Shown here piece by piece: positions 1 to 64,000 of a DNA stretch of 64,000 bases. Numbering within the stretch: the stretch's first letter is position 1; each line of letters opens with the position of its first letter. Position numbers and translations under genes: made by a program. Source of the stretch: Leclercia adecarboxylata. GTDB lineage: Bacteria > Pseudomonadota > Gammaproteobacteria > Enterobacterales > Enterobacteriaceae. The notes below the pieces were generated by a model. The model saw nothing but the letters and a program-made list of their open reading frames with translations. It ran no database searches and was not told where the DNA came from. The stretch covers positions 62,001 through 126,000 of the forward strand of contig DERO01000019.1 in NCBI GenBank assembly GCA_002360945.1, in the 5' to 3' direction.

Positions 1-125
1 TCCTCCAGCTGACGCACGGTATAGCTGATGGCGGACGGAACGCGATGCAGCTCCTGCGCTGCCCCGCTGAAGCTACCGTTACGCGCGACGGCATCCACCA
101 CTTCAAGAGAATATTCTGACCACAT
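1..125 (-). CDS. punR: PunR, LysR-family regulator (N-terminal fragment)
   Basis: Only the first 41 codons are inside the window; the gene continues off the left edge. The start ATG is at 125 on the minus strand and the product begins [20 protein letters not shown], followed by [22 protein letters not shown], a typical LysR winged helix-turn-helix. It is divergent from the purine nucleoside transporter gene punC, the same arrangement as E. coli punR-punC (formerly ydhB-ydhC), where PunR activates punC. The effector domain cannot be seen. Identity rests on the N-terminal match plus synteny. Confidence 0.85.
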
Positions 126-170
126 TTTCTGCCTGCAAAATTTTTGAATGCAACCGCCAAATATTAGCGT

Positions 171-199
171 TTCACAAGCGGGTTTGCACTCCCTACACT
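171..199 (+). promoter_or_regulatory. Predicted punC promoter
   Basis: A -35 hexamer TTCACA (171-176) and a -10 hexamer TACACT (194-199) are separated by exactly 17 bp in the 116-bp gap between punR and punC. Transcription would start near 206. This is read from consensus only. Confidence 0.45.
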
Positions 200-241
200 C
201 AGCGGCTACCCATACCTGCGCCCAAACGGAGTAATAGAACA

Positions 242-1438
242 ATGACACCCGGGAAAGGATTTTTAGTCTGGCTCGGCGGCTTAAGCGTGCTGGGCTTCCT
301 CGCCACCGATATGTACCTGCCTGCCTTTTCGATCATGCAGGAGGATCTGCAAACCCCGGCGGCCGCCATCAGCGCCAGCCTGAGCCTGTTTCTGGCGGGC
401 TTCGCCTTTGCCCAGCTGCTGTGGGGACCGATGTCTGACCGCTTCGGCCGTAAGCCGGTCCTGCTGGCCGGTTTAGCCATTTTCGCCCTCGGCTGCCTCG
501 GCATGCTGTGGGTCCGGGATGCCACCTGGCTGCTGGTGCTGCGCTTTATTCAGGCGGTAGGGGTCTGCGCCGCGGCGGTGACCTGGCAGGCGCTGGTGAC
601 CGATTACTACCCTTCTTCGCGCACTAACCGGATTTTTGCCACCATCATGCCGCTGGTCGGGCTCTCTCCGGCGCTGGCGCCGCTGCTCGGCAGTTGGATC
701 CTCGCCCACTTCAGCTGGCAGGCGATTTTTGCAGTGCTGTTTGTTATCACCCTGGTGCTGATGATCCCGGCGTTCTTCCTGAAGCCGACAGCGGCAAAGA
801 AAGGACAATCTGAGCAACGCGTCACCTTTATTTCGCTGCTGCGTTCGCGCACCTACCGCGGCAACGTGCTGATCTACGCCGCCTGCTCCGCGAGCTTCTT
901 CGCCTGGTTGACCGGCTCGCCGTTTATCCTCAGCGATATGGGCTACAGCCCGGCGGCGATCGGCCTGAGCTACGTGCCGCAGACCATTGCCTTCCTGATT
1001 GGTGGCTATGGCTGCCGCGCCGCGCTGCAGAAGTGGCAGGGTCACCAGATGCTGCCATGGCTGCTGGGCCTGTTTGCCGTCAGCGTGATCGCCACCTGGG
1101 CGGTCGGGTTTATCCCGGGCGTGGGCCTGGCTGAGCTGCTGATCCCCTTCTGCCTGATGGCGGTGGCGAACGGCGCGATCTACCCGATTGTGGTGGCCCA
1201 GGCCCTGCGTCCCTTCCCACAGGCAACCGGCAGCGCTGCCGCTCTGCAGAACACCCTGCAGCTGGGCCTCTGCTTCCTGGCGAGCCTGCTGGTGTCATGG
1301 CTAATTGCCACCCCGCTGCTGACCACCACCAGCGTGATGCTGGCGACCGTGGTTCTGGCGGCGCTGGGCTATCGGATGCAGTACGTCCCTGCCAGCCAGC
1401 AGGAAGAGGGTCTCCACGCCGAGTCCTCACGGGCCTGA
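242..1438 (+). CDS. punC: PunC, purine nucleoside MFS transporter
   Basis: Inner-membrane major facilitator of 398 aa, about 12 hydrophobic segments, of the Bcr/CflA drug-resistance type. The signature [12 protein letters not shown] sits in the loop between helices 2 and 3 (residues about 62-73), and DMYLPAF in helix 1 is typical of the Bcr/CmlA group. E. coli PunC (YdhC) moves purine nucleosides such as inosine and adenosine and is activated by the divergent PunR. The length matches the family, and gene order (punR-punC-cfa) matches E. coli. No substrate residues can be judged from sequence alone. Confidence 0.9.
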
Positions 1439-1472
1439 CAGAATAATTGATTAGCTCGCTAACAATATCCTG

Positions 1473-1501
1473 TTGAATCACCAGGATATCAGTCCTATAC
1501 T
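1473..1501 (+). promoter_or_regulatory. cfa distal (sigma70) promoter
   Basis: TTGAAT (1473-1478) and TATACT (1496-1501) are spaced by 17 bp. The predicted start near 1508 is about 211 nt before the cfa ATG, agreeing with the long-leader promoter known for E. coli cfa. The long leader is the form targeted by small RNAs such as RydC in E. coli and Salmonella. Confidence 0.65.
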
Positions 1502-1541
1502 GACTGAAGCGTTCTGATAAATACTACAAATATTAAGTGTT

Positions 1542-1567
1542 AACGGGAGCCGGAGTGCTCCCGTTTT
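1542..1567 (+). terminator. Hairpin with T-run between punC and cfa (punC terminator or cfa leader element)
   Basis: A 9-bp stem AACGGGAGC/GCTCCCGTT with loop CGGAGT is followed by TT. It can end punC transcription, but it also lies inside the long cfa leader expected from the distal promoter, so it may attenuate that transcript. Confidence 0.55.
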
Positions 1568-1673
1568 ACCATGGATGGCCTTTCGGCAAGGGTCCTCTCC
1601 CTTCCTCTGTTCTACGTCGGATATTAGCCTCACGGGTCACACCGTGAAATTTCTCACTCTCCATAAAGAGCGT

Positions 1674-1680
1674 CTACGCT
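1674..1680 (+). promoter_or_regulatory. cfa proximal (sigmaS-type) -10 element
   Basis: CTACGCT resembles the sigmaS -10 consensus CTACACT. A start about 7 nt downstream (near 1687) gives a leader of about 32 nt, matching the short stationary-phase cfa transcript of E. coli. Confidence 0.5.
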
Positions 1681-1718
1681 GTTTATGGATTCTGATCACA
1701 TCAGGTGATGGAGAAGCT

Positions 1719-2867
1719 ATGAGTTCATCGTGTATAGAAGAAGTCAGCATCCGGAATGATGACTGGTTCCGGATAGTCAATGAATTGCTGAGCCGCGCGG
1801 GTATCACCATTAACGGCCCGGCATCCTCCGATCTACAAATTAAACACCCCGATTTTTTTAAACGCGTCCTGCAGCAGGGCTCGCTGGGTCTTGGCGAGAG
1901 CTATATGGACGGCTGGTGGGAGTGTGAGCGGCTGGATATCTTTTTCAACAACGTCCTGCGGGCGGGCCTGGAAACACAGCTGCCCAGCCACCTGAAGGAT
2001 ACGCTGCGGATAGCCACCGCCCGCCTGTTCAACCTGCAGAGTAAAAAGCGCGCCTGGATCGTCGGCAAAGAGCATTACGATCTCGGTAACGACCTGTTCA
2101 GCCGCATGCTCGACCCCACCATGCAGTACTCCTGTGGTTACTGGAAAGAGGCGACCACCCTCGAACAGGCGCAGCAGGATAAATTACGCCTGATTTGTGA
2201 AAAACTGCAGCTGAAACCCGGCATGCGGGTGCTCGACATCGGCTGTGGCTGGGGCGGGCTGGCGCATTTTATGGCGCAGCACTATGGCGTCAGCGTGGTG
2301 GGCGTGACCATCTCCGCGGAGCAGCAAAAAATGGCACAGGCGCGCTGTGAGGGGCTCGATGTCACCATTCTGTTGCAGGATTACCGCGATCTGCGCGACC
2401 AGTTCGATCGCATCGTCTCGGTGGGGATGTTTGAACACGTTGGGCCGAAGAACTACCGCACCTATTTTGAGGTGGTGGATCGTAACCTGAAGCCGGATGG
2501 TCTGTTCCTGTTGCACACCATTGGTTCACAAAAAACCGATCATCACGTCGACCCGTGGATCGATAAATATATCTTTCCGAATGGCTGTTTACCTTCAGTC
2601 CGCCAGATTGCCAATGCCAGCGAGCCCCATTTTGTAATGGAAGACTGGCATAATTTCGGCGCTGATTACGATACCACCCTGATGGCATGGCATGAACGTT
2701 TCCTCGCCGCCTGGCCGGAGATCGCAGACAACTATTCCGAACGATTTAAACGGATGTTCAGCTATTACCTGAATGCCTGTGCCGGGGCGTTTCGCGCCCG
2801 TGATATTCATCTGTGGCAGGTAGTGTTCAGCCGCGGCGTGGAGAACGGGCTGCGGGTAGCGCGCTAA
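1719..2867 (+). CDS. cfa: Cyclopropane-fatty-acyl-phospholipid synthase
   Basis: Transfers a methylene group from S-adenosylmethionine to cis double bonds of membrane phospholipid acyl chains, making cyclopropane fatty acids in stationary phase and under acid stress. The ATG at 1719 gives 382 aa, the E. coli length; the frame is open further upstream to 1575, but that part has no similarity to Cfa. The SAM-binding motif VLDIGCGWGGLAHFMAQHYG is at about residues 169-188, and the conserved GMFEHVG follows at about 239. The order punC-cfa-ribC is as in E. coli. Two promoters, sigma70 and sigmaS-like, are readable upstream. Confidence 0.98.
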   Translation: MSSSCIEEVSIRNDDWFRIVNELLSRAGITINGPASSDLQIKHPDFFKRVLQQGSLGLGESYMDGWWECERLDIFFNNVLRAGLETQLPSHLKDTLRIATARLFNLQSKKRAWIVGKEHYDLGNDLFSRMLDPTMQYSCGYWKEATTLEQAQQDKLRLICEKLQLKPGMRVLDIGCGWGGLAHFMAQHYGVSVVGVTISAEQQKMAQARCEGLDVTILLQDYRDLRDQFDRIVSVGMFEHVGPKNYRTYFEVVDRNLKPDGLFLLHTIGSQKTDHHVDPWIDKYIFPNGCLPSVRQIANASEPHFVMEDWHNFGADYDTTLMAWHERFLAAWPEIADNYSERFKRMFSYYLNACAGAFRARDIHLWQVVFSRGVENGLRVAR

Positions 2868-2900
2868 ACAAAACACCCCGGCTTGCCGGGGTGTTTTGTT
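2867..2900. terminator. Bidirectional terminator between cfa and ribC
   Basis: A perfect 16-bp stem (AACAAAACACCCCGGC, loop TT, then its complement) sits between two convergent genes. Its A-rich and T-rich arms provide a U-run in both directions. It begins at the last base of the cfa stop codon. Confidence 0.9.
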
Positions 2901-2901
2901 A

Positions 2902-3546
2902 TCACGCGTCGTTGAACGTCTGTTGGATGGCGGCCGCCTCTTTGGCCGCCAGCACGCGCTCGACGGTATCGACCACCGCCTGGGTTTGCGGATCGATTTC
3001 AATATTCACCCGATGGCCCAGCTTTTTATTCCCGAGGGTGGTGCGCTGCAGCGTCTCCGGGATCAGGTGCACGCAGAAACGGGTTGGCGTCACTTCGCCC
3101 ACCGTCAGGCTGATGCCGTCCACGCCAATAAAGCCTTTATAAAGGATGTATTTCATTAACGAGGGATCCTGAACTTTAAACCAGATCTGGCGGTTATTTT
3201 CCGAGGTCAGGATTTTAGAAACTTCAGCCGTGGTCATAATATGGCCGGACATTAAATGTCCGCCGATTTCATCGCTGAATTTCGCCGCGCGTTCCACGTT
3301 AACTACATCCCCCTCGGCCAGGTCGCCCAGGTTAGTAATGCGCAGCGTTTCCTTCATTAAATCGAAACTGATCAGGTTCCCGTTAATTTCGGTGACCGTC
3401 AGACAACAACCGTTGTGCGCAACCGATGCCCCGGTGTCCAGCCCATCGAGCATCTCATCCGGCAGGGCCACAACATGGGTTCGGAAGTTGGGTTTTTCAT
3501 CAATGGACACCAGTTTCGCGGTGCCCTGCACAATACCAGTAAACAT
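2902..3546 (-). CDS. ribC: Riboflavin synthase alpha chain
   Basis: Catalyses dismutation of two 6,7-dimethyl-8-ribityllumazine molecules to riboflavin, the last step of riboflavin synthesis. The start chosen, [13 protein letters not shown] at 3546, is the canonical N-terminus of the family and gives 214 aa. The frame is open 54 nt further upstream without homology. Two lumazine-binding repeats are visible: the first about residues 1-90, the second beginning near [14 protein letters not shown] (about 97). Conserved [12 protein letters not shown] lies in the second repeat. It is convergent with cfa and divergent from mdtK, as in E. coli. No FMN riboswitch is seen upstream, as expected for this gene in enterics. 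Confidence 0.97.
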
Positions 3547-3769
3547 GCTTACGACTCCTGTTTGTTCCTTCGGTGATGACACCGTTTTATCGCACCACAA
3601 TAACAGTTGAAAATAGAGGTTGCCAGTACCCCACCTTTTCTGGCGATTTTTTCACTAGATAATTAGCTTATCCCCGCTACAATAGCTGGAATTCCCCGCA
3701 TCTTCTTTTTGCTGCTTTTTCGCAGCGGCTTTTTCTCTTTCAAATAACAACAATATCAAAGGTGTTCAC

Positions 3770-5143
3770 GTGCAGAAGTACTTAATTGAAGCGCGTCAGT
3801 TATTAGCTCTGGCGATCCCGGTCATACTCGCGCAAATTGCCCAAACCTCGATGGGATTCGTTGATACCGTGATGGCGGGCGGCTACAGCGCCACCGACAT
3901 GGCCGCGGTCGCCATCGGCACCTCTATCTGGCTGCCGGCGATTTTATTTGGTCACGGTCTGCTGCTGGCGTTAACTCCTACTATTGCGCAGCTGAACGGT
4001 TCCGGGCGCCGGGAGCGCATTGCCCATCAAATCCGCCAGGGGTTCTGGCTGGCCGGTTTCGTCTCGGTGCTGATCATGCTCGTTTTGTGGAACGCGGGCT
4101 ATATTATTCACGCCATGCGTAATATCGATCCGGCCCTGGCCGATAAGGCCGTCGGCTATTTACGCGCCCTGCTCTGGGGGACGCCAGGTTATTTATTCTT
4201 CCAGGTGGCGCGTAACCAGTGTGAAGGCCTGGCGAAGACCAAACCGGGCATGGTGATGGGGTTCATCGGGCTGCTGGTGAATATTCCGGTGAACTACATC
4301 TTTATTTACGGGCATTTCGGCATGCCGGAACTGGGCGGCGTCGGCTGCGGCGTGGCAACGGCAGCGGTGTATTGGGTGATGTTCTTCAGCATGCTGTCGT
4401 ACGTAAAGCGCGCCCGTACGATGCGCGATATTCGCAACGAAGCCGGTTTCCGCAAGCCGGACATGGCGGTGGTGAAACGTCTGGTGCAGCTGGGCCTGCC
4501 TATCGCCCTGGCGTTGTTCTTCGAAGTGACGCTGTTCGCGGTGGTGGCGCTGCTGGTTTCTCCGCTGGGGATTGTCGACGTGGCCGGTCACCAGATCGCC
4601 CTTAACTTCAGCTCGCTAATGTTCGTTCTGCCGCTGTCGCTGGCTGCCTCTGTGACCATTCGCGTCGGGTATCGCCTCGGCCAGGGTTCTACCATGGATG
4701 CGCAGACCGCCGCCCGCACCGGGATTGGCGTAGGGGTGTGCATGGCCGTCTGCACCGCCCTGTTCACCGTCACGCTGCGGGAGCAGATCGCCCTGCTCTA
4801 TAACGACAACCCGGAAGTGGTGATCCTCGCCTCCCAGCTGATGCTGCTGGCGGCGGTGTATCAGATCTCCGACTCCATTCAGGTGATCGGCAGCGGCGTG
4901 CTGCGTGGCTATAAAGATACCCGCTCGATCTTCTTTATCACCTTTATCGCCTACTGGGTGCTGGGGCTGCCGAGCGGCTATATTCTGGCCCTCACCGACC
5001 TGGTGGTGGATCGGATGGGCCCCGCTGGCTTCTGGATGGGCTTTATTATCGGCTTAACCTCTGCCGCGATCATGATGATGCTGCGCATGCGCTTCCTGCA
5101 GCGCCAGCCATCCAGCGTGATTTTGCAACGCGCTGCACGCTAA
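3770..5143 (+). CDS. mdtK: MdtK, MATE-family multidrug efflux pump
   Basis: Inner-membrane cation-coupled exporter of fluoroquinolones and other toxic cations, 457 aa with about 12 transmembrane segments, in two MatE repeats (about residues 10-220 and 235-445). The sequence follows E. coli MdtK (NorM/YdhE) almost throughout, for example [20 protein letters not shown] near the N-terminus. The start is GTG at 3770, preceded by an AAGGTG-type ribosome-binding site; no in-frame ATG gives the family N-terminus MQKYL. It is divergent from ribC. Confidence 0.97.
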
Positions 5144-5150
5144 TTGCGCA

Positions 5151-5180
5151 GTAGCCGCCTTCGGGCGGCTACTTTCTCCT
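5151..5180 (+). terminator. mdtK terminator
   Basis: GTAGCCGCC, TTCG tetraloop, GGCGGCTAC, then TTTCTCCTCA: a 9-bp GC-rich stem followed by a T-rich tract just after the mdtK stop. Confidence 0.75.
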
Positions 5181-5239
5181 CATTTTGCGCGGGAATACAG
5201 CAATCGCGTGAATTCGTGAAGAAATTTGCAGTTTTCCTC

Positions 5240-5268
5240 TTGCCTGATGTCCGCACTGCCGCTAATAT
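5240..5268 (+). promoter_or_regulatory. Promoter of the valV-valW tRNA pair
   Basis: TTGCCT (5240-5245) and TAATAT (5263-5268) have a 17-bp spacer. They are followed by a GC-rich discriminator (GTCCCC), the usual mark of a stringently controlled stable-RNA promoter. The first tRNA begins 27 nt downstream. Confidence 0.6.
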
Positions 5269-5294
5269 TCGTCCCCGTTGTCACACACAACAAT

Positions 5295-5371
5295 GCGTTC
5301 ATAGCTCAGTTGGTTAGAGCACCACCTTGACATGGTGGGGGTCGTTGGTTCGAGTCCAATTGAACGCACCA
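5295..5371 (+). tRNA. valV: tRNA-Val (anticodon GAC)
   Basis: A 77-nt cloverleaf with encoded CCA: acceptor GCGTTCA/TGAACGC, D-arm AGCTCAGTTGGTTAGAGC, anticodon loop CTTGACATG with GAC, and T-arm GGTTCGAGTCC. It differs from the next copy only in the acceptor and T stems, always as compensated pairs. E. coli has valV-valW at the same place. Confidence 0.97.
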
Positions 5372-5382
5372 TTCTCTACAGT

Positions 5383-5459
5383 GCGTCCGTAGCTCAGTTG
5401 GTTAGAGCACCACCTTGACATGGTGGGGGTCGGTGGTTCGAGTCCACTCGGACGCACCA
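5383..5459 (+). tRNA. valW: tRNA-Val (anticodon GAC), second copy
   Basis: A 77-nt cloverleaf with encoded CCA: acceptor GCGTCCG/CGGACGC and anticodon GAC. It starts 11 nt after the first copy, so both are probably cut from one transcript. It is the last core feature before the accessory reductase operon. Confidence 0.97.
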
Positions 5460-5524
5460 TTTCAGTAAGTACTCAGCAATTCCTTTTTATCTCTCTTGTA
5501 AATCACCCTGTTTTCACGCGTTAC

Positions 5525-6400
5525 TTATGCCTCCCGCATACCGTACTGATGCCGCTGACAAACCGCACAGCGATTCGTTTCCGGGGTAAAAGTATAAAAT
5601 TCACGCTGACAACATCGGCATGTTTTTTGACGCCACGGAAAGCGCAACACTCCGTTTTCACCTACCTTCCTGTCGATACGAACAGCATTCACCGGACAAA
5701 CCACCGCACAGCTGTTGCAGCCGGTACAGGTTGATGACGAGAACGTCAGCGCCCCCTCGCCCAGACTCAGCGCCCTCTCTCCACACACCCTGGCGCAGGC
5801 GCCGCAGACCGTACACTGCACTTGATCCAGCGACAGCTGGTATTCGCTGAGTGCTGAGAAAGCCTGACGACGGGCCCGACGCCCGATGCTCACGGTGGCA
5901 GACTGTACCTCCACCTCGCTGGCCTTAATAAAGTGTCGCCGCCCCGTGTTGATGGTTTTTCGCTGCGGAGGAAGGATCTGCCAGACCGGAGCATTCAACG
6001 CCCGGAGCCGGATGTTCAGGGCAGCAACGGCGCGCACCCAGCCGGGAAAGCTCTCCATCTCCAGCTCCACCGCCCGGATCCCGTGCTGCTGATGCCACAT
6101 CAGTAACTCATCCACGGACGGCTCCAGCGTGGAAAAGGGTGCCACCAGCGTCGAAGCCGTAAAATAGCGGGTTTCAGGCCGAATGTTTTGCAGCGCATCC
6201 GTCGGACAGATGAACAGGCAGCGGCCGCACTGCAGACAGTCCAGCTCGTTTATGGTCGGCGTGGTGGCCATGGCGGTAATGGCCTGCACCGGGCAGACCG
6301 CCACGCAGGCATCGCAGTCGTGGCGGGGAAGCTGATTGTGCAGGCAGGACTCCCCCACGCCGGGCGGCGCGGGGGGTTGCGTCAGGCGAAACAGCGCCAT
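5525..6400 (-). CDS. Multi-[4Fe-4S] ferredoxin-type protein of the DMSO-reductase-like operon
   Basis: A 291-aa protein with four cysteine clusters of the 4Fe-4S type. CDACVAVCP is near residue 29, CLQCGRCLFICP near 56, CTVCGACARVC near 193 and CTGCNSCAVVCP near 226. A C-terminal pair of CxxC knuckles (CRCC and CAVC) looks like a zinc ribbon. The middle (about 80-185) has no cysteines and I cannot assign it. The start ATG overlaps the stop of the DmsC-like gene (TGATG), so the two are translationally coupled. It resembles NapF and other accessory ferredoxins of molybdoenzyme operons; a role in electron delivery or in assembly of the reductase is inference. It is cytoplasmic, with no signal peptide. 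Confidence 0.75.
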   Translation of the reverse strand: MALFRLTQPPAPPGVGESCLHNQLPRHDCDACVAVCPVQAITAMATTPTINELDCLQCGRCLFICPTDALQNIRPETRYFTASTLVAPFSTLEPSVDELLMWHQQHGIRAVELEMESFPGWVRAVAALNIRLRALNAPVWQILPPQRKTINTGRRHFIKASEVEVQSATVSIGRRARRQAFSALSEYQLSLDQVQCTVCGACARVCGERALSLGEGALTFSSSTCTGCNSCAVVCPVNAVRIDRKVGENGVLRFPWRQKTCRCCQREFYTFTPETNRCAVCQRHQYGMREA

Positions 6401-7233
6401 CAGTTAATGCAGAAGAACATAAAGCGGAACAGCACTTCAGACAGCACCAGCAGCAGGCTACCGACCATCAGCCCGAACTTGCCCTGTCGCCATGCGCTTA
6501 CTGCAAACAGCAGCGCGCCGAGTACCGATAAGGTCCAGCTGAACAACCGCAGACCGCGGAGCTGAGTGAAAATTTCCATCGGCTGGTGCGGCAGGGTAAC
6601 AACCCCACTCAGGCTAGCGCTCGCCAGATACGCCATATAGTCCGGCTGTGCCAGCAGACGTATGGCGACAATCGCCACCACCATCGCCGCCGCGAAGCGC
6701 ATCACCGACTGCCGCTCCCGGGCCACGGACCGGCCTTTCAGCATCGGCAACCACGCCACCGCCACCGCGCCCAGCACGCCAACGGCACCGTAAAACATCA
6801 GCCAGGTGTTGAAGTGGCTCCAGGTAATGACCGAGGTATGGGCATAGATCGCGCTCATGCACCAGACATCAATCAGCCCCAGCACCGTGGCAATGGGCAG
6901 TAACAGCGGGATCAGCTGCTTTCTGACCAGCATCACCAGCGTGCAGAGCCCAAGCGCCGCCAGATACAGGCTGGCAAAGACGATCTCCCGACTCAGCCAT
7001 GAGCTGGCGACGTGGCGCAGGGCATTAAAGGCGTTCAGCGGATAACCCAGGTGCAGGGTGGAAACGATCAGCCCCAGCCCCCCGGCCACGCAGGCGATCA
7101 GCATGCCCGGTAACAGCTGGGGTCTGACCTCCGGCACGCGCGTCCCCGCCCGGGCGGACAGGGTCAGGAAGAGGGTCATGCCCACCGAGCCCTGCACCAG
7201 CAGGGTAAAGATCAGGAGCGGTAACTCATGCAT
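6400..7233 (-). CDS. DmsC-like membrane anchor subunit
   Basis: An integral membrane protein of 277 aa with about eight hydrophobic helices, of the DmsC anchor family. In such complexes the anchor oxidises menaquinol and passes electrons to the Fe-S subunit. The start chosen (MHELPLLIFTLLVQGS at 7233) matches the DmsC/YnfH N-terminus pattern (HEWPL-IFT) and overlaps the DmsB-like stop by 8 bp; the longer frame adds MQKKRNSP without support. It is third of four genes in a minus-strand operon. Confidence 0.88.
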   Translation of the reverse strand: MHELPLLIFTLLVQGSVGMTLFLTLSARAGTRVPEVRPQLLPGMLIACVAGGLGLIVSTLHLGYPLNAFNALRHVASSWLSREIVFASLYLAALGLCTLVMLVRKQLIPLLLPIATVLGLIDVWCMSAIYAHTSVITWSHFNTWLMFYGAVGVLGAVAVAWLPMLKGRSVARERQSVMRFAAAMVVAIVAIRLLAQPDYMAYLASASLSGVVTLPHQPMEIFTQLRGLRLFSWTLSVLGALLFAVSAWRQGKFGLMVGSLLLVLSEVLFRFMFFCIN

Positions 7234-7858
7234 TGGGCTGTTCCTCTTTTTCTGCACCCTGATGCGCTTTAATCACCAGGTTAGGCTGGGTGATGGACGA
7301 GTCCGGCAGGCCCTGCACGTCGCAAAGGCTGCCGTACTTCGCGCGCAGCTCCTCGATTGGCCCGAACTGGATCGCCCCAAGCGGACAGGTGGCAACGCAG
7401 ATCGGCTGTTCGCCTTTGGCCTGCAAATCCACGCAGAAATCGCATTTTGACATCTGCCCGGCCTCCTCATTCATCTGCGGCGCACCGTAAGGGCACGACC
7501 AGGCGCAGTAGCCGCAGCCGACGCATTTGTTGGTATCGACGCGGACAATGCCGTCTCCTGGGCGCTTATGCATCGCCGTGGTCGGGCAGTTTTTAGTACA
7601 AATCGGATCCGCACAGTGGTTGCAGGAGATCGACAGGGTGAAGGCATAGACGTTATTGGCATAGCCGCCCTGCCCGGTCGGGATAAACCCGCCGCCCTTC
7701 ACCTCATAGACGCGACGGAAACGACGCCCCACCTCAAGGTTGTGCTTGTCTTTACAGGCTACCTGGCAGGCTTTGCACCCGGAGCAACGCGACGAGTCAA
7801 TGAAAAAGCCAAGCTGCTTATCGCTGACCGGTGGGTATTCCTTATACTGCTGACTCAT
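7226..7858 (-). CDS. DmsB-like Fe-S electron transfer subunit
   Basis: A 210-aa protein with four [4Fe-4S] binding groups in the DmsB/NrfC order: CSGCKACQVAC (about 27), CNHCADPICTKNC (about 72), CVGCGYCAWSC (about 105) and CDFCVDLQAKGEQPICVATC (about 132). It would carry electrons from the membrane anchor to the molybdenum subunit. The start MSQQYKEYPPVSDKQLGFFI at 7858 is inside the end of the upstream dmsA-like gene (17-bp overlap). No signal peptide is present, as expected for a subunit exported with its Tat-borne partner. Confidence 0.93.
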   Translation of the reverse strand: MSQQYKEYPPVSDKQLGFFIDSSRCSGCKACQVACKDKHNLEVGRRFRRVYEVKGGGFIPTGQGGYANNVYAFTLSISCNHCADPICTKNCPTTAMHKRPGDGIVRVDTNKCVGCGYCAWSCPYGAPQMNEEAGQMSKCDFCVDLQAKGEQPICVATCPLGAIQFGPIEELRAKYGSLCDVQGLPDSSITQPNLVIKAHQGAEKEEQPNA

Positions 7859-10241
7859 ACTTTGCGACCTCCACAAGCATGGTTTGATGAGAATTGCCTT
7901 TCGCAAGCGGAGTAATACGTGCGGAGCTCAGGACGTTGGCACACCCGCCGTGGTCGATGCCGTCAGCATCCGGCTGCCACCAGGCCCCGGCCTGCATGGC
8001 GACCACCCCAGGCATAATGCGCTGGGTGACTTCCGCCGGCACCTGGCAGACGCCGCGCTGGTTGTGAATGCGCACGCTGTCTCCCTGACGGATCCCCCGC
8101 TGTTGGGCATCCGCCGGGTTGATCCACAGTTTTTGCACCTGCACCTCCTGCAGCCAGGGGTTGGCATATTGCGTGGAGTTGGCGCGGTTCTTCCCTTTCC
8201 AGGTGATCAGCTGGAGCGGGAACTGCTTCGCGAGCGCATCTTCCGGACCTTCGTGCGCCGGCACGTAATGCGACAGCGCCGGGATCTCCGGGTTGTTCAT
8301 GTCGTACAGACGCTTCGAGAAGATCTCAATTTTCCCGGACGGCGTCGGGAAAGGATGATTGTGCGGTTCGCGAATGTTGTCTTCAAACGCCACATACGGC
8401 TTGCTCTTGAAGAGATGCTGACGTTTTTCCCGCAGCTCGGCGAACGTCGGCAGATGCTCATCCGGCATGGAGAGGCGGGTCTGCTCCCAGATATGCTCGA
8501 TCCACTCCTGCTCGCTGCGGCCTTCGCTGAACTGCGGTTCGATCCCCATCTTCGCGGCCACTTCACGCTGCCAGTCGTAGTCAGAGCGGCGCTCAAACTC
8601 GGGCTCGATCAGCTTTTCTGACAGGATCAGGTAGCTTGCCGTCCCCCAGGTTTCCCCGATGTTCCAGCGCTCCATAAAGCTCGTTTCCGGCAACAGCAGA
8701 TCCGCATAGCGAGCGCTCGGGGTCATATAGAGGTCGCTGGCGACGATAAACTCGATTTTCGACTCATCCTCCAGCACTTTCACCGCCTGATGCAGATCCG
8801 GGTTCTGGTTCGCCAGGTAGTTACCCGCCAGCGAGAAGAGAATACGGATATTGCTTTTCAGCTTGTCCGCCCCTTTCAGCCCCGCTTCCGCCGTCACCTT
8901 GCTGGCATCGTCGGCGGCCTGCACCCAGTTCATGATCGAGATCGACGCTTTCACCGGGTTATCCGGCATTTCGGGGCCAGCCGCGAATTTACGATTGCCG
9001 CAGCCGCCGTAGCCCGCCGCCCAGCCGCCTTTAATCCCGACGTTGCCGGTTATCGTTGCCAGCAGCGTCGACCCGCGGGCGGTACGCTCGCCGCAGTTGT
9101 GGCGCTGCGGACCCCAACCCTGAATCAGGGCCGCCGGTTTGGTGTTGGCGTAATCCCGAGCCAGTTGGCGAATCGTCTGTGCCGGGACGTGGGTGATCTT
9201 TTCCGCCCACTCGGGGGTCTTAACCTGGCCGTCTTTATTCCCCATCAGGTACGCCACCAGCGACTCGTTGGCAGGCACGCCTTCCGGCATGGAGGCCTCG
9301 TCAAAGCCGATGGTATAGCGTTCGATAAAGGCCTTATCGTGCAGATTTTCGCTGACGATGACGTACATCATCGCGTCCATCAGGGCGTTGTCGGTGGCAG
9401 GCAGCAGCGGGATCCACTCATCGGCCAGCGAGGCCACGGTATCGGAATAGCGCGGATCGACGACGATAAAGCGGGTGCCGTTCTGTTTCATCTGCTGAAA
9501 ATAGTGGTTGGTGTGGCCGAAGATGGTTTCGGTCGGGTTATGGCCCCATAAAATCACCAGCTTCGTGTCCGCCAGCGTATCCAGCGAGTTACCGCTGGCG
9601 GCCGTGCCGTAGGTATAAGGCGTGGCGGCGGCGGTGTTGCCCATGCTCACCGAGTGGTAGTACTCCAGATAGCCCCCGGTAAGATTGAGCAGACGACGCA
9701 TCATCTTATCGCCGGAGAAAGTGCCCCCGCTGGTGGCGGTATTGTTGTGCACAAAGCGGCATTCGGGGCCGTATTTGGCGGTGATGCGTTGCAGGTTGTC
9801 GGCGATAAGCGTGGTGGCCTCGTCCCAGGAGATGCGCTCAAACTTCCCTTCGCCCCGTTTCCCGACGCGCTTCATCGGATATTTCAGCCGATCCGGGTGG
9901 TAGACAAACTTGCGATAGCTGCGACCGCGCACGCAGGCGCGCATCACCGGCATCTGTGGATCGAGCGCACTGTCCGGGCGCGTGGTGATTTGGGTGACTA
10001 CGCCATCCGCGACGTGGGCGCGAATATCGCATTTGCCGCCGCAGTCGAAGGTGCTGCAGGTCTGGACGACGCGTTCAGCGGCTTCTGCGGACGCTGACGT
10101 CGTCCCGGCCGCAGTTTTCGCGGCAAGCGCTTTGCCGGACATCACAAAGGGGAGCGTCACCAGGGCCGAGCCCGCCTTTAGCAGTCCTCTGCGCGTGATT
10201 TCGGGAAAAAGCGCGTCCCTTTTTTCTTTGCGTTCTGACAT
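7842..10241 (-). CDS. DmsA-like molybdopterin reductase catalytic subunit
   Basis: A 799-aa molybdo-bis(MGD) oxidoreductase. The start at 10241 gives MSERKEK followed by the twin-arginine motif TRRGLLKAG and a hydrophobic stretch ending in ALAA, so it is a Tat substrate. The N-terminal cluster is CSTFDCGGKC with a later Cys in MRACVRG; the first spacing is CX4C, against CX3C in E. coli DmsA. The Mo-ligand region YHSVSMGN aligns with the serine-ligand region of DmsA. The C-terminal dinucleotide-binding domain ends like DmsA (PGVVAMQAGAWWQPD, GGCANVL). The true acceptor (DMSO, TMAO, selenate or other) cannot be told from sequence. First gene of the operon; an FNR site lies upstream. Confidence 0.92.
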   Translation of the reverse strand: MSERKEKRDALFPEITRRGLLKAGSALVTLPFVMSGKALAAKTAAGTTSASAEAAERVVQTCSTFDCGGKCDIRAHVADGVVTQITTRPDSALDPQMPVMRACVRGRSYRKFVYHPDRLKYPMKRVGKRGEGKFERISWDEATTLIADNLQRITAKYGPECRFVHNNTATSGGTFSGDKMMRRLLNLTGGYLEYYHSVSMGNTAAATPYTYGTAASGNSLDTLADTKLVILWGHNPTETIFGHTNHYFQQMKQNGTRFIVVDPRYSDTVASLADEWIPLLPATDNALMDAMMYVIVSENLHDKAFIERYTIGFDEASMPEGVPANESLVAYLMGNKDGQVKTPEWAEKITHVPAQTIRQLARDYANTKPAALIQGWGPQRHNCGERTARGSTLLATITGNVGIKGGWAAGYGGCGNRKFAAGPEMPDNPVKASISIMNWVQAADDASKVTAEAGLKGADKLKSNIRILFSLAGNYLANQNPDLHQAVKVLEDESKIEFIVASDLYMTPSARYADLLLPETSFMERWNIGETWGTASYLILSEKLIEPEFERRSDYDWQREVAAKMGIEPQFSEGRSEQEWIEHIWEQTRLSMPDEHLPTFAELREKRQHLFKSKPYVAFEDNIREPHNHPFPTPSGKIEIFSKRLYDMNNPEIPALSHYVPAHEGPEDALAKQFPLQLITWKGKNRANSTQYANPWLQEVQVQKLWINPADAQQRGIRQGDSVRIHNQRGVCQVPAEVTQRIMPGVVAMQAGAWWQPDADGIDHGGCANVLSSARITPLAKGNSHQTMLVEVAKYESAV

Positions 10242-10295
10242 GTTATTCCCTCTCAAAAAAGAGGTGCATTCTTCCCCATAACCCCAATGAGTTAA

Positions 10296-10309
10296 TTGAT
10301 ATGAATCAA
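10296..10309 (-). promoter_or_regulatory. FNR site upstream of the dmsA-like operon
   Basis: TTGATATGAATCAA is a perfect match to the FNR consensus TTGAT-N4-ATCAA, within a longer palindrome (10294-10311). Its centre is 61 bp from the dmsA-like start codon. A class II position (-41.5) would put the transcription start near 10261, with AAGAAT (10273-10268, minus strand) as the -10. This fits anaerobic activation. Confidence 0.85.
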
Positions 10310-10490
10310 TTGAGAAAATGTGCCCTGTTTCTGACGCGTAATTTTTATTTTTTTCAGAGAAAACAATTGAGTATGTGAATGCTCTATTTCGCACACATTC
10401 ACATAACTAATGATTTAGAGGTATCCCGACGCTGCCGGTTTGCTCATTTTGCGTTTTCAACCACACTTATTTTTCATGGATTAATAACGC

Positions 10491-10518
10491 GCCTGCCTGA
10501 AACGATTTTCAGGCAGGC
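10491..10518 (+). promoter_or_regulatory. Leader hairpin just before the ydhS ribosome-binding site
   Basis: A perfect 12-bp inverted repeat (GCCTGCCTGAAA, loop CGAT, TTTCAGGCAGGC) ends 19 nt before the ydhS ATG. An A-run and the GGGTGAG ribosome-binding site follow. With A rather than T after the stem it is not a plus-strand terminator; an RNA stability or translation role is inference. Confidence 0.5.
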
Positions 10519-10537
10519 AAAAAAAGGGTGAGCATCG

Positions 10538-12148
10538 ATGAAAAGGATCGCCATTATCGGCGCAGGACCGACCGGTATTTATACGTTTTTCTCGCTACTG
10601 AACCAGGGGACGCCGCTTTGCATCACGGTCTTCGAGCAGGCTGAAAAAGCCGGCGTTGGCATGCCCTACAGCGACGAAGATAACTCCAGACTGATGCTGG
10701 CCAACATCGCCAGTATCGAAATCCCGCCCCTGTTTTCTACCTATATCGACTGGCTGCGTGACCAGGACGAGGCCCATCTGGCGCGCTACGGTGTGGAGAA
10801 ATCGTCCCTGCACGTGCGACAGTTCCTGCCGCGCATTCTGCTGGGGGAGTATTTCCGCGATCAGTTTGTGCAGCTGGTCGAGCAGGCAAAAAAAGCGGGT
10901 TTCGAGATCGAGGTACGCGAGTCCTGTCAGGTCACCGACGTGGAGGCCACGCCTGACGGGGTCAATATTCTGGTGGAAGATGAATCTGCGCCGACGCTGT
11001 TCGATCTGGCCGTTATCGCCACCGGGCACGTCTGGCCTGAAGAAGACAATGCGTCGCGCTCCTACTTCCCCAGCCCCTGGTCCGGGCTGATGGAGGCCAA
11101 AATTCGCGCCTGCAACGTGGGGATTATGGGCACCTCGCTGAGCGGACTGGACGCGGCGATGGCCGTCGCCGTTCAGCACGGCAAATTCATTGAGACGGAT
11201 GATGAACAGATCCAGTTCCGGCTGGACGTGGGCAGCGAAGCGCTGAAGATCGTGCTGATGTCCCGCTCGGGCATCCTGCCGGAAGCCGATTTTTACTGCC
11301 CGATCCCCTACGAGCCGCTCACCATCGCCACCGAACAGGCGATCGAGGCCGCTATCGAACAGGGCTCAGAGGGCCTGCTCGACCGTATCTTTGAGCTTGT
11401 CGTTGCCGAGCTTCAGCACGCCGACCCGCAGTGGTGCGACACAGTGGCGTTAGAGACCCTGACGCCCGATACCATTCGCGACGCCTGGTTTGCCGACCGG
11501 GAAAAACACGGCCCGTTCCGCTGGGCGGTCTCTAACCTTGACGAAGTGGAGCGCAACAAGCGCGACAAACGCACGGTGCCGTGGCGCTACACCATCCTGC
11601 GCCTGCACGAGGCCGTCGAGAAAATTGTGCCCCATCTGACAAAACAGGATAAAGCGCGCTTTAAGGTCGGTCTGGCGCGTATTTTCATCGACAACTATGC
11701 GGCCATCCCCTCACAGTCGATCCGCCGACTGCTGTCCCTGCGCGAGGCGGGTGTCATCAGCATTTTGACCCTGGGTGACGATTACGAGATGGCGGTAAAA
11801 GAGGATCGGACGGTGATCCACGCAAATGGTGAGGCCTGGTATTTCGATGTGTTTATCGATGCCCGCGGGCAGCAACCGCTCAAAACCAAAGATCTGCCGT
11901 TCCCGGTCCTGCGCCATCAGCTGGAGTCCGCCGGAGAAGAGATCCCCGACGTCGGGGACGACTACACCCTGCTGGCCCCTGATTACCTGCGCGGGAAAAT
12001 TGCCTTCGGTGCCCTGCCGTATCTGATGCACGATCGCCCCTTTGTGCAGGGGCTGGTGGTGTGCGCCGAAATTGGCGAGGCGATGGCCAAAGCCGCGGTA
12101 CAGCCCGCCTCGCGCGTTCGCCGTCGGCTGCGGTTTACTGCAGACTGA
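10538..12148 (+). CDS. ydhS: YdhS, FAD/NAD(P)-binding protein
   Basis: A 536-aa putative flavoprotein. The N-terminal dinucleotide-binding glycine motif IGAGPTGIYTF is at residues 7-17 and a second nucleotide-binding motif, GIMGTSLSGLDAA, at about 192. The sequence tracks E. coli YdhS along its whole length (for example LMLANIASIEIPPL and FPSPWSGLMEAK), and its position after valVW agrees. The reaction is not known. The GGGTGAG ribosome-binding site and ATG at 10538 are clear. Its last 14 bp overlap the convergent amidase gene, marking the edge of the accessory cluster. Confidence 0.92.
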   Translation: MKRIAIIGAGPTGIYTFFSLLNQGTPLCITVFEQAEKAGVGMPYSDEDNSRLMLANIASIEIPPLFSTYIDWLRDQDEAHLARYGVEKSSLHVRQFLPRILLGEYFRDQFVQLVEQAKKAGFEIEVRESCQVTDVEATPDGVNILVEDESAPTLFDLAVIATGHVWPEEDNASRSYFPSPWSGLMEAKIRACNVGIMGTSLSGLDAAMAVAVQHGKFIETDDEQIQFRLDVGSEALKIVLMSRSGILPEADFYCPIPYEPLTIATEQAIEAAIEQGSEGLLDRIFELVVAELQHADPQWCDTVALETLTPDTIRDAWFADREKHGPFRWAVSNLDEVERNKRDKRTVPWRYTILRLHEAVEKIVPHLTKQDKARFKVGLARIFIDNYAAIPSQSIRRLLSLREAGVISILTLGDDYEMAVKEDRTVIHANGEAWYFDVFIDARGQQPLKTKDLPFPVLRHQLESAGEEIPDVGDDYTLLAPDYLRGKIAFGALPYLMHDRPFVQGLVVCAEIGEAMAKAAVQPASRVRRRLRFTAD

Positions 12149-13448
12149 ACGCGGTTTCGCAGGCGGCGGCCAGCGCCAGCAGTTCAGACTCTTCCCCAGC
12201 GGGAGAGAGAATTTCGAGCCCTACGGGAAAGCCGCTTCGCAGAGTGCCGCAGGGGAGCGTAATGGCGGCAAAGCCGCTGATGGCCGCCAGCTCGGGCGCG
12301 CAGCCGGGCGGCATTTTCTCCAGACTGTCCGGCACCCGACCCACCGTCGGATAGAGATAACCATCGATGCGCCCCTGCTCCGCCAACAGACCGAGAGTCT
12401 GACGCAGCCGATGCCGCAGCTGCCGTCCGGCCCGCCACCGGGGCGATTTTACGTTCTCGCTGGTGAGCATCTGGATCAGCAGCGGCCTGAACTCCGGCAA
12501 ATACTGCCCGGAGGCGACAATCGCCTGGAGCCCTTCAGGCGCGCCAAGGTGCTGGTGTAACCAGGCGTCAAAAGCCACGTGAAATTCATCCAGGCTCAGG
12601 CAGGTGGCCCTCGCCACCTCGGGCAGGATCGACAGATCAACGTCGACGAGTGTCGCGCCCTGCCGTCTCAGGGTAGCGATGGCGTCATACCAGACGGCCA
12701 GCTGTTCAGGATCCTCCCCTTCCAGCGCGCGGATCACGCCGAGGCGTACGCCTTTCAGTGACAGGGGTTCAACGGCGGACGGCATCTGCCCATGGATAAT
12801 CGCATGCAGCAGGGCCGCGTCCTGCACGCTGGGCACCATCGGCCCCACCGTGTCTTTGCTCAGGGAGAGCGGCGCAATGCCCTGCATCTGCGCCCTGCGT
12901 ACCCGCGGCCTTAACCCCACCAGCCCGGTATAGCTGCATGGAATGCGGATCGAGCCGCCGGTATCGGTCCCCAGCGCCCCCTCCGCCATCCCGGCCGCCA
13001 CCGCCGCCGCGCTGCCCCCGCTGGAGCCGCCTGCAGTAAGGGTCGGAAACTGTGGATGACGCACGTCCCCGCCGAGCGAGCTGCGGGAGCGGACGTCAAA
13101 GGCAAATTCAGACATATTGGCACGGGCCAGAATAATCGCCCCGGCCTGCCGCAGCCGACGCACCACCAGGGCATCCGTTGTCGCCCGCAGCTGAGCCAGC
13201 CCGGCACAGCCCAGCGTCAGGGGCAGCCCGGCGCAGGCAATGTTATCTTTCACAATCAGCGGCACGCCGTGCAGCGGCCCGGTAAGCTGACCGCGACGGC
13301 GCAGCGATTGATACTGCGCCGCCTCAGCAAGGGCATCCGGGTTGACCCCGAGAAGGGCATTCAGCTGCGGGTTGGCGTCTATAATCGCCAGCCGCCGGGT
13401 TATCTCCTCGACAGAGTCCGTCGGAGGGATCAGCCGTTGTTTTTTCAT
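12135..13448 (-). CDS. Amidase-signature family hydrolase
   Basis: A 437-aa amidase-signature enzyme. The catalytic lysine region is LIVKDNIACAG (about residue 70), and the glycine/serine-rich signature GGSSGGSAAAVAAGMAEGAL (about 140-160) carries the cis-Ser and nucleophilic Ser of the Ser-cisSer-Lys triad. Downstream is GTDTGGSIRIP. The start MKKQRLIPP at 13448 has an AGGGA site upstream; the open frame above it is GC-rich read-through into hisD-like DNA. It is the last gene of the minus-strand catabolic arm, 52 bp after the HisD-like gene. The substrate is unknown; amide release from a transported compound is inference. Confidence 0.87.
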   Translation of the reverse strand: MKKQRLIPPTDSVEEITRRLAIIDANPQLNALLGVNPDALAEAAQYQSLRRRGQLTGPLHGVPLIVKDNIACAGLPLTLGCAGLAQLRATTDALVVRRLRQAGAIILARANMSEFAFDVRSRSSLGGDVRHPQFPTLTAGGSSGGSAAAVAAGMAEGALGTDTGGSIRIPCSYTGLVGLRPRVRRAQMQGIAPLSLSKDTVGPMVPSVQDAALLHAIIHGQMPSAVEPLSLKGVRLGVIRALEGEDPEQLAVWYDAIATLRRQGATLVDVDLSILPEVARATCLSLDEFHVAFDAWLHQHLGAPEGLQAIVASGQYLPEFRPLLIQMLTSENVKSPRWRAGRQLRHRLRQTLGLLAEQGRIDGYLYPTVGRVPDSLEKMPPGCAPELAAISGFAAITLPCGTLRSGFPVGLEILSPAGEESELLALAAACETAFSLQ

Positions 13449-13500
13449 AGCATCCCTTATTATGCCGGAGGCCAGGCCCGCGCCCGACCTCCCGTCACCT

Positions 13501-14811
13501 TTAGTCGCGCAGCCCGGAGGTGATGGCGTCCAGCGCCTCCGGACGCAGACGGATCTCCGCGGCGCGGCGGTGCCCTTGCATGCCTTCGGTACGGCTCTGG
13601 CGGATCGCCGGTTCCGCAATCGCGGCAATGCCCTGCTCGTCGATCCACTGATGGGTACAGATTTTCACATAAGCCCCGACCCACAGCCCGCCGGTATAGC
13701 GCGCCGCCGCCATGGTCGGCAGGGTATGGTTGGTGCCGCAGCATTTATCCGAGAACACCACGCTGGCATTCTGGCCGATAAACAGCGAGCCGTAATTGCG
13801 GATTTTCGCCGCCGTGCCGTGCGGATCCCGGGTATGCACCTGCAGATGCTCGGTCGCCATGTAGTCAGCGAAGGCGATCAGCTGCGCTTCGCTGTCGCAG
13901 ACCACGATTTCCCCCTGACGACGCCAGGCCTCGCCCGCGGTGGCGGCGGTAGGCAGAGACTTCAACTGACGCTCGATTTCCGCCAGGGTTCCTTCGGCAA
14001 TCGCCCGGCTGGTGGTCGCCAGCCCCACGCGGGTGTGGACGTCATGCTCGGCCTGAGCCAGCAGGTCGGCGGCAATAATGCGCGCGTCGGCGCTGTCGTC
14101 GGCGATGGTAAAGATCTCGCTCGGCCCGGCCAGGGCGTCGATCCCCACCTTGCCGAACACCTGGCGCTTGGCCTCGTTGACAAAGGCGTTGCCCGGCCCG
14201 ACGATTTTATCCACCGCCGGCACGCTTTCGGTGCCCCAGGCCATGGCGGCGATGGCCTGCGCCCCGCCGATTTTAAAGATCCGATGTGCCCCGGCCAGGT
14301 GGCAGACCGCAATCATCGCCGGGTGCGCGCCGGGCGGCAGACAGGCAATAATCTGTTCACAGCCAGCCACCGTGGCCGGCACGATGGACATAACCGGCGC
14401 GGAGAGGATTGGATAGCGGCCTCCCGGGACGTAACAACCCACCGTCTGGACGGGGATGATGCGGTGCCCCAGATGGACACCGGGCAGGGTTTCCACCTCC
14501 AGCGGCTGCATTGTGGCGAGCTGGGCCTCGGCAAAGCGGCGCACCTGCTGGATAGCAAACTCGCTGTCGCGACGGGTCTGGGGATCCATCTCGCTGAGCG
14601 CCGTTTCGATCTCCCGGGCGGTGACTTCAAACTGCGCCGGCACTACCTTATCAAACTGCTGCGAAAAGGCCCGCAGGGCCGCGTCGCCGTCGGCTTTCAC
14701 GCGCTCAATAATGGCGCTGACCGTGTCGGTTAACGACCTGTCGGCCTGCGCATCCTGCCCCTGCGGACGTTTGATCCAGCTCACCTGGTCAACCATTGAC
14801 TGTACAGACAT
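13501..14811 (-). CDS. HisD-like zinc alcohol dehydrogenase (minus-strand arm)
   Basis: A 436-aa member of the histidinol dehydrogenase family, but not in a his operon. Residues equivalent to the E. coli HisD zinc and catalytic set are present: QAEH (about 256-259), the Glu-His pair in TEHLQVHT (about 321-322), an Asp before GTNHTLPT (about 354) and EGMQGH near the C-terminus. It should therefore be an active NAD-dependent alcohol-to-acid dehydrogenase. Homologues outside histidine synthesis include sulfopropanediol 3-dehydrogenase (HpsN). The start at 14811 overlaps the upstream NTF2-like stop (TAATG). A paralogue lies in the opposite arm at 19770. Confidence 0.88.
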   Translation of the reverse strand: MSVQSMVDQVSWIKRPQGQDAQADRSLTDTVSAIIERVKADGDAALRAFSQQFDKVVPAQFEVTAREIETALSEMDPQTRRDSEFAIQQVRRFAEAQLATMQPLEVETLPGVHLGHRIIPVQTVGCYVPGGRYPILSAPVMSIVPATVAGCEQIIACLPPGAHPAMIAVCHLAGAHRIFKIGGAQAIAAMAWGTESVPAVDKIVGPGNAFVNEAKRQVFGKVGIDALAGPSEIFTIADDSADARIIAADLLAQAEHDVHTRVGLATTSRAIAEGTLAEIERQLKSLPTAATAGEAWRRQGEIVVCDSEAQLIAFADYMATEHLQVHTRDPHGTAAKIRNYGSLFIGQNASVVFSDKCCGTNHTLPTMAAARYTGGLWVGAYVKICTHQWIDEQGIAAIAEPAIRQSRTEGMQGHRRAAEIRLRPEALDAITSGLRD

Positions 14812-15950
14812 TATGCTTCCTCCATTTGACCCAGTTTGATTTGTGCCAGCAGCGCCAGGTGATCGTAAACCACCCACTCGTCGACGATTTTGCCGTTGAT
14901 AATGTGGTAGTGAGACATGCCCATCACGAACAGGCGTTCGCCGGTCGGTTTACCCAACTCGCCGTAGCCCAGATGGTGGCCCTCAATGATCCAGCGAACC
15001 GCCACCTTAGTGCCGCCCTCCTCGCACGGATTGGAGCAGATATGCTGCGGCAGCCAGGCGCCGTCGGGGATCATGCCGATCAGGGCCAGGGTCTGATGCG
15101 TCACCGACGCCGTGCCGTACAGCTCCTTCATCAGCGGACCGTGCCACTGGACGTTCGGCGCGTAGACCTCTTTGATCTTGCCCAGCATCCGGCGGTTGTA
15201 GATCTCATGCAGCCAGCGCAGGCACTGTTCTTCGGTATCGGTATGGGCAATGGAGACGTCGCAGACCATCTCCGGCGGATACTGCCCCAGCATGCGGCCG
15301 TTTTCGCCGATGTCGGTGACGCGGAAGCCCTTGTCGAACTGCTCTTTCGCCATGTTAAAGGCGATCTCATCGGTGTTGAGCCCGAGCTGCTTCATCAGGG
15401 ACATGTTGTCGCTCACCACCCACTCCCGGTAGATTTTGTTTTCGTGGATCATGCAGTCGGCCACGGTGCGGGTGACAAAGGTGCGGTTGGTCGGCTTGCC
15501 AAGATGGCTGAACTGGGTGTGGCGACCGCTGCCGGTGACCAGGTGCGAGGTATAGAAGCCGTCCACGTCGTTACCGTTCCAGATCACCTGGGTGGCCATG
15601 CCGCGGCGCTCCGGGAAGGCCACCAGGCGCTGGAGGGTATCCTGCACCACCTGCTCGCGGGTATAGAGCGTGCCCAGTGCGTTATATAACACGCAGTTGT
15701 GCGTATAGTGGGTGTAAATTAATCCCACGTCGCGTTCATCCCATATTTTATGGGTGCAGCGAACAATGTAATCGACAATATCGGTATAACAATCATCAAA
15801 TCCCCGTAAGGATTGCACGCGCTGGCGTTTCTCCGGCACTAAATCAATAAAGTCCCGGCGCTCAACCTGTAATACCGGTTCGTCGCGGGTGAGTTTATTA
15901 TTTTTCTCAGGTACGGCTGGCGCTTTATTTGTTGCTTCGGTTGAAGACAT
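14811..15950 (-). CDS. Tandem-domain NTF2/SnoaL-like protein A
   Basis: A 379-aa protein with two NTF2-like (SnoaL/ketosteroid-isomerase-type cone) domains in tandem, about residues 50-190 and 225-375. Each domain ends with a similar strand pattern: HENKIYREWVVSDNMSLMKQ in the first and INGKIVDEWVVYDHLALLAQ in the second. That internal repeat is direct evidence of duplication. The first 40 residues are polar and probably disordered. The start at 15950 has AGGAG 7 nt upstream. No signal peptide. Such folds catalyse isomerisation, cyclisation or hydration, or only bind small molecules, so function is open. Coupled to the HisD-like gene. Confidence 0.75.
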   Translation of the reverse strand: MSSTEATNKAPAVPEKNNKLTRDEPVLQVERRDFIDLVPEKRQRVQSLRGFDDCYTDIVDYIVRCTHKIWDERDVGLIYTHYTHNCVLYNALGTLYTREQVVQDTLQRLVAFPERRGMATQVIWNGNDVDGFYTSHLVTGSGRHTQFSHLGKPTNRTFVTRTVADCMIHENKIYREWVVSDNMSLMKQLGLNTDEIAFNMAKEQFDKGFRVTDIGENGRMLGQYPPEMVCDVSIAHTDTEEQCLRWLHEIYNRRMLGKIKEVYAPNVQWHGPLMKELYGTASVTHQTLALIGMIPDGAWLPQHICSNPCEEGGTKVAVRWIIEGHHLGYGELGKPTGERLFVMGMSHYHIINGKIVDEWVVYDHLALLAQIKLGQMEEA

Positions 15951-16012
15951 ATAAACTCCTGCATCTATTTTCAGACAATACGATCCCGCACCCGGAATGG
16001 ATGGAGAAGAGA

Positions 16013-16032
16013 GCCGCAATCGTTATTGCGGC
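16013..16032 (-). other. Intercistronic hairpin between the two NTF2-like genes
   Basis: GCCGCAAT, loop CGTT, ATTGCGGC: an 8-bp perfect stem in the 118-bp gap, with no T-run on the minus strand. It may stabilise or separate the lacI-NTF2B part of the transcript from the downstream part. Confidence 0.4.
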
Positions 16033-16068
16033 GGATTTAAAAAATGTTTTTAGATAAAGATACTGCGC

Positions 16069-17040
16069 TTAATTAACGATTTGTGACCAGATAGCTAATT
16101 CATCAATCCCTAAATATTCGCGAATAATGAGTCCATCGCGTAATTCCAGTTGGCTGATACCGGTAATAGAGACCGGTTTACGGGTCGGCACGCCAAATTT
16201 ACCGTAGCCGTCGTGCCAGGTCAGGAGCGACCAGCGCAGGGAAATGCGCACCGGCTCGTTGGCATCCCGACGAACGATCAGGTGGTGCAGTTGCACCTCG
16301 CTGTCTGCAAAGGAGGCCCGGTAGCCCGAAAGCAGCGCGGCGATCTCCTGCTCGCCGGTGCCGATGCCGTGCCCAGGGGCATAGAGCGTGGCGGCAGGAT
16401 GGTACAGGCCCGGCACGGTACCGCTGTTGCCCCCCGCCCACATCGTCAGATAGCGCTCCACCACCCCAGCGATCGGCCCTTCGACGTCATCCCCTTCCGG
16501 CCCACCCGCCCAGCGGGCGTCAAGGGTTTCGGCGCTTTCCCGGGTAATCCCCAACTGGTTCTGCATCACCCCGAGATTGCGGGCAAAATCCTGCACGTTG
16601 AGCCCTAACTGGGCCACAATCGCCGCCCGGTCCTGCAGGAGCCACTCCTGGCGCACGGCCCCCTCGGCACAAATGCGATCCGCCCAGGTGCGCACCCAGA
16701 CGGTTTTCCCGGTCGGCGGGCCGAAGAAGCCCTCTCCCTGATGGCGGATGCAGGCGATGGTACGCTGGGCCGCGTAGTGCTCATCCCCGGGGTTTTGCGT
16801 CGCCAGGATGTCTTCCGTCAGCACCGTACGCTGGGGGAAGCTGTGCATCGCCTCCAGGGTCAGGCGCATAAACTGCGAGAGATCGTTAAGCTGCTTCTCC
16901 GGGGTGATAAAGACCACCGGCGTGGCGTAAAAGTCGGCCAGTTGACCGATGTCCTTCTGCTCCCAGACCACGTGCGTCAGGGTGCGAATAAACTGTTGAA
17001 TGGAGTCGAACTGGGGGCTGAATCCCGGCAATCTGCTCAT
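16069..17040 (-). CDS. Tandem-domain NTF2/SnoaL-like protein B
   Basis: A 323-aa protein with two NTF2-like domains, about residues 10-150 and 190-320, distantly similar to protein A. Shared features include FDSIQQFIRTLTHVVWEQKD at the start, a closing EWLLQDRAAIVAQLGLN in the first domain and REYLGIDELAIWSQI in the second. The second domain contains SLRWSLLTWHDGYGKFGVPT, parallel to the RWIIEGHHLGYGELGKPT block of protein A. The ATG overlaps the stop of the lacI-type gene (ATGA), so regulator and NTF2-like protein are co-translated. No membrane segment. Function unknown. Confidence 0.75.
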   Translation of the reverse strand: MSRLPGFSPQFDSIQQFIRTLTHVVWEQKDIGQLADFYATPVVFITPEKQLNDLSQFMRLTLEAMHSFPQRTVLTEDILATQNPGDEHYAAQRTIACIRHQGEGFFGPPTGKTVWVRTWADRICAEGAVRQEWLLQDRAAIVAQLGLNVQDFARNLGVMQNQLGITRESAETLDARWAGGPEGDDVEGPIAGVVERYLTMWAGGNSGTVPGLYHPAATLYAPGHGIGTGEQEIAALLSGYRASFADSEVQLHHLIVRRDANEPVRISLRWSLLTWHDGYGKFGVPTRKPVSITGISQLELRDGLIIREYLGIDELAIWSQIVN

Positions 17041-18107
17041 TTGTCCTCCTGGGTCTGGAACACGTAATTACCCTCTGCATCAATTGTGCCCGTATGCGGG
17101 CGGCGCGCAGAGTGACGAACCACCAGCCTGCCCGGGACGATCACCTGCTCGGGTTCGATAGTGCCGCTGTCGATCTGCTTCATCAGTAACTCCACCGTGG
17201 CGGCGACCATCGCCTCCACCGGCTGCGAGGCGGAGGTTAACGCGTAGGATGCCCAGCCGGACGGGCCAATATCGTCATAGCCAATGATGGAGACGTCCTC
17301 GGGGATCCGCAGGCCAAACTCGTAGCGCGCCACGTCCATCACGACGACGGCCATATGGTCGTTGGCGACGAAAATGGCATCCGGCGCAGGCGCGGCGGAA
17401 AAGAGCGCGTAAGCTGCGCGGGCCGTTTGCTGCGCGTCATAGTTGCCGTTGACCACCCGGACGTCGTCAATCCCCTGCTCCTGCAGCGCGCCCAGGTAGC
17501 CGTGCTGGCGGGCAATGTTGACGGACGAATCCGCCACGCCGCCGACGAACGCAAACCGCTGGTGCCCGGCGGCCAGCAAAAACTCGGCAATCTGGCGGGC
17601 GGCCGCCTCGTTGTTACTGTTGACGCTGGAGGCCATTCCGCTCTCTTCGCTGCGGTTAAACAGCACCACCGGGATCCCGGCGGCGAGACACTCCTCCGAC
17701 AGATCCAGCGACAGCGTGACCGAAGCCAGTACGATGCCATCCACACGGTACTGCATGATCTGGTCGAAAATCCGGTCCACGTTCCCCTCGCGATCGCCGA
17801 CAAACAGCAGCAGGTGGTAGTTGAGGGTGTCCAGCTTTTGCGCCAGCGCCTCCAGCACCTGCGGGTAAAACTGATTATCAAAATAGGAGATCACCACGCC
17901 GATGATCCGCGACCGGGCGGTGTTGAGCGAACGCGCAATGGCGTTCGGCCGGTAGCCCAGCTCCCGGGCCGCCTTCAGCACCTTTTCACGCGTGGCCGGC
18001 GAGATGCTCGCCCCCGGCGTGAAGGTGCGGGACACCGCCGACTGTGATACGCCTGCCAGCTGCGCCACCTGCTGCGAGGTCACCGCTGTAAAAGTCTTAC
18101 GTTTCAT
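17037..18107 (-). CDS. LacI-family transcriptional regulator
   Basis: A 356-aa repressor. Its DNA-binding domain at residues 8-60 contains TSQQVAQLAGVSQSAVSRTF and the hinge-helix region PNAIARSLNTARS. The periplasmic-binding-protein-like core follows (VRVVNGNYDAQQT, IFVANDHMAVVVMD, VSIIGYDDIGP). The family usually binds sugar or other small-molecule effectors. It heads the minus-strand arm of the catabolic cluster and faces the MFS gene across 351 bp that hold two LacI-type inverted repeats, so it probably controls both arms and itself. Start at 18107. Confidence 0.93.
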   Translation of the reverse strand: MKRKTFTAVTSQQVAQLAGVSQSAVSRTFTPGASISPATREKVLKAARELGYRPNAIARSLNTARSRIIGVVISYFDNQFYPQVLEALAQKLDTLNYHLLLFVGDREGNVDRIFDQIMQYRVDGIVLASVTLSLDLSEECLAAGIPVVLFNRSEESGMASSVNSNNEAAARQIAEFLLAAGHQRFAFVGGVADSSVNIARQHGYLGALQEQGIDDVRVVNGNYDAQQTARAAYALFSAAPAPDAIFVANDHMAVVVMDVARYEFGLRIPEDVSIIGYDDIGPSGWASYALTSASQPVEAMVAATVELLMKQIDSGTIEPEQVIVPGRLVVRHSARRPHTGTIDAEGNYVFQTQEDK

Positions 18108-18236
18108 TACGTGTGTTCCTTATCCCTTTCGCTTCCCCATTCTGGCACAGATTCAAGGCGTTATGCCGAACACTGGCCATAAACGCCCGCAAATCTGCGT
18201 CTCAGGAAGCGGGTACTTTTTAGTCTTACACCATCT

Positions 18237-18252
18237 TTGCATGCGTATGCAA
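18237..18252. promoter_or_regulatory. LacI-type operator candidate O1
   Basis: TTGCATGCGTATGCAA is an inverted repeat around a central CG, the usual layout of LacI-family operators. It shares the half-site GTATGCA with the second candidate, 90 bp away centre to centre. Confidence 0.6.
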
Positions 18253-18327
18253 CAGCCAGAATTATTTTTTTCACAATGGTGACAAACGACCTTTACAAAT
18301 TTGAAACCTTTTCGTAACTTCAATTTT

Positions 18328-18341
18328 TGAATACGTATGCA
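18328..18341. promoter_or_regulatory. LacI-type operator candidate O2
   Basis: TGAATACGTATGCA is an imperfect inverted repeat around a central CG, with the same right half GTATGCA as O1. It lies 118 bp before the MFS start codon. Confidence 0.55.
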
Positions 18342-18458
18342 GCGCAGTTTTCACGCCGTCAATGGTACCGGGTAAATTGGGCAGTGACCCAATGGAGTGA
18401 GCCGGTAAAGTTGTACCTGGATGGTTTTAACCCATTACGTTTTAAGAGGTTCACTACC

Positions 18459-19697
18459 ATGTTTCGAGCACTGTTACGCCGACCGGAAGCCCGGCTGTTC
18501 TTTATCATCAGCGTGTTGTTTTTTATCTGCATTCACAGCATTGATGCGTTTCTGGCCCCGATGATGATCAATCAGGGGATGGAGCCGCAGGTGATGGGGA
18601 TCATCATGGGGGCCAGCGGCCTGGCGACCCTGCTGATCCGCTTCCCGCTGGGGATTGTCTCCGACGTGGTGAAGAGTCGGAAAATCTTTATCCAGTTTGC
18701 ACTGGTGCTGCCGATCGTCGCCTGGCCGCTGGCCTGGCTGGAGCCGAACGCCATTACCCTGTATCTGGCGAAAGCGGCGGACGGCGTCACCGCCGCCACC
18801 TGGGTGCTCTATAACATCCTGTTTATTCGCTATTTTGACCAGAAAGAAGCGCCTGCCGCCGTGGCGCTGCTGGCGCTGGCCGGGCCGGTGGGGGTGTTCC
18901 TGGGTAACTGCATCGGGGGAGTGTTAATTCACTATTTCGACAACAACATCGCCTTCTTCGTCTCCTGCGTCTCGGCGCTGGTGGCCCTGTTCCTCACCAC
19001 CCGCATCCGCGACGTCCACGATCCGGTCAAAGCTCCGACGCTGAAAGCCTGTGTTGCCGGTGCCCGCCTGCAGCTGGCCGACCGTTCGGTGTGGCTGATC
19101 GGTATTCTGGCGACCCTCGTCATCCTGGTGCCCTTTGCCACCCGCGATACGCTGACGCCGATCTACGCTGAACAATTGGGCGGCCGGGCCGGGATCTTAA
19201 CCCTGCTGAGCAACATCCATCTGATCTTCTATGCTCTGGCGATTGCCCTGTGCAGCAGCGTGTTTTACCAGCGACTGGGTCTGATGAAGACGGCGGTACT
19301 GGGCATTCTGCTGCAGGTGATCTCGACCTTTGGTATCCCCTTCACCAGCAATCTGTATCTGATTTATCTCCTGCAGGCGCTGGCCGGGTTCTCCTTCGGG
19401 ATGGCGTTCGCGGCCTTTATGTCCCTGAGCGTGGTCAACACCACCTCCGATGAGCAGTCGACGCGAATGGGGCTGTTCCAGACCATTTACTCCTGCGGCA
19501 TGTTCGCCGGCCCGGTGATCATGGGCGTGATGATGCAGCACATTAACCTGTCGTCCGGCTATCTGTTTATTGCCGCGCTGTCGGTTGTGGCGGCGATTGC
19601 TACCCCGCTCTCGGTGCGCTGGGTCTATTCCCGTAAAACACCGGCGACGGCTGAATTAGCGCTTAACAGCTCCCTCGCGCCCGCGCGCGACCAGTAA
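18459..19697 (+). CDS. MFS transporter of the catabolic cluster
   Basis: A 412-aa major facilitator with about 12 transmembrane helices. The loop 2-3 motif appears as RFPLGIVSDVVKSRK (about residues 61-75). The start at 18459 (MFRALLRRPEARLFF) has AGAGG upstream; an earlier in-frame ATG-like start at 18327 would overlap operator O2 and adds residues unlike MFS N-termini. It is the first gene of the plus-strand arm, so it probably imports the cluster substrate; this is inference from position. The family alone does not reveal substrate. Confidence 0.88.
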   Translation: MFRALLRRPEARLFFIISVLFFICIHSIDAFLAPMMINQGMEPQVMGIIMGASGLATLLIRFPLGIVSDVVKSRKIFIQFALVLPIVAWPLAWLEPNAITLYLAKAADGVTAATWVLYNILFIRYFDQKEAPAAVALLALAGPVGVFLGNCIGGVLIHYFDNNIAFFVSCVSALVALFLTTRIRDVHDPVKAPTLKACVAGARLQLADRSVWLIGILATLVILVPFATRDTLTPIYAEQLGGRAGILTLLSNIHLIFYALAIALCSSVFYQRLGLMKTAVLGILLQVISTFGIPFTSNLYLIYLLQALAGFSFGMAFAAFMSLSVVNTTSDEQSTRMGLFQTIYSCGMFAGPVIMGVMMQHINLSSGYLFIAALSVVAAIATPLSVRWVYSRKTPATAELALNSSLAPARDQ

Positions 19698-19718
19698 TTT
19701 TATTCCCGATTAAATAAT

Positions 19719-19732
19719 CCCGGCCCGCCGGG
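19719..19732 (+). other. Hairpin between the MFS and HisD-like genes
   Basis: CCCGGC, CC, GCCGGG: a 6-bp GC stem in the 72-bp gap, without a T-run. It is not a terminator and may be a processing or stability element. Confidence 0.35.
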
Positions 19733-19769
19733 AGGGTACCCCTCATCATAAATACAGAAGGAAGAGAAT

Positions 19770-21092
19770 GTGGCTTATCGACTTAAAACCAGTAAACCGG
19801 TTCAGGAACGTCAGGATGCGCAGCGACAAATAAGAGAAACGGTGGAACTTATTCTTGCAGATATTGAAAAGCGCGGGAATAAAGCCATTCGCGAATTATC
19901 CGTGAAATTCGATCGCTATGACCGCCAGGATTATCGTCTGAGCGAGGCAGAAATTAATGCCTGCATCAAAAAATTAAGCCGTCAGGATATTCATGATATT
20001 GAGTTCGCTCAGGAGCAGGTCTTTAATTTTGCCCGGGCGCAAAAAGCCTGTCTGCTTGACCTGGAAATAGAGACCCGCCCCGGGGTGATCCTCGGCCATA
20101 AAAATATTCCCATTAACGCGGTGGGCTGTTACGTCCCGGGCGGGAAATATCCGCTGCTGGCCTCAGCGCATATGTCGATTATTACCGCCAACGTGGCGGG
20201 CTGCTCCCGCATCGTCAGCTGTGCCCCACCGTTCGGCGGCGAGCCTGCCCCGGCCATCGTGGCGGCGCAGAAAATGGCCGGGGCCAGCGAGATCTACGCC
20301 CTGGGCGGCATTCAGGCGATTGGCGCGATGGCGCTGGGCACCGATTCCCTGACCCCGGTGGATATGCTGGTCGGCCCCGGCAACGCCTTTGTGGCGGAGG
20401 CCAAGCGCCAGCTGTTTGGCCGGGTCGGAATTGACCTCTTCGCCGGCCCTACCGAAACCCTGGTGATTGCCGACGACACCGTCGACGCCGAAATCTGCGC
20501 CACCGACCTGCTTGGTCAGGCCGAGCACGGCGTAACAACGCCTGCCATTCTGCTGACCAACTCAATGGCGCTTGCCAAAGAGACGCTGCGCGAAATTGAC
20601 CGCCTGCTGGAAAAACTGCCGACCGCCGATATTGCCCGCCAGGCCTGGCACGACTACGGGGAGATTATCGTCTGCGACAGCTACGACGAAATGCTCGCCG
20701 AAGCGGATCGCATCGCCTCGGAACACGTGCAGGTGATGACCGACCGCGACGACTGGTTCCTCGCTAACCTGACCAACTTCGGCGCGCTGTTCCTCGGCCC
20801 GCGCACCAACGTGGCCTACGGCGACAAGGTCATTGGCACCAACCACACCCTGCCGACGCAAAAAGCAGCGCGTTACACCGGCGGCCTGTGGGTCGGCAAG
20901 TTTATGAAAACCTGCACCTGGCAGAAGGTCCTCAGCGATGAGGCCACGGCAGAGATCGGCAGCTACTGCTCGCGACTGTCGCTGCTGGAAGGCTTTGCCG
21001 GACACGCCGAGCAGGCCAACGTGCGCGTGCGCCGCTACGGTCAGGTGGAGGTGCCTTACGCCACCCCGGCCCCGGTCAGAGAGAAGGTGTGA
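19770..21092 (+). CDS. HisD-like zinc alcohol dehydrogenase (plus-strand arm)
   Basis: A 440-aa histidinol-dehydrogenase-family enzyme, paralogous to the one at 13501. The zinc and catalytic residues of the family are kept: QAEH at about 250, the Glu-His pair in SEHVQVMT at about 317, an Asp before GTNHTLPT at about 350, and EGFAGH near the C-terminus. The start is GTG at 19770, reading VAYRLKTSK, with AGGAAGAG upstream. The ATG two bases earlier is in another frame. It is closest in style to non-histidine members such as HpsN, which oxidise an alcohol to an acid with NAD. The SDR gene begins 3 bp after its stop. Confidence 0.88.
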
Positions 21093-21095
21093 CCT

Positions 21096-21860
21096 ATGAC
21101 CTTTCCTGAGATGCCCTCCTTCGGCCTGCACGGCAAGCGCGCTCTGGTGACGGGCGGCTCCCGAGGGCTGGGGTTTGCCTGCGCCGTCGCGCTGGCCCAC
21201 GCGGGGGCGGAGGTGTGGATCGCCGCCCGGGATCGTCAGGGGCTGGACGACGCCGCAACCCTCGCCGCGGAACACGGGCTGGGGCTGCACCCGGTGGCGC
21301 TGGATATCACCGAGGTGACGCAGGTGGAATCGGTGCTCGCCGGGCTGCCCGCGTTCGACATTCTGGTGAACAGCGCCGGGCTGGCGCGCCACGAAGCATT
21401 TCTGGCCGTCAGTGAAGAGAATTTCGATGCAGTGATGGCGATTAACCTGCGGGCCACCTTCTTTATCAGCCAGCGGGTGGCGGCGCGGATGCGCGAGGAG
21501 CGGATCGCCGGATCGATTATCCATCTCTCCTCGCAGATGGGCCATGTCGGCGGCCCCCGCCGCAGCGTCTACTGTGCGTCGAAATTTGCCCTGGAGGGGC
21601 TCACCAAAGCCATGTCGCTGGAGCTGGGTGAAGACGGGATCCGGGTTAATACCCTGTGCCCGACCTTTATTGAGACCGCGCTCTCTGCGCCATCGCTGGC
21701 CGAGCCTGAGTTTCGTCGCTACGTGCTGGACAACATCAAGCTGCGTCGGCTGGGCAACGTCGAAGACATCATGGGCCCGGTGGTGTTCCTGGCCTCCGAT
21801 GCTGCGGGGATGATCACCGGCAGCGCGCTGATGGTCGACGGCGGCTGGACCGCAACCTGA
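21096..21860 (+). CDS. Short-chain dehydrogenase/reductase (SDR)
   Basis: A 254-aa classical SDR. The cofactor motif TGGSRGLG is at about residues 19-26 and NSAG at about 91. The catalytic Ser lies in HLSSQMGHVGG (about 143) and the YxxxK pair in YCASK (about 156-160). The family C-terminus (TGSALMVDGGWTAT) is present. It oxidises or reduces a hydroxyl/keto group with NAD(P). It lies 3 bp after the HisD-like gene and 11 bp before the hydrolase gene, so it is in the same operon. Substrate unknown. Confidence 0.92.
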   Translation: MTFPEMPSFGLHGKRALVTGGSRGLGFACAVALAHAGAEVWIAARDRQGLDDAATLAAEHGLGLHPVALDITEVTQVESVLAGLPAFDILVNSAGLARHEAFLAVSEENFDAVMAINLRATFFISQRVAARMREERIAGSIIHLSSQMGHVGGPRRSVYCASKFALEGLTKAMSLELGEDGIRVNTLCPTFIETALSAPSLAEPEFRRYVLDNIKLRRLGNVEDIMGPVVFLASDAAGMITGSALMVDGGWTAT

Positions 21861-21871
21861 GGAGTGAGACT

Positions 21872-22594
21872 GTGGATAATCACGCCCTGCCGCTGGTCCT
21901 GCTTGGCGGCACGCTCTGTAACGCCCGGCTCTGGCAGCCGGTGCTGGCCCGGCTCAATCTGTCTGGGGCGATCTGCCCCAGGCTGACGACGGACGTGTCG
22001 GCGGCGCAGGCCTCACAGCGGCTGCTGGACCAGCTGCCGCCGCGCTTCCTGCTGGCCGGGTTTTCGCTGGGGGGGATAGTGGCGCTGCAGATGGTTGCCG
22101 ACGCCCCCGGGCGCATCGCCGGACTGGCGCTGCTGTCGGTGAACCCGCTGGCCGTTCCGCCGGAAAGTGCCCCGGCGCGGCGCGAGGCGGTAAGCGCCGC
22201 CCGGCAGCAGGGGCTCACCCACTGGCTGTTATCCAGCCTGTGGCCAAAGTACGTGGCACCGTCGCGTGTGGATGACCAGGCCTTACAGGGGCTTATCTGC
22301 CGGATGGCAGAGGAGAGCGGCCTCGATACCCTGGCGACGCAGACCGAAATCGCCATTACCCGGCGGGACAATCGCGGGGCGCTGGCCTCGCTCGCCTGCC
22401 CCATTATCGTTATCAACGGCGTGTACGACCCCCTCTGCACGCCCCATCACCACCAGCTGGTGGCGGAGAGCGCCCCGCAGGCGAGGTGCGTTACCCTCGC
22501 CGCTGCCGGGCACTTCACTCTGCTTGAAGCGCCCGACGAAGTCGCGCCCCCGCTACGCCAGTGGATTCAGGAGTGTACAGATGCGCAAGAATAA
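21872..22594 (+). CDS. Alpha/beta hydrolase
   Basis: A 240-aa alpha/beta hydrolase. The nucleophile elbow GFSLGG is at about residues 64-69, the acid in NGVYDPLCTP (about 190) and the histidine in GHFTLLE (about 217). The oxyanion region LLGGTLCNARLWQPV is at the N-terminus. The start is GTG at 21872 with GGAGTGAG before it. Small esterases and enol-lactonases of this type act in ring or lactone degradation; here the substrate is unknown. Its last 14 bp overlap the aldolase start. Confidence 0.88.
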   Translation: MDNHALPLVLLGGTLCNARLWQPVLARLNLSGAICPRLTTDVSAAQASQRLLDQLPPRFLLAGFSLGGIVALQMVADAPGRIAGLALLSVNPLAVPPESAPARREAVSAARQQGLTHWLLSSLWPKYVAPSRVDDQALQGLICRMAEESGLDTLATQTEIAITRRDNRGALASLACPIIVINGVYDPLCTPHHHQLVAESAPQARCVTLAAAGHFTLLEAPDEVAPPLRQWIQECTDAQE

Positions 22595-23369
22595 ACTCAG
22601 GGCAGTGCAGGAAAACGCCGCCATTATCAACGGCTGGCTGGCGATCCCCTCCAGCTACAGCGCCGAGATCCTCGGTCATCAGGGCTATGACGCGGTGACC
22701 GTTGATCTCCAGCACGGGATGATCGACTTCGCCAGCGCCCTCGCTATGCTGCAGGCGCTCTCCGCCACCCCGGCGGTGCCGCTGGTGCGGGTGGCCGATA
22801 ACGATCCGGCGCAGATCATGCGCATGCTGGATGCCGGGGCCTACGGCATTATCTGCCCGATGATCTCCACCCCGGAAGAGGCCCGGCGCTTTGTCGCCGC
22901 CTGCCGCTATCCGCCGCTGGGCAATCGCTCTTTCGGCCCGGCCCGCGGCCTGCTGTACGGCGGGGCCGATTACCCTCAGCACGCTAATGATGAAATCCTG
23001 ACCCTGGCGATGATCGAAACCCACGAAGGGCTGGCGAACCTCGACGCGATCCTGGCGACCGAGGGGCTGGACGGGGTGTTTATCGGCCCTAACGATCTGT
23101 CCCTCACCCTGACCGGCAGCGCCAGCGCCGAATCCCGTCATCCGGAGATGCTGGCCGCCGTTGAGCTGGTGGTCAGCCGCTGTCGCCAGCAGCAAAAAAT
23201 CGCCGGGATCTTTTGTACCTCCGGCGAGGCCGCCGCCCGCCGCATCAGCGAAGGCTTCCGGTTTGTCACCCCCGCCAACGATGTCATGCAGCTTGGCCGC
23301 GCCTCCCGTGAAGCCGTCGCCCAGGCGCGCGGCAACGCCATCCCCACCACCGGCGCATCAGGCTATTAA
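22581..23369 (+). CDS. HpcH/HpaI-family aldolase
   Basis: A 262-aa class II aldolase/citrate-lyase-type TIM barrel. Family blocks are visible: VTVDLQHG (about 40), PLVRVADND (about 69), GAYGIICPMIST (about 85), the metal-binding Glu in MIETHEG (about 142) and Asp in FIGPNDLS (about 167). Members cleave 4-hydroxy-2-oxo acids to pyruvate (or a 2-oxo acid) and an aldehyde, or are related lyases. The ATG at 22581 is inside the end of the hydrolase gene (14-bp overlap), so the pair is coupled. Likely a late carbon-carbon cleavage step of the pathway (inference). Confidence 0.9.
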   Translation: MRKNKLRAVQENAAIINGWLAIPSSYSAEILGHQGYDAVTVDLQHGMIDFASALAMLQALSATPAVPLVRVADNDPAQIMRMLDAGAYGIICPMISTPEEARRFVAACRYPPLGNRSFGPARGLLYGGADYPQHANDEILTLAMIETHEGLANLDAILATEGLDGVFIGPNDLSLTLTGSASAESRHPEMLAAVELVVSRCRQQQKIAGIFCTSGEAAARRISEGFRFVTPANDVMQLGRASREAVAQARGNAIPTTGASGY

Positions 23370-23380
23370 CAGGAGAGAAG

Positions 23381-24547
23381 ATGAAAGCACGTCACATTAC
23401 ACCGGAACAGGCCAGAAGCCGTCTGGTTGCCCCTGAAGATATGGTCTCCTGCAATCTGGCGTTTATTGATTGCAAACTTCCCGGCTCGCACCTGAAGCAG
23501 AACTACTCCTTTATTGGCCCGGGCGTAACCCAGTCCTCCGCCCAGGTGGTGAATATCCCCGAGCCGCACGGCTTTAACATCGGCGCCGCGGCCATGCCAA
23601 AAGGGGTGACCAATAACCTGCACCTGCACTTCACCGCCGAAGTCTTTTTGATTCACGAGGGCACCTGGCGTTTTCGCTGGGGAGCCAACGGCGAAAACGA
23701 AGCGGAGTTCAGCGCCCCGACCATACTGTCGATTCCGACCTGGATCTTCCGCGGCTTTACCAACATCAGTAAAGAAGAGACCTGCGGCATGGTCTACACG
23801 GTGCTGGGCGGCAATAACACCGGGGGTATCATCTGGCACCCGTCAATTCTGGACGCCGCCAGCGAGTACGGCCTGTATCTGAGCAAAGAGAATATGCTCA
23901 TCGACGTCAATGCGGGCGATACCCTGCCGGAACCGGCGGGACTGCTGACCCCGCTTGCGCCGGAAGAGATCGCCGCCCTGCGTCACTACTCCGTGGAGGA
24001 GATGGGCCAGCGGGCGGTGACCGGGGAGGAGCGTCGTTGGTCTGCGGCGGGACTGCTGGATTCGGTGCTGCCGGGCCACGGGGGCGAGATTGCGCCGGTG
24101 ATTGGCTTCGGCATCAGCCAGGATAAACACGCGGCCCCCGTTATCGTCAATCCGCACGGCTTCTCAGTGGAGTGGCTGCGCCTGAAATCCGATCATGTGG
24201 TCGGTCGCCACCTGTGCCCGGACGTGCAGGTGATCATGGTCTTTAAGGGGACGCTGGAGGTAACCTGGAACCTGGAGGGCGAAGAGGTGAGCATTATCGC
24301 CCCTGAACGCTCGGTGATTTCGGTCCCGGAGAACAGCTGGCGGTCCTACCGCGCGCTGGACGGCGATATGGAGTGCATTCTCACCACCCAGGGCGATCAG
24401 CGTAAGCGCGTCTACTGGGATGAGACGATCCTGGAGCAGGCCAGAGCGGCCAATCGCTGCCTTGACCCGGATGGCTATGTGACGGCGGTGGATCTGCTGC
24501 CTGAAACGGCGAAGCGGGCGGTACGCAGACTGGAAGCGCTGCCTTAA
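23381..24547 (+). CDS. Bicupin protein with one intact metal site
   Basis: A 388-aa protein with two cupin domains. The first carries a full cupin motif 1, G-X5-HXH-X3-E-X6-G, in GVTNNLHLHFTAEVFLIHEG (about residues 75-94), so it should bind Fe or another divalent metal. In the second (about residues 280-300, RHLCPDVQVIMVFKG) the second His is Cys and the Glu is Gln, so that site is probably dead or structural. The general shape recalls bicupin ring-cleavage dioxygenases and epimerases; I cannot choose between them. AGGAGAG precedes the start. Last gene of the plus-strand arm. Confidence 0.8.
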   Translation: MKARHITPEQARSRLVAPEDMVSCNLAFIDCKLPGSHLKQNYSFIGPGVTQSSAQVVNIPEPHGFNIGAAAMPKGVTNNLHLHFTAEVFLIHEGTWRFRWGANGENEAEFSAPTILSIPTWIFRGFTNISKEETCGMVYTVLGGNNTGGIIWHPSILDAASEYGLYLSKENMLIDVNAGDTLPEPAGLLTPLAPEEIAALRHYSVEEMGQRAVTGEERRWSAAGLLDSVLPGHGGEIAPVIGFGISQDKHAAPVIVNPHGFSVEWLRLKSDHVVGRHLCPDVQVIMVFKGTLEVTWNLEGEEVSIIAPERSVISVPENSWRSYRALDGDMECILTTQGDQRKRVYWDETILEQARAANRCLDPDGYVTAVDLLPETAKRAVRRLEALP

Positions 24548-24552
24548 GAGGA

Positions 24553-24578
24553 TTCAGGGCGGGAGAGCCCGCCCTGAA
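24553..24578. terminator. Terminator hairpin between bicupin and carbonic anhydrase genes
   Basis: TTCAGGGCGGG, loop AGAG, CCCGCCCTGAA: an 11-bp perfect stem between two convergent genes. The T-run is weak on either side. Confidence 0.6.
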
Positions 24579-24587
24579 CATCGTCCT

Positions 24588-25223
24588 TTACTCGAAGTAA
24601 ACGCCCGGGTTTTCGGACAGGGAGACGAAGGTTTTCGACTCTTTATCCAGGGCGCGAATGTCCCCGCTTTCAATATCGTAAACCCAGCCGTGCAGGCGGA
24701 TGGCATTGTTACGCAGGCCGACCGCCACCGACGGGTGGGTTTTGATGTTGCTCAGCTGGGCGAAGACGTTTTCCTGCACCATGGCGTTGACCTTGTCGGT
24801 CGGGGTGTCCCAGGTTTTATTCTCCACCACCGCTTTGGCGGCATCGGAGTAACGCAGCCAGTGTGACACTGCCGGCATCGGTTCGAGATTGGCGTTGTCG
24901 GCAATCGCCTTCATCGCGCCGCAGTTAGAGTGGCCGCAGATCACGATATCGGTGACGCCCAGCGCCACGACGGCGTATTCGATGGTGGCGGAGACGCCGC
25001 CCGGCTCTGGCCCGAAAGGTGGCACAATGTTGCCCGCATTACGAATGACAAAGAGCTGTCCCGGCTCCTGCTGGGTGACTAATTCCGGCACCAGACGGCT
25101 GTCAGAACAGGAGATGAACAGCGCTTTGGGATTCTGGCTGGAGGCCAGACTGCGGAACAGGTCTTTACGTTGCGGAAAAACTTCTTTTTGAAAGCTGAGA
25201 AAACCTTCAATGATATGTTGCAT
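24588..25223 (-). CDS. Beta-class carbonic anhydrase (CynT-like)
   Basis: A 211-aa beta-carbonic anhydrase, CO2 + water to bicarbonate, cytoplasmic. Zinc and catalytic residues are in the positions of E. coli CynT: Cys39, Asp41 and Arg43 in CSDSRLVPE, then His and Cys in [10 protein letters not shown] (about 98-101). No cynS or cynX lies next to it, so a cyanate role is not supported by context. Start at 25223. Convergent with the bicupin gene. A general bicarbonate-supplying role is possible. Confidence 0.92.
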
Positions 25224-25266
25224 AGCAAAGTCTCATTTTTTTGTGATTGTACAGGCATGATCGAGA

Positions 25267-26079
25267 TCACGGTTTTTCGAGTTTACCCACCGGCCCCGAG
25301 TTCAGACAAGCAATATATTTCTGGACCGACCGCAGGACAATCTCCCGCGCGCTGGCGGAAATATTCTGCCCCTCAAAGGCCCCGTAGAGCCGTTCAAAGC
25401 ATACACCGTCCAGACGGGCGGCGATTTCGCTCACCTCGCTGGCCGGCAGCGGCAGCATATTCGGGTAGCTCCACATAAAGGAGACCGCGTCTTTTCCCGG
25501 CGTCACCTGCAGAATATCCCCGGCCAGCAATACGCCCCCGTCGACATTCCAGTGCAGCACCGTGCCGCCGGCAAAGTGACCGCCCAGCCGCAGCAGCCTC
25601 ACGTCCGGGGCGATCTCCAGAGAGTCCCCCTCCCAGAAGCGCAGGGCGGGACTGTCGCGCATCACCCACTGCCGATCGCTGGCGTGGAGATAGACCGGGG
25701 CATCAAAGGCCGCGGCCCAGTCCTGCATGGTGGTGTAGTAGTGCGGGTGCGAGATGGCGATAGCGTCGATCCCGCCCAGCGCGGTCACCAGCGCATGAGT
25801 AGCGGCATCGAGGTTGGCGATGCAGTCCCAGAGCACGTTTCCCTGCGGGGTGCGCAGCAGGATCGCCCGCTGACTGATGGCAAAGGCGGGGACGGTTTTG
25901 ATGCTCAGAAGATTGTCTTCGAGCTGTTGCCACTTGTTGATATGGGTGGCGGTCAGGGTGCTGAAATCGACCCACGCCTGCCCGGTCGCGGGCACGTACT
26001 GGCGTTCATCTTCGCAAATGGCGCACTGCTGCGGTTCGACGTCATAGGACGTGCCGCAGGTTTTACACAGGACGATCAT
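25267..26079 (-). CDS. Zinc-ribbon plus metallo-beta-lactamase-fold protein
   Basis: A 270-aa protein. The N-terminal 22 residues hold two CxxC pairs (CKTC and CAIC), a rubredoxin-like or zinc-ribbon knuckle. The rest has the metallo-beta-lactamase fold. The usual HxHxDH motif reads HPHYYT (about residue 110), so two metal ligands are missing, while GGHFAGG and LLAGDI are retained. It may bind one metal or none, and its function is unknown. It lies 43 bp upstream of the carbonic anhydrase gene on the same strand and may be co-transcribed with it. Confidence 0.75.
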   Translation of the reverse strand: MIVLCKTCGTSYDVEPQQCAICEDERQYVPATGQAWVDFSTLTATHINKWQQLEDNLLSIKTVPAFAISQRAILLRTPQGNVLWDCIANLDAATHALVTALGGIDAIAISHPHYYTTMQDWAAAFDAPVYLHASDRQWVMRDSPALRFWEGDSLEIAPDVRLLRLGGHFAGGTVLHWNVDGGVLLAGDILQVTPGKDAVSFMWSYPNMLPLPASEVSEIAARLDGVCFERLYGAFEGQNISASAREIVLRSVQKYIACLNSGPVGKLEKP

Positions 26080-26206
26080 GAGGTCTCCTTAGCCGGATGA
26101 TTTATCAGTATGGCAAGGATTATCCTTATGTGCGCTGGGGTGCCCCAGACCCGGGTTTTGCTCTATAATACGACCTGGAACAAAAACCGACCAAAGCAGG
26201 TAAATG

Positions 26207-26347
26207 ATGGAAATTGATCTCAACAATCTGGTGTTTGACGGGCTGGATGAAGCGGAAGAACGTAACGCAGAACGCCTTGAAGATGCGGATAAAAAAGCCC
26301 AGGCGATTGTCGCGGACGATGACTGCGGCGACGCCTGCAAGATCTAA
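26207..26347 (+). CDS. Small acidic protein, 46 aa, unrecognised
   Basis: It reads MEIDLNNLVFDGLDEAEERN, a charged helix, then ends DDDCGDACKI with two cysteines. A second ATG directly before it (26204) would give 47 aa, but GCAGG is better spaced for 26207. A strong terminator begins 4 bp after the stop, which supports a real small gene. A possible -10 (TATAAT, 26163-26168) lies 38 bp upstream. No signal peptide, no membrane segment; probably cytoplasmic. I do not recognise its function. Confidence 0.65.
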   Translation: MEIDLNNLVFDGLDEAEERNAERLEDADKKAQAIVADDDCGDACKI

Positions 26348-26350
26348 TGT

Positions 26351-26384
26351 AAAAAGCCCCCGATGAACCCATCGGGGGCTTTTT
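26351..26384. terminator. Bidirectional terminator
   Basis: AAAAAGCCCCCGATG, loop AACC, CATCGGGGGCTTTTT: a 15-bp perfect stem with U-runs in both directions, serving the small acidic gene and the convergent HbpS-like gene. Confidence 0.93.
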
Positions 26385-26388
26385 AGCT

Positions 26389-26871
26389 TTACGACTTCGT
26401 CATACCGTCAATGGCTTGCTGAGCGCAGGCTTCATCCAGATGTCCACCCGGCGCGCCGCCAATCCCGATGGCCCCGATCACTTCTTCCCCTTCCTTAACC
26501 GGTAAACCACCCGCCAGCAGCAGCAGGCCCGGGATATCACGCAGGTTCTGCGCTCCGGCGTTGCTTTGCGCGGACTCCATCACTTTGCCCGAGGCATTTT
26601 TGGTGCTGAGCGCGGTAAAAGCTTTCATCTCGCTGGCTTTCAGGGTGTGCGGACCGGCATTGTCCGTGCGCTGTACCGCTTTCACCACCCCGGCACGATC
26701 CACCACCGTGACGCTGACCTGATAATTTTTGGCCGTACAGGCCTGAATGGCCGCGCTGGCCAGAGCGTTGGCCTGGGTCAGGGAGAGATTCTTTTGCGCT
26801 ACGGACTGCGCCTGCGCCGATACGCTGACCATCCCGGCTACACAGACTGCTGCCATCATTAACTTTTTCAT
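26389..26871 (-). CDS. Secreted HbpS/GlcG-like protein (DUF336 family)
   Basis: A 160-aa protein with a clear signal peptide (MKKLMMAAVCVAGMVSVSAQA, cleavage after AQA at about residue 22), so it is periplasmic. The mature part is one GlcG/HbpS domain: VSVTVVDRAGVVKAVQRTDNAG, then ASEMKAFTA and VIGAIGIGGAPGGHLDE. In Streptomyces, HbpS binds heme and modulates the sensor kinase SenS. Here the gene starts 77 bp after a response-regulator gene on the same strand, preceded by its kinase, so a similar accessory-sensor role is possible. Direct heme binding is not shown by sequence. Confidence 0.85.
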   Translation of the reverse strand: MKKLMMAAVCVAGMVSVSAQAQSVAQKNLSLTQANALASAAIQACTAKNYQVSVTVVDRAGVVKAVQRTDNAGPHTLKASEMKAFTALSTKNASGKVMESAQSNAGAQNLRDIPGLLLLAGGLPVKEGEEVIGAIGIGGAPGGHLDEACAQQAIDGMTKS

Positions 26872-26948
26872 CGCACATCCTCGGGTAAGTGGAAACAGAT
26901 GCAGCGTACCGATGTGCGTACTGAAATGTTATTCGGTCGACTACGGGG

Positions 26949-27572
26949 TTATCCTGGTAGTTCTACGGATTGCAATTTGTCGTATTCCCGGATGGCCTGC
27001 ACCAGGCTGGAAACCCCCAGCTTGAGAAACACCGCCGCCCGGTGCGCCTCCACCGTGCGCGGCGAGAGGTTAAGCCGGGCAGCAACCTCTTTATTACTGC
27101 TCCCCTCCATCAGGGCCAGCAGCACCTCGTGTTCCCGGGCGGTGAGTTGCCGAAAGAGCGCCCTGACCCGTCTGGCCTCCTGCCAGCGCCCCACCCGCTG
27201 CTGGCTCTCGACCAGCGCGGCGGTGATGGATTCGATCAGCTTGTCAGCATCCAGCGGCTTGGTGAAAAACTCAAACACCCCGTTATGAAACGCCCGGCGA
27301 CAGGCGTCGATGGTGCCGTGGCCGGTCATCAGGATCACCGGCAACAGCGGCCAGGGCCATGCCCCCTCCTCCAGCCAGGCCAGCCCGCCTTTTCCCGGCA
27401 TGCGCATATCCAGCAGCAGGCAGCCGGTCAGGGCCTTCTCTTGACCGTGAGCAGCGGTAAAGGCGGCGATACTTTCATAAGGTTCAACGCGCCAGTTCAT
27501 CCCGGAGAGCAGAAACACCAGCGACTCCCTGACCGAGGCATCATCGTCAATCAACCAGATGACGTTATCCAT
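26949..27572 (-). CDS. FixJ/NarL-type response regulator
   Basis: A 207-aa regulator. The receiver domain (about residues 1-115) has acidic pocket IDDDAS, phosphoacceptor Asp in LLLDMRMPGKGG (about 53), Thr in LMTGHG and Lys in FTKPLD. The LuxR-type helix-turn-helix (about 140-200) includes LTAREHEVLLALMEG and LSPRTVEAHRAAVF. The start MDNVIWLIDDD at 27572 lies inside the end of the kinase gene (8-bp overlap), so they are coupled. Its targets are unknown; the neighbouring secreted HbpS-like gene and the ABC transporter are candidates. Confidence 0.92.
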   Translation of the reverse strand: MDNVIWLIDDDASVRESLVFLLSGMNWRVEPYESIAAFTAAHGQEKALTGCLLLDMRMPGKGGLAWLEEGAWPWPLLPVILMTGHGTIDACRRAFHNGVFEFFTKPLDADKLIESITAALVESQQRVGRWQEARRVRALFRQLTAREHEVLLALMEGSSNKEVAARLNLSPRTVEAHRAAVFLKLGVSSLVQAIREYDKLQSVELPG

Positions 27573-28893
27573 TTTTCTGACTCCCGTGATAAGCAAACTG
27601 CAACCGGACCCTGGCACCGCCTTCCGGAGCGTTATCCAGCGTCAGGGTGCCATTCATTCTGGTGACTAACGACTCCGTTAAGGTCATACCCAGTCCGATG
27701 CCGCCCTGCCGCTCGCTGTAAAAAGGCATAAAGGCATTGTGTAAGGCATCCGGGGTAAAGCCCGGCCCGCCGTCGGTAATCTCAATCTGAATAACCTCGC
27801 CGTTGCGCTGGCTGCGGATATGTACCCACCCCGCCGCACGCTCCTGCTGCGCCTGAATGGCGTTGCTGAGGATGTTGTGCAGCACCTGCTCCAGCCACAG
27901 CCGGTCGGCGCAGAGCGTGTGGGCATCGGCGGCAAAATCATGGGTAAGACGAATGTGTCTGGCGGTGCGCTCGTGCTCCAGCAGGTTGCCCACCTGCTGC
28001 CAGCAGCTGACAAGATCCACCTCGTCCAGGTCAACCCTTTCCTCGGTCACGTGTTCGCGAAAGCGGGTCAGCAGCTCGCCTATCCGCTGGGTTTGCACCA
28101 GCGCCGATCCGAGGGCCCGCGACACCGCGTCGGGATTGTCCTGCCGCAGCTGGCGCTGCGCACCCTGGATCCAGGTCTGGGCCGCGGTCAGGGGCTGGTT
28201 GATCTCATGCACGATACCCGCGGTGATCTCCCCCAGGGTATTGAGCCTGGCATGCTGGTAATACCGGGCGCGCTGGTCGGCGTTTTGCCGCTGTTTACGC
28301 TGCCAGAGGATCACCCCGCCTGCCGCCATCACCACGGCCCACCCCAGCCAGAGCAGAAAATGCGGCAGCAGGGCCACGTTCAGCCATGCCGGTCGGGCGT
28401 CGGCCCGCAGGATAAAGGGTTGGGTATGCTGGGTGAACTGCCGCTGCCAGTGCCAAAAGGCCTCCGCCGGGGGTGGCGATGCGTCGCCGCGGAGATCAAG
28501 GCTGAGGCGGGTAAAATGCGGCCAGGCGCCCATCACCGACCGGGTATCGATCAGCACCCGGATTTGTCGCCAGGGGTTGTAGAGCCAGTACTGCGCGTCA
28601 CCCACGGGTTCAACCCGCGCGGCGTCGAGGGCGCGTCCCTGGGTCTTTTGCAGGTCGAGGATTTGCGGGAATTTTTTACGCAGCGCGGCAAGATCTTCAT
28701 CGCCACTTAACAGCGGCAGCACCGACTCATTCTGGGTGAGAACAGCCCCCGCCTCGACAAAAGCCGTGGCAAACGCCCGATCCAGATCCCAGAACTGACG
28801 GCGGATCTGTTCGGCATACAGCAGCACGCTGCTCAGCAGGCAGAGCAGGAGCCAGATAATAAACCCACGTTGTAAAAATTTTCGGTTGTTCAT
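27565..28893 (-). CDS. Membrane sensor histidine kinase (DctB/FixL type)
   Basis: A 442-aa kinase. Transmembrane helix 1 is at about 9-27, a periplasmic sensor region of about 145 residues follows, and helix 2 is at about 175-197. The HisKA block LGEITAGIVHEINQPLTA (phospho-His about 221) is the DctB/FixL style. The ATPase has N-box LHNILSNAIQA, G1 TDGGPGF and G2 GGIGLGMTL. No HAMP or PAS domain is obvious. The signal is unknown. It is followed by its regulator and a secreted HbpS-like protein on the same strand. Confidence 0.92.
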   Translation of the reverse strand: MNNRKFLQRGFIIWLLLCLLSSVLLYAEQIRRQFWDLDRAFATAFVEAGAVLTQNESVLPLLSGDEDLAALRKKFPQILDLQKTQGRALDAARVEPVGDAQYWLYNPWRQIRVLIDTRSVMGAWPHFTRLSLDLRGDASPPPAEAFWHWQRQFTQHTQPFILRADARPAWLNVALLPHFLLWLGWAVVMAAGGVILWQRKQRQNADQRARYYQHARLNTLGEITAGIVHEINQPLTAAQTWIQGAQRQLRQDNPDAVSRALGSALVQTQRIGELLTRFREHVTEERVDLDEVDLVSCWQQVGNLLEHERTARHIRLTHDFAADAHTLCADRLWLEQVLHNILSNAIQAQQERAAGWVHIRSQRNGEVIQIEITDGGPGFTPDALHNAFMPFYSERQGGIGLGMTLTESLVTRMNGTLTLDNAPEGGARVRLQFAYHGSQKNG

Positions 28894-28928
28894 TCAGTTA
28901 ACTGGCGCTGATAAAAGACGCCAGAGAC

Positions 28929-28945
28929 CTTAGCAGGAAGCTAAG
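28929..28945. repeat. Inverted repeat upstream of the sensor kinase gene
   Basis: CTTAGC, AGGAA, GCTAAG: a perfect 6-5-6 repeat centred 44 bp before the kinase start codon, a plausible size for a NarL/FixJ-type dimer site. Otherwise nothing is assigned in 28894-29053. Confidence 0.3.
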
Positions 28946-29053
28946 CGGGGGACAAAACTTGCGGTGATTTTTGGATGTTAGCGTCCAGAATGACGGGGCG
29001 TACGCGGAATAACGCACACCTCGTTCCAGTAGGTTTCCCGCACATGGCGGTGC

Positions 29054-29215
29054 TCAGCGTTGCGTTTGCTCATGGAACCACTCCGGGTCGATGTTGGCGA
29101 TGTCCACGCCATACAGGCTGGCAACCGGCAAGATAGATTCAATAATACGCTGCGCGCTGTTCTCTTCCGATTTTGCGGTAAAAAACCGCCGTAACGTACT
29201 CATCAGTTTGCCCAT
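29054..29215 (-). CDS. Small protein, about 53 aa, unrecognised
   Basis: It reads MGKLMSTLRRFFTAKSEENS and ends IDPEWFHEQTQR. Starts at 29215 (MGKL, with AGGAACAGGG upstream) or 29203 (MSTL, 49 aa) are both possible. It has a basic N-terminus, then an amphipathic helix; there is no membrane segment. The gene sits alone between the kinase gene and the ABC transporter operon. Function unknown; call rests on ribosome-binding site and protein-like composition. Confidence 0.45.
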   Translation of the reverse strand: MGKLMSTLRRFFTAKSEENSAQRIIESILPVASLYGVDIANIDPEWFHEQTQR

Positions 29216-29457
29216 TGCCCTGTTCCTCATTTGTTCAGCCTGTATGCAGTAAACCAGCAATCTGGCGCGGCGAGAAATGCCGATTCCGGCAGAGGATGTG
29301 CGCGAATCGCAAAAGCCCTCCTTCTTTTTACCGCTCTGTAACAGGCTGTTCACTAATGATTTTTTTCACATAGCAAAGACGATATTGGCATTTGGCGGCC
29401 GGAGGCGGTTATGGGAGCGTAGCAGGACAAAACAAAAAAACAGACTCAGAGGACACT

Positions 29458-30276
29458 ATGGCAACATACAAAAAACTGGCACTGGCATTGAGTTTGCTGA
29501 CCGCAGGTGGAATCGCTTCGACGCAGGCGCTGGCAGACCAGCTGGCCGATATCAAGGCGGCGGGGGTGGTGAAAGTCGCCACCTTCGATGCTAACCCGCC
29601 GTTCGGCTCGGTGGATGCGAAAAGCCACGAGATCGTCGGCTACGACGTGGATTTTGCCAAAGCGCTGGCGAAAACCCTCGGGGTGAAGCTGGAGCTGGTC
29701 GCCACCAACCCGGCTAACCGCATCCCGCTGCTGCAGTCGGGCAAGGCGGATCTGATCGTGGCGGATATCACCATCACCCCGGAGCGGGCTCAGGTGATCG
29801 ATTTCTCCACCCCCTACTTCGTGACCGGGCAGCAGTTCCTGGTTCCGGCCAAAGGGGCGGATAAGCTGGATGCCTACAGCAAGGCGCGTATCGGGGCGGT
29901 AAAAGGCACCACCGGGGAGCAGGCGCTGCATCAGCGCTTCCCGCAGTCCCGCGTGCTCTCCTATGACGATATCCCGCTGGCGCTGACGGCGTTGCGCAAC
30001 GGCAACGTGCAGGCCATCACTCAGGACAGCACCATTCTGGCCGGGCTGCTGGCTCAGGCCCCGGACAAAGCCAACTTTAAAATTCTCCCCGATCTGCTGA
30101 GTAAGGAGGAGATTGGCGTCGGGGTGAAGAAAGGCGAAACCGCACTGCTGAAAGTGGTGAACGACGAGCTGGTGAAGCTGGAGAGCAACGGCGACGCGGC
30201 GAAGATCTACGACGTCTGGTTTGGTCCACAGACCCCTTCCCCGCAGCCTCGCGCCTTTAAAATAGAAGCCCAGTAA
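29458..30276 (+). CDS. Amino-acid ABC transporter, periplasmic binding protein
   Basis: A 272-aa family 3 solute-binding protein. The signal peptide [20 protein letters not shown], then STQALA, is cleaved before DQ at about residue 27. The mature part has the family features: [25 protein letters not shown] and the [20 protein letters not shown] block. The start at 29458 has AGAGGACACT before it. It is the first gene of a four-gene operon for polar amino acid uptake. The ligand (glutamate, aspartate, glutamine or other) cannot be settled here. Confidence 0.93.
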
Positions 30277-30277
30277 T

Positions 30278-31093
30278 ATGCTGTCAGGTCTATTCTCACG
30301 CTCCGCGGCATCTGCCGCGGATTTTTCACATCTGGAGCAGGCCAGCGTCACCTTTTCTGAGGTGGCGAAACGCTACGGCGATCGCCCGGTGCTGAAAGGC
30401 ATCAACCTCAGCGTCACGCCGGGCGAAGTGGTGGCTATTCTTGGCCCCTCGGGCTCCGGTAAATCGACGCTGATCCGCCTTATCAATCAGCTGGAAACTC
30501 TGACCTCCGGCGACATCCTGATCGACGGCAAATCGACGCGTCAGCTAAGCCGTCAGGCGTTGCGCCAGCTGCGCAGCCGGGTGGGGTTTGTCTTTCAACA
30601 GTTCAACCTTTATAGCCATCTGACGGCGCGGCAGAACATCGCCCTGGCGCTGAAGCACGTTCATGGCTGGCGGCCGGCCGAAGCCGAAACCCGCGCTGAG
30701 GCGCTGCTGGCGCAGGTGGGCCTGGCGGACAAAGCCGACCACTATCCGGAGGCGTTATCCGGCGGGCAGCAGCAGCGGGTGGCCATCGCCCGGGCGCTGG
30801 CCTCCTCGCCGCAGATCATTCTGTTTGATGAGCCCACCTCGGCCCTCGATCCCGAGATGATCGGCGAAGTGCTGCTGGTGATGAAAGCCCTCGCCCACAG
30901 TGGGATCACCATGATTGTCGTCACCCATGAGATGCAGTTTGCCCGGGAGATTGCCGACCGGGTGGTGTTCATCGACGGCGGGCATATTCTGGAGGTGGCT
31001 CCGCCGGAGCAGTTCTTCCAGCATCCGACTCATCCGCGTACCCAGCGTTTTCTGCAGAAGGTGCTTAACCCGCTGCATCCGGGAGCGGTGTGA
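30278..31093 (+). CDS. Amino-acid ABC transporter, ATP-binding protein
   Basis: A 271-aa GlnQ-type ATPase. Walker [10 protein letters not shown] is at about residue 55, Q-loop [13 protein letters not shown], signature [15 protein letters not shown], Walker [16 protein letters not shown] and H-loop VTHEM. The first 25 residues are an extra polar extension before the family start. It begins 1 bp after the binding-protein stop and its own stop overlaps the next ATG (TGATG). Confidence 0.95.
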
Positions 31094-31860
31094 TGCCGGC
31101 CCTCGACTGGCAAGGGGTGCTGACCGGCCAGCCCTTGCAGTGGATCCTCTCCGGTTTTCTCACCACCCTGTGGGTGACCCTGGCGGGAATAGTGGTCGCC
31201 AGCCTTATCACCCTCGCCTGCCTCGGACTGCGTCTCGCCGGGGGGCGCATCGGGGCGAAGATCGTTGCCGTATGGGTTTCGCTCTTCCGCAATACGCCCC
31301 TGCTGGTGCAGCTTCTGTTCTGGTATTTCGCTGCCTGGAACGGGCTTCCTGCGGATTTCCGCACCTTTGTGATGGACGATCATCCCTGGTCGGTGCTGCC
31401 GGGCCAGGTCTGGTGGTTCACGCCCGAGTTTCTCTGCTCCGCCTGGGGTCTGGGGGTCTTCACCTCGGCCTTTTTGACCGAGGAGATTACCGCCGGGCTG
31501 CGCGCCGTCTCTGCCGGACAGCGGGAAGCCGCCCTGGCGCAGGGCTTCTCCGCCTGGCCGCTGCTGCGCTACATCCTGCTGCCGCAGGGGCTGGCGAACG
31601 CCTGGCAGCCGGTGGTGGGCCAGTACCTCAACCTGATGAAACTCTCGTCGCTGGCGAGCGGAATTGGCTTTGCGGAACTCACCTATCAGGTGCGGCAGAT
31701 CGAGAGCTATAACGCCCACGCGCTGGAAGCCTTCACCGTCGGCACGGTGCTGTACCTGCTCACCGGCGTGGCGATGGGCGTCCTGCTGACGAAACTCGGC
31801 CCCTCAACCGAACGGCGGCGCAAAGCCGCGCTGACTACCCGGAGTGAAGAGAAATGCTAG
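31093..31860 (+). CDS. Amino-acid ABC transporter permease 1
   Basis: A 255-aa HisM/GltJ-type permease with about five transmembrane helices. The conserved cytoplasmic EAA loop reads REAALAQGFSAWPLLRYILL. SLFRNTPLLVQL is typical of polar amino-acid permeases. The ATG at 31093 overlaps the ATPase stop; a GTG three bases before is also in frame. It pairs with the next gene to form the membrane channel. Confidence 0.93.
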   Translation: MPALDWQGVLTGQPLQWILSGFLTTLWVTLAGIVVASLITLACLGLRLAGGRIGAKIVAVWVSLFRNTPLLVQLLFWYFAAWNGLPADFRTFVMDDHPWSVLPGQVWWFTPEFLCSAWGLGVFTSAFLTEEITAGLRAVSAGQREAALAQGFSAWPLLRYILLPQGLANAWQPVVGQYLNLMKLSSLASGIGFAELTYQVRQIESYNAHALEAFTVGTVLYLLTGVAMGVLLTKLGPSTERRRKAALTTRSEEKC

Positions 31861-32540
31861 CCGGACTGACCGTGATTACCGATAACCTCGATTATCTGCT
31901 CTGGGGACGGGCGGCGGCCGGGCAACCCGGCGGCGTGCTACTGACGCTGCTGATGGCCTTCGGCGCGGCGGCGCTGGCGTTACCCGCCGGGATTGCACTT
32001 GCCGGGCTGGCGTGGCGATTTCCTGGGGCGATACGCAATACCCTGTTCCTGTGGGCCGAGATCATTCGTGGGATCCCGCTGATATTTGTGATTTTCTGGC
32101 TGTGGTATCTGCTGCCACTGATGACCGGCGGCGATCTGCCGGGGGCGCTCACCGTGACCCTGGCGCTGGCGTGGTTTACCGCCGCCGCGGTAATGCACTC
32201 GGTGCTGGCCGGGCTGCGGGCGCTGCCTGCCGGGCAGGTTGAGGCAGCCCAGGCGCAGGGGTTTAGCGCGCTGCAAACCCTGGGATGGGTGCTGCTGCCG
32301 CAGACGTTGCGCAACACCTTACCTTCGCTGCTGGGGATTTTTATCAGCCTGCTGAAGGACACCTCGCTGGCCTTTATCGTCAACGTGCCGGAGCTGACCA
32401 CCGTTGCAGGCCAGGTCAACAACCGGGTGCAGATCTACCCGGCGGCTATTTTTGTCTTTACGGGGGTGGTCTATTACCTGCTGTGCTGCGGGATTGAACA
32501 GCTGGCTAAGCGCTGGCGGTTTAACCGGCCAGCGCTTTAA
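31854..32540 (+). CDS. Amino-acid ABC transporter permease 2
   Basis: A 228-aa partner permease. Its EAA loop is VEAAQAQGFSALQTLGWVLL, and EIIRGIPLIFVIFWLW is the family block. The start overlaps the first permease stop. Its end overlaps the convergent fumD stop by 20 bp; this is the right edge of the accessory region. Confidence 0.93.
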   Translation: MLAGLTVITDNLDYLLWGRAAAGQPGGVLLTLLMAFGAAALALPAGIALAGLAWRFPGAIRNTLFLWAEIIRGIPLIFVIFWLWYLLPLMTGGDLPGALTVTLALAWFTAAAVMHSVLAGLRALPAGQVEAAQAQGFSALQTLGWVLLPQTLRNTLPSLLGIFISLLKDTSLAFIVNVPELTTVAGQVNNRVQIYPAAIFVFTGVVYYLLCCGIEQLAKRWRFNRPAL

Positions 32541-32730
32541 CGACGGTTTCCATCGCCTGGGTAGTTAATTCACTGCGTTGCACCCGCTGGTTCGCCAGCG
32601 AGGTGCGCAGGACCCCGGCGATCACAATATGCTTTGGCTCCTGCCCGAGATCGCGCATCTCCAGAACCACTTTGCCTACCACGCGACACATCTCCTGATA
32701 CAGCGCTTCGTCTTTGGTTACATTGCCCAT
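32521..32730 (-). CDS. fumD: FumD, fumarase D
   Basis: A 69-aa protein matching E. coli FumD (YdhZ) nearly throughout: MGNVTKDEALYQEMCRVVGK at the start and TTQAMETVVKALAG at the end. E. coli FumD has reported fumarase activity and lies next to pykF. Start at 32730; the open frame continues upstream without homology. Here pykF is 6 kb away, the met-type genes lying between. Convergent overlap with the ABC permease gene. Confidence 0.93.
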   Translation of the reverse strand: MGNVTKDEALYQEMCRVVGKVVLEMRDLGQEPKHIVIAGVLRTSLANQRVQRSELTTQAMETVVKALAG

Positions 32731-32785
32731 GATCTTCACTCCATTGCCTGAAAACGCCAGCTTAAAGCATTCATTAGCCTTATAC

Positions 32786-32823
32786 AAAAAAGAAGCCCGG
32801 CGAGAGACTCGCCGGGCTTTTTA
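32786..32823 (-). terminator. Terminator of the metNIQ-type operon
   Basis: AGCCCGGCGA, loop GAGAC, TCGCCGGGCT, flanked by A- and T-runs; strong in the minus direction just after the metQ-type stop. Confidence 0.88.
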
Positions 32824-32840
32824 AACGCAGAATCAGGGGA

Positions 32841-33653
32841 TTAGTTGTTAACCGGGATCACAGCGCCTTTGTATTTGGTGCGGATCCAGTCCTGAATCTC
32901 TTTGGAGTGCAGCACGTCCACCAGCGCCACGATATCCTTCTTCTTCTCATCGCCACGGTGCACGGTGATGATGTTGGCATACGGGTTGTTTTCACCGCTC
33001 TCTACCGCGATCGGATCGTGAACCGGATCCAGACCGGCGTCGATGGCGTAGTTGGCGTTGATCACCACCGCAGCGCCTTCGTCGTTGTTATACATCTGCG
33101 GCAGCAGAGAGGCTTCAACGTTCGGGGTGAACTGCAGCTTTTTCGGGTTCTCAACGATGTCGCTGATGCGCGCGGTCACTTTGTCGATGCCCGGCTTCAG
33201 CTTGATCACACCCTCTTTCTCGAAGATAGAGAGGATACGACCCTCTTCAGAGACCGCATCACGCATGATGATTTTGCCGCCTTCCGGCAGATCTTTCAGC
33301 GACTTGTATTTTTTGGAGTAGATACCGATCGGCTCGATGTGGATCGCACCGGCGCTGACGAAATCGTACTCTTTGTCCCCGGCGTGATCTTTCAGCACGC
33401 TGTTCAGGTAAGGAATGTGCTGGAAGTAGTTGGCGTCGATGTCACGACCCGCCAGCGCGGTGTTCGGCAGGATGTAATCCTGGAACGGTTTGATCTCCAG
33501 GTCGATACCCTGCTTCGCCAGAATCGGCTTCGCCTGCTCCAGAATTTCGGCGTGTGGGGTGTTGGACGCGCCCACGGTCAGGGTATCAGCCCAGGAGGCA
33601 AAGCTCAGGGCGCTCAGGGTTGCTGCGGCGATCAACGTCAGTGTCTTTTTCAT
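32841..33653 (-). CDS. MetQ-family methionine-type binding protein
   Basis: A 270-aa NlpA/MetQ-family solute-binding protein. The signal peptide MKKTLTLIAAATLSALSFAS ends near ASWA before DT. There is no cysteine lipobox, unlike E. coli MetQ, which is a lipoprotein, so this one should be free in the periplasm. Family blocks are TVGASNTPHAEILEQ, NALAGRDI-like TALAGRDIDANYFQHIPYL and INANYAIDAGL. It is last in a metN-metI-metQ order. The substrate may be methionine or a derivative; the divergent transsulfuration genes support a sulfur amino acid. Confidence 0.9.
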   Translation of the reverse strand: MKKTLTLIAAATLSALSFASWADTLTVGASNTPHAEILEQAKPILAKQGIDLEIKPFQDYILPNTALAGRDIDANYFQHIPYLNSVLKDHAGDKEYDFVSAGAIHIEPIGIYSKKYKSLKDLPEGGKIIMRDAVSEEGRILSIFEKEGVIKLKPGIDKVTARISDIVENPKKLQFTPNVEASLLPQMYNNDEGAAVVINANYAIDAGLDPVHDPIAVESGENNPYANIITVHRGDEKKKDIVALVDVLHSKEIQDWIRTKYKGAVIPVNN

Positions 33654-33681
33654 GATGATGGTTCCTGTGTGTTATTCGTGT

Positions 33682-34350
33682 TTATCTTTTATCTAACAGT
33701 GATGTGATGATGTCGCCGCAGAACTGGATAATGAAAACGATGATCAAAATGGTCACCGTTGCCACCAGCGTGACGTCACCATGGTTGCGTTGGAATCCTT
33801 CCAGATAAGCCAGATTTCCCAGACCACCGGCACCAATCACCCCCGCCATTGCGCTGTAACTAACCAGCGCAATCAGCGTCACCGTGATCCCTGAAACCAG
33901 GGCAGGTGATGATTCCGGCAGTAAAACCCGAAAAATTAAGGTGCTCAGTCGGGCACCCATTGAGCGCGTCGCCTCGATCACCCCTTTGTCCACCTCGCGC
34001 AGGGCAATCTCCACCAGACGGGCGTAGAACGGCGCGGCGCCGACAATCAGCGCGGGCAGCGCGGCATTTGCCCCGAGGATGGTCCCCACCACGGTTTTGG
34101 TGAAGGGGATCAGCAGCACGATCAGGATGATGAACGGGATCGAACGGAACACGTTCACCACAATCGAAATTACGCTGTAGACCGTGCGGTTGTGGAACAT
34201 GCCACCCCGGGCGGTTAAAAACAGCGCCAGGCCGAGAACCAGCCCGAGTACAAAGGTCGCAACGCCGGAGAGCGCGGTCATGTACAGCGTTTCCAGGGTC
34301 GCGGCCCAGAGCTGGTCCCATTTCAGATGCGGGAAGAGATTCTCAGCCAT
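33682..34350 (-). CDS. MetI-family ABC permease
   Basis: A 222-aa permease with about five transmembrane helices, MetI type: NVFRSIPFIILIVLLIPFTK, then the EAA loop REVDKGVIEATRSMGARLST. The start overlaps the ATPase gene by 8 bp, and the binding-protein gene follows after 28 bp. It is probably a second copy beside the standard metNIQ locus, which is not in this window. Confidence 0.93.
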   Translation of the reverse strand: MAENLFPHLKWDQLWAATLETLYMTALSGVATFVLGLVLGLALFLTARGGMFHNRTVYSVISIVVNVFRSIPFIILIVLLIPFTKTVVGTILGANAALPALIVGAAPFYARLVEIALREVDKGVIEATRSMGARLSTLIFRVLLPESSPALVSGITVTLIALVSYSAMAGVIGAGGLGNLAYLEGFQRNHGDVTLVATVTILIIVFIIQFCGDIITSLLDKR

Positions 34351-35365
34351 GTTTAACTACCTCGCCTTCAATATCGCTGTGCTGCAGGTCGACGAGGATA
34401 TTGTTCAGTTGTTCTTCGGTTGCCACCACGTGCAGCCAGAGCTGGCCGAACACGCCGTGGGCGGTTTGCGTCATTTTGCCGTGCAGGATGTTAAACGGCA
34501 GGCCGTAGCGCAGGGTCAGCTCCCCAACAATCGGCTTGTGGGTGCTGTGGCCGGTAAAGGTCAGCTTGATGACGGTGCCTTCCAGCTCGTTCGCCAGCTC
34601 GGTGTTAAAGGTCTCTTCTTCGGCGTACTGGCTGACCTGACGGACAAACTGCTGCGTAATTGGCTGCTGCGGATGGGTAAAGACCTGCAGCACCTCGCCT
34701 TCTTCCACCACTTTGCCGTTTTCCATCACCGCCACGCGGTCACAGATTTTGCGCACCACGTGCATTTCATGGGTGATAAGCACGATGGTCAGCTTAAAGC
34801 GACGGTTAATGTCGAGGAGCAGATCGAGGATCTGATCGGTGGTCTGCGGATCCAGCGCTGAGGTGGCTTCGTCGCAGAGTAGCACGTCCGGATTATTCGC
34901 CAGCGCGCGGGCAATGCCGACGCGCTGCTTCTGCCCACCACTGAGCTGGGACGGGTAAGCCTGTTCGCGGCCTTTCAGCCCCACCAGCTCCACCAGTTCC
35001 GCCACGCGGGCTTTAATTTTGGCTTTTGGCACTCCGGCAATCTGCATGGAGAAAGCGATGTTTTCGCTCACCGTGCGGGACCACAGCAGGTTGAAGTGTT
35101 GAAATACCATACTGATCTTCAGACGCGCCTGGCGCAGGGCTTCGCCTTTCGCGGCGGAAATGTCCTGTCCGTTAATGGTCACGCTGCCGGTGGTCGGTTT
35201 TTCCAGACCGTTAAGCAGGCGGATTAAGGTACTTTTACCGGCACCGCTGTAGCCAATAATTCCATAAATTTGTCCCTGCTCTATCGCCAGGTTCACGTTG
35301 TCAACGGCCGTCAGCGCCACTTTTCCGTTGTCAAAAATCTTCGAAATATTCCTGAGTACAATCAT
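34343..35365 (-). CDS. MetN-family ABC ATPase
   Basis: A 340-aa ATPase. Walker A GYSGAGKST is at about residue 38, signature LSGGQKQRVGIARAL, Walker B VLLCDEATSALDPQT and H-loop ITHEMHVV. The C-terminal part (about 260-340) is the NIL-type regulatory domain that senses methionine in E. coli MetN (trans-inhibition). First gene of the operon, divergent from the cystathionine beta-synthase gene. Confidence 0.93.
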   Translation of the reverse strand: MIVLRNISKIFDNGKVALTAVDNVNLAIEQGQIYGIIGYSGAGKSTLIRLLNGLEKPTTGSVTINGQDISAAKGEALRQARLKISMVFQHFNLLWSRTVSENIAFSMQIAGVPKAKIKARVAELVELVGLKGREQAYPSQLSGGQKQRVGIARALANNPDVLLCDEATSALDPQTTDQILDLLLDINRRFKLTIVLITHEMHVVRKICDRVAVMENGKVVEEGEVLQVFTHPQQPITQQFVRQVSQYAEEETFNTELANELEGTVIKLTFTGHSTHKPIVGELTLRYGLPFNILHGKMTQTAHGVFGQLWLHVVATEEQLNNILVDLQHSDIEGEVVKHG

Positions 35366-35762
35366 TCTTATCGTAATCCGTCGCTCATGGCGGTTTAGCA
35401 GTATGGATGTCCAAAAGATAGTAAACAGCCGTTATCAGGTTTTAAATGACCAAAAAGGAATTTCTTATAACACCAGGGAATAAACAGCGGATTTACTGGG
35501 CGGGCAGGATTTAGATGAATTTCAGCAATGATTATCTGCCAGATGGATATCTCACAGTCTGTGGCCGGTAAAAATGGCTATTTTTGCAGCATTTCATGCC
35601 GATATAGCCATCCTGACATCCGGACAACTTTACGTCTTGCTATCCTTACATCTGAAAACACGATGAATATTCATTTCTGTTCTAAAAGGCAGTGAAACGT
35701 TCTTTATAGAGAAAATTTTACGGCCCTATCATCCGGTCATGACCCTCTTACAGGAAAACATC
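35366..35762. other. Divergent intergenic region metN-type / mtcB
   Basis: 397 bp, AT-richer than its neighbours, holding the promoters of both sulfur operons. I found no convincing MetJ tandem boxes (the best, TTACGTCT near 35632, matches 6 of 8 and has poor neighbours). CysB sites are too loose to call by eye. Confidence 0.5.
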
Positions 35763-37133
35763 ATGACGATTTACCACTCCGTCACCGAACTGATTGGCCA
35801 GACTCCCCTCATCCAGCTGCACAAACTGGAGACCGGCCCGTGCTCGCTGTTTCTGAAGCTGGAGAACCAGAACCCAGGCGGTTCAATTAAAGACCGCGTC
35901 GCGCTGTCGATGATTAACGAGGCCGAGCGCAGCGGCAAGCTCCAGCCCGGCGGCACTATTATTGAGGCCACGGCAGGCAATACCGGGCTGGGTCTGGCGT
36001 TGATTGCCGCCCAGAAAGGCTATTCCCTGATCCTGGTAGTGCCCGACAAAATGAGCCGCGAGAAGATTTTCCACCTGCGCGCGCTGGGGGCTCAGGTGGT
36101 GCTGACCCGCTCGGACGTCAATAAAGGCCATCCGGCCTATTATCAGGATTACGCCCAGCGTCTGGCGAACGAACTGCCTGGGGCGTTCTATATCGACCAG
36201 TTCAATAACGAGGCCAACCCGCTGGCGCACCGCACAACTACCGCGCCGGAACTCTTTGAGCAGCTCGACGGCAAGATTGACGCCATCGTGGTCGGCGTCG
36301 GTTCAGGCGGGACTCTGGGCGGCCTGCAGGCGTGGTTTGCGGAGCACTCCCCACATACCGAGTTTGTGCTGGCCGATCCGGCCGGGTCGGTGCTGGCCGA
36401 CCAGGTAGAGACCGGGCGCTATAACGATGCCGGATCCTGGCTGGTTGAGGGCATCGGTGAAGACTTTATTCCCCCTCTGGCGCACATCGAAGGGGTGCAT
36501 CGCGCCTGGCGCATCACCGATCGTGAAGCCTTCACCACCGCCCGGGTCCTGCTGAAAACGGAAGGTATTCTGGCGGGCTCCTCCAGCGGTACCCTGCTGG
36601 CCGCGGCGCTGAAATATTGCCAGGCGCAGACCACGCCGAAGCGCGTGGTGACCTTCGCCTGCGACAGCGGCAATAAATATCTCTCAAAAATGTTCAACGA
36701 TGACTGGATGCGCCAGCAGGGGCTGATCACGCGCCCGCTGGCAGGCGATCTCTCGGATTACATCGCCCTGCGCCACGACGAAGGGGCGACCGTTACCGCT
36801 GCGCCAGATGACACCCTGTCCACCGTGCTGGCGCGCATGCGTCTGTATGACATTTCCCAGCTGCCGGTGCTGGATGACGGCAGGGTCGTCGGCATCATCG
36901 ATGAATGGGATCTCCTGCGCCATATCGGTGGCGACGGGGATCGTTTCGCCCTTCCGGTGACGGCGGCCATGACGCGGCAGGTGGAGATTCTTGATAAGCA
37001 CGCTCCGGAGAGCGCCCTGCACGCCATTTTCGATCGCGGTCTGGTGGCCGTGATTAATGACAACGACCGTTTTCTGGGCCTGATCACGCGCAGCGATGTC
37101 CTGACCGCCTGGCGCAACCGTCTTCAGCAATAA
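35763..37133 (+). CDS. mtcB: Cystathionine beta-synthase (reverse transsulfuration)
   Basis: A 456-aa PLP enzyme joining homocysteine and serine to cystathionine. The catalytic domain (about 1-320) has the PLP lysine in NPGGSIKDRV (about 42), the phosphate-binding GVGSGGTLGG (about 180) and an O-acetylserine-sulfhydrylase fold. Two CBS domains follow (about 340-395 and 400-456), VVGIIDEWDLL closing the first and FLGLITRSDVL the second. The start at 35763 has AGGAAAA before it. With the next gene it matches the Klebsiella mtcBC methionine-to-cysteine recycling pair; E. coli K-12 lacks this pathway. Confidence 0.87.
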   Translation: MTIYHSVTELIGQTPLIQLHKLETGPCSLFLKLENQNPGGSIKDRVALSMINEAERSGKLQPGGTIIEATAGNTGLGLALIAAQKGYSLILVVPDKMSREKIFHLRALGAQVVLTRSDVNKGHPAYYQDYAQRLANELPGAFYIDQFNNEANPLAHRTTTAPELFEQLDGKIDAIVVGVGSGGTLGGLQAWFAEHSPHTEFVLADPAGSVLADQVETGRYNDAGSWLVEGIGEDFIPPLAHIEGVHRAWRITDREAFTTARVLLKTEGILAGSSSGTLLAAALKYCQAQTTPKRVVTFACDSGNKYLSKMFNDDWMRQQGLITRPLAGDLSDYIALRHDEGATVTAAPDDTLSTVLARMRLYDISQLPVLDDGRVVGIIDEWDLLRHIGGDGDRFALPVTAAMTRQVEILDKHAPESALHAIFDRGLVAVINDNDRFLGLITRSDVLTAWRNRLQQ

Positions 37134-37140
37134 AGGAATA

Positions 37141-38289
37141 ATGATGAAAAATTTAGCCACCCTGAGCGTCCACAGCGGCGAGTTTAACGACCAACACGGC
37201 GCGGTTATGCCGCCCATTTACGCCACTTCGACGTTTGCGCAACCGTCGCCGGGGGAACATACCGGCTACGAATATTCCCGCAGCGGCAACCCTACCCGCC
37301 ACGCGCTGGAAACCGCCATCGCCGAACTGGAGGGTGGTTCGCGGGGCTACGCTTTTGCTTCCGGCCTCGCGGCCATCTCCACCGTGCTCGAACTGCTGGA
37401 CAAAGACAGCCATATTGTCGCCATTGATGATGTGTATGGCGGAACATACCGCTTGATTGAGAACGTGCGCAAACGCAGCACTGGCCTGCAGGTAAGCTGG
37501 GTGAAGCCAGACGATCTGGCCGGGCTTGAGGCGGCGATCCGCCCGGAAACCCGGATGGTGTGGGTAGAAACACCGACCAACCCGCTGCTGAAGCTGGCAG
37601 ACCTGGCGGCCATTGCCGCGATTGCGCGTCGTCATAACCTCATCAGCGTGGCAGATAATACCTTCGCCTCCCCGGTCATTCACCGTCCGCTGGAGACAGG
37701 CTTTGATATTGTGGTGCACTCCGCCACCAAATACCTGAACGGCCATTCGGACGTGGTCGCCGGGCTGGCGGTGGTGGGTGATAACCCGACGCTGGCCGAA
37801 AAGCTCGGCTATTTGCAAAACGCCGTCGGCGGAGTTCTGGATCCGTTCAGCAGCTTCCTGACCCTGCGCGGGATCCGTACCCTGTCCCTGCGCGTCGAGA
37901 AACACAGCGCTAACGCCCTGGCGATTGCCCAGTGGCTGGCGCAGCAGTCGCAGGTGGAACAGGTCTTCTATCCGGGCCTTGAGTCGCATCCGCAATATCA
38001 GCTTGCCCGCACCCAGATGGCGCTGCCGGGCGGGATGATTTCGGTGGTGGTGAAAGGCGATGCGCAACGTGCCACGGAAGTGATTCGTAAACTTAAACTG
38101 TTTACCCTCGCGGAGAGTCTCGGTGGCGTGGAGAGCCTGGTCAGCCAGCCTTACAGCATGACTCACGCGTCGATTCCACTCGAGCAGCGGCTGGCAAACG
38201 GTATTGTTCCGCAGCTGATCCGCCTGTCCGTAGGCATTGAAGATGCGCAAGACCTGATAGCCGATCTTAGTCAGGCGCTTAAAGCGTAA
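37141..38289 (+). CDS. mtcC: Cystathionine gamma-lyase
   Basis: A 382-aa Cys/Met-metabolism PLP enzyme, cystathionine to cysteine, 2-oxobutyrate and ammonia. It has YEYSRSGNPTRHALE (about 43), FASGLAAISTV (about 72), VETPTNPLLKLADL and the PLP lysine in HSATKYLNGHSDV (about 199). The family also includes gamma-synthases; pairing with the beta-synthase favours the lyase. It lies 7 bp after mtcB with AAGGA as ribosome-binding site; a second ATG follows directly. Confidence 0.88.
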   Translation: MMKNLATLSVHSGEFNDQHGAVMPPIYATSTFAQPSPGEHTGYEYSRSGNPTRHALETAIAELEGGSRGYAFASGLAAISTVLELLDKDSHIVAIDDVYGGTYRLIENVRKRSTGLQVSWVKPDDLAGLEAAIRPETRMVWVETPTNPLLKLADLAAIAAIARRHNLISVADNTFASPVIHRPLETGFDIVVHSATKYLNGHSDVVAGLAVVGDNPTLAEKLGYLQNAVGGVLDPFSSFLTLRGIRTLSLRVEKHSANALAIAQWLAQQSQVEQVFYPGLESHPQYQLARTQMALPGGMISVVVKGDAQRATEVIRKLKLFTLAESLGGVESLVSQPYSMTHASIPLEQRLANGIVPQLIRLSVGIEDAQDLIADLSQALKA

Positions 38290-38382
38290 AGAAAATGCGG
38301 CAGGCCCCTCGCCTGCCGTCATAAGTTGTCATCATGCCTTAACGCCTTGATAACAATCCCTTGTGAAACGGCATCTAATATT

Positions 38383-38396
38383 TTTGAAACGCTGTT
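38383..38396 (+). promoter_or_regulatory. Cra (FruR) site candidate upstream of pykF
   Basis: TTTTGAAACGCTGT contains TGAAACGCT, matching the Cra half-site TGAAWCSNT. E. coli pykF is repressed by Cra. It lies about 30 bp before the -10 hexamer, where a repressor would block polymerase. Confidence 0.45.
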
Positions 38397-38425
38397 TTTC
38401 TTTCCCTTTTGCGCATCTTTAAGCG

Positions 38426-38431
38426 TATAAT
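38426..38431 (+). promoter_or_regulatory. pykF promoter -10 hexamer
   Basis: A perfect TATAAT in GCGTATAATGTGCGCC; the -35 is poor. It leaves a leader of about 230 nt before the pykF ATG, in which I see no other gene. The rest of 38290-38666 holds nothing I can name. Confidence 0.6.
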
Positions 38432-38666
38432 GTGCGCCTAATCCCTGGTGAATGGTTTCAGCGCTTGGAATACACAAAACAACGTACAACTTCTCCTCTC
38501 CTTCGTTGGGCTGTCACTCAGGCACACATTCTTCTGCACGCTCATTTGATGTCTCCTATCCTTAGTGCGTGTCACAAAAAATTTCGCAACACAGGTTTGA
38601 CTCTGAGGCCCTGCGCCCCCGGAGCGAGATTTCCATATCCTTCTCAACTTAAAGACTAAGACTGTC

Positions 38667-40088
38667 ATGAAAAAGACGAAAATTGTTTGCACCATCGGCC
38701 CGAAAACCGAATCTGAAGAGATGCTGACCAAAATGCTGGACGCCGGCATGAACGTTATGCGTCTGAACTTCTCTCACGGTGACTATGCTGAACACGGTCA
38801 GCGCATCCAGAACCTGCGCAACGTGATGAGCAAGACCGGTAAAAAAGCAGCAATCCTGCTGGATACCAAAGGTCCAGAAATTCGTACCATCAAACTGGAA
38901 GGCGGTAATGACGTTTCGCTGAAAGCGGGACAGACCTTCACCTTCACCACTGACAAGTCCGTTGTCGGCAACAGCGACATCGTTGCTGTAACTTATGAAG
39001 GCTTCACCAGCGACCTGTCCGTTGGCAACACCGTACTGGTGGACGACGGCCTGATCGGTATGGAAGTCACCGCTATCGAAGGCAAAAACGTTGTTTGTAA
39101 AGTGCTGAACAACGGCGACCTGGGCGAAAACAAAGGCGTTAACCTGCCAGGCGTTTCCATCGCCCTGCCTGCTCTGGCAGAAAAAGACAAACAGGATCTG
39201 ATCTTCGGCTGCGAGCAAGGCGTTGACTTCGTTGCTGCCTCCTTCATCCGTAAACGTTCTGACGTGGTTGAAATCCGTGAGCACCTGAAAGCGCACGGCG
39301 GTGAGCACATCCAGATCATCTCCAAAATCGAAAACCAGGAAGGCCTGAACAACTTCGACGAAATCCTCGAAGCCTCTGACGGCATCATGGTTGCACGTGG
39401 TGACCTGGGCGTTGAGATCCCGGTTGAAGAAGTGATCTTCGCGCAGAAGATGATGATCGAGAAGTGCGTTCGCGCACGTAAAGTGGTTATCACTGCGACC
39501 CAGATGCTGGACTCAATGATCAAAAACCCACGTCCAACCCGCGCAGAAGCCGGTGACGTAGCGAACGCCATCCTCGACGGTACCGATGCAGTGATGCTGT
39601 CCGGTGAGTCCGCGAAGGGTAAATACCCGCTGGAAGCCGTTTCCATCATGGCGACCATCTGCGAGCGTACTGACCGCGTGATGCCAAGCCGTCTGGATAA
39701 CAACAACGACAGCCGTAAACTGCGTATCACTGAAGCCGTTTGCCGTGGCGCGGTAGAAACTGCCGAGAAACTGGAAGCCCCGCTGATCGTGGTGGCCACC
39801 CAGGGCGGTAAATCTGCTAAAGCCGTACGTAAATACTTCCCTAACGCCACCATCCTGGCGCTGACCACCAACGAAATCACTGCCCGTCAGCTGGTGCTGA
39901 GCAAAGGCGTTGTGCCACACCTGGTGAAAGAGATCGCCTCTACCGATGATTTCTACCGTCTGGGTAAAGAAGTGGCCCTGCAGTTGGTTGAACGTGGCCT
40001 GGCGCAGAAAGGTGACGTTGTGGTGATGGTTTCTGGTGCTCTGGTACCAAGCGGCACCACTAATACCGCATCTGTTCACGTGCTGTAA
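38667..40088 (+). CDS. pykF: Pyruvate kinase I
   Basis: A 473-aa glycolytic enzyme, PEP + ADP to pyruvate + ATP, activated by fructose-1,6-bisphosphate. It has [11 protein letters not shown] (about 30), [10 protein letters not shown] (about 66), the active-site lysine block [18 protein letters not shown] (about 220), [12 protein letters not shown] and [20 protein letters not shown]. Codon use is strongly biased, as for highly expressed genes. Cytoplasmic. It stands upstream of lpp as in E. coli. Confidence 0.98.
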
Positions 40089-40113
40089 TAATATCGAACG
40101 AATTAATTTGTAT

Positions 40114-40141
40114 AAAAAGCGTCCTCCGGGACGCTTTTTTT
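40114..40141 (+). terminator. pykF terminator
   Basis: AAGCGTCC, loop TCC-type, GGGACGCTT, then TTTTTT: a clear rho-independent terminator 25 bp after the stop. Confidence 0.92.
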
Positions 40142-40324
40142 ATTTCCGCCATCAACCAAACTTATTAAAAAAGCAAATCGGGTTTTTCTATTTAACGGGT
40201 ACGTTTTCTAAGATGAATCCGATGAAAATTGTCTGTTTTTGCACAATATTTTTCACGAAATAGTCAAAACAGGTGTTTCTTTGAGCGAACGATCAAAAAT
40301 AGGCATATTCCCATCAAAAAAATA

Positions 40325-40354
40325 TTCTCAACCTAAAAAACTTTGTGTAATACT
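40325..40354 (+). promoter_or_regulatory. lpp promoter
   Basis: TTCTCAACC and AATACT in an AT-rich block match the strong E. coli lpp promoter almost base for base. The leader that follows (GCTACATGGAGATTAACTC) is also the E. coli one. Confidence 0.85.
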
Positions 40355-40386
40355 TGTAACGCTACATGGAGATTAACTCAATCTAG

Positions 40387-40635
<249 letters not shown>

Positions 40636-40652
40636 TAGTACCTGTGTTAATA

Positions 40653-40684
40653 AAATGGCGCACATTGTGCGCCATTTTTTTTTT
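40653..40684 (+). terminator. lpp terminator
   Basis: AATGGCGCACA, TTG, TGCGCCATT, followed by ten Ts: strong rho-independent terminator. Confidence 0.95.
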
Positions 40685-40699
40685 GCCCCGCATTTCGCT

Positions 40700-41713
40700 T
40701 TACTGAATCACTACTTCATTCCCGCCCTGAGTGGCAGCTACCGGCAGCTGCGTAATACGGGCTGACAACCCCGTACTGTCGACCTGCGGCCCGGCACCTG
40801 TCGATACCACCACCGGGATCCCCGCCCGGCGCGACAACGCTTTGTTCACTAACGTCTTATCGCTACCACTCTGCGCCATAAACGATGCAAGCGCACTGGA
40901 TTGAGCGATCGCGAGGGTTTGTGGGTTTTCCCCCTCCACCGATGCCAGCGGGCGATGCACTTCAACGTAACGCTTACCGTCCGGCTCAACCGAGAACTTC
41001 ACCGGCTCGTTGATGATCTGCACTCGCGTGCCGACCGAGGTCTGGGCGAAGAGCGCTTTAATGTCCGGCGCATTCATACGCATACAGCCGGAGCTGACGC
41101 GCAGCCCGACGCTGTCCGGTGCGCTGGTACCGTGAATGAGGTATTCGCCGTTACCCACGCCCAGACGAAGCGCAAAGCGCCCCAGCGGGTTATTAGGTCC
41201 TGCAGGAACCACCGGGGGCAGCTTGATGCCCTGCTCCAGCGAGCGCGCTCTGATGCCCGCTGTGGGGGTCCAGGTCGGATTGGGGATTTTCTGGCTGATA
41301 CGGGTGACGGTGACCGGCGTTTCCAGCCCGAGCTGACCTATTCCCAGCGGATAGACCTGGACGATGTTTTCCCCCGGGGGATAATAGTAGAGCCGCAACT
41401 CGGCCAGGTTCACCACGATCCCCTCCCGGGGGGTGTCCGGGAGCAGCATTTGCGACGGGATGGTGATCTCAGTCCCTGGAGCCGGATAGACCGGGGCGAT
41501 AGTATTATTGGTTTCGAGAATTAAATGCGCAGCGGTATTAAACCGGCGCGCAATGGACTGCAGCTTATTATCCCCTTCCTGAATGATATAGGTCTGGTTT
41601 TGCCCGATAAGCCGACTGCCCGCCGGCGGCAAGGGATAATCTACCGCCCAGGCGCTATTAAGCGCGCTGAGCGAACCAAAGAGAATGAGAGTTATCAGGG
41701 ACGCGCGCTTCAT
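40700..41713 (-). CDS. ldtE: L,D-transpeptidase LdtE
   Basis: A 337-aa periplasmic enzyme forming 3-3 peptidoglycan crosslinks. The signal peptide [20 protein letters not shown], then AWA, is cleaved before VD. A LysM-like domain follows ([20 protein letters not shown], about 48-67). The YkuD catalytic domain has HGT and the Cys of [12 protein letters not shown] (about 230). It sits between lpp and suf as E. coli ynhG/ldtE. A proline/serine-rich tail of about 60 residues ends the protein. Confidence 0.95.
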
Positions 41714-41753
41714 ACTGAGATTCCTTATTCACTGACTGAGCGTCAGAATGCTG

Positions 41754-41783
41754 AAAAACCCACGAGGCGGGAACCACCTCGTG
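41754..41783 (-). terminator. suf operon terminator
   Basis: On the minus strand CACGAGGTGG, TTC, CCGCCTCGTG is followed by GGTTTTTC, 28 bp after the sufE stop. Confidence 0.75.
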
Positions 41784-41810
41784 AAACAGAATGATAGCTG
41801 TCCTGTAAGT

Positions 41811-42227
41811 TTAGCTAATGTTGGCGGCTTTGGTGCGGATTGCGCGGATCATCGCCTCAAGCCCCTGAGAGCGGGAAGGCGTTAAATGCTGGGTGAGCGC
41901 CATTTTTTCAAACCACGGGCGCACGTCGAAAGCGACAATATCCTGAGGGGACATCTGTTGATATAAAATAAACACTACGGCTATTAGGCCTTTTACTATT
42001 GCCGCATCACTGTCGCCCGCTAATTCAATCATTCCGGACTCGTTCTGGTGCATTATTATCCACACCTGGCTCTGACAGCCCTGAATACTATTTTCCGGAC
42101 TGTGCGCACTTTCGCTGAGAGCAGGCAGACGTTGCCCCAGCTCAATGATGTAGAGGTATTTCTCTTCCCAGTTTGCGCAACGCGTAAAGTTGCGCAGCAA
42201 TTTATCTCTGTCTGGCAATGCAGCCAT
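41811..42227 (-). CDS. sufE: SufE, sulfur acceptor
   Basis: 138 aa. It takes persulfide sulfur from SufS at its cysteine in [13 protein letters not shown] (Cys51) and passes it to SufBCD. The length matches E. coli. Last gene of the suf operon, 13 bp after sufS. Cytoplasmic. Confidence 0.98.
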
Positions 42228-42240
42228 CTCTTGCCCTCTT

Positions 42241-43461
42241 TTAGCCCAGCAGATGGTGGATACGCTTCAACCCGGCCACCAGTCTGTCGACCTCTTCCAG
42301 TGTGTTGTACATCACCAGCGATGCGCGGCACATCGCCGGTACCTGATAGAACGCCATCAGCGGCATGGCGCAGTGGTGCCCGGTGCGCACCGCCACCCCG
42401 TAGTTATCAAGGAAACTGCCGACGTCATAGGCGTGGTGTTTCCCGAGGTTAAAGGCGATGACCCCCTGACGATCGGCCGGGCCGTAAAGCGTGAGATCCG
42501 GCACGCTGGCCAGTTCGGCCAGGGCGTAGTGCATCAGCATCTGCTCGTATTCGGCAATGGCATCGAGACCAATGGCGGAGACATACTCCATCGCCGCCCC
42601 GAGCCCGATAATGCCCCCGGTGTTGGGCGTCCCGGCTTCGAAACGCCACGGTGCGCGGGCGTAGGTGGTGCCTTCGCTCAGGCTGACGGTGGCGATCATC
42701 GATCCGCCCCCTTCCCACGGCGGCATTTTCTGCAGGATCTCGTCTTTGACGTAGAGTACGCCGATCCCGGTCGGGCCGTACAGCTTGTGCCCGGAGAAGA
42801 CGTAGAAATCGCAGTCCAGCGCCTGCACGTCCACGGTGTGGTGCATGACGGCCTGAGCGCCGTCCACCAGCACTTTCGCGCCGACAAGATGGGCTTTAGC
42901 GATAATCTCCGCCACCGGGTTTTCGGTGCCCAGCACGTTGGAGATTTGGGTGATGGCCACCAGCCGGGTGCGTTGATCCAGCAGCGTATCCAACAGTTCG
43001 AGCTGAAGCGTGCCGTTCTGATTCAGCGGGATCACCCGCAGCTCGGCTCCGACGCGCTCGCACAGCATCTGCCAGGGGACGATATTGGCATGGTGCTCCA
43101 TCTGGCTGATGATAATGTTATCGCCCGCCTGGACCTCAGCACTGCCCCAGCTGTTCGCCACCAGGTTGATCCCTTCAGTGGTGCCGCGCACAAACACCAG
43201 CTCCTCCGGCGAGCGGGCATTTAAAAATGCCGCTGCCCGGGTACGGACGTTCTCCATCCGCTGCGTCGCCTCGGCGCTGAGGGTGTGGATCCCCCGATGC
43301 ACCGCCGCATAACCGTGCCGGTAAAACTCTGCCTCAGCCTCGATCACCTGCACAGGCTTTTGCGCGCTGGCGGCGCTGTCGAGATAGGCAAGCGGCAGAC
43401 CGTTCACTTCACGGGTCAGGACGGGAAAATCCGCCCGCACTTTCTCTACAGGAAAACTCAT
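42241..43461 (-). CDS. sufS: SufS, cysteine desulfurase
   Basis: A 406-aa group II PLP enzyme that removes sulfur from cysteine as a persulfide. The PLP lysine is in [13 protein letters not shown] (about 226) and the active cysteine in [11 protein letters not shown] (about 364). [16 protein letters not shown] near residue 50 is typical. Its start overlaps the sufD stop (ATGA). Works with SufE under iron limitation and oxidative stress. Confidence 0.98.
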
Positions 43462-44729
43462 GCCACACCTCCGGGCAGACGCTGGCCGATACGCGCCAGC
43501 ACCTGCTGTCTTAAGGTTTCATCTCCGAGGGCTTCGGTCAGCTCGGCGGCAAAGGCGTAAATGATCATCTTTTCTGCCGCCTGCTTATCGATGCCGCGGG
43601 AGCGCAGATAGAACATCTGCTCATCATCAATTCGCCCCACCGTGGCCCCGTGGCTGCACTTCACGTCATCGGCGTAAATTTCCAGCTGCGGTTTGGTGTC
43701 CACCTCCGCCAGCCGGCCCATCAGCAGATTGTTGTTGGTCATCTGGCCGTCAGTTTTGATGGCGTGCTGCGCCACGTTAATCAGCCCGTTAAAGACCGCC
43801 CGGCCCTTATCGCTGACGATAGTTTTGTGCAGCTGACGGCTGTTGCAGTAGGCTTTATTGTGCTCGAGCCAGGTGCGGGTGTCGCACACTTCCGTTTTCA
43901 CCGGCATCGCCAGGCTGTTGATGCGCAGCGTGGTGTTTTCGCCGTTGAGCTGGGTGCTGGTGTTATGACGCAGTACCGCCCCGCCCAGCAGGAAGCTGTG
44001 GCTGTAAGCTGCCGCATCGGCGGCAAGCTGCAGATCGTTATGGGCGAAGTGATGGCTCGCCGCATTCTCAAACGCCAGCTTGATATGGTGCAGCTGAGCG
44101 TTGGCCGCCACGTTCATGGTCAGACGCGAGCCGGTGAAGTGCCGCATCTCATTGAGACTCACGTAATGCTCAACGATCGTTGCCTCTGCACCCTGCGCCA
44201 GTTCCAGATGGTGACGATAATGGGCGGTATTGATTTCTTCACCCGCCAGACCCTGAGTTACGTGGAGCAAGAGCAACGGCTTAGAAGGCCGTTGGTCACG
44301 CTTGACGCGAATATGGGTCACGCTCTGCGCGAGGCTCTCGGTAAGATGCAGGAACAGCTCCGGCTGCACCGGTGCCGCCAGGCTCTGACGCTCGTCGTTG
44401 ATCGCCACCTCAAAGCCGCTGTCGTCGGTGCTGTCGCTCAGTTCCGGGCTGAAGCGCCCGTCAACAAACACCAGCCGCGTGGCGTCGAGATCCAGCGCCA
44501 GCGCATCCCGATCGGCCGCAGCCACGCTGGCGGGCCGGGTAACGAACTCGCCGTTCAGCAGCCCTTCCAGCGGAGTGTATTTCCAGTTCTCATGCTTACG
44601 CGTCGGCAACCCGAGGCGCAGCATCTGCTGCAGGTGCTGCTGAGCCTGCTCCGAGCGCGTCCCGCCCTGGGCCTCAAACAGACGGTGCCACTGCTGCAGC
44701 GCGTTACTGCTGTTCGCTAAGCCAGCCAT
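43458..44729 (-). CDS. sufD: SufD, Fe-S scaffold subunit
   Basis: A 423-aa beta-helix partner of SufB in the SufBC2D scaffold, needed for iron acquisition. The family C-terminal block [20 protein letters not shown] and [13 protein letters not shown] with His are present. Its start lies 26 bp inside the end of sufC, so translation is coupled. Confidence 0.97.
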
Positions 44730-45450
44730 AGCCCTGCTCCTCCAGCTGTTTCACCAGCGTGAAATCACCGGATTTCACGATCCGCCCCTGATAGAGCACA
44801 TGCACGTAGTCCGGCTTGATGTAATCGAGAATACGCTGGTAGTGAGTGACGATGATGAATGACCGCTTGCCGTCGCGCAGGGCGTTCACGCCGTCGGCGA
44901 CGATTTTCAGGGCGTCGATGTCCAGCCCGGAGTCGGTTTCGTCGAGAATGCACAGCTCCGGCTCCAGCACCGCCATCTGCAGAATGTCGTTACGCTTCTT
45001 CTCCCCGCCGGAAAAACCGACGTTGACCGAACGGGTAAGCAGATCTTCCGGCATCTTTAGCAGCTGAATCTTCTCTTCCATCAGATCCTGAAAATCAAAG
45101 CGATCCAGCTCCTCTTCGCTGCGGTATTTGCGCACCGCATTCAGCGCGGTCTGCAGGAAGAACTGGTTGCTGACGCCGGGGATCTCCACCGGATACTGGA
45201 AGGCCATAAAAATGCCTTCGCCGGCGCGGTCTTCCGGCGACAGCTCCAGCAGATCTTTGCCTTTGAACTCGACCGAGCCGCCGACCACTTCGTAATCTTC
45301 GCGCCCGGCCAGAGTTGCCGAAAGCGTACTTTTCCCCGAGCCGTTCGGCCCCATAATGGCGTGGACTTCGCCCGGACGCACGTCCAGGCTCAGGCCGCGC
45401 AGGATCGCTTTATCTTCCACACTGACCTGTAAATCTTTAATGCTTAACAT
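44704..45450 (-). CDS. sufC: SufC, Fe-S assembly ATPase
   Basis: 248 aa, ABC-type soluble ATPase. Walker A GPNGSGKST is at about 36, signature FSGGEKKR, Walker B LCILDETDSGLDID and H-loop ITHYQRIL-like VTHYQRIL. It drives conformational change in SufBC2D. It starts 16 bp after the sufB stop. Confidence 0.98.
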   Translation of the reverse strand: MLSIKDLQVSVEDKAILRGLSLDVRPGEVHAIMGPNGSGKSTLSATLAGREDYEVVGGSVEFKGKDLLELSPEDRAGEGIFMAFQYPVEIPGVSNQFFLQTALNAVRKYRSEEELDRFDFQDLMEEKIQLLKMPEDLLTRSVNVGFSGGEKKRNDILQMAVLEPELCILDETDSGLDIDALKIVADGVNALRDGKRSFIIVTHYQRILDYIKPDYVHVLYQGRIVKSGDFTLVKQLEEQGYGWLSEQQ

Positions 45451-45466
45451 GTGCTTTCCTTAATCC

Positions 45467-46954
45467 TTAACCGACGCTGTGTTCAAGGCTAATCGCCAGT
45501 AATTTCTGCGCTTCAACGGCAAACTCCAGCGGCAGTTCAGAGAACACATCCTTACAGAAGCCGTTCACAATCATGGAAATGGCATCCTCTTCGCTGATGC
45601 CGCGCTGCAGACAGTAGAAGAGCTGATCTTCACCGATACGCGAGGTGGTGGCTTCGTGCTCCAGCTGGGCGCTGTTGTTGCGGCACTCGACGTACGGGAA
45701 GGTATGCGCCCCGCAGTCCGGGCCAATCAGCATCGAGTCACACTGGGTAAAGTTACGCGCGTTGGTAGCCGTCGGCATGATCTTGACCAGCCCGCGGTAG
45801 CTGTTCTGGCTTTTGCCCGCCGAGATCCCTTTCGAGATGATGGTCGATCGGGTGTTCTTGCCGATGTGGATCATCTTGGTGCCGGTATCGGCCTGCTGAT
45901 GCCCACTGGTCAGCGCCACCGAGTAAAACTCGCCGATGGAGTTATCCCCGCGCAGAATGCAGCTCGGGTACTTCCAGGTGATGGCGGAGCCGGTTTCCGA
46001 CTGGGTCCAGGACATCTTGCTGTTTTCGCCTTCGCACAGGGCGCGCTTGGTGACGAAGTTCAGGATGCCGCCGGTGTTGTTATCCCCCGGGAACCAGTTC
46101 TGCACCGTGGAGTATTTCACCTCGGCGTCTTTATGGATGATCACCTCCACCACCGCGGCGTGCAGCTGATAGCTGTCGCGTACCGGGGCGGAACAGCCCT
46201 CGATATAGCTGACGTAGCTGCCCTCATCGGCCACCAGAATGGTGCGTTCAAACTGGCCGGTTTTCTCGGCGTTGATGCGGAAATAGGTCGACAGCTCCAT
46301 CGGGCAGCGCACGCCCTTCGGCACATAGATAAAGGTGCCGTCGGAAGCTACCGCCGCGTTGAGCGCGGCAAAGAAGTTGTCGTTACCCGGTACCACGGTG
46401 CCGAGGTACTTCTTCACCAGTTCCGGGTGATCGTGGATGGCTTCGCCAAAGGAGCAGAAGATGATCCCCTGCTCGCCCAGCTTCTCCCGGTAGGTGGTGG
46501 CGACCGAGACGGAGTCGAAGATAGCGTCCACCGCCACCTCACGCCCTTCGCGCACCGGCACGCCGAGCTGTTCGAAGGCCTCTTCCACCTCTTTACTTAA
46601 AAAGGCGTTAGCGCCGGTCTGCTGCACCGCACCAGGCTCGGAGGCGCAGCTGTCGTCGCAGTTGCCGCACGACGGCGCAGAGTAGTAGCTGTAATCCTGA
46701 TAGTTCAGCTTATCGTAGTGCGCCTTCAGCCAGTGCGGCTCTTCCATCTCCAGCCAGGCTTTGAATGCATTGAGACGGAACTCCAGCATCCAGTCTGGCT
46801 CGTTACGCTTGGCGGAAATGGCGCGGATGACCTCTTCATTGATCCCTTTTGCCAGCTCATCGGTCTGCAGTTGGGTGAAGAAGCCCTCTTTGTAATTGAT
46901 ATGGCCGCCGGACCAGGTGTTGACGTCGTCAGTTGCTTCAGTATGTCGAGACAT
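45467..46954 (-). CDS. sufB: SufB, Fe-S scaffold core
   Basis: A 495-aa scaffold on which the cluster is built. The start [14 protein letters not shown] at 46954 gives exactly the E. coli length; the frame is open 13 codons further into sufA without homology. It shows the family block [20 protein letters not shown] and the C-terminal region with [13 protein letters not shown] (Cys about 405 in E. coli numbering). It begins 8 bp after sufA ends. Confidence 0.97.
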
Positions 46955-46962
46955 AATACCGC

Positions 46963-47331
46963 CTATACCCCAAAACTTTCGCCGCAGCCGCATTCGTTCT
47001 GGGCTTTCGGGTTATTGAATTTGAATAACTGGTTTAAGCCTTCGCGCACGTAATCCACTTCGGTGCCGTCAATAAACGGCATCGCCTGTAAGGGCACATA
47101 CAGTCGGGCTCCATCCTGCTCGAAAAGCAGGTCGTCTTTCGCCGGTTCGCTGACGGTATCCAGTACGTAACCAAACCCGGCGCAGCCGGTGGTCTTAACG
47201 CCTAACCGCACGCCGAGTATGCCTGTCTGTTTACTCACCAGGTCGCGGATATGCGCCGCGGCGGCCGATGTAAGCGACAATCCACGCCACGCAAATTCTG
47301 TCGGATCAAATGTTTCTGAATGCTGTTGCAT
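46963..47331 (-). CDS. sufA: SufA, A-type Fe-S carrier
   Basis: 122 aa as in E. coli. Three cluster-binding cysteines are visible: one in TTGCAGFGY (about 50) and two in [11 protein letters not shown] at the C-terminus (about 114, 116). It carries Fe-S clusters from SufBCD to apoproteins. The start MQQHSETFD at 47331 follows GAGGTGGACTT. First gene of the operon. Confidence 0.97.
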
Positions 47332-47376
47332 AAGTCCACCTCTTGTAGTGCGCCCCCAGGGCATAACACCATGTTA

Positions 47377-47393
47377 GTGATAATGATTATCAC
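47377..47393 (-). promoter_or_regulatory. Fur box in the suf promoter
   Basis: GTGATAATGATTATCAC is a perfect palindrome matching the Fur box core, 46 bp before the sufA start. E. coli suf is also under OxyR, IscR and IHF, but I could not place those sites by eye. A CCCCT/AGGGG inverted repeat (47399-47415) lies just upstream. Confidence 0.85.
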
Positions 47394-47712
47394 TTCAACC
47401 CCTCAGTTGCAGGGGCATTCGGCTTAACCGCCCTTTTTGGCTACTTTCATTAAGCATAGACCCTGCTACGGGGGTTAACAGGGATGATCACAATTAGTCA
47501 ACATGTTGATTGGGATGATAATTTTTCATTTATTCGTGGCTGAACGAGATAAATGCAAAATATGTATAGAAAATGCCTATTTTTGGAATAGGGAGCGTGC
47601 GGGAACGGCTGCTCTTACCTGTAAGCGTATTCTGAAAGCGTCTGGGGGTAGGCCCTGAACTGCCTGCGGGTGCGCTATCCTTGTTGTATTAAGGTCAGCA
47701 TCAGGAGGGAAT

Positions 47713-47808
47713 ATGCTCACTGCACTGTTGATAACCGCCATCCTTGCCGTGGTCATTACCGGCCTGGTTATTCTGTCTGCCATGCAGGATCTAAGAGACG
47801 ATTATTGA
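47713..47808 (+). CDS. Small predicted membrane protein, 31 aa
   Basis: It reads MLTALLITAILAVVITGLVI then LSAMQDLRDDY: one transmembrane helix (about 3-23) and a charged tail. A perfect AGGAGG is placed 6 nt before the ATG, and a terminator follows 9 bp after the stop, so this is a well-formed single-gene unit. It is too short for ordinary gene callers. I do not recognise it from E. coli; ydiH, which is near here in E. coli, is a different, soluble protein. Confidence 0.7.
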   Translation: MLTALLITAILAVVITGLVILSAMQDLRDDY

Positions 47809-47816
47809 AGGTAAAT

Positions 47817-47847
47817 AAAAGGTCGCGGATGCGGCCTTTTGTTTTTT
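47817..47847 (+). terminator. Terminator of the 31-aa membrane protein gene
   Basis: AAAAGGTCGC, GGAT, GCGGCCTTTT, then GTTTTTT: a 10-bp stem with one G-T pair and a T-run. Confidence 0.85.
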
Positions 47848-47859
47848 AAAGAGGCGTAA

Positions 47860-47904
47860 AAAAGAAAACCCTCAAGATTATCAGAAGGATAATCTTGAGG
47901 GTTT
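47860..47904 (-). terminator. Strong minus-strand terminator (16-bp hairpin)
   Basis: AAACCCTCAAGATTAT pairs perfectly with ATAATCTTGAGGGTTT across a 7-nt loop. On the minus strand the stem is followed by TCTTTTTTAC. It can end the ydiJ-menI transcript or a small RNA made from 47905-48010. Confidence 0.85.
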
Positions 47905-47933
47905 CTTGCTCCATCCGGCGCTTATCTCCGGCA

Positions 47934-47990
47934 CTCATCATGGCTTAGCTCTTGAAGGAGCCCAGGAATAATCTCATAAACTTTGATGAG
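47934..47990 (-). ncRNA. Structured element, possible RydB-like small RNA
   Basis: A 7-bp outer stem CTCATCA/TGATGAG closes 57 nt holding an inner GGCT/AGCC and GCTC/GAGC stem. It lies between menI and the minus-strand terminator at 47904, with no gene inside. In E. coli the small RNA RydB is encoded between sufA and menI. Position and size agree; sequence identity to RydB is not verified and the strand is a guess from the terminator. Confidence 0.35.
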
Positions 47991-48019
47991 CGAATTAACA
48001 AAAATTGCGGCCTGTCGAT

Positions 48020-48430
48020 TTACACCACCGCAGTAGTCAGCCGCGACGAGCAGCATAGACGCTGCTGTTCATCGAAGATATCAATCTGCCACACCTGATG
48101 ACGCCCGCCGGTATGCAGGGCGCGACAGACGCCGCGCACCCGGCCGCTGCGCACGGAACGAATGTGGTTGGCATTCACCTCCAGCCCCACCACCTTCTGC
48201 TCCCCTTCGGTACAGAGATAGCCCGCCACCGAGCCGAGAGTTTCGGCCAGCACCACCGACGCGCCGCCGTGCAGCAGGCCGAAAGGCTGATGCGTACGGC
48301 TGTCCACCGGCATGGTGGCTTCCAGTTCATCTTCGCCGATGCGGGTAAACTGGATGTCCAGCAGCCCCACCATGTTCCCGTCGCTCATGGCGTTTAACGC
48401 CTGCAGGGTGACGGCACGTTTCCAGATCAT
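48020..48430 (-). CDS. menI: MenI, 1,4-dihydroxy-2-naphthoyl-CoA thioesterase
   Basis: A 136-aa hotdog thioesterase of menaquinone synthesis. It has the catalytic Glu in [20 protein letters not shown] (about 63) and the conserved HQPFG loop. The length equals E. coli YdiI/MenI. Its start overlaps the ydiJ stop by 4 bp (ATGA). Confidence 0.95.
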
Positions 48431-51400
48431 CCCATAATCTCCAGTAAAGCCTGCAGTGGATGGCGCACGCCGCTGCCCTCAACGCGCTTGACCTGGCTGC
48501 GGCAGGAGTAGCCGGTCGCCAGACAGCGATTGCGAGGCAGACGCTGCATCGCCTGGTGCCAGGAGAGCTCATAGATCCCCAGCGAGTTCTTGTGGTTCAC
48601 CACCTCATGGCCGTAGGTCCCGGCCATACCGCAGCAGCCGACGCTGACGCTCTCGAGCTTCGCGCCAAAGCGGGCAAAGATCGTCGCCCACTGGGCAGGT
48701 GCGCCCGGTAGCGCGGTGACCTCTGTACAGTGGCCGAACAGGTACCAGGATTCGCCGCTGGTCTCCTGAGGGGTTTGCCCGTCGACAATCGCCGGGAGCC
48801 ACTCATGCACCAGCATGACGTGGAAGTCGCCACGCTTATCCCCGAGGGTCTGCTTGTATTCGTCGCGATAGCAGAGCACCAGCGCCGGATCGACGCCGAC
48901 CATCGGCATGCCCAATTGCGCCACGCGGCTGAGAAAGTCAGAGGTTTTTTGCGCCGTTTTGGCGAAACGATTGAGGAAACCTTTAATGTGCTGGGCTTTG
49001 CCGTTCGGCGAGAACGGCAGCAGCACCGGCTGATAGCCCAGGCGCTCCACCAGACGAATAAAGTCCGCCACCACCTGCGCATCGTAATAGCTGGTGAACG
49101 GGTCCTGCACCACCAGCACGGTTTTCGCTTTTTGCTCCGGGCTCAGCGCTTCAAGCTGCTCAAGGGTCAGGTTGGCGGAGCGATGGCCCACCAGCTGGCG
49201 CTGCAGCGATGGCGTGGAGAGCAGCGGCAGGTCGATCATGCCGATATGCTTCTCGGACAATTTGCGCACCAGCGGCTGGTTGATAAAGAAGTTGAAGGTA
49301 CGCGGCGCGCGAGCCATCAGCGGGGCGTAGCTTTCGACCGTTGCCACCAGATGATCGCGCATCGGGCGCAGGTAACGGCTGTGATAGAGCTGCAGGAAGC
49401 GGGAGCGGAACTCCGGCACGTCGATTTTAATCGGGCACTGGGTGGAGCAGGCTTTACAGGCCAGACAGCCGGACATCGCCTCTTTCACCTCGTGGGAGAA
49501 ATCGTACTCCCCTTTGCGCGCGTGCCAGCTATTCCGGGTGCGCTCAACGAGGGTGCGCAGGCTAGCCCGTTTTTCCGGCAGTTCTTTCTCCAGCGCCAGC
49601 GGATCCACGCCGCGGTCGGCCAACAGACGCAGCCACTCGCGCACCAGGGTCGCACGCCCTTTTGGGGAGTGGATACGGTTGCTGGTGATCTTCATAGAGG
49701 GGCACATCGGGCTTTTGGCATCGAAGTTAAAGCACAGGCCGTTGCCGTTACACTCCATCGCGCCGCGCCAGGAGGAGCGTACCGCGATGGGGATCTGGCG
49801 ATCGAAGGTGCCGCGCTTCACCGCGTCCACCTGCATCATCGGGGCATCGACGCCCGCTGGCGGGCAGATTTTACCCGGATTGAGGCGGTTATTCGGGTCA
49901 AAGGCCGCTTTGATTTTGCGCAGCTCGCCAAACAGCGCTTCACCAAAGAAGGCCGGGCTGTACTCCGCGCGGAAGCCTTTCCCGTGCTCGCCCCACAGCA
50001 GGCCGCCGTACTTCGCGGTGAGCGCCACCACGTCGTCGGAGATCTGCTTCATCAGCATCTCCTGCTGGGGATCGCACATGTCCAGCGCCGGGCGGACGTG
50101 CAGCACCCCGGCATCGACGTGGCCGAACATGCCGTAGCTCAGGCCGTGGCTGTCGAGCAGAGCGCGGAATTCCACAATATAGTCGGCAAGGTGTTCCGGC
50201 GGGACGCAGGTATCTTCGGCAAAGGGGATCGGCTTGGCCGCGCCCCTGGCGTTGCCCAGCAGGCCCACCGCTTTTTTACGCATCCCATAGATACGTTCGA
50301 TGCCGGCCAGCTCGTTGCACAGCTGCCAGCCAATCACCCCGCCCTCGCCCCGGGCGATCAGCTCGTCCAGCCGCTGGCACAGGGCAGCGACCTGGCTTTC
50401 GATGAGGTCGGCGTCATCACCGGCAAACTCAACGATGTTCAGGCCCAGCATCTCTTTGTCGGGCACGTCGGTAATCAGCTCGCTGACCGAGTGCCAGACG
50501 ATATCTTCCCGCGCCAGGTTGAGCACCTTAGAGTCGACAGTTTCCACCGACAGGGCGCGGGCATCCACCATAAAGGGGGCATTGCGCAGGGCAGAGTCAA
50601 AGGAGTTGTACTTCACGTTCACCAGACGGCGCACTTTCGGCAGGCGGGTGATATCGAGACGCGCCTCGGTGATAAAGGCCAGCGTGCCTTCGGAGCCGGT
50701 CAGAATACGGGTCAAATCGAACTGGCTGAGATCGTCATTAAAGACATGGCGCAGATCGTAGCCGGTCAGGAAGCGGTTCAGTTTCGGGAATTTATCGATA
50801 ATCAGCTGACGGTTATCGCGACAGCTGTCCAGCACGGTGCGATAGATGCGCCCGGCGGTGGTGTTGTCCTTGCCGAGCGTTTCGGCGAGCTCGACCGGCA
50901 CCGGCTGGGTATCGAGAATATCGCCGCCCAGCAGCACCGCCCGCACGCCGAGAACGTGATCGGAGGTTTTGCCGTACACCAGCGATCCCTGGCCCGAGGC
51001 ATCGGTGTTGATCATCCCGCCGAGGGTGGCGCGGTTACTGGTCGACAGCTCCGGGGCAAAGAAGTAGCCGTAGGGCTTAAGATATTGGTTAAGCTGATCC
51101 TTGATTACCCCGGCTTCTACCCGCACCCACCCCTCTTCCGGGTTAATCTCGATGATGCGGTTCATATAGCGGGACATATCGACCACGATCCCGGTGTTCA
51201 GCGCCTGGCCGTTGGTGCCGGTGCCGCCGCCGCGCGGGGTAAAGATCAGCGAAGCGAAACGCTCCTGGGAGGCCAGACGGGCCAGCAGGGCCACATCAGC
51301 GGTAGAACGGGGGAAAACGACGGCATCGGGAAGTAGCTGGTAGATACTGTTGTCGGTCGCCATGGTCAGCCTGTCGGCATAACGTGTAGCGGTATCGCCG

Positions 51401-51483
51401 GTAAAACCCTGTTGCTCCAAAGCCTGCAAAAAATTGACCACCAGCTGAACGACGCCAGGTGCCTGAGAAATTTGTGGGATCAT
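48427..51483 (-). CDS. ydiJ: YdiJ, FAD and Fe-S linked 2-hydroxyacid dehydrogenase
   Basis: A 1018-aa fusion. The N-terminal FAD-binding (PCMH-type) domain has [16 protein letters not shown] (about 82) and [15 protein letters not shown]. Next is an FAD-linked oxidase C-terminal domain (about 270-545, [11 protein letters not shown]), then a ferredoxin region with [18 protein letters not shown] (about 680) and a CCG-type C-terminal domain ([12 protein letters not shown]). E. coli YdiJ is 1018 aa and has been linked to D-2-hydroxyglutarate oxidation. The exact substrate here is inferred from the orthologue. Confidence 0.93.
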
Positions 51484-51690
51484 TACTGTCGACCCTGCCC
51501 CATCTGAATAGTTGTAGATAATCGTTTGCGTTGTGTCTCACATTTTGTATCACATTTTATTCATATGCGCCCGACAGAATTACAGGCAGAATCAGCCTGT
51601 TAAAAATCGCTGAAATCACTAATGATTAGAGTGATGCAGTTTCCTGTTCTCACCGGCCTTTCCGGTGTAATTCAAAGGTAAATTTCAACT

Positions 51691-52803
51691 ATGGTCAATC
51701 GACACCAGCCCAGGGACGTTGCACAAGTTTTGCTGTCGGTGCTGTTTCTGGCAATCATGATTATTGCGTGTCTGTGGATTGTTCAACCTTTCATTCTCGG
51801 CTTTGCCTGGGCTGGGACGGTGGTTATCGCCACCTGGCCGCTGTTTCTTCGGCTAGAGCGCCTGCTGTTTGGTCGCCGCGCGCTGGCGGTGCTGGTGATG
51901 ACCCTGCTGTTGGTGCTGCTGTTTGTCATCCCGGTGGCCTTACTGGTGAACAGCTTGGTGGACGGCAGTGGCCCGCTCATCTCCAGCATCACCAGCGGGG
52001 ATATGACGCTCCCGACGCTGGACTGGCTGAACGATATTCCGCTGATTGGCGATAAGCTCTATGCCGGCTGGCACAACCTGCTGGACATGGGCGGCAGCGC
52101 CATCATGGCGAAGGTGCGGCCCTATGTTGGCGCGACCACCACCTGGTTTGTCGGTACCGCCGCGCACCTCGGCCGCTTTGTGGTCCACTGCGTGCTGATG
52201 CTGCTGTTCAGCGCCCTGCTCTACTGGCGCGGCGAACAGGTGGCGCTTGGCGTTCGTCATTTTGCGACGCGCCTGGCGTCGGCGCGTGGCGATGCGGCGA
52301 TGCTGCTGGCCGCGCAGGCCGTGCGCGCGGTGGCGTTGGGCGTGGTGGTTACGGCGCTGGTGCAGTCGGTGCTGGGCGGAATTGGTCTGGCAATATCCGG
52401 CGTGCCTTACGCTACCCTCTTTACGGTACTGATGCTGTTAACCTGCCTGATGCAGCTGGGCCCACTGCTGGTGCTGGTCCCGGCGATTGTCTGGCTCTAC
52501 TGGAGCGGTGATACCACCTGGGGCACGGTGCTGCTGGTCTGGAGCTGCGTTGTGGGCACGATGGATAACGTCATCCGTCCGATTCTGATTCGGATGGGCG
52601 CCGACCTGCCGTTGATTCTGATCCTCTCCGGCGTTATCGGCGGGCTGATTGCCTTCGGGATGATCGGTCTGTTTATCGGCCCGGTACTGCTGGCGGTCTC
52701 CTGGCGACTGTTCTCCGCGTGGGTACACGAAGTCCCGCTGCCAACAACCGATCCCGATGTGCTGCTTGAAGCGCTGAACGACACGGAAGAACTGAAGAAG
52801 TAA
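51691..52803 (+). CDS. ydiK: YdiK, AI-2E family membrane protein
   Basis: A 370-aa inner-membrane protein of the AI-2E/PerM (UPF0118) family with about seven transmembrane helices: two at the N-terminus, a periplasmic stretch (about 90-150), then the rest. The family block VVGTMDNVIRPILI is at about 289-302. Position between ydiJ and rprA matches E. coli. The transported solute is unknown. Confidence 0.92.
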   Translation: MVNRHQPRDVAQVLLSVLFLAIMIIACLWIVQPFILGFAWAGTVVIATWPLFLRLERLLFGRRALAVLVMTLLLVLLFVIPVALLVNSLVDGSGPLISSITSGDMTLPTLDWLNDIPLIGDKLYAGWHNLLDMGGSAIMAKVRPYVGATTTWFVGTAAHLGRFVVHCVLMLLFSALLYWRGEQVALGVRHFATRLASARGDAAMLLAAQAVRAVALGVVVTALVQSVLGGIGLAISGVPYATLFTVLMLLTCLMQLGPLLVLVPAIVWLYWSGDTTWGTVLLVWSCVVGTMDNVIRPILIRMGADLPLILILSGVIGGLIAFGMIGLFIGPVLLAVSWRLFSAWVHEVPLPTTDPDVLLEALNDTEELKK

Positions 52804-52811
52804 AACCTCTG

Positions 52812-52835
52812 TTCTGGCGGGTTCGCCCGCCAGAA
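52812..52835 (+). terminator. Hairpin after ydiK
   Basis: TTCTGGCGGG, TTCG, CCCGCCAGAA: a perfect 10-bp stem 9 bp after the stop, but without a T-run. Confidence 0.55.
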
Positions 52836-52940
52836 TGTTAAGCGTCACTTATCATTTAAATTTCCCTTAAGCGCGGCTAAACCCGTTTTTATCCGCAATT
52901 GCCTCATTCCCCTCATAAAATCTTCACTTTCTTTAAACTA

Positions 52941-52957
52941 TTGAGACGAATCTGATC
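52941..52957 (+). promoter_or_regulatory. RcsB box of rprA
   Basis: TTGAGACGAATCTGATC is centred about 42 bp before the RprA start, where E. coli rprA has its RcsB activation site; the sequence is nearly the same. Confidence 0.7.
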
Positions 52958-52990
52958 GACGCAAAAATCCCCCATGCCTACTATTAGGTC

Positions 52991-53099
52991 ACGGTTATGA
53001 ATCAACAACACCTTGATTTATAAGCATGGAAATCCCCTGAGTGAAACAACGAATTGCTGTGTGTAGTCTTTGCCCGCCTCCCACGGTGGGCTTTTTTTT
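52991..53099 (+). ncRNA. rprA: RprA small RNA
   Basis: About 109 nt, beginning ACGGTTATGAATCAACAACA, then ATTTATAAGCATGGAAATCC and CCTGAGTGAAACAACGAATT, ending in the GCCC-GGGC terminator stem and eight Ts. This is E. coli RprA with few changes, mainly in the 5' hairpin. RprA pairs with the rpoS leader to raise translation and with csgD and ydaM to lower it, under Rcs control. The -10 TACTAT is at 52979-52984. Confidence 0.96.
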
Positions 53100-53161
53100 A
53101 TCCGGAATTCGGTAAATCTAAAGAAAAATCCATTATTTCAGCGGGTTAGTTCGCCCCAAAT

Positions 53162-53192
53162 AAAAAGGCGAGGACCAAAGTCCTCGCCTTTA
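53162..53192 (-). terminator. ppsA terminator
   Basis: On the minus strand AAAGGCGAGGAC, TTTG, GTCCTCGCCTTT then TTATTTG; 21 bp after the ppsA stop. Confidence 0.88.
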
Positions 53193-53212
53193 TTCATTGC
53201 AGAAGCGTAACG

Positions 53213-55591
53213 TTACTTGTTCAGTTCCGCCAGGCTCAGCCAGGTTTGCACCACGGTATCCGGGTTCAGGGACAGGCTATCGATCCCCTCTTCCATCAGC
53301 CAGGCGGCGAAGTCTTCATGGTCGGAAGGCCCCTGACCGCAGATGCCGACGTACTTGCCCTGTTTCTTCGCGGCACGGATGGCCATCGACAGCAGCGCTT
53401 TCACCGCCTCGTTACGCTCATCAAACAGCGCGGAGACCACGCCGGAATCACGGTCCAGACCCAGCGCCAGCTGCGTCATATCGTTGGAGCCGATAGAGAA
53501 GCCGTCGAAGTGTTCCAGGAACTGTTCTGCCAGCAGGGCGTTGGACGGGATCTCACACATCATGATGATTTTGAGTCCGTTCTCGCCGCGCTTGAGTCCC
53601 TGACGGGCCAGCTCATCGACAACCGCTTTCGCCTGATCGACGGTACGCACGAACGGCACCATGATCTCGACGTTGGTCAGGCCCATGTCGTTGCGCACGC
53701 GTTTCACCGCCTCGCACTCCAGCGCAAAGCAGTCGCGGAAGCTGTCAGAGACGTAACGACCTGCGCCACGGAAGCCCAGCATCGGGTTCTCCTCTTCTGG
53801 CTCGTAACGCTCGCCGCCCACCAGGTTGGCATATTCGTTAGATTTGAAGTCGGAGAGACGCACGATGACGCGTTTCGGATAGAACGCCGCGCCCAGAGTG
53901 GCGATCCCTTCGGTCAGACGGCCGACGTAGAACTCCTTCGGCGAGTCGTAACCCTTCATCATCTCGCGGATCTCTTTCTGCAGCTTCGGATCCTGGTCGT
54001 CAAACTCCAGCAGCGCGCGCGGGTGAACCCCGATCATGCGGTTGATGATGAACTCCAGACGCGCCAGGCCGACGCCTTCGTTTGGCAGACAGGCGAAGTC
54101 AAAGGCGCGGTCCGGGTTACCGACGTTCATCATGATCTTCAGCGGCAGATCCGGCATGGTGTCGACGCTGGAGCTTTTCACGCTGAAGTCGAGGATCTCG
54201 GCGTAGACGTAGCCGGTATCACCTTCGGCACAGGAGACGGTAACGTTCAGGTCGTCCTTCATGCGCTCGGTGGCGTCACCGCAACCGACCACGGCCGGAA
54301 TACCCAGCTCACGGGCGATGATTGCCGCGTGACAGGTACGACCGCCACGGTTGGTGACAATCGCCGCCGCCTTTTTCATGATCGGTTCCCAGTCCGGGTC
54401 GGTCATGTCGGTCACCAGCACGTCGCCCGGCTGGATGCGGTTCATTTCGCTGATGTCGTGGATCACTTTCACCGGGCCGGCGCCGATGCGATGGCCGATG
54501 GCACGACCTTCAGCAATGATATTGCCCTGGGCATGCAGCGTGTAACGCTCCATCACCTGACCGCGAGAACGCACGGTTTCCGGACGCGCCTGGACGATGA
54601 ACAGTTTGCCGGTGTTGCCATCTTTGGCCCACTCGATGTCCATCGGACGGCCGTAGTGCTTCTCGATCTGTACCGCCTGCTTCGCCAGCTCCTGCACTTC
54701 GGCATCGGTCAGGGAGAAGCGGTCGCACTGCTCCTGGGGCACATCTTCAATCCGCACCTGCTTGCCATGCTCCTGGGTCGGAGCGTAGATCATGCGGATT
54801 TTTTTCGAGCCCATGGTGCGGCGCACGATCGCCGGGCGATCCGCCGCCAGGGTTGGCTTGTGTACGTAGAATTCGTCCGGGTTAACGGCACCCTGCACCA
54901 CCATCTCGCCCAGACCCCAGGCGGAGGTGATAAAGACCACCTGGTCGAAACCCGATTCGGTATCAATAGAGAACATCACGCCTGACGAGGCCAGATCCGA
55001 ACGCACCATGCGCTGCACGCCTGCCGACAGCGCAACGCCGCGGTGGTCGTAACCCTGATGCACGCGATAGGAGATCGCGCGGTCGTTAAACAGGGAAGCA
55101 AACACATGTTTTACCGCCACCAGCACGGCATCGTAGCCCTGCACGTTGAGGAAGGTCTCCTGCTGACCGGCGAACGAGGCGTCCGGCATATCTTCTGCGG
55201 TGGCAGAGGAGCGCACGGCAAAAGAGGCCTGCGCATCATCAGCGGAGAGCTGGTTGTAGGCGTCGTGAATGGCTTTTTCCAGTTCAGGCTGGAAAGGTGT
55301 ATCGATGATCCACTGGCGGATCTGGGTCCCGGCTTTGGCAAGCTCAGAGACATCATCAATGTCCGTGTTATCCAGTAGTTCGTAAATGCGCTGGTTTACG
55401 CCGCTTTGATCCAGAAAATAGTTAAACGCATCGGCGGTAGTCGCAAATCCATTCGGTACGGAGACACCCATACTGGACAGATTCGTAATCATTTCACCCA
55501 GGGAGGCATTTTTGCCTCCAACTCTGTCTACATCATTCATGCCGAGTTGGTTATACCAAAGCACCAGCGGTGACGAGCCATTGTTGGACAT
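53213..55591 (-). CDS. ppsA: Phosphoenolpyruvate synthase
   Basis: 792 aa as in E. coli. It makes PEP from pyruvate and ATP for gluconeogenesis. The N-terminal ATP-binding domain contains NASLGEMI and [20 protein letters not shown]. The swivelling domain has the phospho-His in [20 protein letters not shown] (about 421). The C-terminal PEP barrel has the conserved [19 protein letters not shown] block and Cys in GICGQGPSD. Regulated by PpsR, encoded divergently. Confidence 0.98.
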
Positions 55592-55679
55592 CGAAACAAT
55601 CCTTTTGTGATATATGAACGGGTTTTAAGAAACTCCTTACTGCGTATTTATACTGTCATATTTATGCGCGCTAAAAAAA

Positions 55680-55694
55680 CGGTGAATCGTGTAA
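55680..55694 (-). promoter_or_regulatory. Cra site candidate upstream of ppsA
   Basis: CGGTGAATCGTGTAAG holds GGTGAATCGT, matching the Cra consensus RSTGAAWCSN. Cra activates ppsA in E. coli. A minus-strand -10 TATAAA lies at 55652-55647, about 30 bp downstream of the site in the direction of ppsA. The rest of 55592-55929 is AT-rich with no gene. Confidence 0.5.
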
Positions 55695-55929
55695 GCAATT
55701 TTATTTTTTAGCTTTTCAGACTGTTCCCGCCTAAATGCTAACCTAATGATTCATATGGATTCCCACAAAAAAACTCAGACTTTAGGGTGATTTTGAAAAA
55801 TGAAACACCCCTTTCATTAAAAATAAAAATAGCGTTTCATTTTTAATTTCCGGCCCGCGTCGACTGTTGTATTTTACTTTTTTAATTTATGCTTTCAGTC
55901 AATTACATCTGATATACAGAGTGTGCAAA

Positions 55930-56763
55930 ATGGATAATGCTGTCGATCGCCACGTTTTTTATATTTCCGATGGTACGGCGATCACCGCCGAAGTGTTGGG
56001 CCATGCGGTGATGTCGCAATTCCCGGTTTCTATCAACAGCATCACGCTGCCGTTCGTGGAAAACGAGAGCCGCGCCCGTGCGGTGAAAGATCAAATTGAC
56101 GCCATTTTCCAGCAGACCGGTGAGCGTCCGCTGGTGTTCTACTCGATTGTGATCCCGGAAATTCGCAATATCATTCTGCAAAGCGAAGGCTTCTGTCAGG
56201 ACATTGTGCAGGCGCTGGTGGCCCCGCTGCAGCAGGAGCTGAAGCTGGACCCGACCCCGGTGGCGCACCGCACCCACGGCCTGAACCCGGCCAATATCAT
56301 CAAGTATGACGCCCGTATTGCCGCTATTGATTACACCCTCGCTCATGATGACGGCATTTCGATGCGTAACCTCGATCAGGCCCAGGTCATTCTGCTCGGC
56401 GTCTCGCGCTGCGGAAAAACCCCGACCAGCCTCTATCTGGCGTTGCAGTTCGGGATCCGCGCCGCAAACTACCCCTTTATTGCTGACGATATGGATAACC
56501 TCGTGCTCCCGGCGGCCCTCAAGCCCCTGCAACATAAGCTCTTTGGCCTTACCATTAACCCGGAACGGCTGGCGGCGATCCGCGAAGAGCGCCGGGAGAA
56601 CAGCCGCTACGCCTCGATGCGCCAGTGCCGGTTGGAGGTGGCCGAAGTCGAGGCCCTGTACCGTAAAAACAACATTCCGTGGCTGAACAGTACCAACTAT
56701 TCGGTAGAAGAGATTGCCACCAAAATCCTCGACATTATGGGCCTTAATCGCCGCATGTACTAA
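55930..56763 (+). CDS. ppsR: PpsR, PEP synthase regulatory kinase/pyrophosphorylase
   Basis: 277 aa from the ATG at 55930, the E. coli length. It switches PpsA off by ADP-dependent phosphorylation and on by Pi-dependent dephosphorylation. It has the P-loop [15 protein letters not shown] (about 153-167) and the N-terminal [20 protein letters not shown] block of the DUF299 family. The frame extends upstream to 55867 without homology. Its last codons form part of the aroH operator. Confidence 0.96.
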
Positions 56764-56774
56764 CAGACTAGTAC
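56757..56774 (+). promoter_or_regulatory. TrpR operator of aroH
   Basis: GTACTAACAGACTAGTAC matches the E. coli aroH operator layout GTACTA-N4-ACTAGTGC and the TrpR consensus. It overlaps the ppsR stop codon. TATACT (about 56793-56798) downstream is a good -10. Confidence 0.8.
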
Positions 56775-56917
56775 AACAGTCCATAATCCTTTATACTCCT
56801 ACCCCACAACAGGGCACCGCTTGTGCCCTGCACTTGAATTCAGCGGGGATTGGTTTAAGGTGATGCCCATCACTTCCCGGTAAGTTACCGTTGAAGCACT
56901 ACATTCTGAGAAATACC

Positions 56918-57964
56918 ATGAACAAAACCGATGAACTGCGCACGGCGCGTATCGATAGCCTGGTGACGCCAGCTGAACTGGCCCAGCGGTACCCTGTTTC
57001 TGCGGCAGTGGCAGAAAACGTGACAACGTCACGCAAACGTATTGAAAAAATCCTCAACGGTGAAGATCGCCGCCTGCTGGTAATTGTTGGCCCCTGTTCT
57101 ATTCACGACCTTGATGCTGCAATGGACTATGCTCAGCGCCTGAAGGGGATGCGGGATAAACACCATGCCCACCTGGAAATCGTGATGCGCACTTACTTCG
57201 AGAAGCCGCGCACCGTAGTGGGCTGGAAAGGGCTGATCTCCGATCCCGACCTGAACGGCAGCTACCGGGTCAATCACGGCATTCAGCTGGCGCGCAAGCT
57301 GCTGCTGCAGGTCAACGAGCTGGGCGTCCCTACCGCCACCGAATTCCTTGATATGGTGACCGGACAGTTTATCGCCGATCTGATCAGCTGGGGTGCCATC
57401 GGGGCTCGCACCACCGAAAGCCAGATCCACCGTGAAATGGCCTCGGCGCTCTCCTGCCCGGTGGGCTTTAAAAACGGTACCGACGGCAATACCCGCATCG
57501 CGGTAGACGCCATCCGCGCCGCCCGCGCCAGCCACATGTTCCTGTCCCCGGATAAGAACGGCCAGATGACCATCTATCAGACCAGCGGCAACCCGTACGG
57601 GCACATCATCATGCGCGGCGGCAAACAGCCGAATTATCACCCTCAGGATCTGGCGGAAGCCTGCGATACCCTGCGTGAGTTCGACCTGCCCGAGCAGCTG
57701 GTGGTGGATTTCAGCCACGGCAACTGCCAGAAGCAACATCGCCGTCAGCTGGACGTCTGCGATGAGGTTTGCCAGCAGATCCGCAACGGCTCAACCGCTA
57801 TCGCCGGGATCATGGCCGAAAGCTTCCTGCGCGAAGGCACGCAGAAAGTGGTGGTCGGTCAGCCTGTCACCTACGGTCAGTCGATCACCGACCCTTGCCT
57901 GAGCTGGGAAGACACTGAAGTGCTGCTGGATAAACTTGCCTCCGCAGTTGACAGTCGTTTTTAA
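56918..57964 (+). CDS. aroH: AroH, Trp-sensitive DAHP synthase
   Basis: 348 aa as in E. coli. It condenses PEP and erythrose-4-phosphate to DAHP, the entry step of aromatic synthesis. The family motif LLVIVGPCSIHD is at about 48-59, and KPRTVVGWKGL, GARTTESQ and the metal-binding DFSHGNCQK follow. It resembles AroH rather than AroF/G in its N-terminus (MNKTDELRTARIDSLVTP). The TrpR operator upstream supports the assignment. Confidence 0.96.
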   Translation: MNKTDELRTARIDSLVTPAELAQRYPVSAAVAENVTTSRKRIEKILNGEDRRLLVIVGPCSIHDLDAAMDYAQRLKGMRDKHHAHLEIVMRTYFEKPRTVVGWKGLISDPDLNGSYRVNHGIQLARKLLLQVNELGVPTATEFLDMVTGQFIADLISWGAIGARTTESQIHREMASALSCPVGFKNGTDGNTRIAVDAIRAARASHMFLSPDKNGQMTIYQTSGNPYGHIIMRGGKQPNYHPQDLAEACDTLREFDLPEQLVVDFSHGNCQKQHRRQLDVCDEVCQQIRNGSTAIAGIMAESFLREGTQKVVVGQPVTYGQSITDPCLSWEDTEVLLDKLASAVDSRF

Positions 57965-57968
57965 AAGC

Positions 57969-58047
57969 CATGCCCGGTGGCGCTACGCTTACCGGGCCTA
58001 CGTATCGCTTTTGTAGGCCGGGTAAGGCGTAGCCGCCACCCGGCTTT
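57969..58047. repeat. REP/BIME palindromic repeat after aroH
   Basis: Two inverted REP units: CGGTGGCGCTACGCTTACCG (57975-57994) and GGGTAAGGCGTAGCCGCCAC with CCGGC (about 58020-58044), joined by GGGCCTACG and TGTAGGCC. This is the standard enterobacterial REP pair and can also block transcription or protect the aroH message end. Confidence 0.85.
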
Positions 58048-58116
58048 TTTGCATCCCCCTCTTTCACCCACCTCACTGTTTTTTCATAAAAGGCTTGCCG
58101 TCAAAATCGATTTGTT

Positions 58117-58135
58117 GATAATGATTATCATTGTT
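58117..58135 (+). promoter_or_regulatory. Fur box upstream of hemP
   Basis: GATAATGATTATCATTGTT matches the 19-bp Fur box closely, 27 bp before the hemP start. It predicts iron repression of the whole heme operon. Confidence 0.85.
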
Positions 58136-58162
58136 ACATTGATTGCTATTTTGAAAAACATT

Positions 58163-58357
58163 ATGTCACGTATGGATAACACTGCAGCAACGCTCACTCG
58201 TCCTGAAGACAAAACACAGCCTGCCTCAGGCGCAACCGATCGTCGTATCGACAGTAAACAGCTGTTGGGCGAGGAAGGACGCGTCATTATTGAGCATGAC
58301 GGCCAGCACTACCTGCTGCGTCAGACACATGCCGGAAAACTGATCCTCACAAAATAA
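58163..58357 (+). CDS. hemP: HemP, hemin uptake protein
   Basis: 64 aa from the ATG at 58163, beginning [16 protein letters not shown]. The HemP domain is [20 protein letters not shown] and [16 protein letters not shown], like E. coli YdiE. In Burkholderia the homologue HmuP/HemP activates the heme receptor gene; in enterics its role is not settled. First gene of the operon, 71 bp before hmuR. Confidence 0.92.
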
Positions 58358-58428
58358 GTTCCCCCCGCCAGCCACCCAGGTTCCCCCCAGGCAGCCAGCG
58401 CTTTTCACTTTTAAATGGAGAGTGGCTC

Positions 58429-60414
58429 ATGCCATACCTGAATACCGCGTCTTTACGCCCGTCGCTGCTGGCGCTGGCGATCCTCAGCGCCCTGCCGGGC
58501 GCTGCTGCTGCTGCCACCGACGACATTACCGTTACCGCCACCGGTAATGCCCGCAGCGCCTTTGAAGCCCCGATGATGGTCAGCGTCATTGACGCCACCG
58601 CCCCGGAAAATCAAACCGCCAGCTCGGCAGCCGATCTGCTGCGCCACGTACCCGGCCTGACCCTTGACGGCACCGGACGCACTAACGGCCAGGACGTCAA
58701 CCTGCGCGGGTACGATCGTCGTGGCGTGCTGGTGCTGGTTGACGGCGTTCGTCAGGGTACCGATACCGGTCACCTGAACAGCACTTTCCTCGACCCGGCG
58801 CTGATCAAACGGATCGAGATCGTGCGCGGACCGTCCGCCCTGCTGTACGGCAGCGGCGCGATGGGCGGGGTGATCGCCTATGACACCGCCGATGCGAAAG
58901 ATCTGCTTCAGGCCGGACAAACCAGCGGCTATCGTGTGTTTGGCACCGCCGCCACCGGCGACCACAGCCTCGGCATGGGTGCCAGCGCCTTTGGCCGCAC
59001 CGACACCCTCGACGGCCTGGTGGCCTGGTCGAGTCGGGATCGCGGGGATATCCGTCAGGGCGGCGGCGGCACCGCGCCGAACGACGAATCGATCAGCAAC
59101 ATGCTGGCGAAAGGCAACTGGCAGATGGATCAGGCCCAGTCCCTGAGCGGCTCGCTGCGCTACTACAACAACGCAGCGCAGGAGCCGAAAAACCCGCAGA
59201 CCATCGAGGCGGACGACAGCAGTAACCCGATGACCGACCGCTCCACCATCCAGCGTGACGTCCAGCTGGGGTATCACCTCGCGCCGGAGGGCAACGACTG
59301 GCTGAATGCCGATGCCCGCCTCTACTGGTCTGAGGCACGTATCAATGCCCAGAATATTGACGGCAGCGGCGAATTCCGCCAGCAGACCACCAAAGGCGGC
59401 AAAGTGGAGAACCGCACCCGCCTGTTCGCTGACTCCTTCGCCTCACACCTGCTGACCTATGGCGGGGAGTATTACCGTCAGGAGCAGGAGCCGTCCGGCG
59501 CAACGACTGGCTTCCCGGATGCGAGTATCGATTTCAGCTCCGGCTGGCTGCAGGATGAGATCACCCTGCGCGATCTGCCTGTCACCCTCCTCGGCGGCAC
59601 CCGCTACGATAACTACCGTGGCAGCAGCGATGGCTATGAGGATGTGGATGCCGATAAATGGTCTTCCCGCGCCGGGATCACCGTGTCGCCAACGGAGTGG
59701 CTGATGCTGTTCGGCTCGTATGCCCAGGCCTTCCGCGCCCCGACGATGGGCGAAATGTATAACGATGCTAAACACTTCTCCATTGGCCGGTTCTACACCA
59801 ACTACTGGGTGCCGAACCCGAACCTGCGCCCGGAAACCAACGAAACCCAGGAGTACGGGTTTGGACTGCGCTTTGACGATTTGATGCTGGCTGGCGATGC
59901 GCTGGAGTTCAAAGCCAGCTACTTTGATACCAACGCTAAAGATTACATCTCCACCACCGTCGATTTTGCCGCCGCCACTACCATGTCGTACAACGTGCCG
60001 AACGCCAAAATCTGGGGCTGGGACGTGATGGCGAAATACTCCGCCAGCCTGTTTAACCTCGACGTGGCCTATAACCGCACCCGGGGTAAAGACACCGACA
60101 CCGGGGAGTACATCTCCAGCATCAGCCCGGACACCGTCTCCAGCAAGCTGGATGTTCCGCTGGCGCAGAGCGGCTTTAGCCTCGGCTGGATCGGCACCTT
60201 TGCCGATCGCTCCACCCACGTGAGCAGCAGCTACAGCCACCAGCCGGGCTATGCGGTGAATGATTTCTACGTCAGCTATCAGGGCCAGCAGGCGCTGAAG
60301 GGCGTGACCACCACCCTGGTGCTCGGTAACGCCTTCGATAAAGAGTACTGGTCGCCGCAGGGCATCCCGCAGGATGGCCGCAACGGCAAGATTTTCGTGA
60401 GTTATCAGTGGTAA
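58429..60414 (+). CDS. hmuR: HmuR/HemR-type TonB-dependent heme receptor
   Basis: A 661-aa outer membrane receptor. The signal peptide ends at ALPGAAAA (about residue 28), then TDDITVTATG (TonB box region). The plug domain (about 40-150) has SSAADLLRHVPGLTLDGTGR and LRGYDRRGVLVLVDGVRQG. The barrel contains the heme-receptor signature FRAPTMGEMY with NPNLRPETNE, and ends in aromatic Trp (VSYQW). It imports heme across the outer membrane with TonB energy. Fur-regulated by context. Confidence 0.94.
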   Translation: MPYLNTASLRPSLLALAILSALPGAAAAATDDITVTATGNARSAFEAPMMVSVIDATAPENQTASSAADLLRHVPGLTLDGTGRTNGQDVNLRGYDRRGVLVLVDGVRQGTDTGHLNSTFLDPALIKRIEIVRGPSALLYGSGAMGGVIAYDTADAKDLLQAGQTSGYRVFGTAATGDHSLGMGASAFGRTDTLDGLVAWSSRDRGDIRQGGGGTAPNDESISNMLAKGNWQMDQAQSLSGSLRYYNNAAQEPKNPQTIEADDSSNPMTDRSTIQRDVQLGYHLAPEGNDWLNADARLYWSEARINAQNIDGSGEFRQQTTKGGKVENRTRLFADSFASHLLTYGGEYYRQEQEPSGATTGFPDASIDFSSGWLQDEITLRDLPVTLLGGTRYDNYRGSSDGYEDVDADKWSSRAGITVSPTEWLMLFGSYAQAFRAPTMGEMYNDAKHFSIGRFYTNYWVPNPNLRPETNETQEYGFGLRFDDLMLAGDALEFKASYFDTNAKDYISTTVDFAAATTMSYNVPNAKIWGWDVMAKYSASLFNLDVAYNRTRGKDTDTGEYISSISPDTVSSKLDVPLAQSGFSLGWIGTFADRSTHVSSSYSHQPGYAVNDFYVSYQGQQALKGVTTTLVLGNAFDKEYWSPQGIPQDGRNGKIFVSYQW

Positions 60415-60421
60415 TCACCCT

Positions 60422-60444
60422 GCCCCGGTTCCGCCGGGGCGTTT
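60422..60444 (+). other. Intercistronic hairpin hmuR-hmuS
   Basis: GCCCCGG, TTCCG, CCGGGGC, GTTT: a 7-bp GC stem just after the hmuR stop. It may partially terminate or stabilise the receptor message, giving more receptor than downstream proteins. Confidence 0.5.
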
Positions 60445-60462
60445 ATCCGGAAGGAAGAGACA

Positions 60463-61491
60463 ATGAATCACTACGCACGCTGGCTTGAACTAAAAGAACA
60501 AAATCCCGGGAAATACGCGCGTGATATCGCTGCCCTGATGAACATCAGCGAAGCCGAACTAACCTGGGCCCGGGTGGGCCATGATACGTGGCGTCTGCAC
60601 GGCGACATCCGCGAGATCCTCGGCGCGCTGGAAGCGGTGGGCGAAACCAAGTGCATCTGCCGCAATCAGTATGCGGTTCACGAACAGGTGGGCACCTTCA
60701 CTAACCAACATCTGAACGGCCATGCCGGGCTGGTGCTCAACCCACGCGGGCTGGATCTGCGCCTGTTCCTCCACCAGTGGGACAGCGCGTTTCATATCAC
60801 CGAGACCACCGCGCGCGGCGAACGTCAGAGCATTCAGTTTTTCGACCATCAGGGCGATGCCGTGCTGAAGGTCTATACCACCGACAACACGGACGTCTCA
60901 GCCTGGGGTGACCTGCTGTCCCGCTTTATCTTCGCTGATAACCCGCCGCTGGCGCTGAAAGCCGCCGATCCGGCAGCGAATGTGGCAAATGCCGACGCGG
61001 CAACCGTGGACAGCGAGTGGCGCGCCATGACCGACGTCCACCAGTTCTTCGGCCTGCTGAAGCGCCACAGTCTCACCCGGCAGCAGGCGTTCCGTCTGGT
61101 GGGTGACGATCTGGCCTGTCAGGTAGATAACAGCGCCCTGGCGCAGCTGCTGAATACCGCCCGTCAGGACGGCAACGAGATCATGATTTTCGTCGGCAAC
61201 CGCGGCTGCGTACAGATCTTCACTGGCGCGATCGAGAAAGTGGTGCCGATGAAGGGCTGGCTGAACATCTTCAACCCGGCCTTTACCCTGCACCTGCTGG
61301 ATGAGACCATCGCCGAGAGTTGGGTGACGCGCAAACCGACTGCCGACGGGCATGTCACCAGCCTCGAACTCTTTGCCGCCGACGGGACACAGATCGCCCA
61401 GCTGTACGGTCAGCGCACCGAAGGCGAGCCCGAGCAGCGCCAGTGGCGTTCACAGATCGACGCCCTGACGGTAAAAGGGCTGGCCGCATGA
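60463..61491 (+). CDS. hmuS: HmuS, cytoplasmic heme-handling protein
   Basis: A 342-aa HemS/ChuS-family protein of two structural repeats (about 1-165 and 180-340), which binds heme and degrades or stores it. It starts [20 protein letters not shown]; the second repeat has [20 protein letters not shown]. Ribosome-binding site GGAAGGAAGAG. Its stop overlaps the hmuT start (ATGA). Confidence 0.94.
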
Positions 61492-62309
61492 GAAAATTGC
61501 TCGCCCTGCTTGTGGCGCTACCGCTGGCCGCCATTGGCGCGGTACAGGAGAAGATCGTCGCCCTCGGCGGCGACGTGACGGAAATTGTTTACGCCCTGGG
61601 CGCCGAAGGTTCGCTGGTGGCACGCGACAGCACCAGCCAGTGGCCGGAGCAGGCCACCGCCCTGCCGGACGTAGGCTACCTGCGCCAGCTCAATGCCGAG
61701 GGGATCCTGGCGATGCGTCCGACGCTGGTGTTAGCCAGCGCCCAGGCGCAGCCCTCGCTGGCGCTGAAACAGGTCGGGCAGAGTCACGTCCGCGTGGTGA
61801 CCGTGCCGGGCAGCAACGCCCTCAGCGTGATCGACGAGAAAGTGCGGGTGGTGGCCGAGGCGACGCACCGCGTTGCCGAAGGGGAAGTCCTGCGTAAGCG
61901 CCTGCAGCAGGAGCTGGCCGCGCTGCCTGCCATGCCGATCGATAAGCGGGTGCTGTTTATCCTCAACCACGGCGGGATGACCGCTATGGCCGCAGGACAG
62001 GAGACCGGGGCCGATGCGGCGATCCGCGCGGCCGGTCTGCAGAATGCGATGCAGGGGTTCTCCCGCTATCAGCCGCTCTCTCAGGAAGGGGTCATTGCCA
62101 GCCAGCCTGACCTGGTGGTGATTTCGCAGGACGGCGTAAAAGCAATGGGTGGAGAAGCGAATCTGTGGAAGCTGCCAGGTATGGCGCAAACCCCGGCGGG
62201 ACGTAATAAACAGGTGCTGCAGATTGACGATATGGCGCTGCTCGGGTTTAGCGTGCGCACCCCGCAGGCCATTGGGCAGCTGCGCAGTAAAGCAGGGCAA
62301 CTGCACTAA
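61488..62309 (+). CDS. hmuT: HmuT, periplasmic heme-binding protein
   Basis: A 273-aa class III solute-binding protein. The signal peptide [18 protein letters not shown] is cleaved near residue 18. It has [20 protein letters not shown] and the heme-ligand tyrosine region [15 protein letters not shown]. The frame is open further upstream but only inside hmuS. Delivers heme to HmuUV. Confidence 0.94.
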
Positions 62310-63301
62310 TGCCTCGCCGGATCGGCTATTCCCTGTGGGGGCTGGCAATGGCGCTGGTGCTGATGACGCTGCTGGCTACCGGTTTTGGCGCGTTGCGCCT
62401 GCCGGTGTCCCTGCTGTGGAGCGGCAGTGACGAGGCGCTGCGCCAGATCTGGCTCACCATCCGCCTGCCGCGGGTGCTGCTGGCGCTGGTGATTGGCGGT
62501 TCGCTGGCGCTGGCGGGCTGCGTGATGCAGGGGCTGTTTCGCAATCCGCTTGCCGATCCCGGTTTGCTGGGGATCAGCAGCGGTGCCGCCTGCGCCGTCG
62601 CCCTGTGGGTGGTGCTGCCCGTCACCCTTCCTGCCCTGCTGATGCTCTACGCCCCGATGCTGGCGGCCTTTCTCGGCGCGCTGGCGGCAACCGTCGTGAT
62701 CTTTCTGCTCAGCCAGCAGCTGGAGAGTTCTCTCTCGCGGCTGCTGCTGGTGGGTATCGCCATCAACGCCCTGTGCGGCGCGGCGGTGGGCGTGCTCTCA
62801 TGGGTCAGTAACGATGCCCAGCTGCGCCAGCTCTCGCTGTGGGGGATGGGTAGCCTCGGCCAGGCCCAGTGGTCCACCCTGCTGGCAGTGACCTCTTTGA
62901 TGATCCCCACCGTGCTGACGATCTGGCGGCAGGCATCGGCCCTGAATCTGCTGCAGCTCGGGGAGGAGGAGGCGCACTATCTGGGCGTCGACGTGCGCCT
63001 CGTCCAGCGGGTTTTACTCCTGTGCAGCGCCCTGCTGGTGGCCGCCGCGGTGGCGGTCAGCGGGGTAATTGGTTTTATTGGCCTGGTAGTGCCGCACCTG
63101 ATGCGCATGTGGCTGGGATCCGATCACCGGGCGGTGATCCCCGGTTCGGTACTGGCGGGGGCGTTTCTGCTGCTGATTGCCGATACCGCTGCACGCACGC
63201 TGGTCGCCCCGGCGGAAATGCCGGTCGGACTATTGACCAGCCTTCTCGGTGCGCCCTGGTTCCTGTGGCTCATTTTCCGTCGTGGAGGCCAGCATGGCTG
63301 A
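62309..63301 (+). CDS. hmuU: HmuU, heme ABC permease
   Basis: A 330-aa FecCD-family permease with about nine or ten transmembrane helices: RLPRVLLALVIGGSLALAGC (about 52-71), NPLADPGLLGISSGA and GFIGLVVPHLMRM. The ATG overlaps the hmuT stop (TAATG). Its stop overlaps the hmuV start. Confidence 0.95.
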   Translation: MPRRIGYSLWGLAMALVLMTLLATGFGALRLPVSLLWSGSDEALRQIWLTIRLPRVLLALVIGGSLALAGCVMQGLFRNPLADPGLLGISSGAACAVALWVVLPVTLPALLMLYAPMLAAFLGALAATVVIFLLSQQLESSLSRLLLVGIAINALCGAAVGVLSWVSNDAQLRQLSLWGMGSLGQAQWSTLLAVTSLMIPTVLTIWRQASALNLLQLGEEEAHYLGVDVRLVQRVLLLCSALLVAAAVAVSGVIGFIGLVVPHLMRMWLGSDHRAVIPGSVLAGAFLLLIADTAARTLVAPAEMPVGLLTSLLGAPWFLWLIFRRGGQHG

Positions 63302-64000
63302 ATCCTTAGTTGCTGAAGGCTTGTCTTATCGCGTCGCAGGCCGGACGGTGGTGCGCGACGTCTCGCTGTCGCTCGCGCCGGGTGAACTTGTGGCGCTGAT
63401 TGGCCCTAACGGCGCGGGGAAATCGACTCTGCTGCGTCTGTTAACCGGTTTTCTCAGGCCGGATGCCGGACGCTGTCTGCTGGACGAGAAGGCGCTGGAA
63501 ACATGGAGTACCCAGGCGCTATCGCGCCAGCGGGCGGTGATGCGCCAGCAAACCCAGCTGGGCTTTGACTGGCCGGTGGAGGCGGTGATCGGGATGGGCC
63601 GGTCACCCTGGACAGCACAGCCCGAGGCGCAAATTGTCAGCGAGGTGATGCAGCTTACCGGCTGTCAGCCGCTGGCGGGGCGTCAGTATGGGGCTCTGTC
63701 GGGCGGGGAGCAGCAGCGGGTGCAGCTGGCCCGGGCGCTGGCGCAGCTGTGGTGTGACGGCGCGCCGCGCGGCTGGCTGTTTCTTGATGAGCCCACCTCG
63801 GCGCTGGATCTTTACCACCAGCAGCATCTGCTACGGCTGCTGAAAAGGCTGACTGCTGACGCGGATCTGCACGTCTGCGTGGTGCTGCACGATCTCAATC
63901 TGGCCGCCCTATGGGCCGACCGGATTGTGCTCCTGTATGAAGGCAGGATTGTCTCTCAGGGGTCGCCGCCGTCGGTGCTACAGGCCGATGACCTGGCGCG
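63294..64000 (+). CDS. hmuV: HmuV, heme ABC ATPase (C-terminus beyond window)
   Basis: 235 codons are visible; the gene runs off the right edge, and the family length is about 255-260 aa, so little is missing. Walker A GPNGAGKST is at about 38, signature LSGGEQQRVQLARAL, Walker [14 protein letters not shown] and H-loop VVLHDLNLAA. ATG at 63294 overlaps hmuU by 8 bp. Confidence 0.94.
   Translation, partial: MAESLVAEGLSYRVAGRTVVRDVSLSLAPGELVALIGPNGAGKSTLLRLLTGFLRPDAGRCLLDEKALETWSTQALSRQRAVMRQQTQLGFDWPVEAVIGMGRSPWTAQPEAQIVSEVMQLTGCQPLAGRQYGALSGGEQQRVQLARALAQLWCDGAPRGWLFLDEPTSALDLYHQQHLLRLLKRLTADADLHVCVVLHDLNLAALWADRIVLLYEGRIVSQGSPPSVLQADDLA

Follow-up and report, generated by a model that had tools for sequence, protein, structure and literature searches.

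The eleven genes at 12135..24547 of the window, i.e., the whole 64,000-nucleotide stretch of Leclercia adecarboxylata DNA that was analysed, probably form a self-contained catabolic regulon that degrades a sugar-like polyhydroxylated compound. The pathway is best read as an undescribed one, and its substrate looks like a natural compound with two alcohol ends. The preliminary description had proposed two divergent arms, and this layout was confirmed: all eleven frames are open, with no internal stops, and the families of ten of them were recovered by Pfam, the exception being the bicupin, which was assigned by its model. Successive genes, from the amidase to the bicupin, are separated by 52, -1, 118, -4, 351, 72, 3, 11, -14, and 11 bp. 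The overlaps reported earlier, ATGA (4 bp), TAATG (1 bp), and 14 bp, agree with these coordinates. The statement that there is almost no spacing holds for most junctions, but not for the control region of 351 bp or for the gaps of 52, 72, and 118 bp.

The control region lies between the gene of the LacI-family regulator (17037..18107, minus strand; PF00356 and PF13377) and that of the MFS transporter (18459..19697, plus strand; PF07690, 114.3 bits, scored on the longer frame 18327-19697). As listed, the MFS frame opens at a TTG at 18327, inside a palindrome; we chose the ATG at 18459 as the likely start. Two operator-like palindromes are present in this region, namely O1 (18237..18252, TTGCATACGCATGCAA on the minus strand) and O2 (18327..18342, TTGAATACGTATGCAG). 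O1 is exact in all 29 intergenic regions compared (the window and 28 enterobacterial loci), with a conservation of 1.00, versus 0.52 for the rest of the region. Each of the 29 regions also has a site corresponding to O2, with at most two mismatches, at a distance of 88-90 bp from O1 (conservation 0.92). When 68 more distant loci were searched without the motif of the window, the top motif was the same palindrome. It occurs 86 times in a set of 51 of these loci, mostly Alphaproteobacteria but including metagenome-assembled genomes under other labels (L034, L052, L055, and L058), versus 0 times in five rounds of a simple two-base block shuffle. The palindrome is also present in the Priestia cluster and in two of the three Deinococcus clusters.

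In the genome of the window, no site besides O1 and O2 matches with one mismatch or none. At two mismatches, the genome has 5 forward and 6 reverse matches, versus 7 and 3 in the reversed control, and the window at three mismatches has 4 matches, versus 2.2 by chance; as these relaxed counts are close to the control or to chance, the case for operators rests on conservation and not on one sequence. No site at one mismatch was found in 11 of the 51 more distant loci, and no perfect site in 5 of 20 whole genomes. The Tritonibacter locus L103 has LacI, HD2, SDR, and aldolase genes together with TRAP transporters, yet is without a palindrome site. A sigma-70-like promoter was sought between the arms and was not found. 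In the regions read, and edge genes aside, only transporter, enzyme, and LacI genes lie between palindrome sites, and the conserved palindromes adjoin both the regulator and its predicted target genes. Because these palindromes are located in the shared intergenic region, both arms very likely form one regulon, as predicted from sequence conservation, and this regulon occurs as a unit across phyla. This is in line with the bidirectional co-regulation proposed in the preliminary description.

The same description had suggested searching for the gene set in other genomes, where it indeed recurs as a unit. Synteny is seen in 80 loci, the 80 best ones among 327 confirmed; the counts thus apply to the close end of the family, and the number of genes recorded per locus is limited by where the contigs end and by the score cut-off. 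All eleven families are present in 10 of 29 enterobacterial loci, and nine of these ten full sets exhibit the same gene order (L004, L005, L007-L010, L013, L019, and L031). HisD-1 came in two pieces in L031, and the amidase gene of L021 is at the opposite end of the cluster. Clusters are also found in Deinococcus (L101, L108, and L109), Priestia (L107), Novosphingobium (L110), Roseibium (L111), and Martelella (L114), so that gene set and palindrome recur from Enterobacterales to Alphaproteobacteria, Deinococcus, and Priestia. In Pantoea dispersa, all 11 families are carried on a plasmid. No cluster match was obtained in E. coli genomes at the megablast level. The patchy spread of the regulon suggests horizontal transfer. 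An observation that goes beyond the preliminary description is that two genomes of the same genus lack the island, their flanking genes being about 40 bp apart, so that relative to them the cluster is an insertion.

The content of the more distant clusters varies. HD1 was found elsewhere in the genome for 12 of the 13 loci not showing it, an HD2-type enzyme is the only one in the stretch read in Ruegeria (L113), in L098, L099, and L112, and in Tritonibacter (L103), and the single HisD-like enzyme of Priestia is of the HD1 type. In L098-L100, the SSS transporter, the TonB receptor, and some other families were assigned by eye. L106, which came without annotation, was used for palindromes only, and L144, also without annotation, was left out. 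Many relatives carry CUT1 carbohydrate ABC transporters which, together with LacI, point to a sugar-like imported substrate, consistent with the import postulated earlier. The earlier statement that no described pathway has this exact set still stands, as no characterised pathway or operon with these genes was found in the largely open-access literature, among the matches listed.

With regard to the two HisD-like dehydrogenases, HD1 (13501..14811, minus strand; PF00815, 463.2 bits) and HD2 (19770..21092, plus strand; PF00815, 452.2 bits), a sequence search of the PDB gave DHPS dehydrogenases as the best matches (PDB 8v35 and 8wwe), with which HD1 and HD2 share the fold family, the zinc ligands, and the catalytic Glu-His pair. 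The counterparts of HpsN Q248, H251, E318, H319, D352, K353, and H411 are all present in HD1, and HD2 has the catalytic and zinc residues and K353. The catalytic residues, including Glu318, His319, and Asp352, the zinc ligands, and K353 are kept in all 45 grouped HD1 and HD2 rows; their roles, and the contact of K353 with the sulfonate in HpsN, are those given in PMC11382572. HpsN exhibits the motif G-R-Y-[AS]-H, ending in the zinc- and sulfonate-binding His126, whereas HD1 enzymes exhibit G-R-[YF]-P-[LI] (GRYPI in the window) and HD2 enzymes G-K-[YF]-P-[LM] (GKYPL in the window), and an HpsN-type His126 is found in 0 of 23 HD1 rows and 0 of 22 HD2 rows. We therefore rejected their assignment to HpsN. 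Assignment to HisD was also rejected: HD1 and HD2 share PF00815 and the catalytic residues with HisD and pass the TIGR00069 hisD domain cut-off, but HisD has G-S-A-P-L and a Tyr at position 353, where HD1 and HD2 have Lys. Among 61 rows, GSAPL is present only in E. coli HisD and in L001, a further, best-scoring PF00815 protein of the window's genome. In the tree of these 61 rows, whose grouped rows represent the window and loci hand-picked among the 80, labelled by best match, HD1 and HD2 each form a clade of their own, separate from HisD and HpsN, with long branches that make the placement of the Priestia, HpsN, 8wwe, Deinococcus HDa and HDb, and L099 enzymes unsure. The separation of HD1 and HD2 from both HisD and HpsN by motif goes beyond the preliminary description. 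In the public records examined, enzymes of the HD1 and HD2 types are annotated as histidinol dehydrogenases.

These likenesses could indicate sulfonate catabolism, in which the HisD-like enzymes and the SDR oxidoreductase (21096..21860, plus strand; PF13561, 193.9 bits) would take the roles of HpsN and HpsO, acting on dihydroxypropanesulfonate or a related compound, and the presence of K353, the DHPS dehydrogenase matches, and the proximity of a HisD-like gene to the SDR gene agree with it. We consider it highly improbable given that His126 is missing in 45 of 45 rows, that no zinc-alcohol dehydrogenase (hpsP) or sulfolyase is among the eleven genes or was recognised beside HD1 and HD2, that Xsc is nowhere above the cut-off in the genome, and that the amidase, the SnoaL proteins, and the aldolase would be left without a role. 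A SuyB search with PF04295 gave two matches in the genome, with frames of 504 and 544 aa, which by their size are perhaps sugar-acid dehydratases.

The amidase (12135..13448, minus strand; PF01425, 276.5 bits) belongs to the amidase-signature family, with GGSSGGS at residue 140 and VKDN at residue 66. Its best equivalog, indoleacetamide hydrolase, stays below the cut-off (317.1 bits, cut-off 532). Among enterobacterial loci over 16 kb, the amidase gene adjoins the cluster in 12 of 27, and among other loci over 20 kb in 23 of 36, so the predicted amide hydrolysis may be optional; Deinococcus clusters have a carbon-nitrogen hydrolase in place of the amidase. The interpretation given in the preliminary description, in which an imported compound is hydrolysed, oxidised at two alcohols, and split, is thus partly supported: the co-regulated unit, its conservation, the HisD-like oxidations, and the aldolase agree with it, but the amidase is beside the cluster in fewer than half of the enterobacterial loci.

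NTF2-A (14811..15950, minus strand) and its paralogue NTF2-B (16069..17040, minus strand; PF12680/PF07366), which the NTF2-A profile retrieved at an E value of 2.1e-23, are tandem SnoaL-like proteins and belong to the SnoaL-like superfamily by domain and fold. Among solved structures, those nearest to the SnoaL domain come from polyketide-pathway enzymes. SnoaL and SnoaL2 share the domain family and the fold of the C-terminal half, but here there are two SnoaL-like domains per chain, in a catabolic-looking regulon, with a hydrolase fusion in some relatives. This relationship, and an MFS carrier that could run in either direction, would suit a cluster that modifies or detoxifies a natural product, polyketide-like or aminocyclitol, and does not catabolise it. 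Such a function is quite improbable, as none of the eleven genes is a biosynthetic core gene and the relatives repeatedly carry aldolases and CUT1 ABC transporters of the importer type. NTF2-A is fused to the alpha/beta hydrolase (21872..22594, plus strand; PF12697, 55.5 bits; GFSLG at residue 63) in 10 of 120 relatives listed (625-655 aa), and four Devosia-type regions have NTF2-A/hydrolase as single open frames of 658-720 aa. As NTF2-A belongs to the minus arm and the hydrolase to the plus arm, these fusions tie the two arms together.

The aldolase (22581..23369, plus strand) is a member of the class II HpcH/HpaI family (PF03328, 124.2 bits, cut-off 25). Its match to the HpaI, GarL, and RraA/LigK pyruvate aldolases is at the family level, with equivalog cut-offs missed: 4-hydroxy-2-oxoheptanedioate aldolase (HpaI; 182.6, cut-off 368.8) and GarL (157.1, cut-off 406.75) were both rejected. 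The aldolase slot is occupied by HpcH/HpaI in 35 loci or RraA in 25 loci, and by both together in 0 of 95 loci. A MetE-like protein was rejected as a stand-in because six loci hold both MetE-like and RraA. The bicupin (23381..24547, plus strand) has Cupin_2 as its sole Pfam match (25.5, below the cut-off of 27.2) and no PDB sequence relative at an E value of 0.001, and its model matches bicupin folds. The usual cupin metal motif includes a third His, which is missing here, an invariant Arg being present at that place.

Based on these families, a route can be proposed. The LacI protein is predicted from sequence to bind O1 and O2 and to repress both arms until released by the substrate or an early product. 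The polyhydroxylated, sugar-like compound would enter via the MFS carrier, or via a CUT1 ABC importer in many relatives. The amidase would hydrolyse an amide or vinylogous amide, the SnoaL-like proteins would perform acid-base chemistry beside a carbonyl and pass the intermediate on to the alpha/beta hydrolase, and the latter would open a ring, an ester, or a 1,3-diketone. HD1 and HD2 would each oxidise a different CH2OH, adjoining a zinc-binding C-OH or C-N, to COOH with two NAD+. The SDR would form a 2-oxo acid, which the HpcH/HpaI aldolase (RraA in others) would split into a pyruvate-type acid plus another central metabolite. The cupin may act on an enolic intermediate as an isomerase or oxygenase. 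The two alcohol oxidations and the aldol split to a pyruvate-type product, both postulated earlier, fit the HisD-like residues and the aldolase family. The proposed steps resemble in outline myo-inositol catabolism, which proceeds through a dehydrogenase, a dehydration or acid-base step, C-C hydrolysis, a cupin-fold isomerase, and an aldolase. However, no inositol-pathway family was obtained for the eleven genes among the matches listed, and the proposed route has an extra CH2OH oxidation and an amide hydrolysis.

Three substrate classes were weighed against this route. Isosaccharinate-type acids have two CH2OH groups, each adjoining a C-OH, and HMG-like 4-hydroxy-2-oxo acids are the kind of compound on which RraA and HpaI aldolases act. 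Breakdown of a deoxy-polyol acid of this type, whether isosaccharinate or another branched aldonate related to it, with both CH2OH groups oxidised, the SDR forming a 4-hydroxy-2-oxo acid, and the aldolase releasing pyruvate, would fit the two-CH2OH structure and the HMG-like end product on general chemical grounds, and LacI and CUT1 suit a sugar acid. It is clearly unlikely, as the amidase, the carbon-nitrogen hydrolase, the SnoaL-like proteins, the hydrolase, and the cupin would have no obvious job. Diarylpropane lignin breakdown is known to involve an NTF2-like enzyme, and a similar step, with HisD-like oxidation of a side-chain CH2OH, could act on lignin-derived arylglycerols or dilignols; the MetE-like proteins of some clusters might then handle methyl groups. 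This is very improbable, since none of the genes in the regions read was recognised as one for aromatic ring cleavage and LacI and CUT1 are unusual for aromatics.

Our boldest guess, an unlikely one, is that the cluster is a bacterial pathway for eating sunscreens of the mycosporine/gadusol type, which are cyclohexenones; its structures and chemistry are all drawn from general knowledge. An enaminone is a vinylogous amide, from which the amidase or carbon-nitrogen hydrolase and the SnoaL proteins would free the amino group, and the alpha/beta hydrolase would open the cyclic 1,3-diketone. HD2 would oxidise the ring CH2OH, which in the opened acid would lie beside a tertiary OH and a CH2-COO-, in a DHPS-like geometry. 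Demethylation, by a MetE-like protein in some clusters, would expose a second CH2OH for HD1. The product of HD1 would be 4-carboxy-4-hydroxy-2-oxoadipate, which the HpcH or RraA aldolase would split into pyruvate and oxaloacetate. In the fungal mycosporine-glutaminol, the two CH2OH groups and the amide would already be present. No described mycosporine-catabolism gene family was available for comparison in the literature, among the matches listed.

HD1 and HD2 add two dehydrogenase clades to the HisD superfamily. That the regulon occurs in three phyla and also on plasmids suggests a compound met by bacteria of leaves, soil, and sea; no paper linking such a compound to these genes was found in the literature search, among the matches listed. 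The palindrome is a ready reporter for an inducer search, which makes the question of what these bacteria eat with this cluster directly testable.

The gene set of the divergent cluster at 12135-24547 recurs in other genomes, as the preliminary description had proposed to check. An alignment of NTF2-A, one of the two tandem SnoaL-like proteins, was searched against a species-level genome collection, and the best 80 of 327 relatives were kept as loci (29 enterobacterial and 51 others). All eleven families are present in 10 of the 29 enterobacterial loci, nine with identical gene order; in Pantoea dispersa all eleven genes are plasmid-borne. The HisD-like dehydrogenase HD1, NTF2-A, NTF2-B, the LacI regulator and the MFS transporter are each present in all 27 enterobacterial loci longer than 16 kb, together with the aldolase (25), the alpha/beta hydrolase and the SDR (24 each), the cupin (23), the second HisD-like dehydrogenase HD2 (22) and the amidase (12). 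The 36 other loci longer than 20 kb usually exhibit LacI (34), HD2 (33), SDR (30) and HD1 (24), followed by cupin, hydrolase and amidase (23 each), the alternative class II aldolase RraA (19), a MetE-like protein (8), an NTF2-B-like protein (6) and HpcH/HpaI (1). HD1 was also searched for in the genomes of 16 loci, 13 without a visible HD1 and three with one (L012, L025 and L051). An orthologue (64-68%) was found for 12 of the 13, in some cases about 10 kb or less from HD2 and in others on another contig; the search gave none in the genome of L055, and none in that of L012, whose HD1 is fragmented beside Ns.

In Devosia and its relatives, the regions around the palindromic sites described below comprise a four-gene CUT1 importer, amidase, HD2, SDR, LacI, cupin, RraA, HD1 and sometimes a MetE-like protein, with NTF2-A and the hydrolase either sharing one frame or adjoining. 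The SDR of L139 was masked by an antisense frame in the region reading and is visible in the same locus as L075. Three Deinococcus plasmids exhibit an annotated carbon-nitrogen hydrolase inside the cluster and no annotated amidase. Identity to the window's proteins in QL22 is 30-32% for the SDR, hydrolase and cupin and 50% for the aldolase, while the HisD-like enzymes are 52-57% identical to HD2. Priestia filamentosa from cigar leaves carries LacI, SDR, cupin, hydrolase, aldolase, amidase, one NTF2, one HisD and two MFS genes. A similar enterobacterial-type minus arm plus MFS was observed in L025 and L026 (Citrobacter sp. 18056); the record label of L025, Chryseobacterium sp. 18061, looks wrong.

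Two LacI-type palindromes, O1 (18237-18252) and O2 (18327-18342), lie in the intergenic region between the divergent arms. In the window and 28 enterobacterial loci (L011, whose contig begins at lacI, was omitted), O1 is matched exactly in 29 of 29 intergenic regions and O2 lies 88-90 bp from it in all of them, with at most two mismatches; conservation is 1.00 for O1, 0.92 for O2 and 0.52 for the remaining intergenic region. O1 and O2 are the sole places with at most one mismatch in the window's genome. At two mismatches, this genome has 5 forward and 6 reverse matches, against 7 and 3 for the reversed control, hence no excess, and at three mismatches the window has 4 matches against 2.2 expected. 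The pattern from one genome is therefore weak, and the argument for these putative operators is carried by conservation. The two arms very likely form one unit rather than two through this shared putative operator region, which supports, at the level of sequence comparison, the earlier proposal of co-regulation.

The same palindrome is observed in distant loci. A search blind to the motif of the window, covering 68 more distant loci (the 51 non-enterobacterial ones and L098-L114), returned as its top core that of the window's palindrome, CATACGTATG and AATACGTATG, in 22 loci each. With at most one mismatch, 86 sites were found among the 51 loci, 40 of which have at least one, and none in each of five block-shuffled controls. 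Many of these sites precede HD2, the cupin, HD1 or hydrolase-NTF2, or an ABC-transporter binding protein. Perfect sites number two each in Priestia L107, Novosphingobium L106 and Roseomonas L112, and three in Novosphingobium L110. At one mismatch, the Deinococcus loci L101 and L109 have one and two sites and L108 has none; L103, L113 and some other loci gave no site. Any perfect site was present in 15 of 20 whole genomes, and zero perfect matches to the reversed pattern in all 20. Where a genome has several, they lie within about 20 kb on a single contig, except in G690, where they occupy two contigs.

With regard to HD1 and HD2, the best PDB sequence matches are dehydrogenases of dihydroxypropanesulfonate (DHPS), with HisD second. 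Mapping the residue roles given for the DHPS-3-dehydrogenase HpsN in PMC11382572, we found Gln248, His251, Glu318, His319, Asp352, Lys353 and His411 (HpsN numbering) kept in every row of a hand-picked subset (23 of HD1, 22 of HD2). The motif G-R-Y-A/S-H of HpsN, which is G-S-A-P-L in HisD, corresponds to G-R-[YF]-P-[LI] in HD1 and G-K-[YF]-P-[LM] in HD2. In the tree, each enzyme forms one clade (100/100) separate from HisD and HpsN, although the long branches call for caution. From these conserved catalytic residues, distinct motifs and separate clades, both enzymes should perform the four-electron oxidation of CH2OH to COOH, with substrates other than histidinol and DHPS. The retained Lys353 is a hint that the substrate carries an anionic group close to the end that reacts.

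Variant clusters with an HD2-type enzyme and several SnoaL-like proteins were observed in L113 (Ruegeria, coral), L099 and L098, the first two with a MetE-like protein. Neither amidase nor HD1 was seen in the stretch read. Their substrate is possibly a related one without an amide. L113 has a CUT1 transporter; L098 and L099 have, by eye, sodium-symporter-like and TonB-receptor-like frames. An HD2-type HisD together with an SDR also appears in two other settings. In Tritonibacter L103 (3-12 kb) the accompanying genes are LacI, an aldolase and TRAP transporters; in Agrobacterium vitis L102 (5.8-12.6 kb) they are two members of the fumarylacetoacetate-hydrolase family. The compound on which HD2 acts may be a smaller intermediate that is shared. 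In Phaeobacter piscinae L104 (9.9-17.7 kb), three NTF2-like proteins are encoded together with LacI and a CUT1 importer, and no HisD-like gene is annotated nearby.

In the window, the cluster is flanked on either side by genes that we named FAD-protein and carbonic-anhydrase-like from their sequences; in the cluster-free genomes G279 and G300 of the same genus, their match coordinates lie about 40 bp apart. This site is common to L004, L005, L006 and L008; the available stretches of Pantoea L143 and of the remaining 25 enterobacterial loci do not show the window's flanks. Of 60 relatives searched, 12 contain NTF2-A, and all of these belong to the 36 same-genus genomes, own genome included. At E 1e-60, matches came from 14 among 295 family members and 7 among 398 phylum members, samples that overlap and include the own genome, with three of the matches being distant relatives. 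Gain of the cluster by transfer is the simple reading; its loss from the cluster-free relatives is a conceivable alternative. The G+C content is 61.8% within the island and 58.2-58.3% outside. By eye, the surroundings comprise, on the left, a long molybdopterin oxidoreductase-like frame (7842-10394), which L004 and L005 also have close to the island, and, just to the right, an MBL-fold-like protein (25267-26079), a small protein that begins with what resembles a signal peptide (26389-26871) and, paired with each other, a response regulator and a sensor kinase (26949-28893).

Catabolic LacI regulons are of an already known kind. In the open-access literature searched, no description was found of the eleven-gene complement, the HD1 and HD2 clades or the tandem SnoaL/hydrolase unit, in agreement with the earlier statement that no described pathway with this exact set was known. 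The gene set, its co-occurrence, the conserved palindromes, the residues and the folds are observed; the reaction steps built on them are predicted. The substrate would be imported, and LacI together with CUT1 importers suggests a sugar-like molecule. Hydrolysis of an amide or enamide would be accompanied by acid-base chemistry of the SnoaL-like proteins, whose solved relatives are mostly polyketide-pathway enzymes, and by opening of the compound by the hydrolase, which some relatives carry as a fusion with NTF2-A. Two CH2OH groups would be oxidised, the SDR would yield a 2-oxo acid, and aldol cleavage would follow. HpcH/HpaI occurs in 35 loci and RraA in 25, and never both in the 95 loci; this mutual exclusion fits a single reaction common to both, whose substrate would be a 4-hydroxy-2-oxo acid or oxaloacetate.

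As to the substrate, isosaccharinate-like acids are a doubtful candidate, aryl-glycerols a very improbable one and sulfonates the least probable, each using fewer of the cluster genes than a compound of the mycosporine/gadusol type. The latter is itself a tentative and rather unlikely proposal, fitted after the fact. Among the sources recorded for the loci, leaves (Pantoea, Priestia), coral (Ruegeria) and a red alga (Roseibium) would suit it, and legumes, freshwater, soil near a factory and a human skin swab are neutral. Such a compound would offer a vinylogous amide, a methyl ether, a cyclic 1,3-diketone and a CH2OH next to a tertiary OH, and its predicted end product would be of the class split by RraA/HpaI-type aldolases. 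The mycosporine/gadusol reading assigns every gene of the cluster a possible job.
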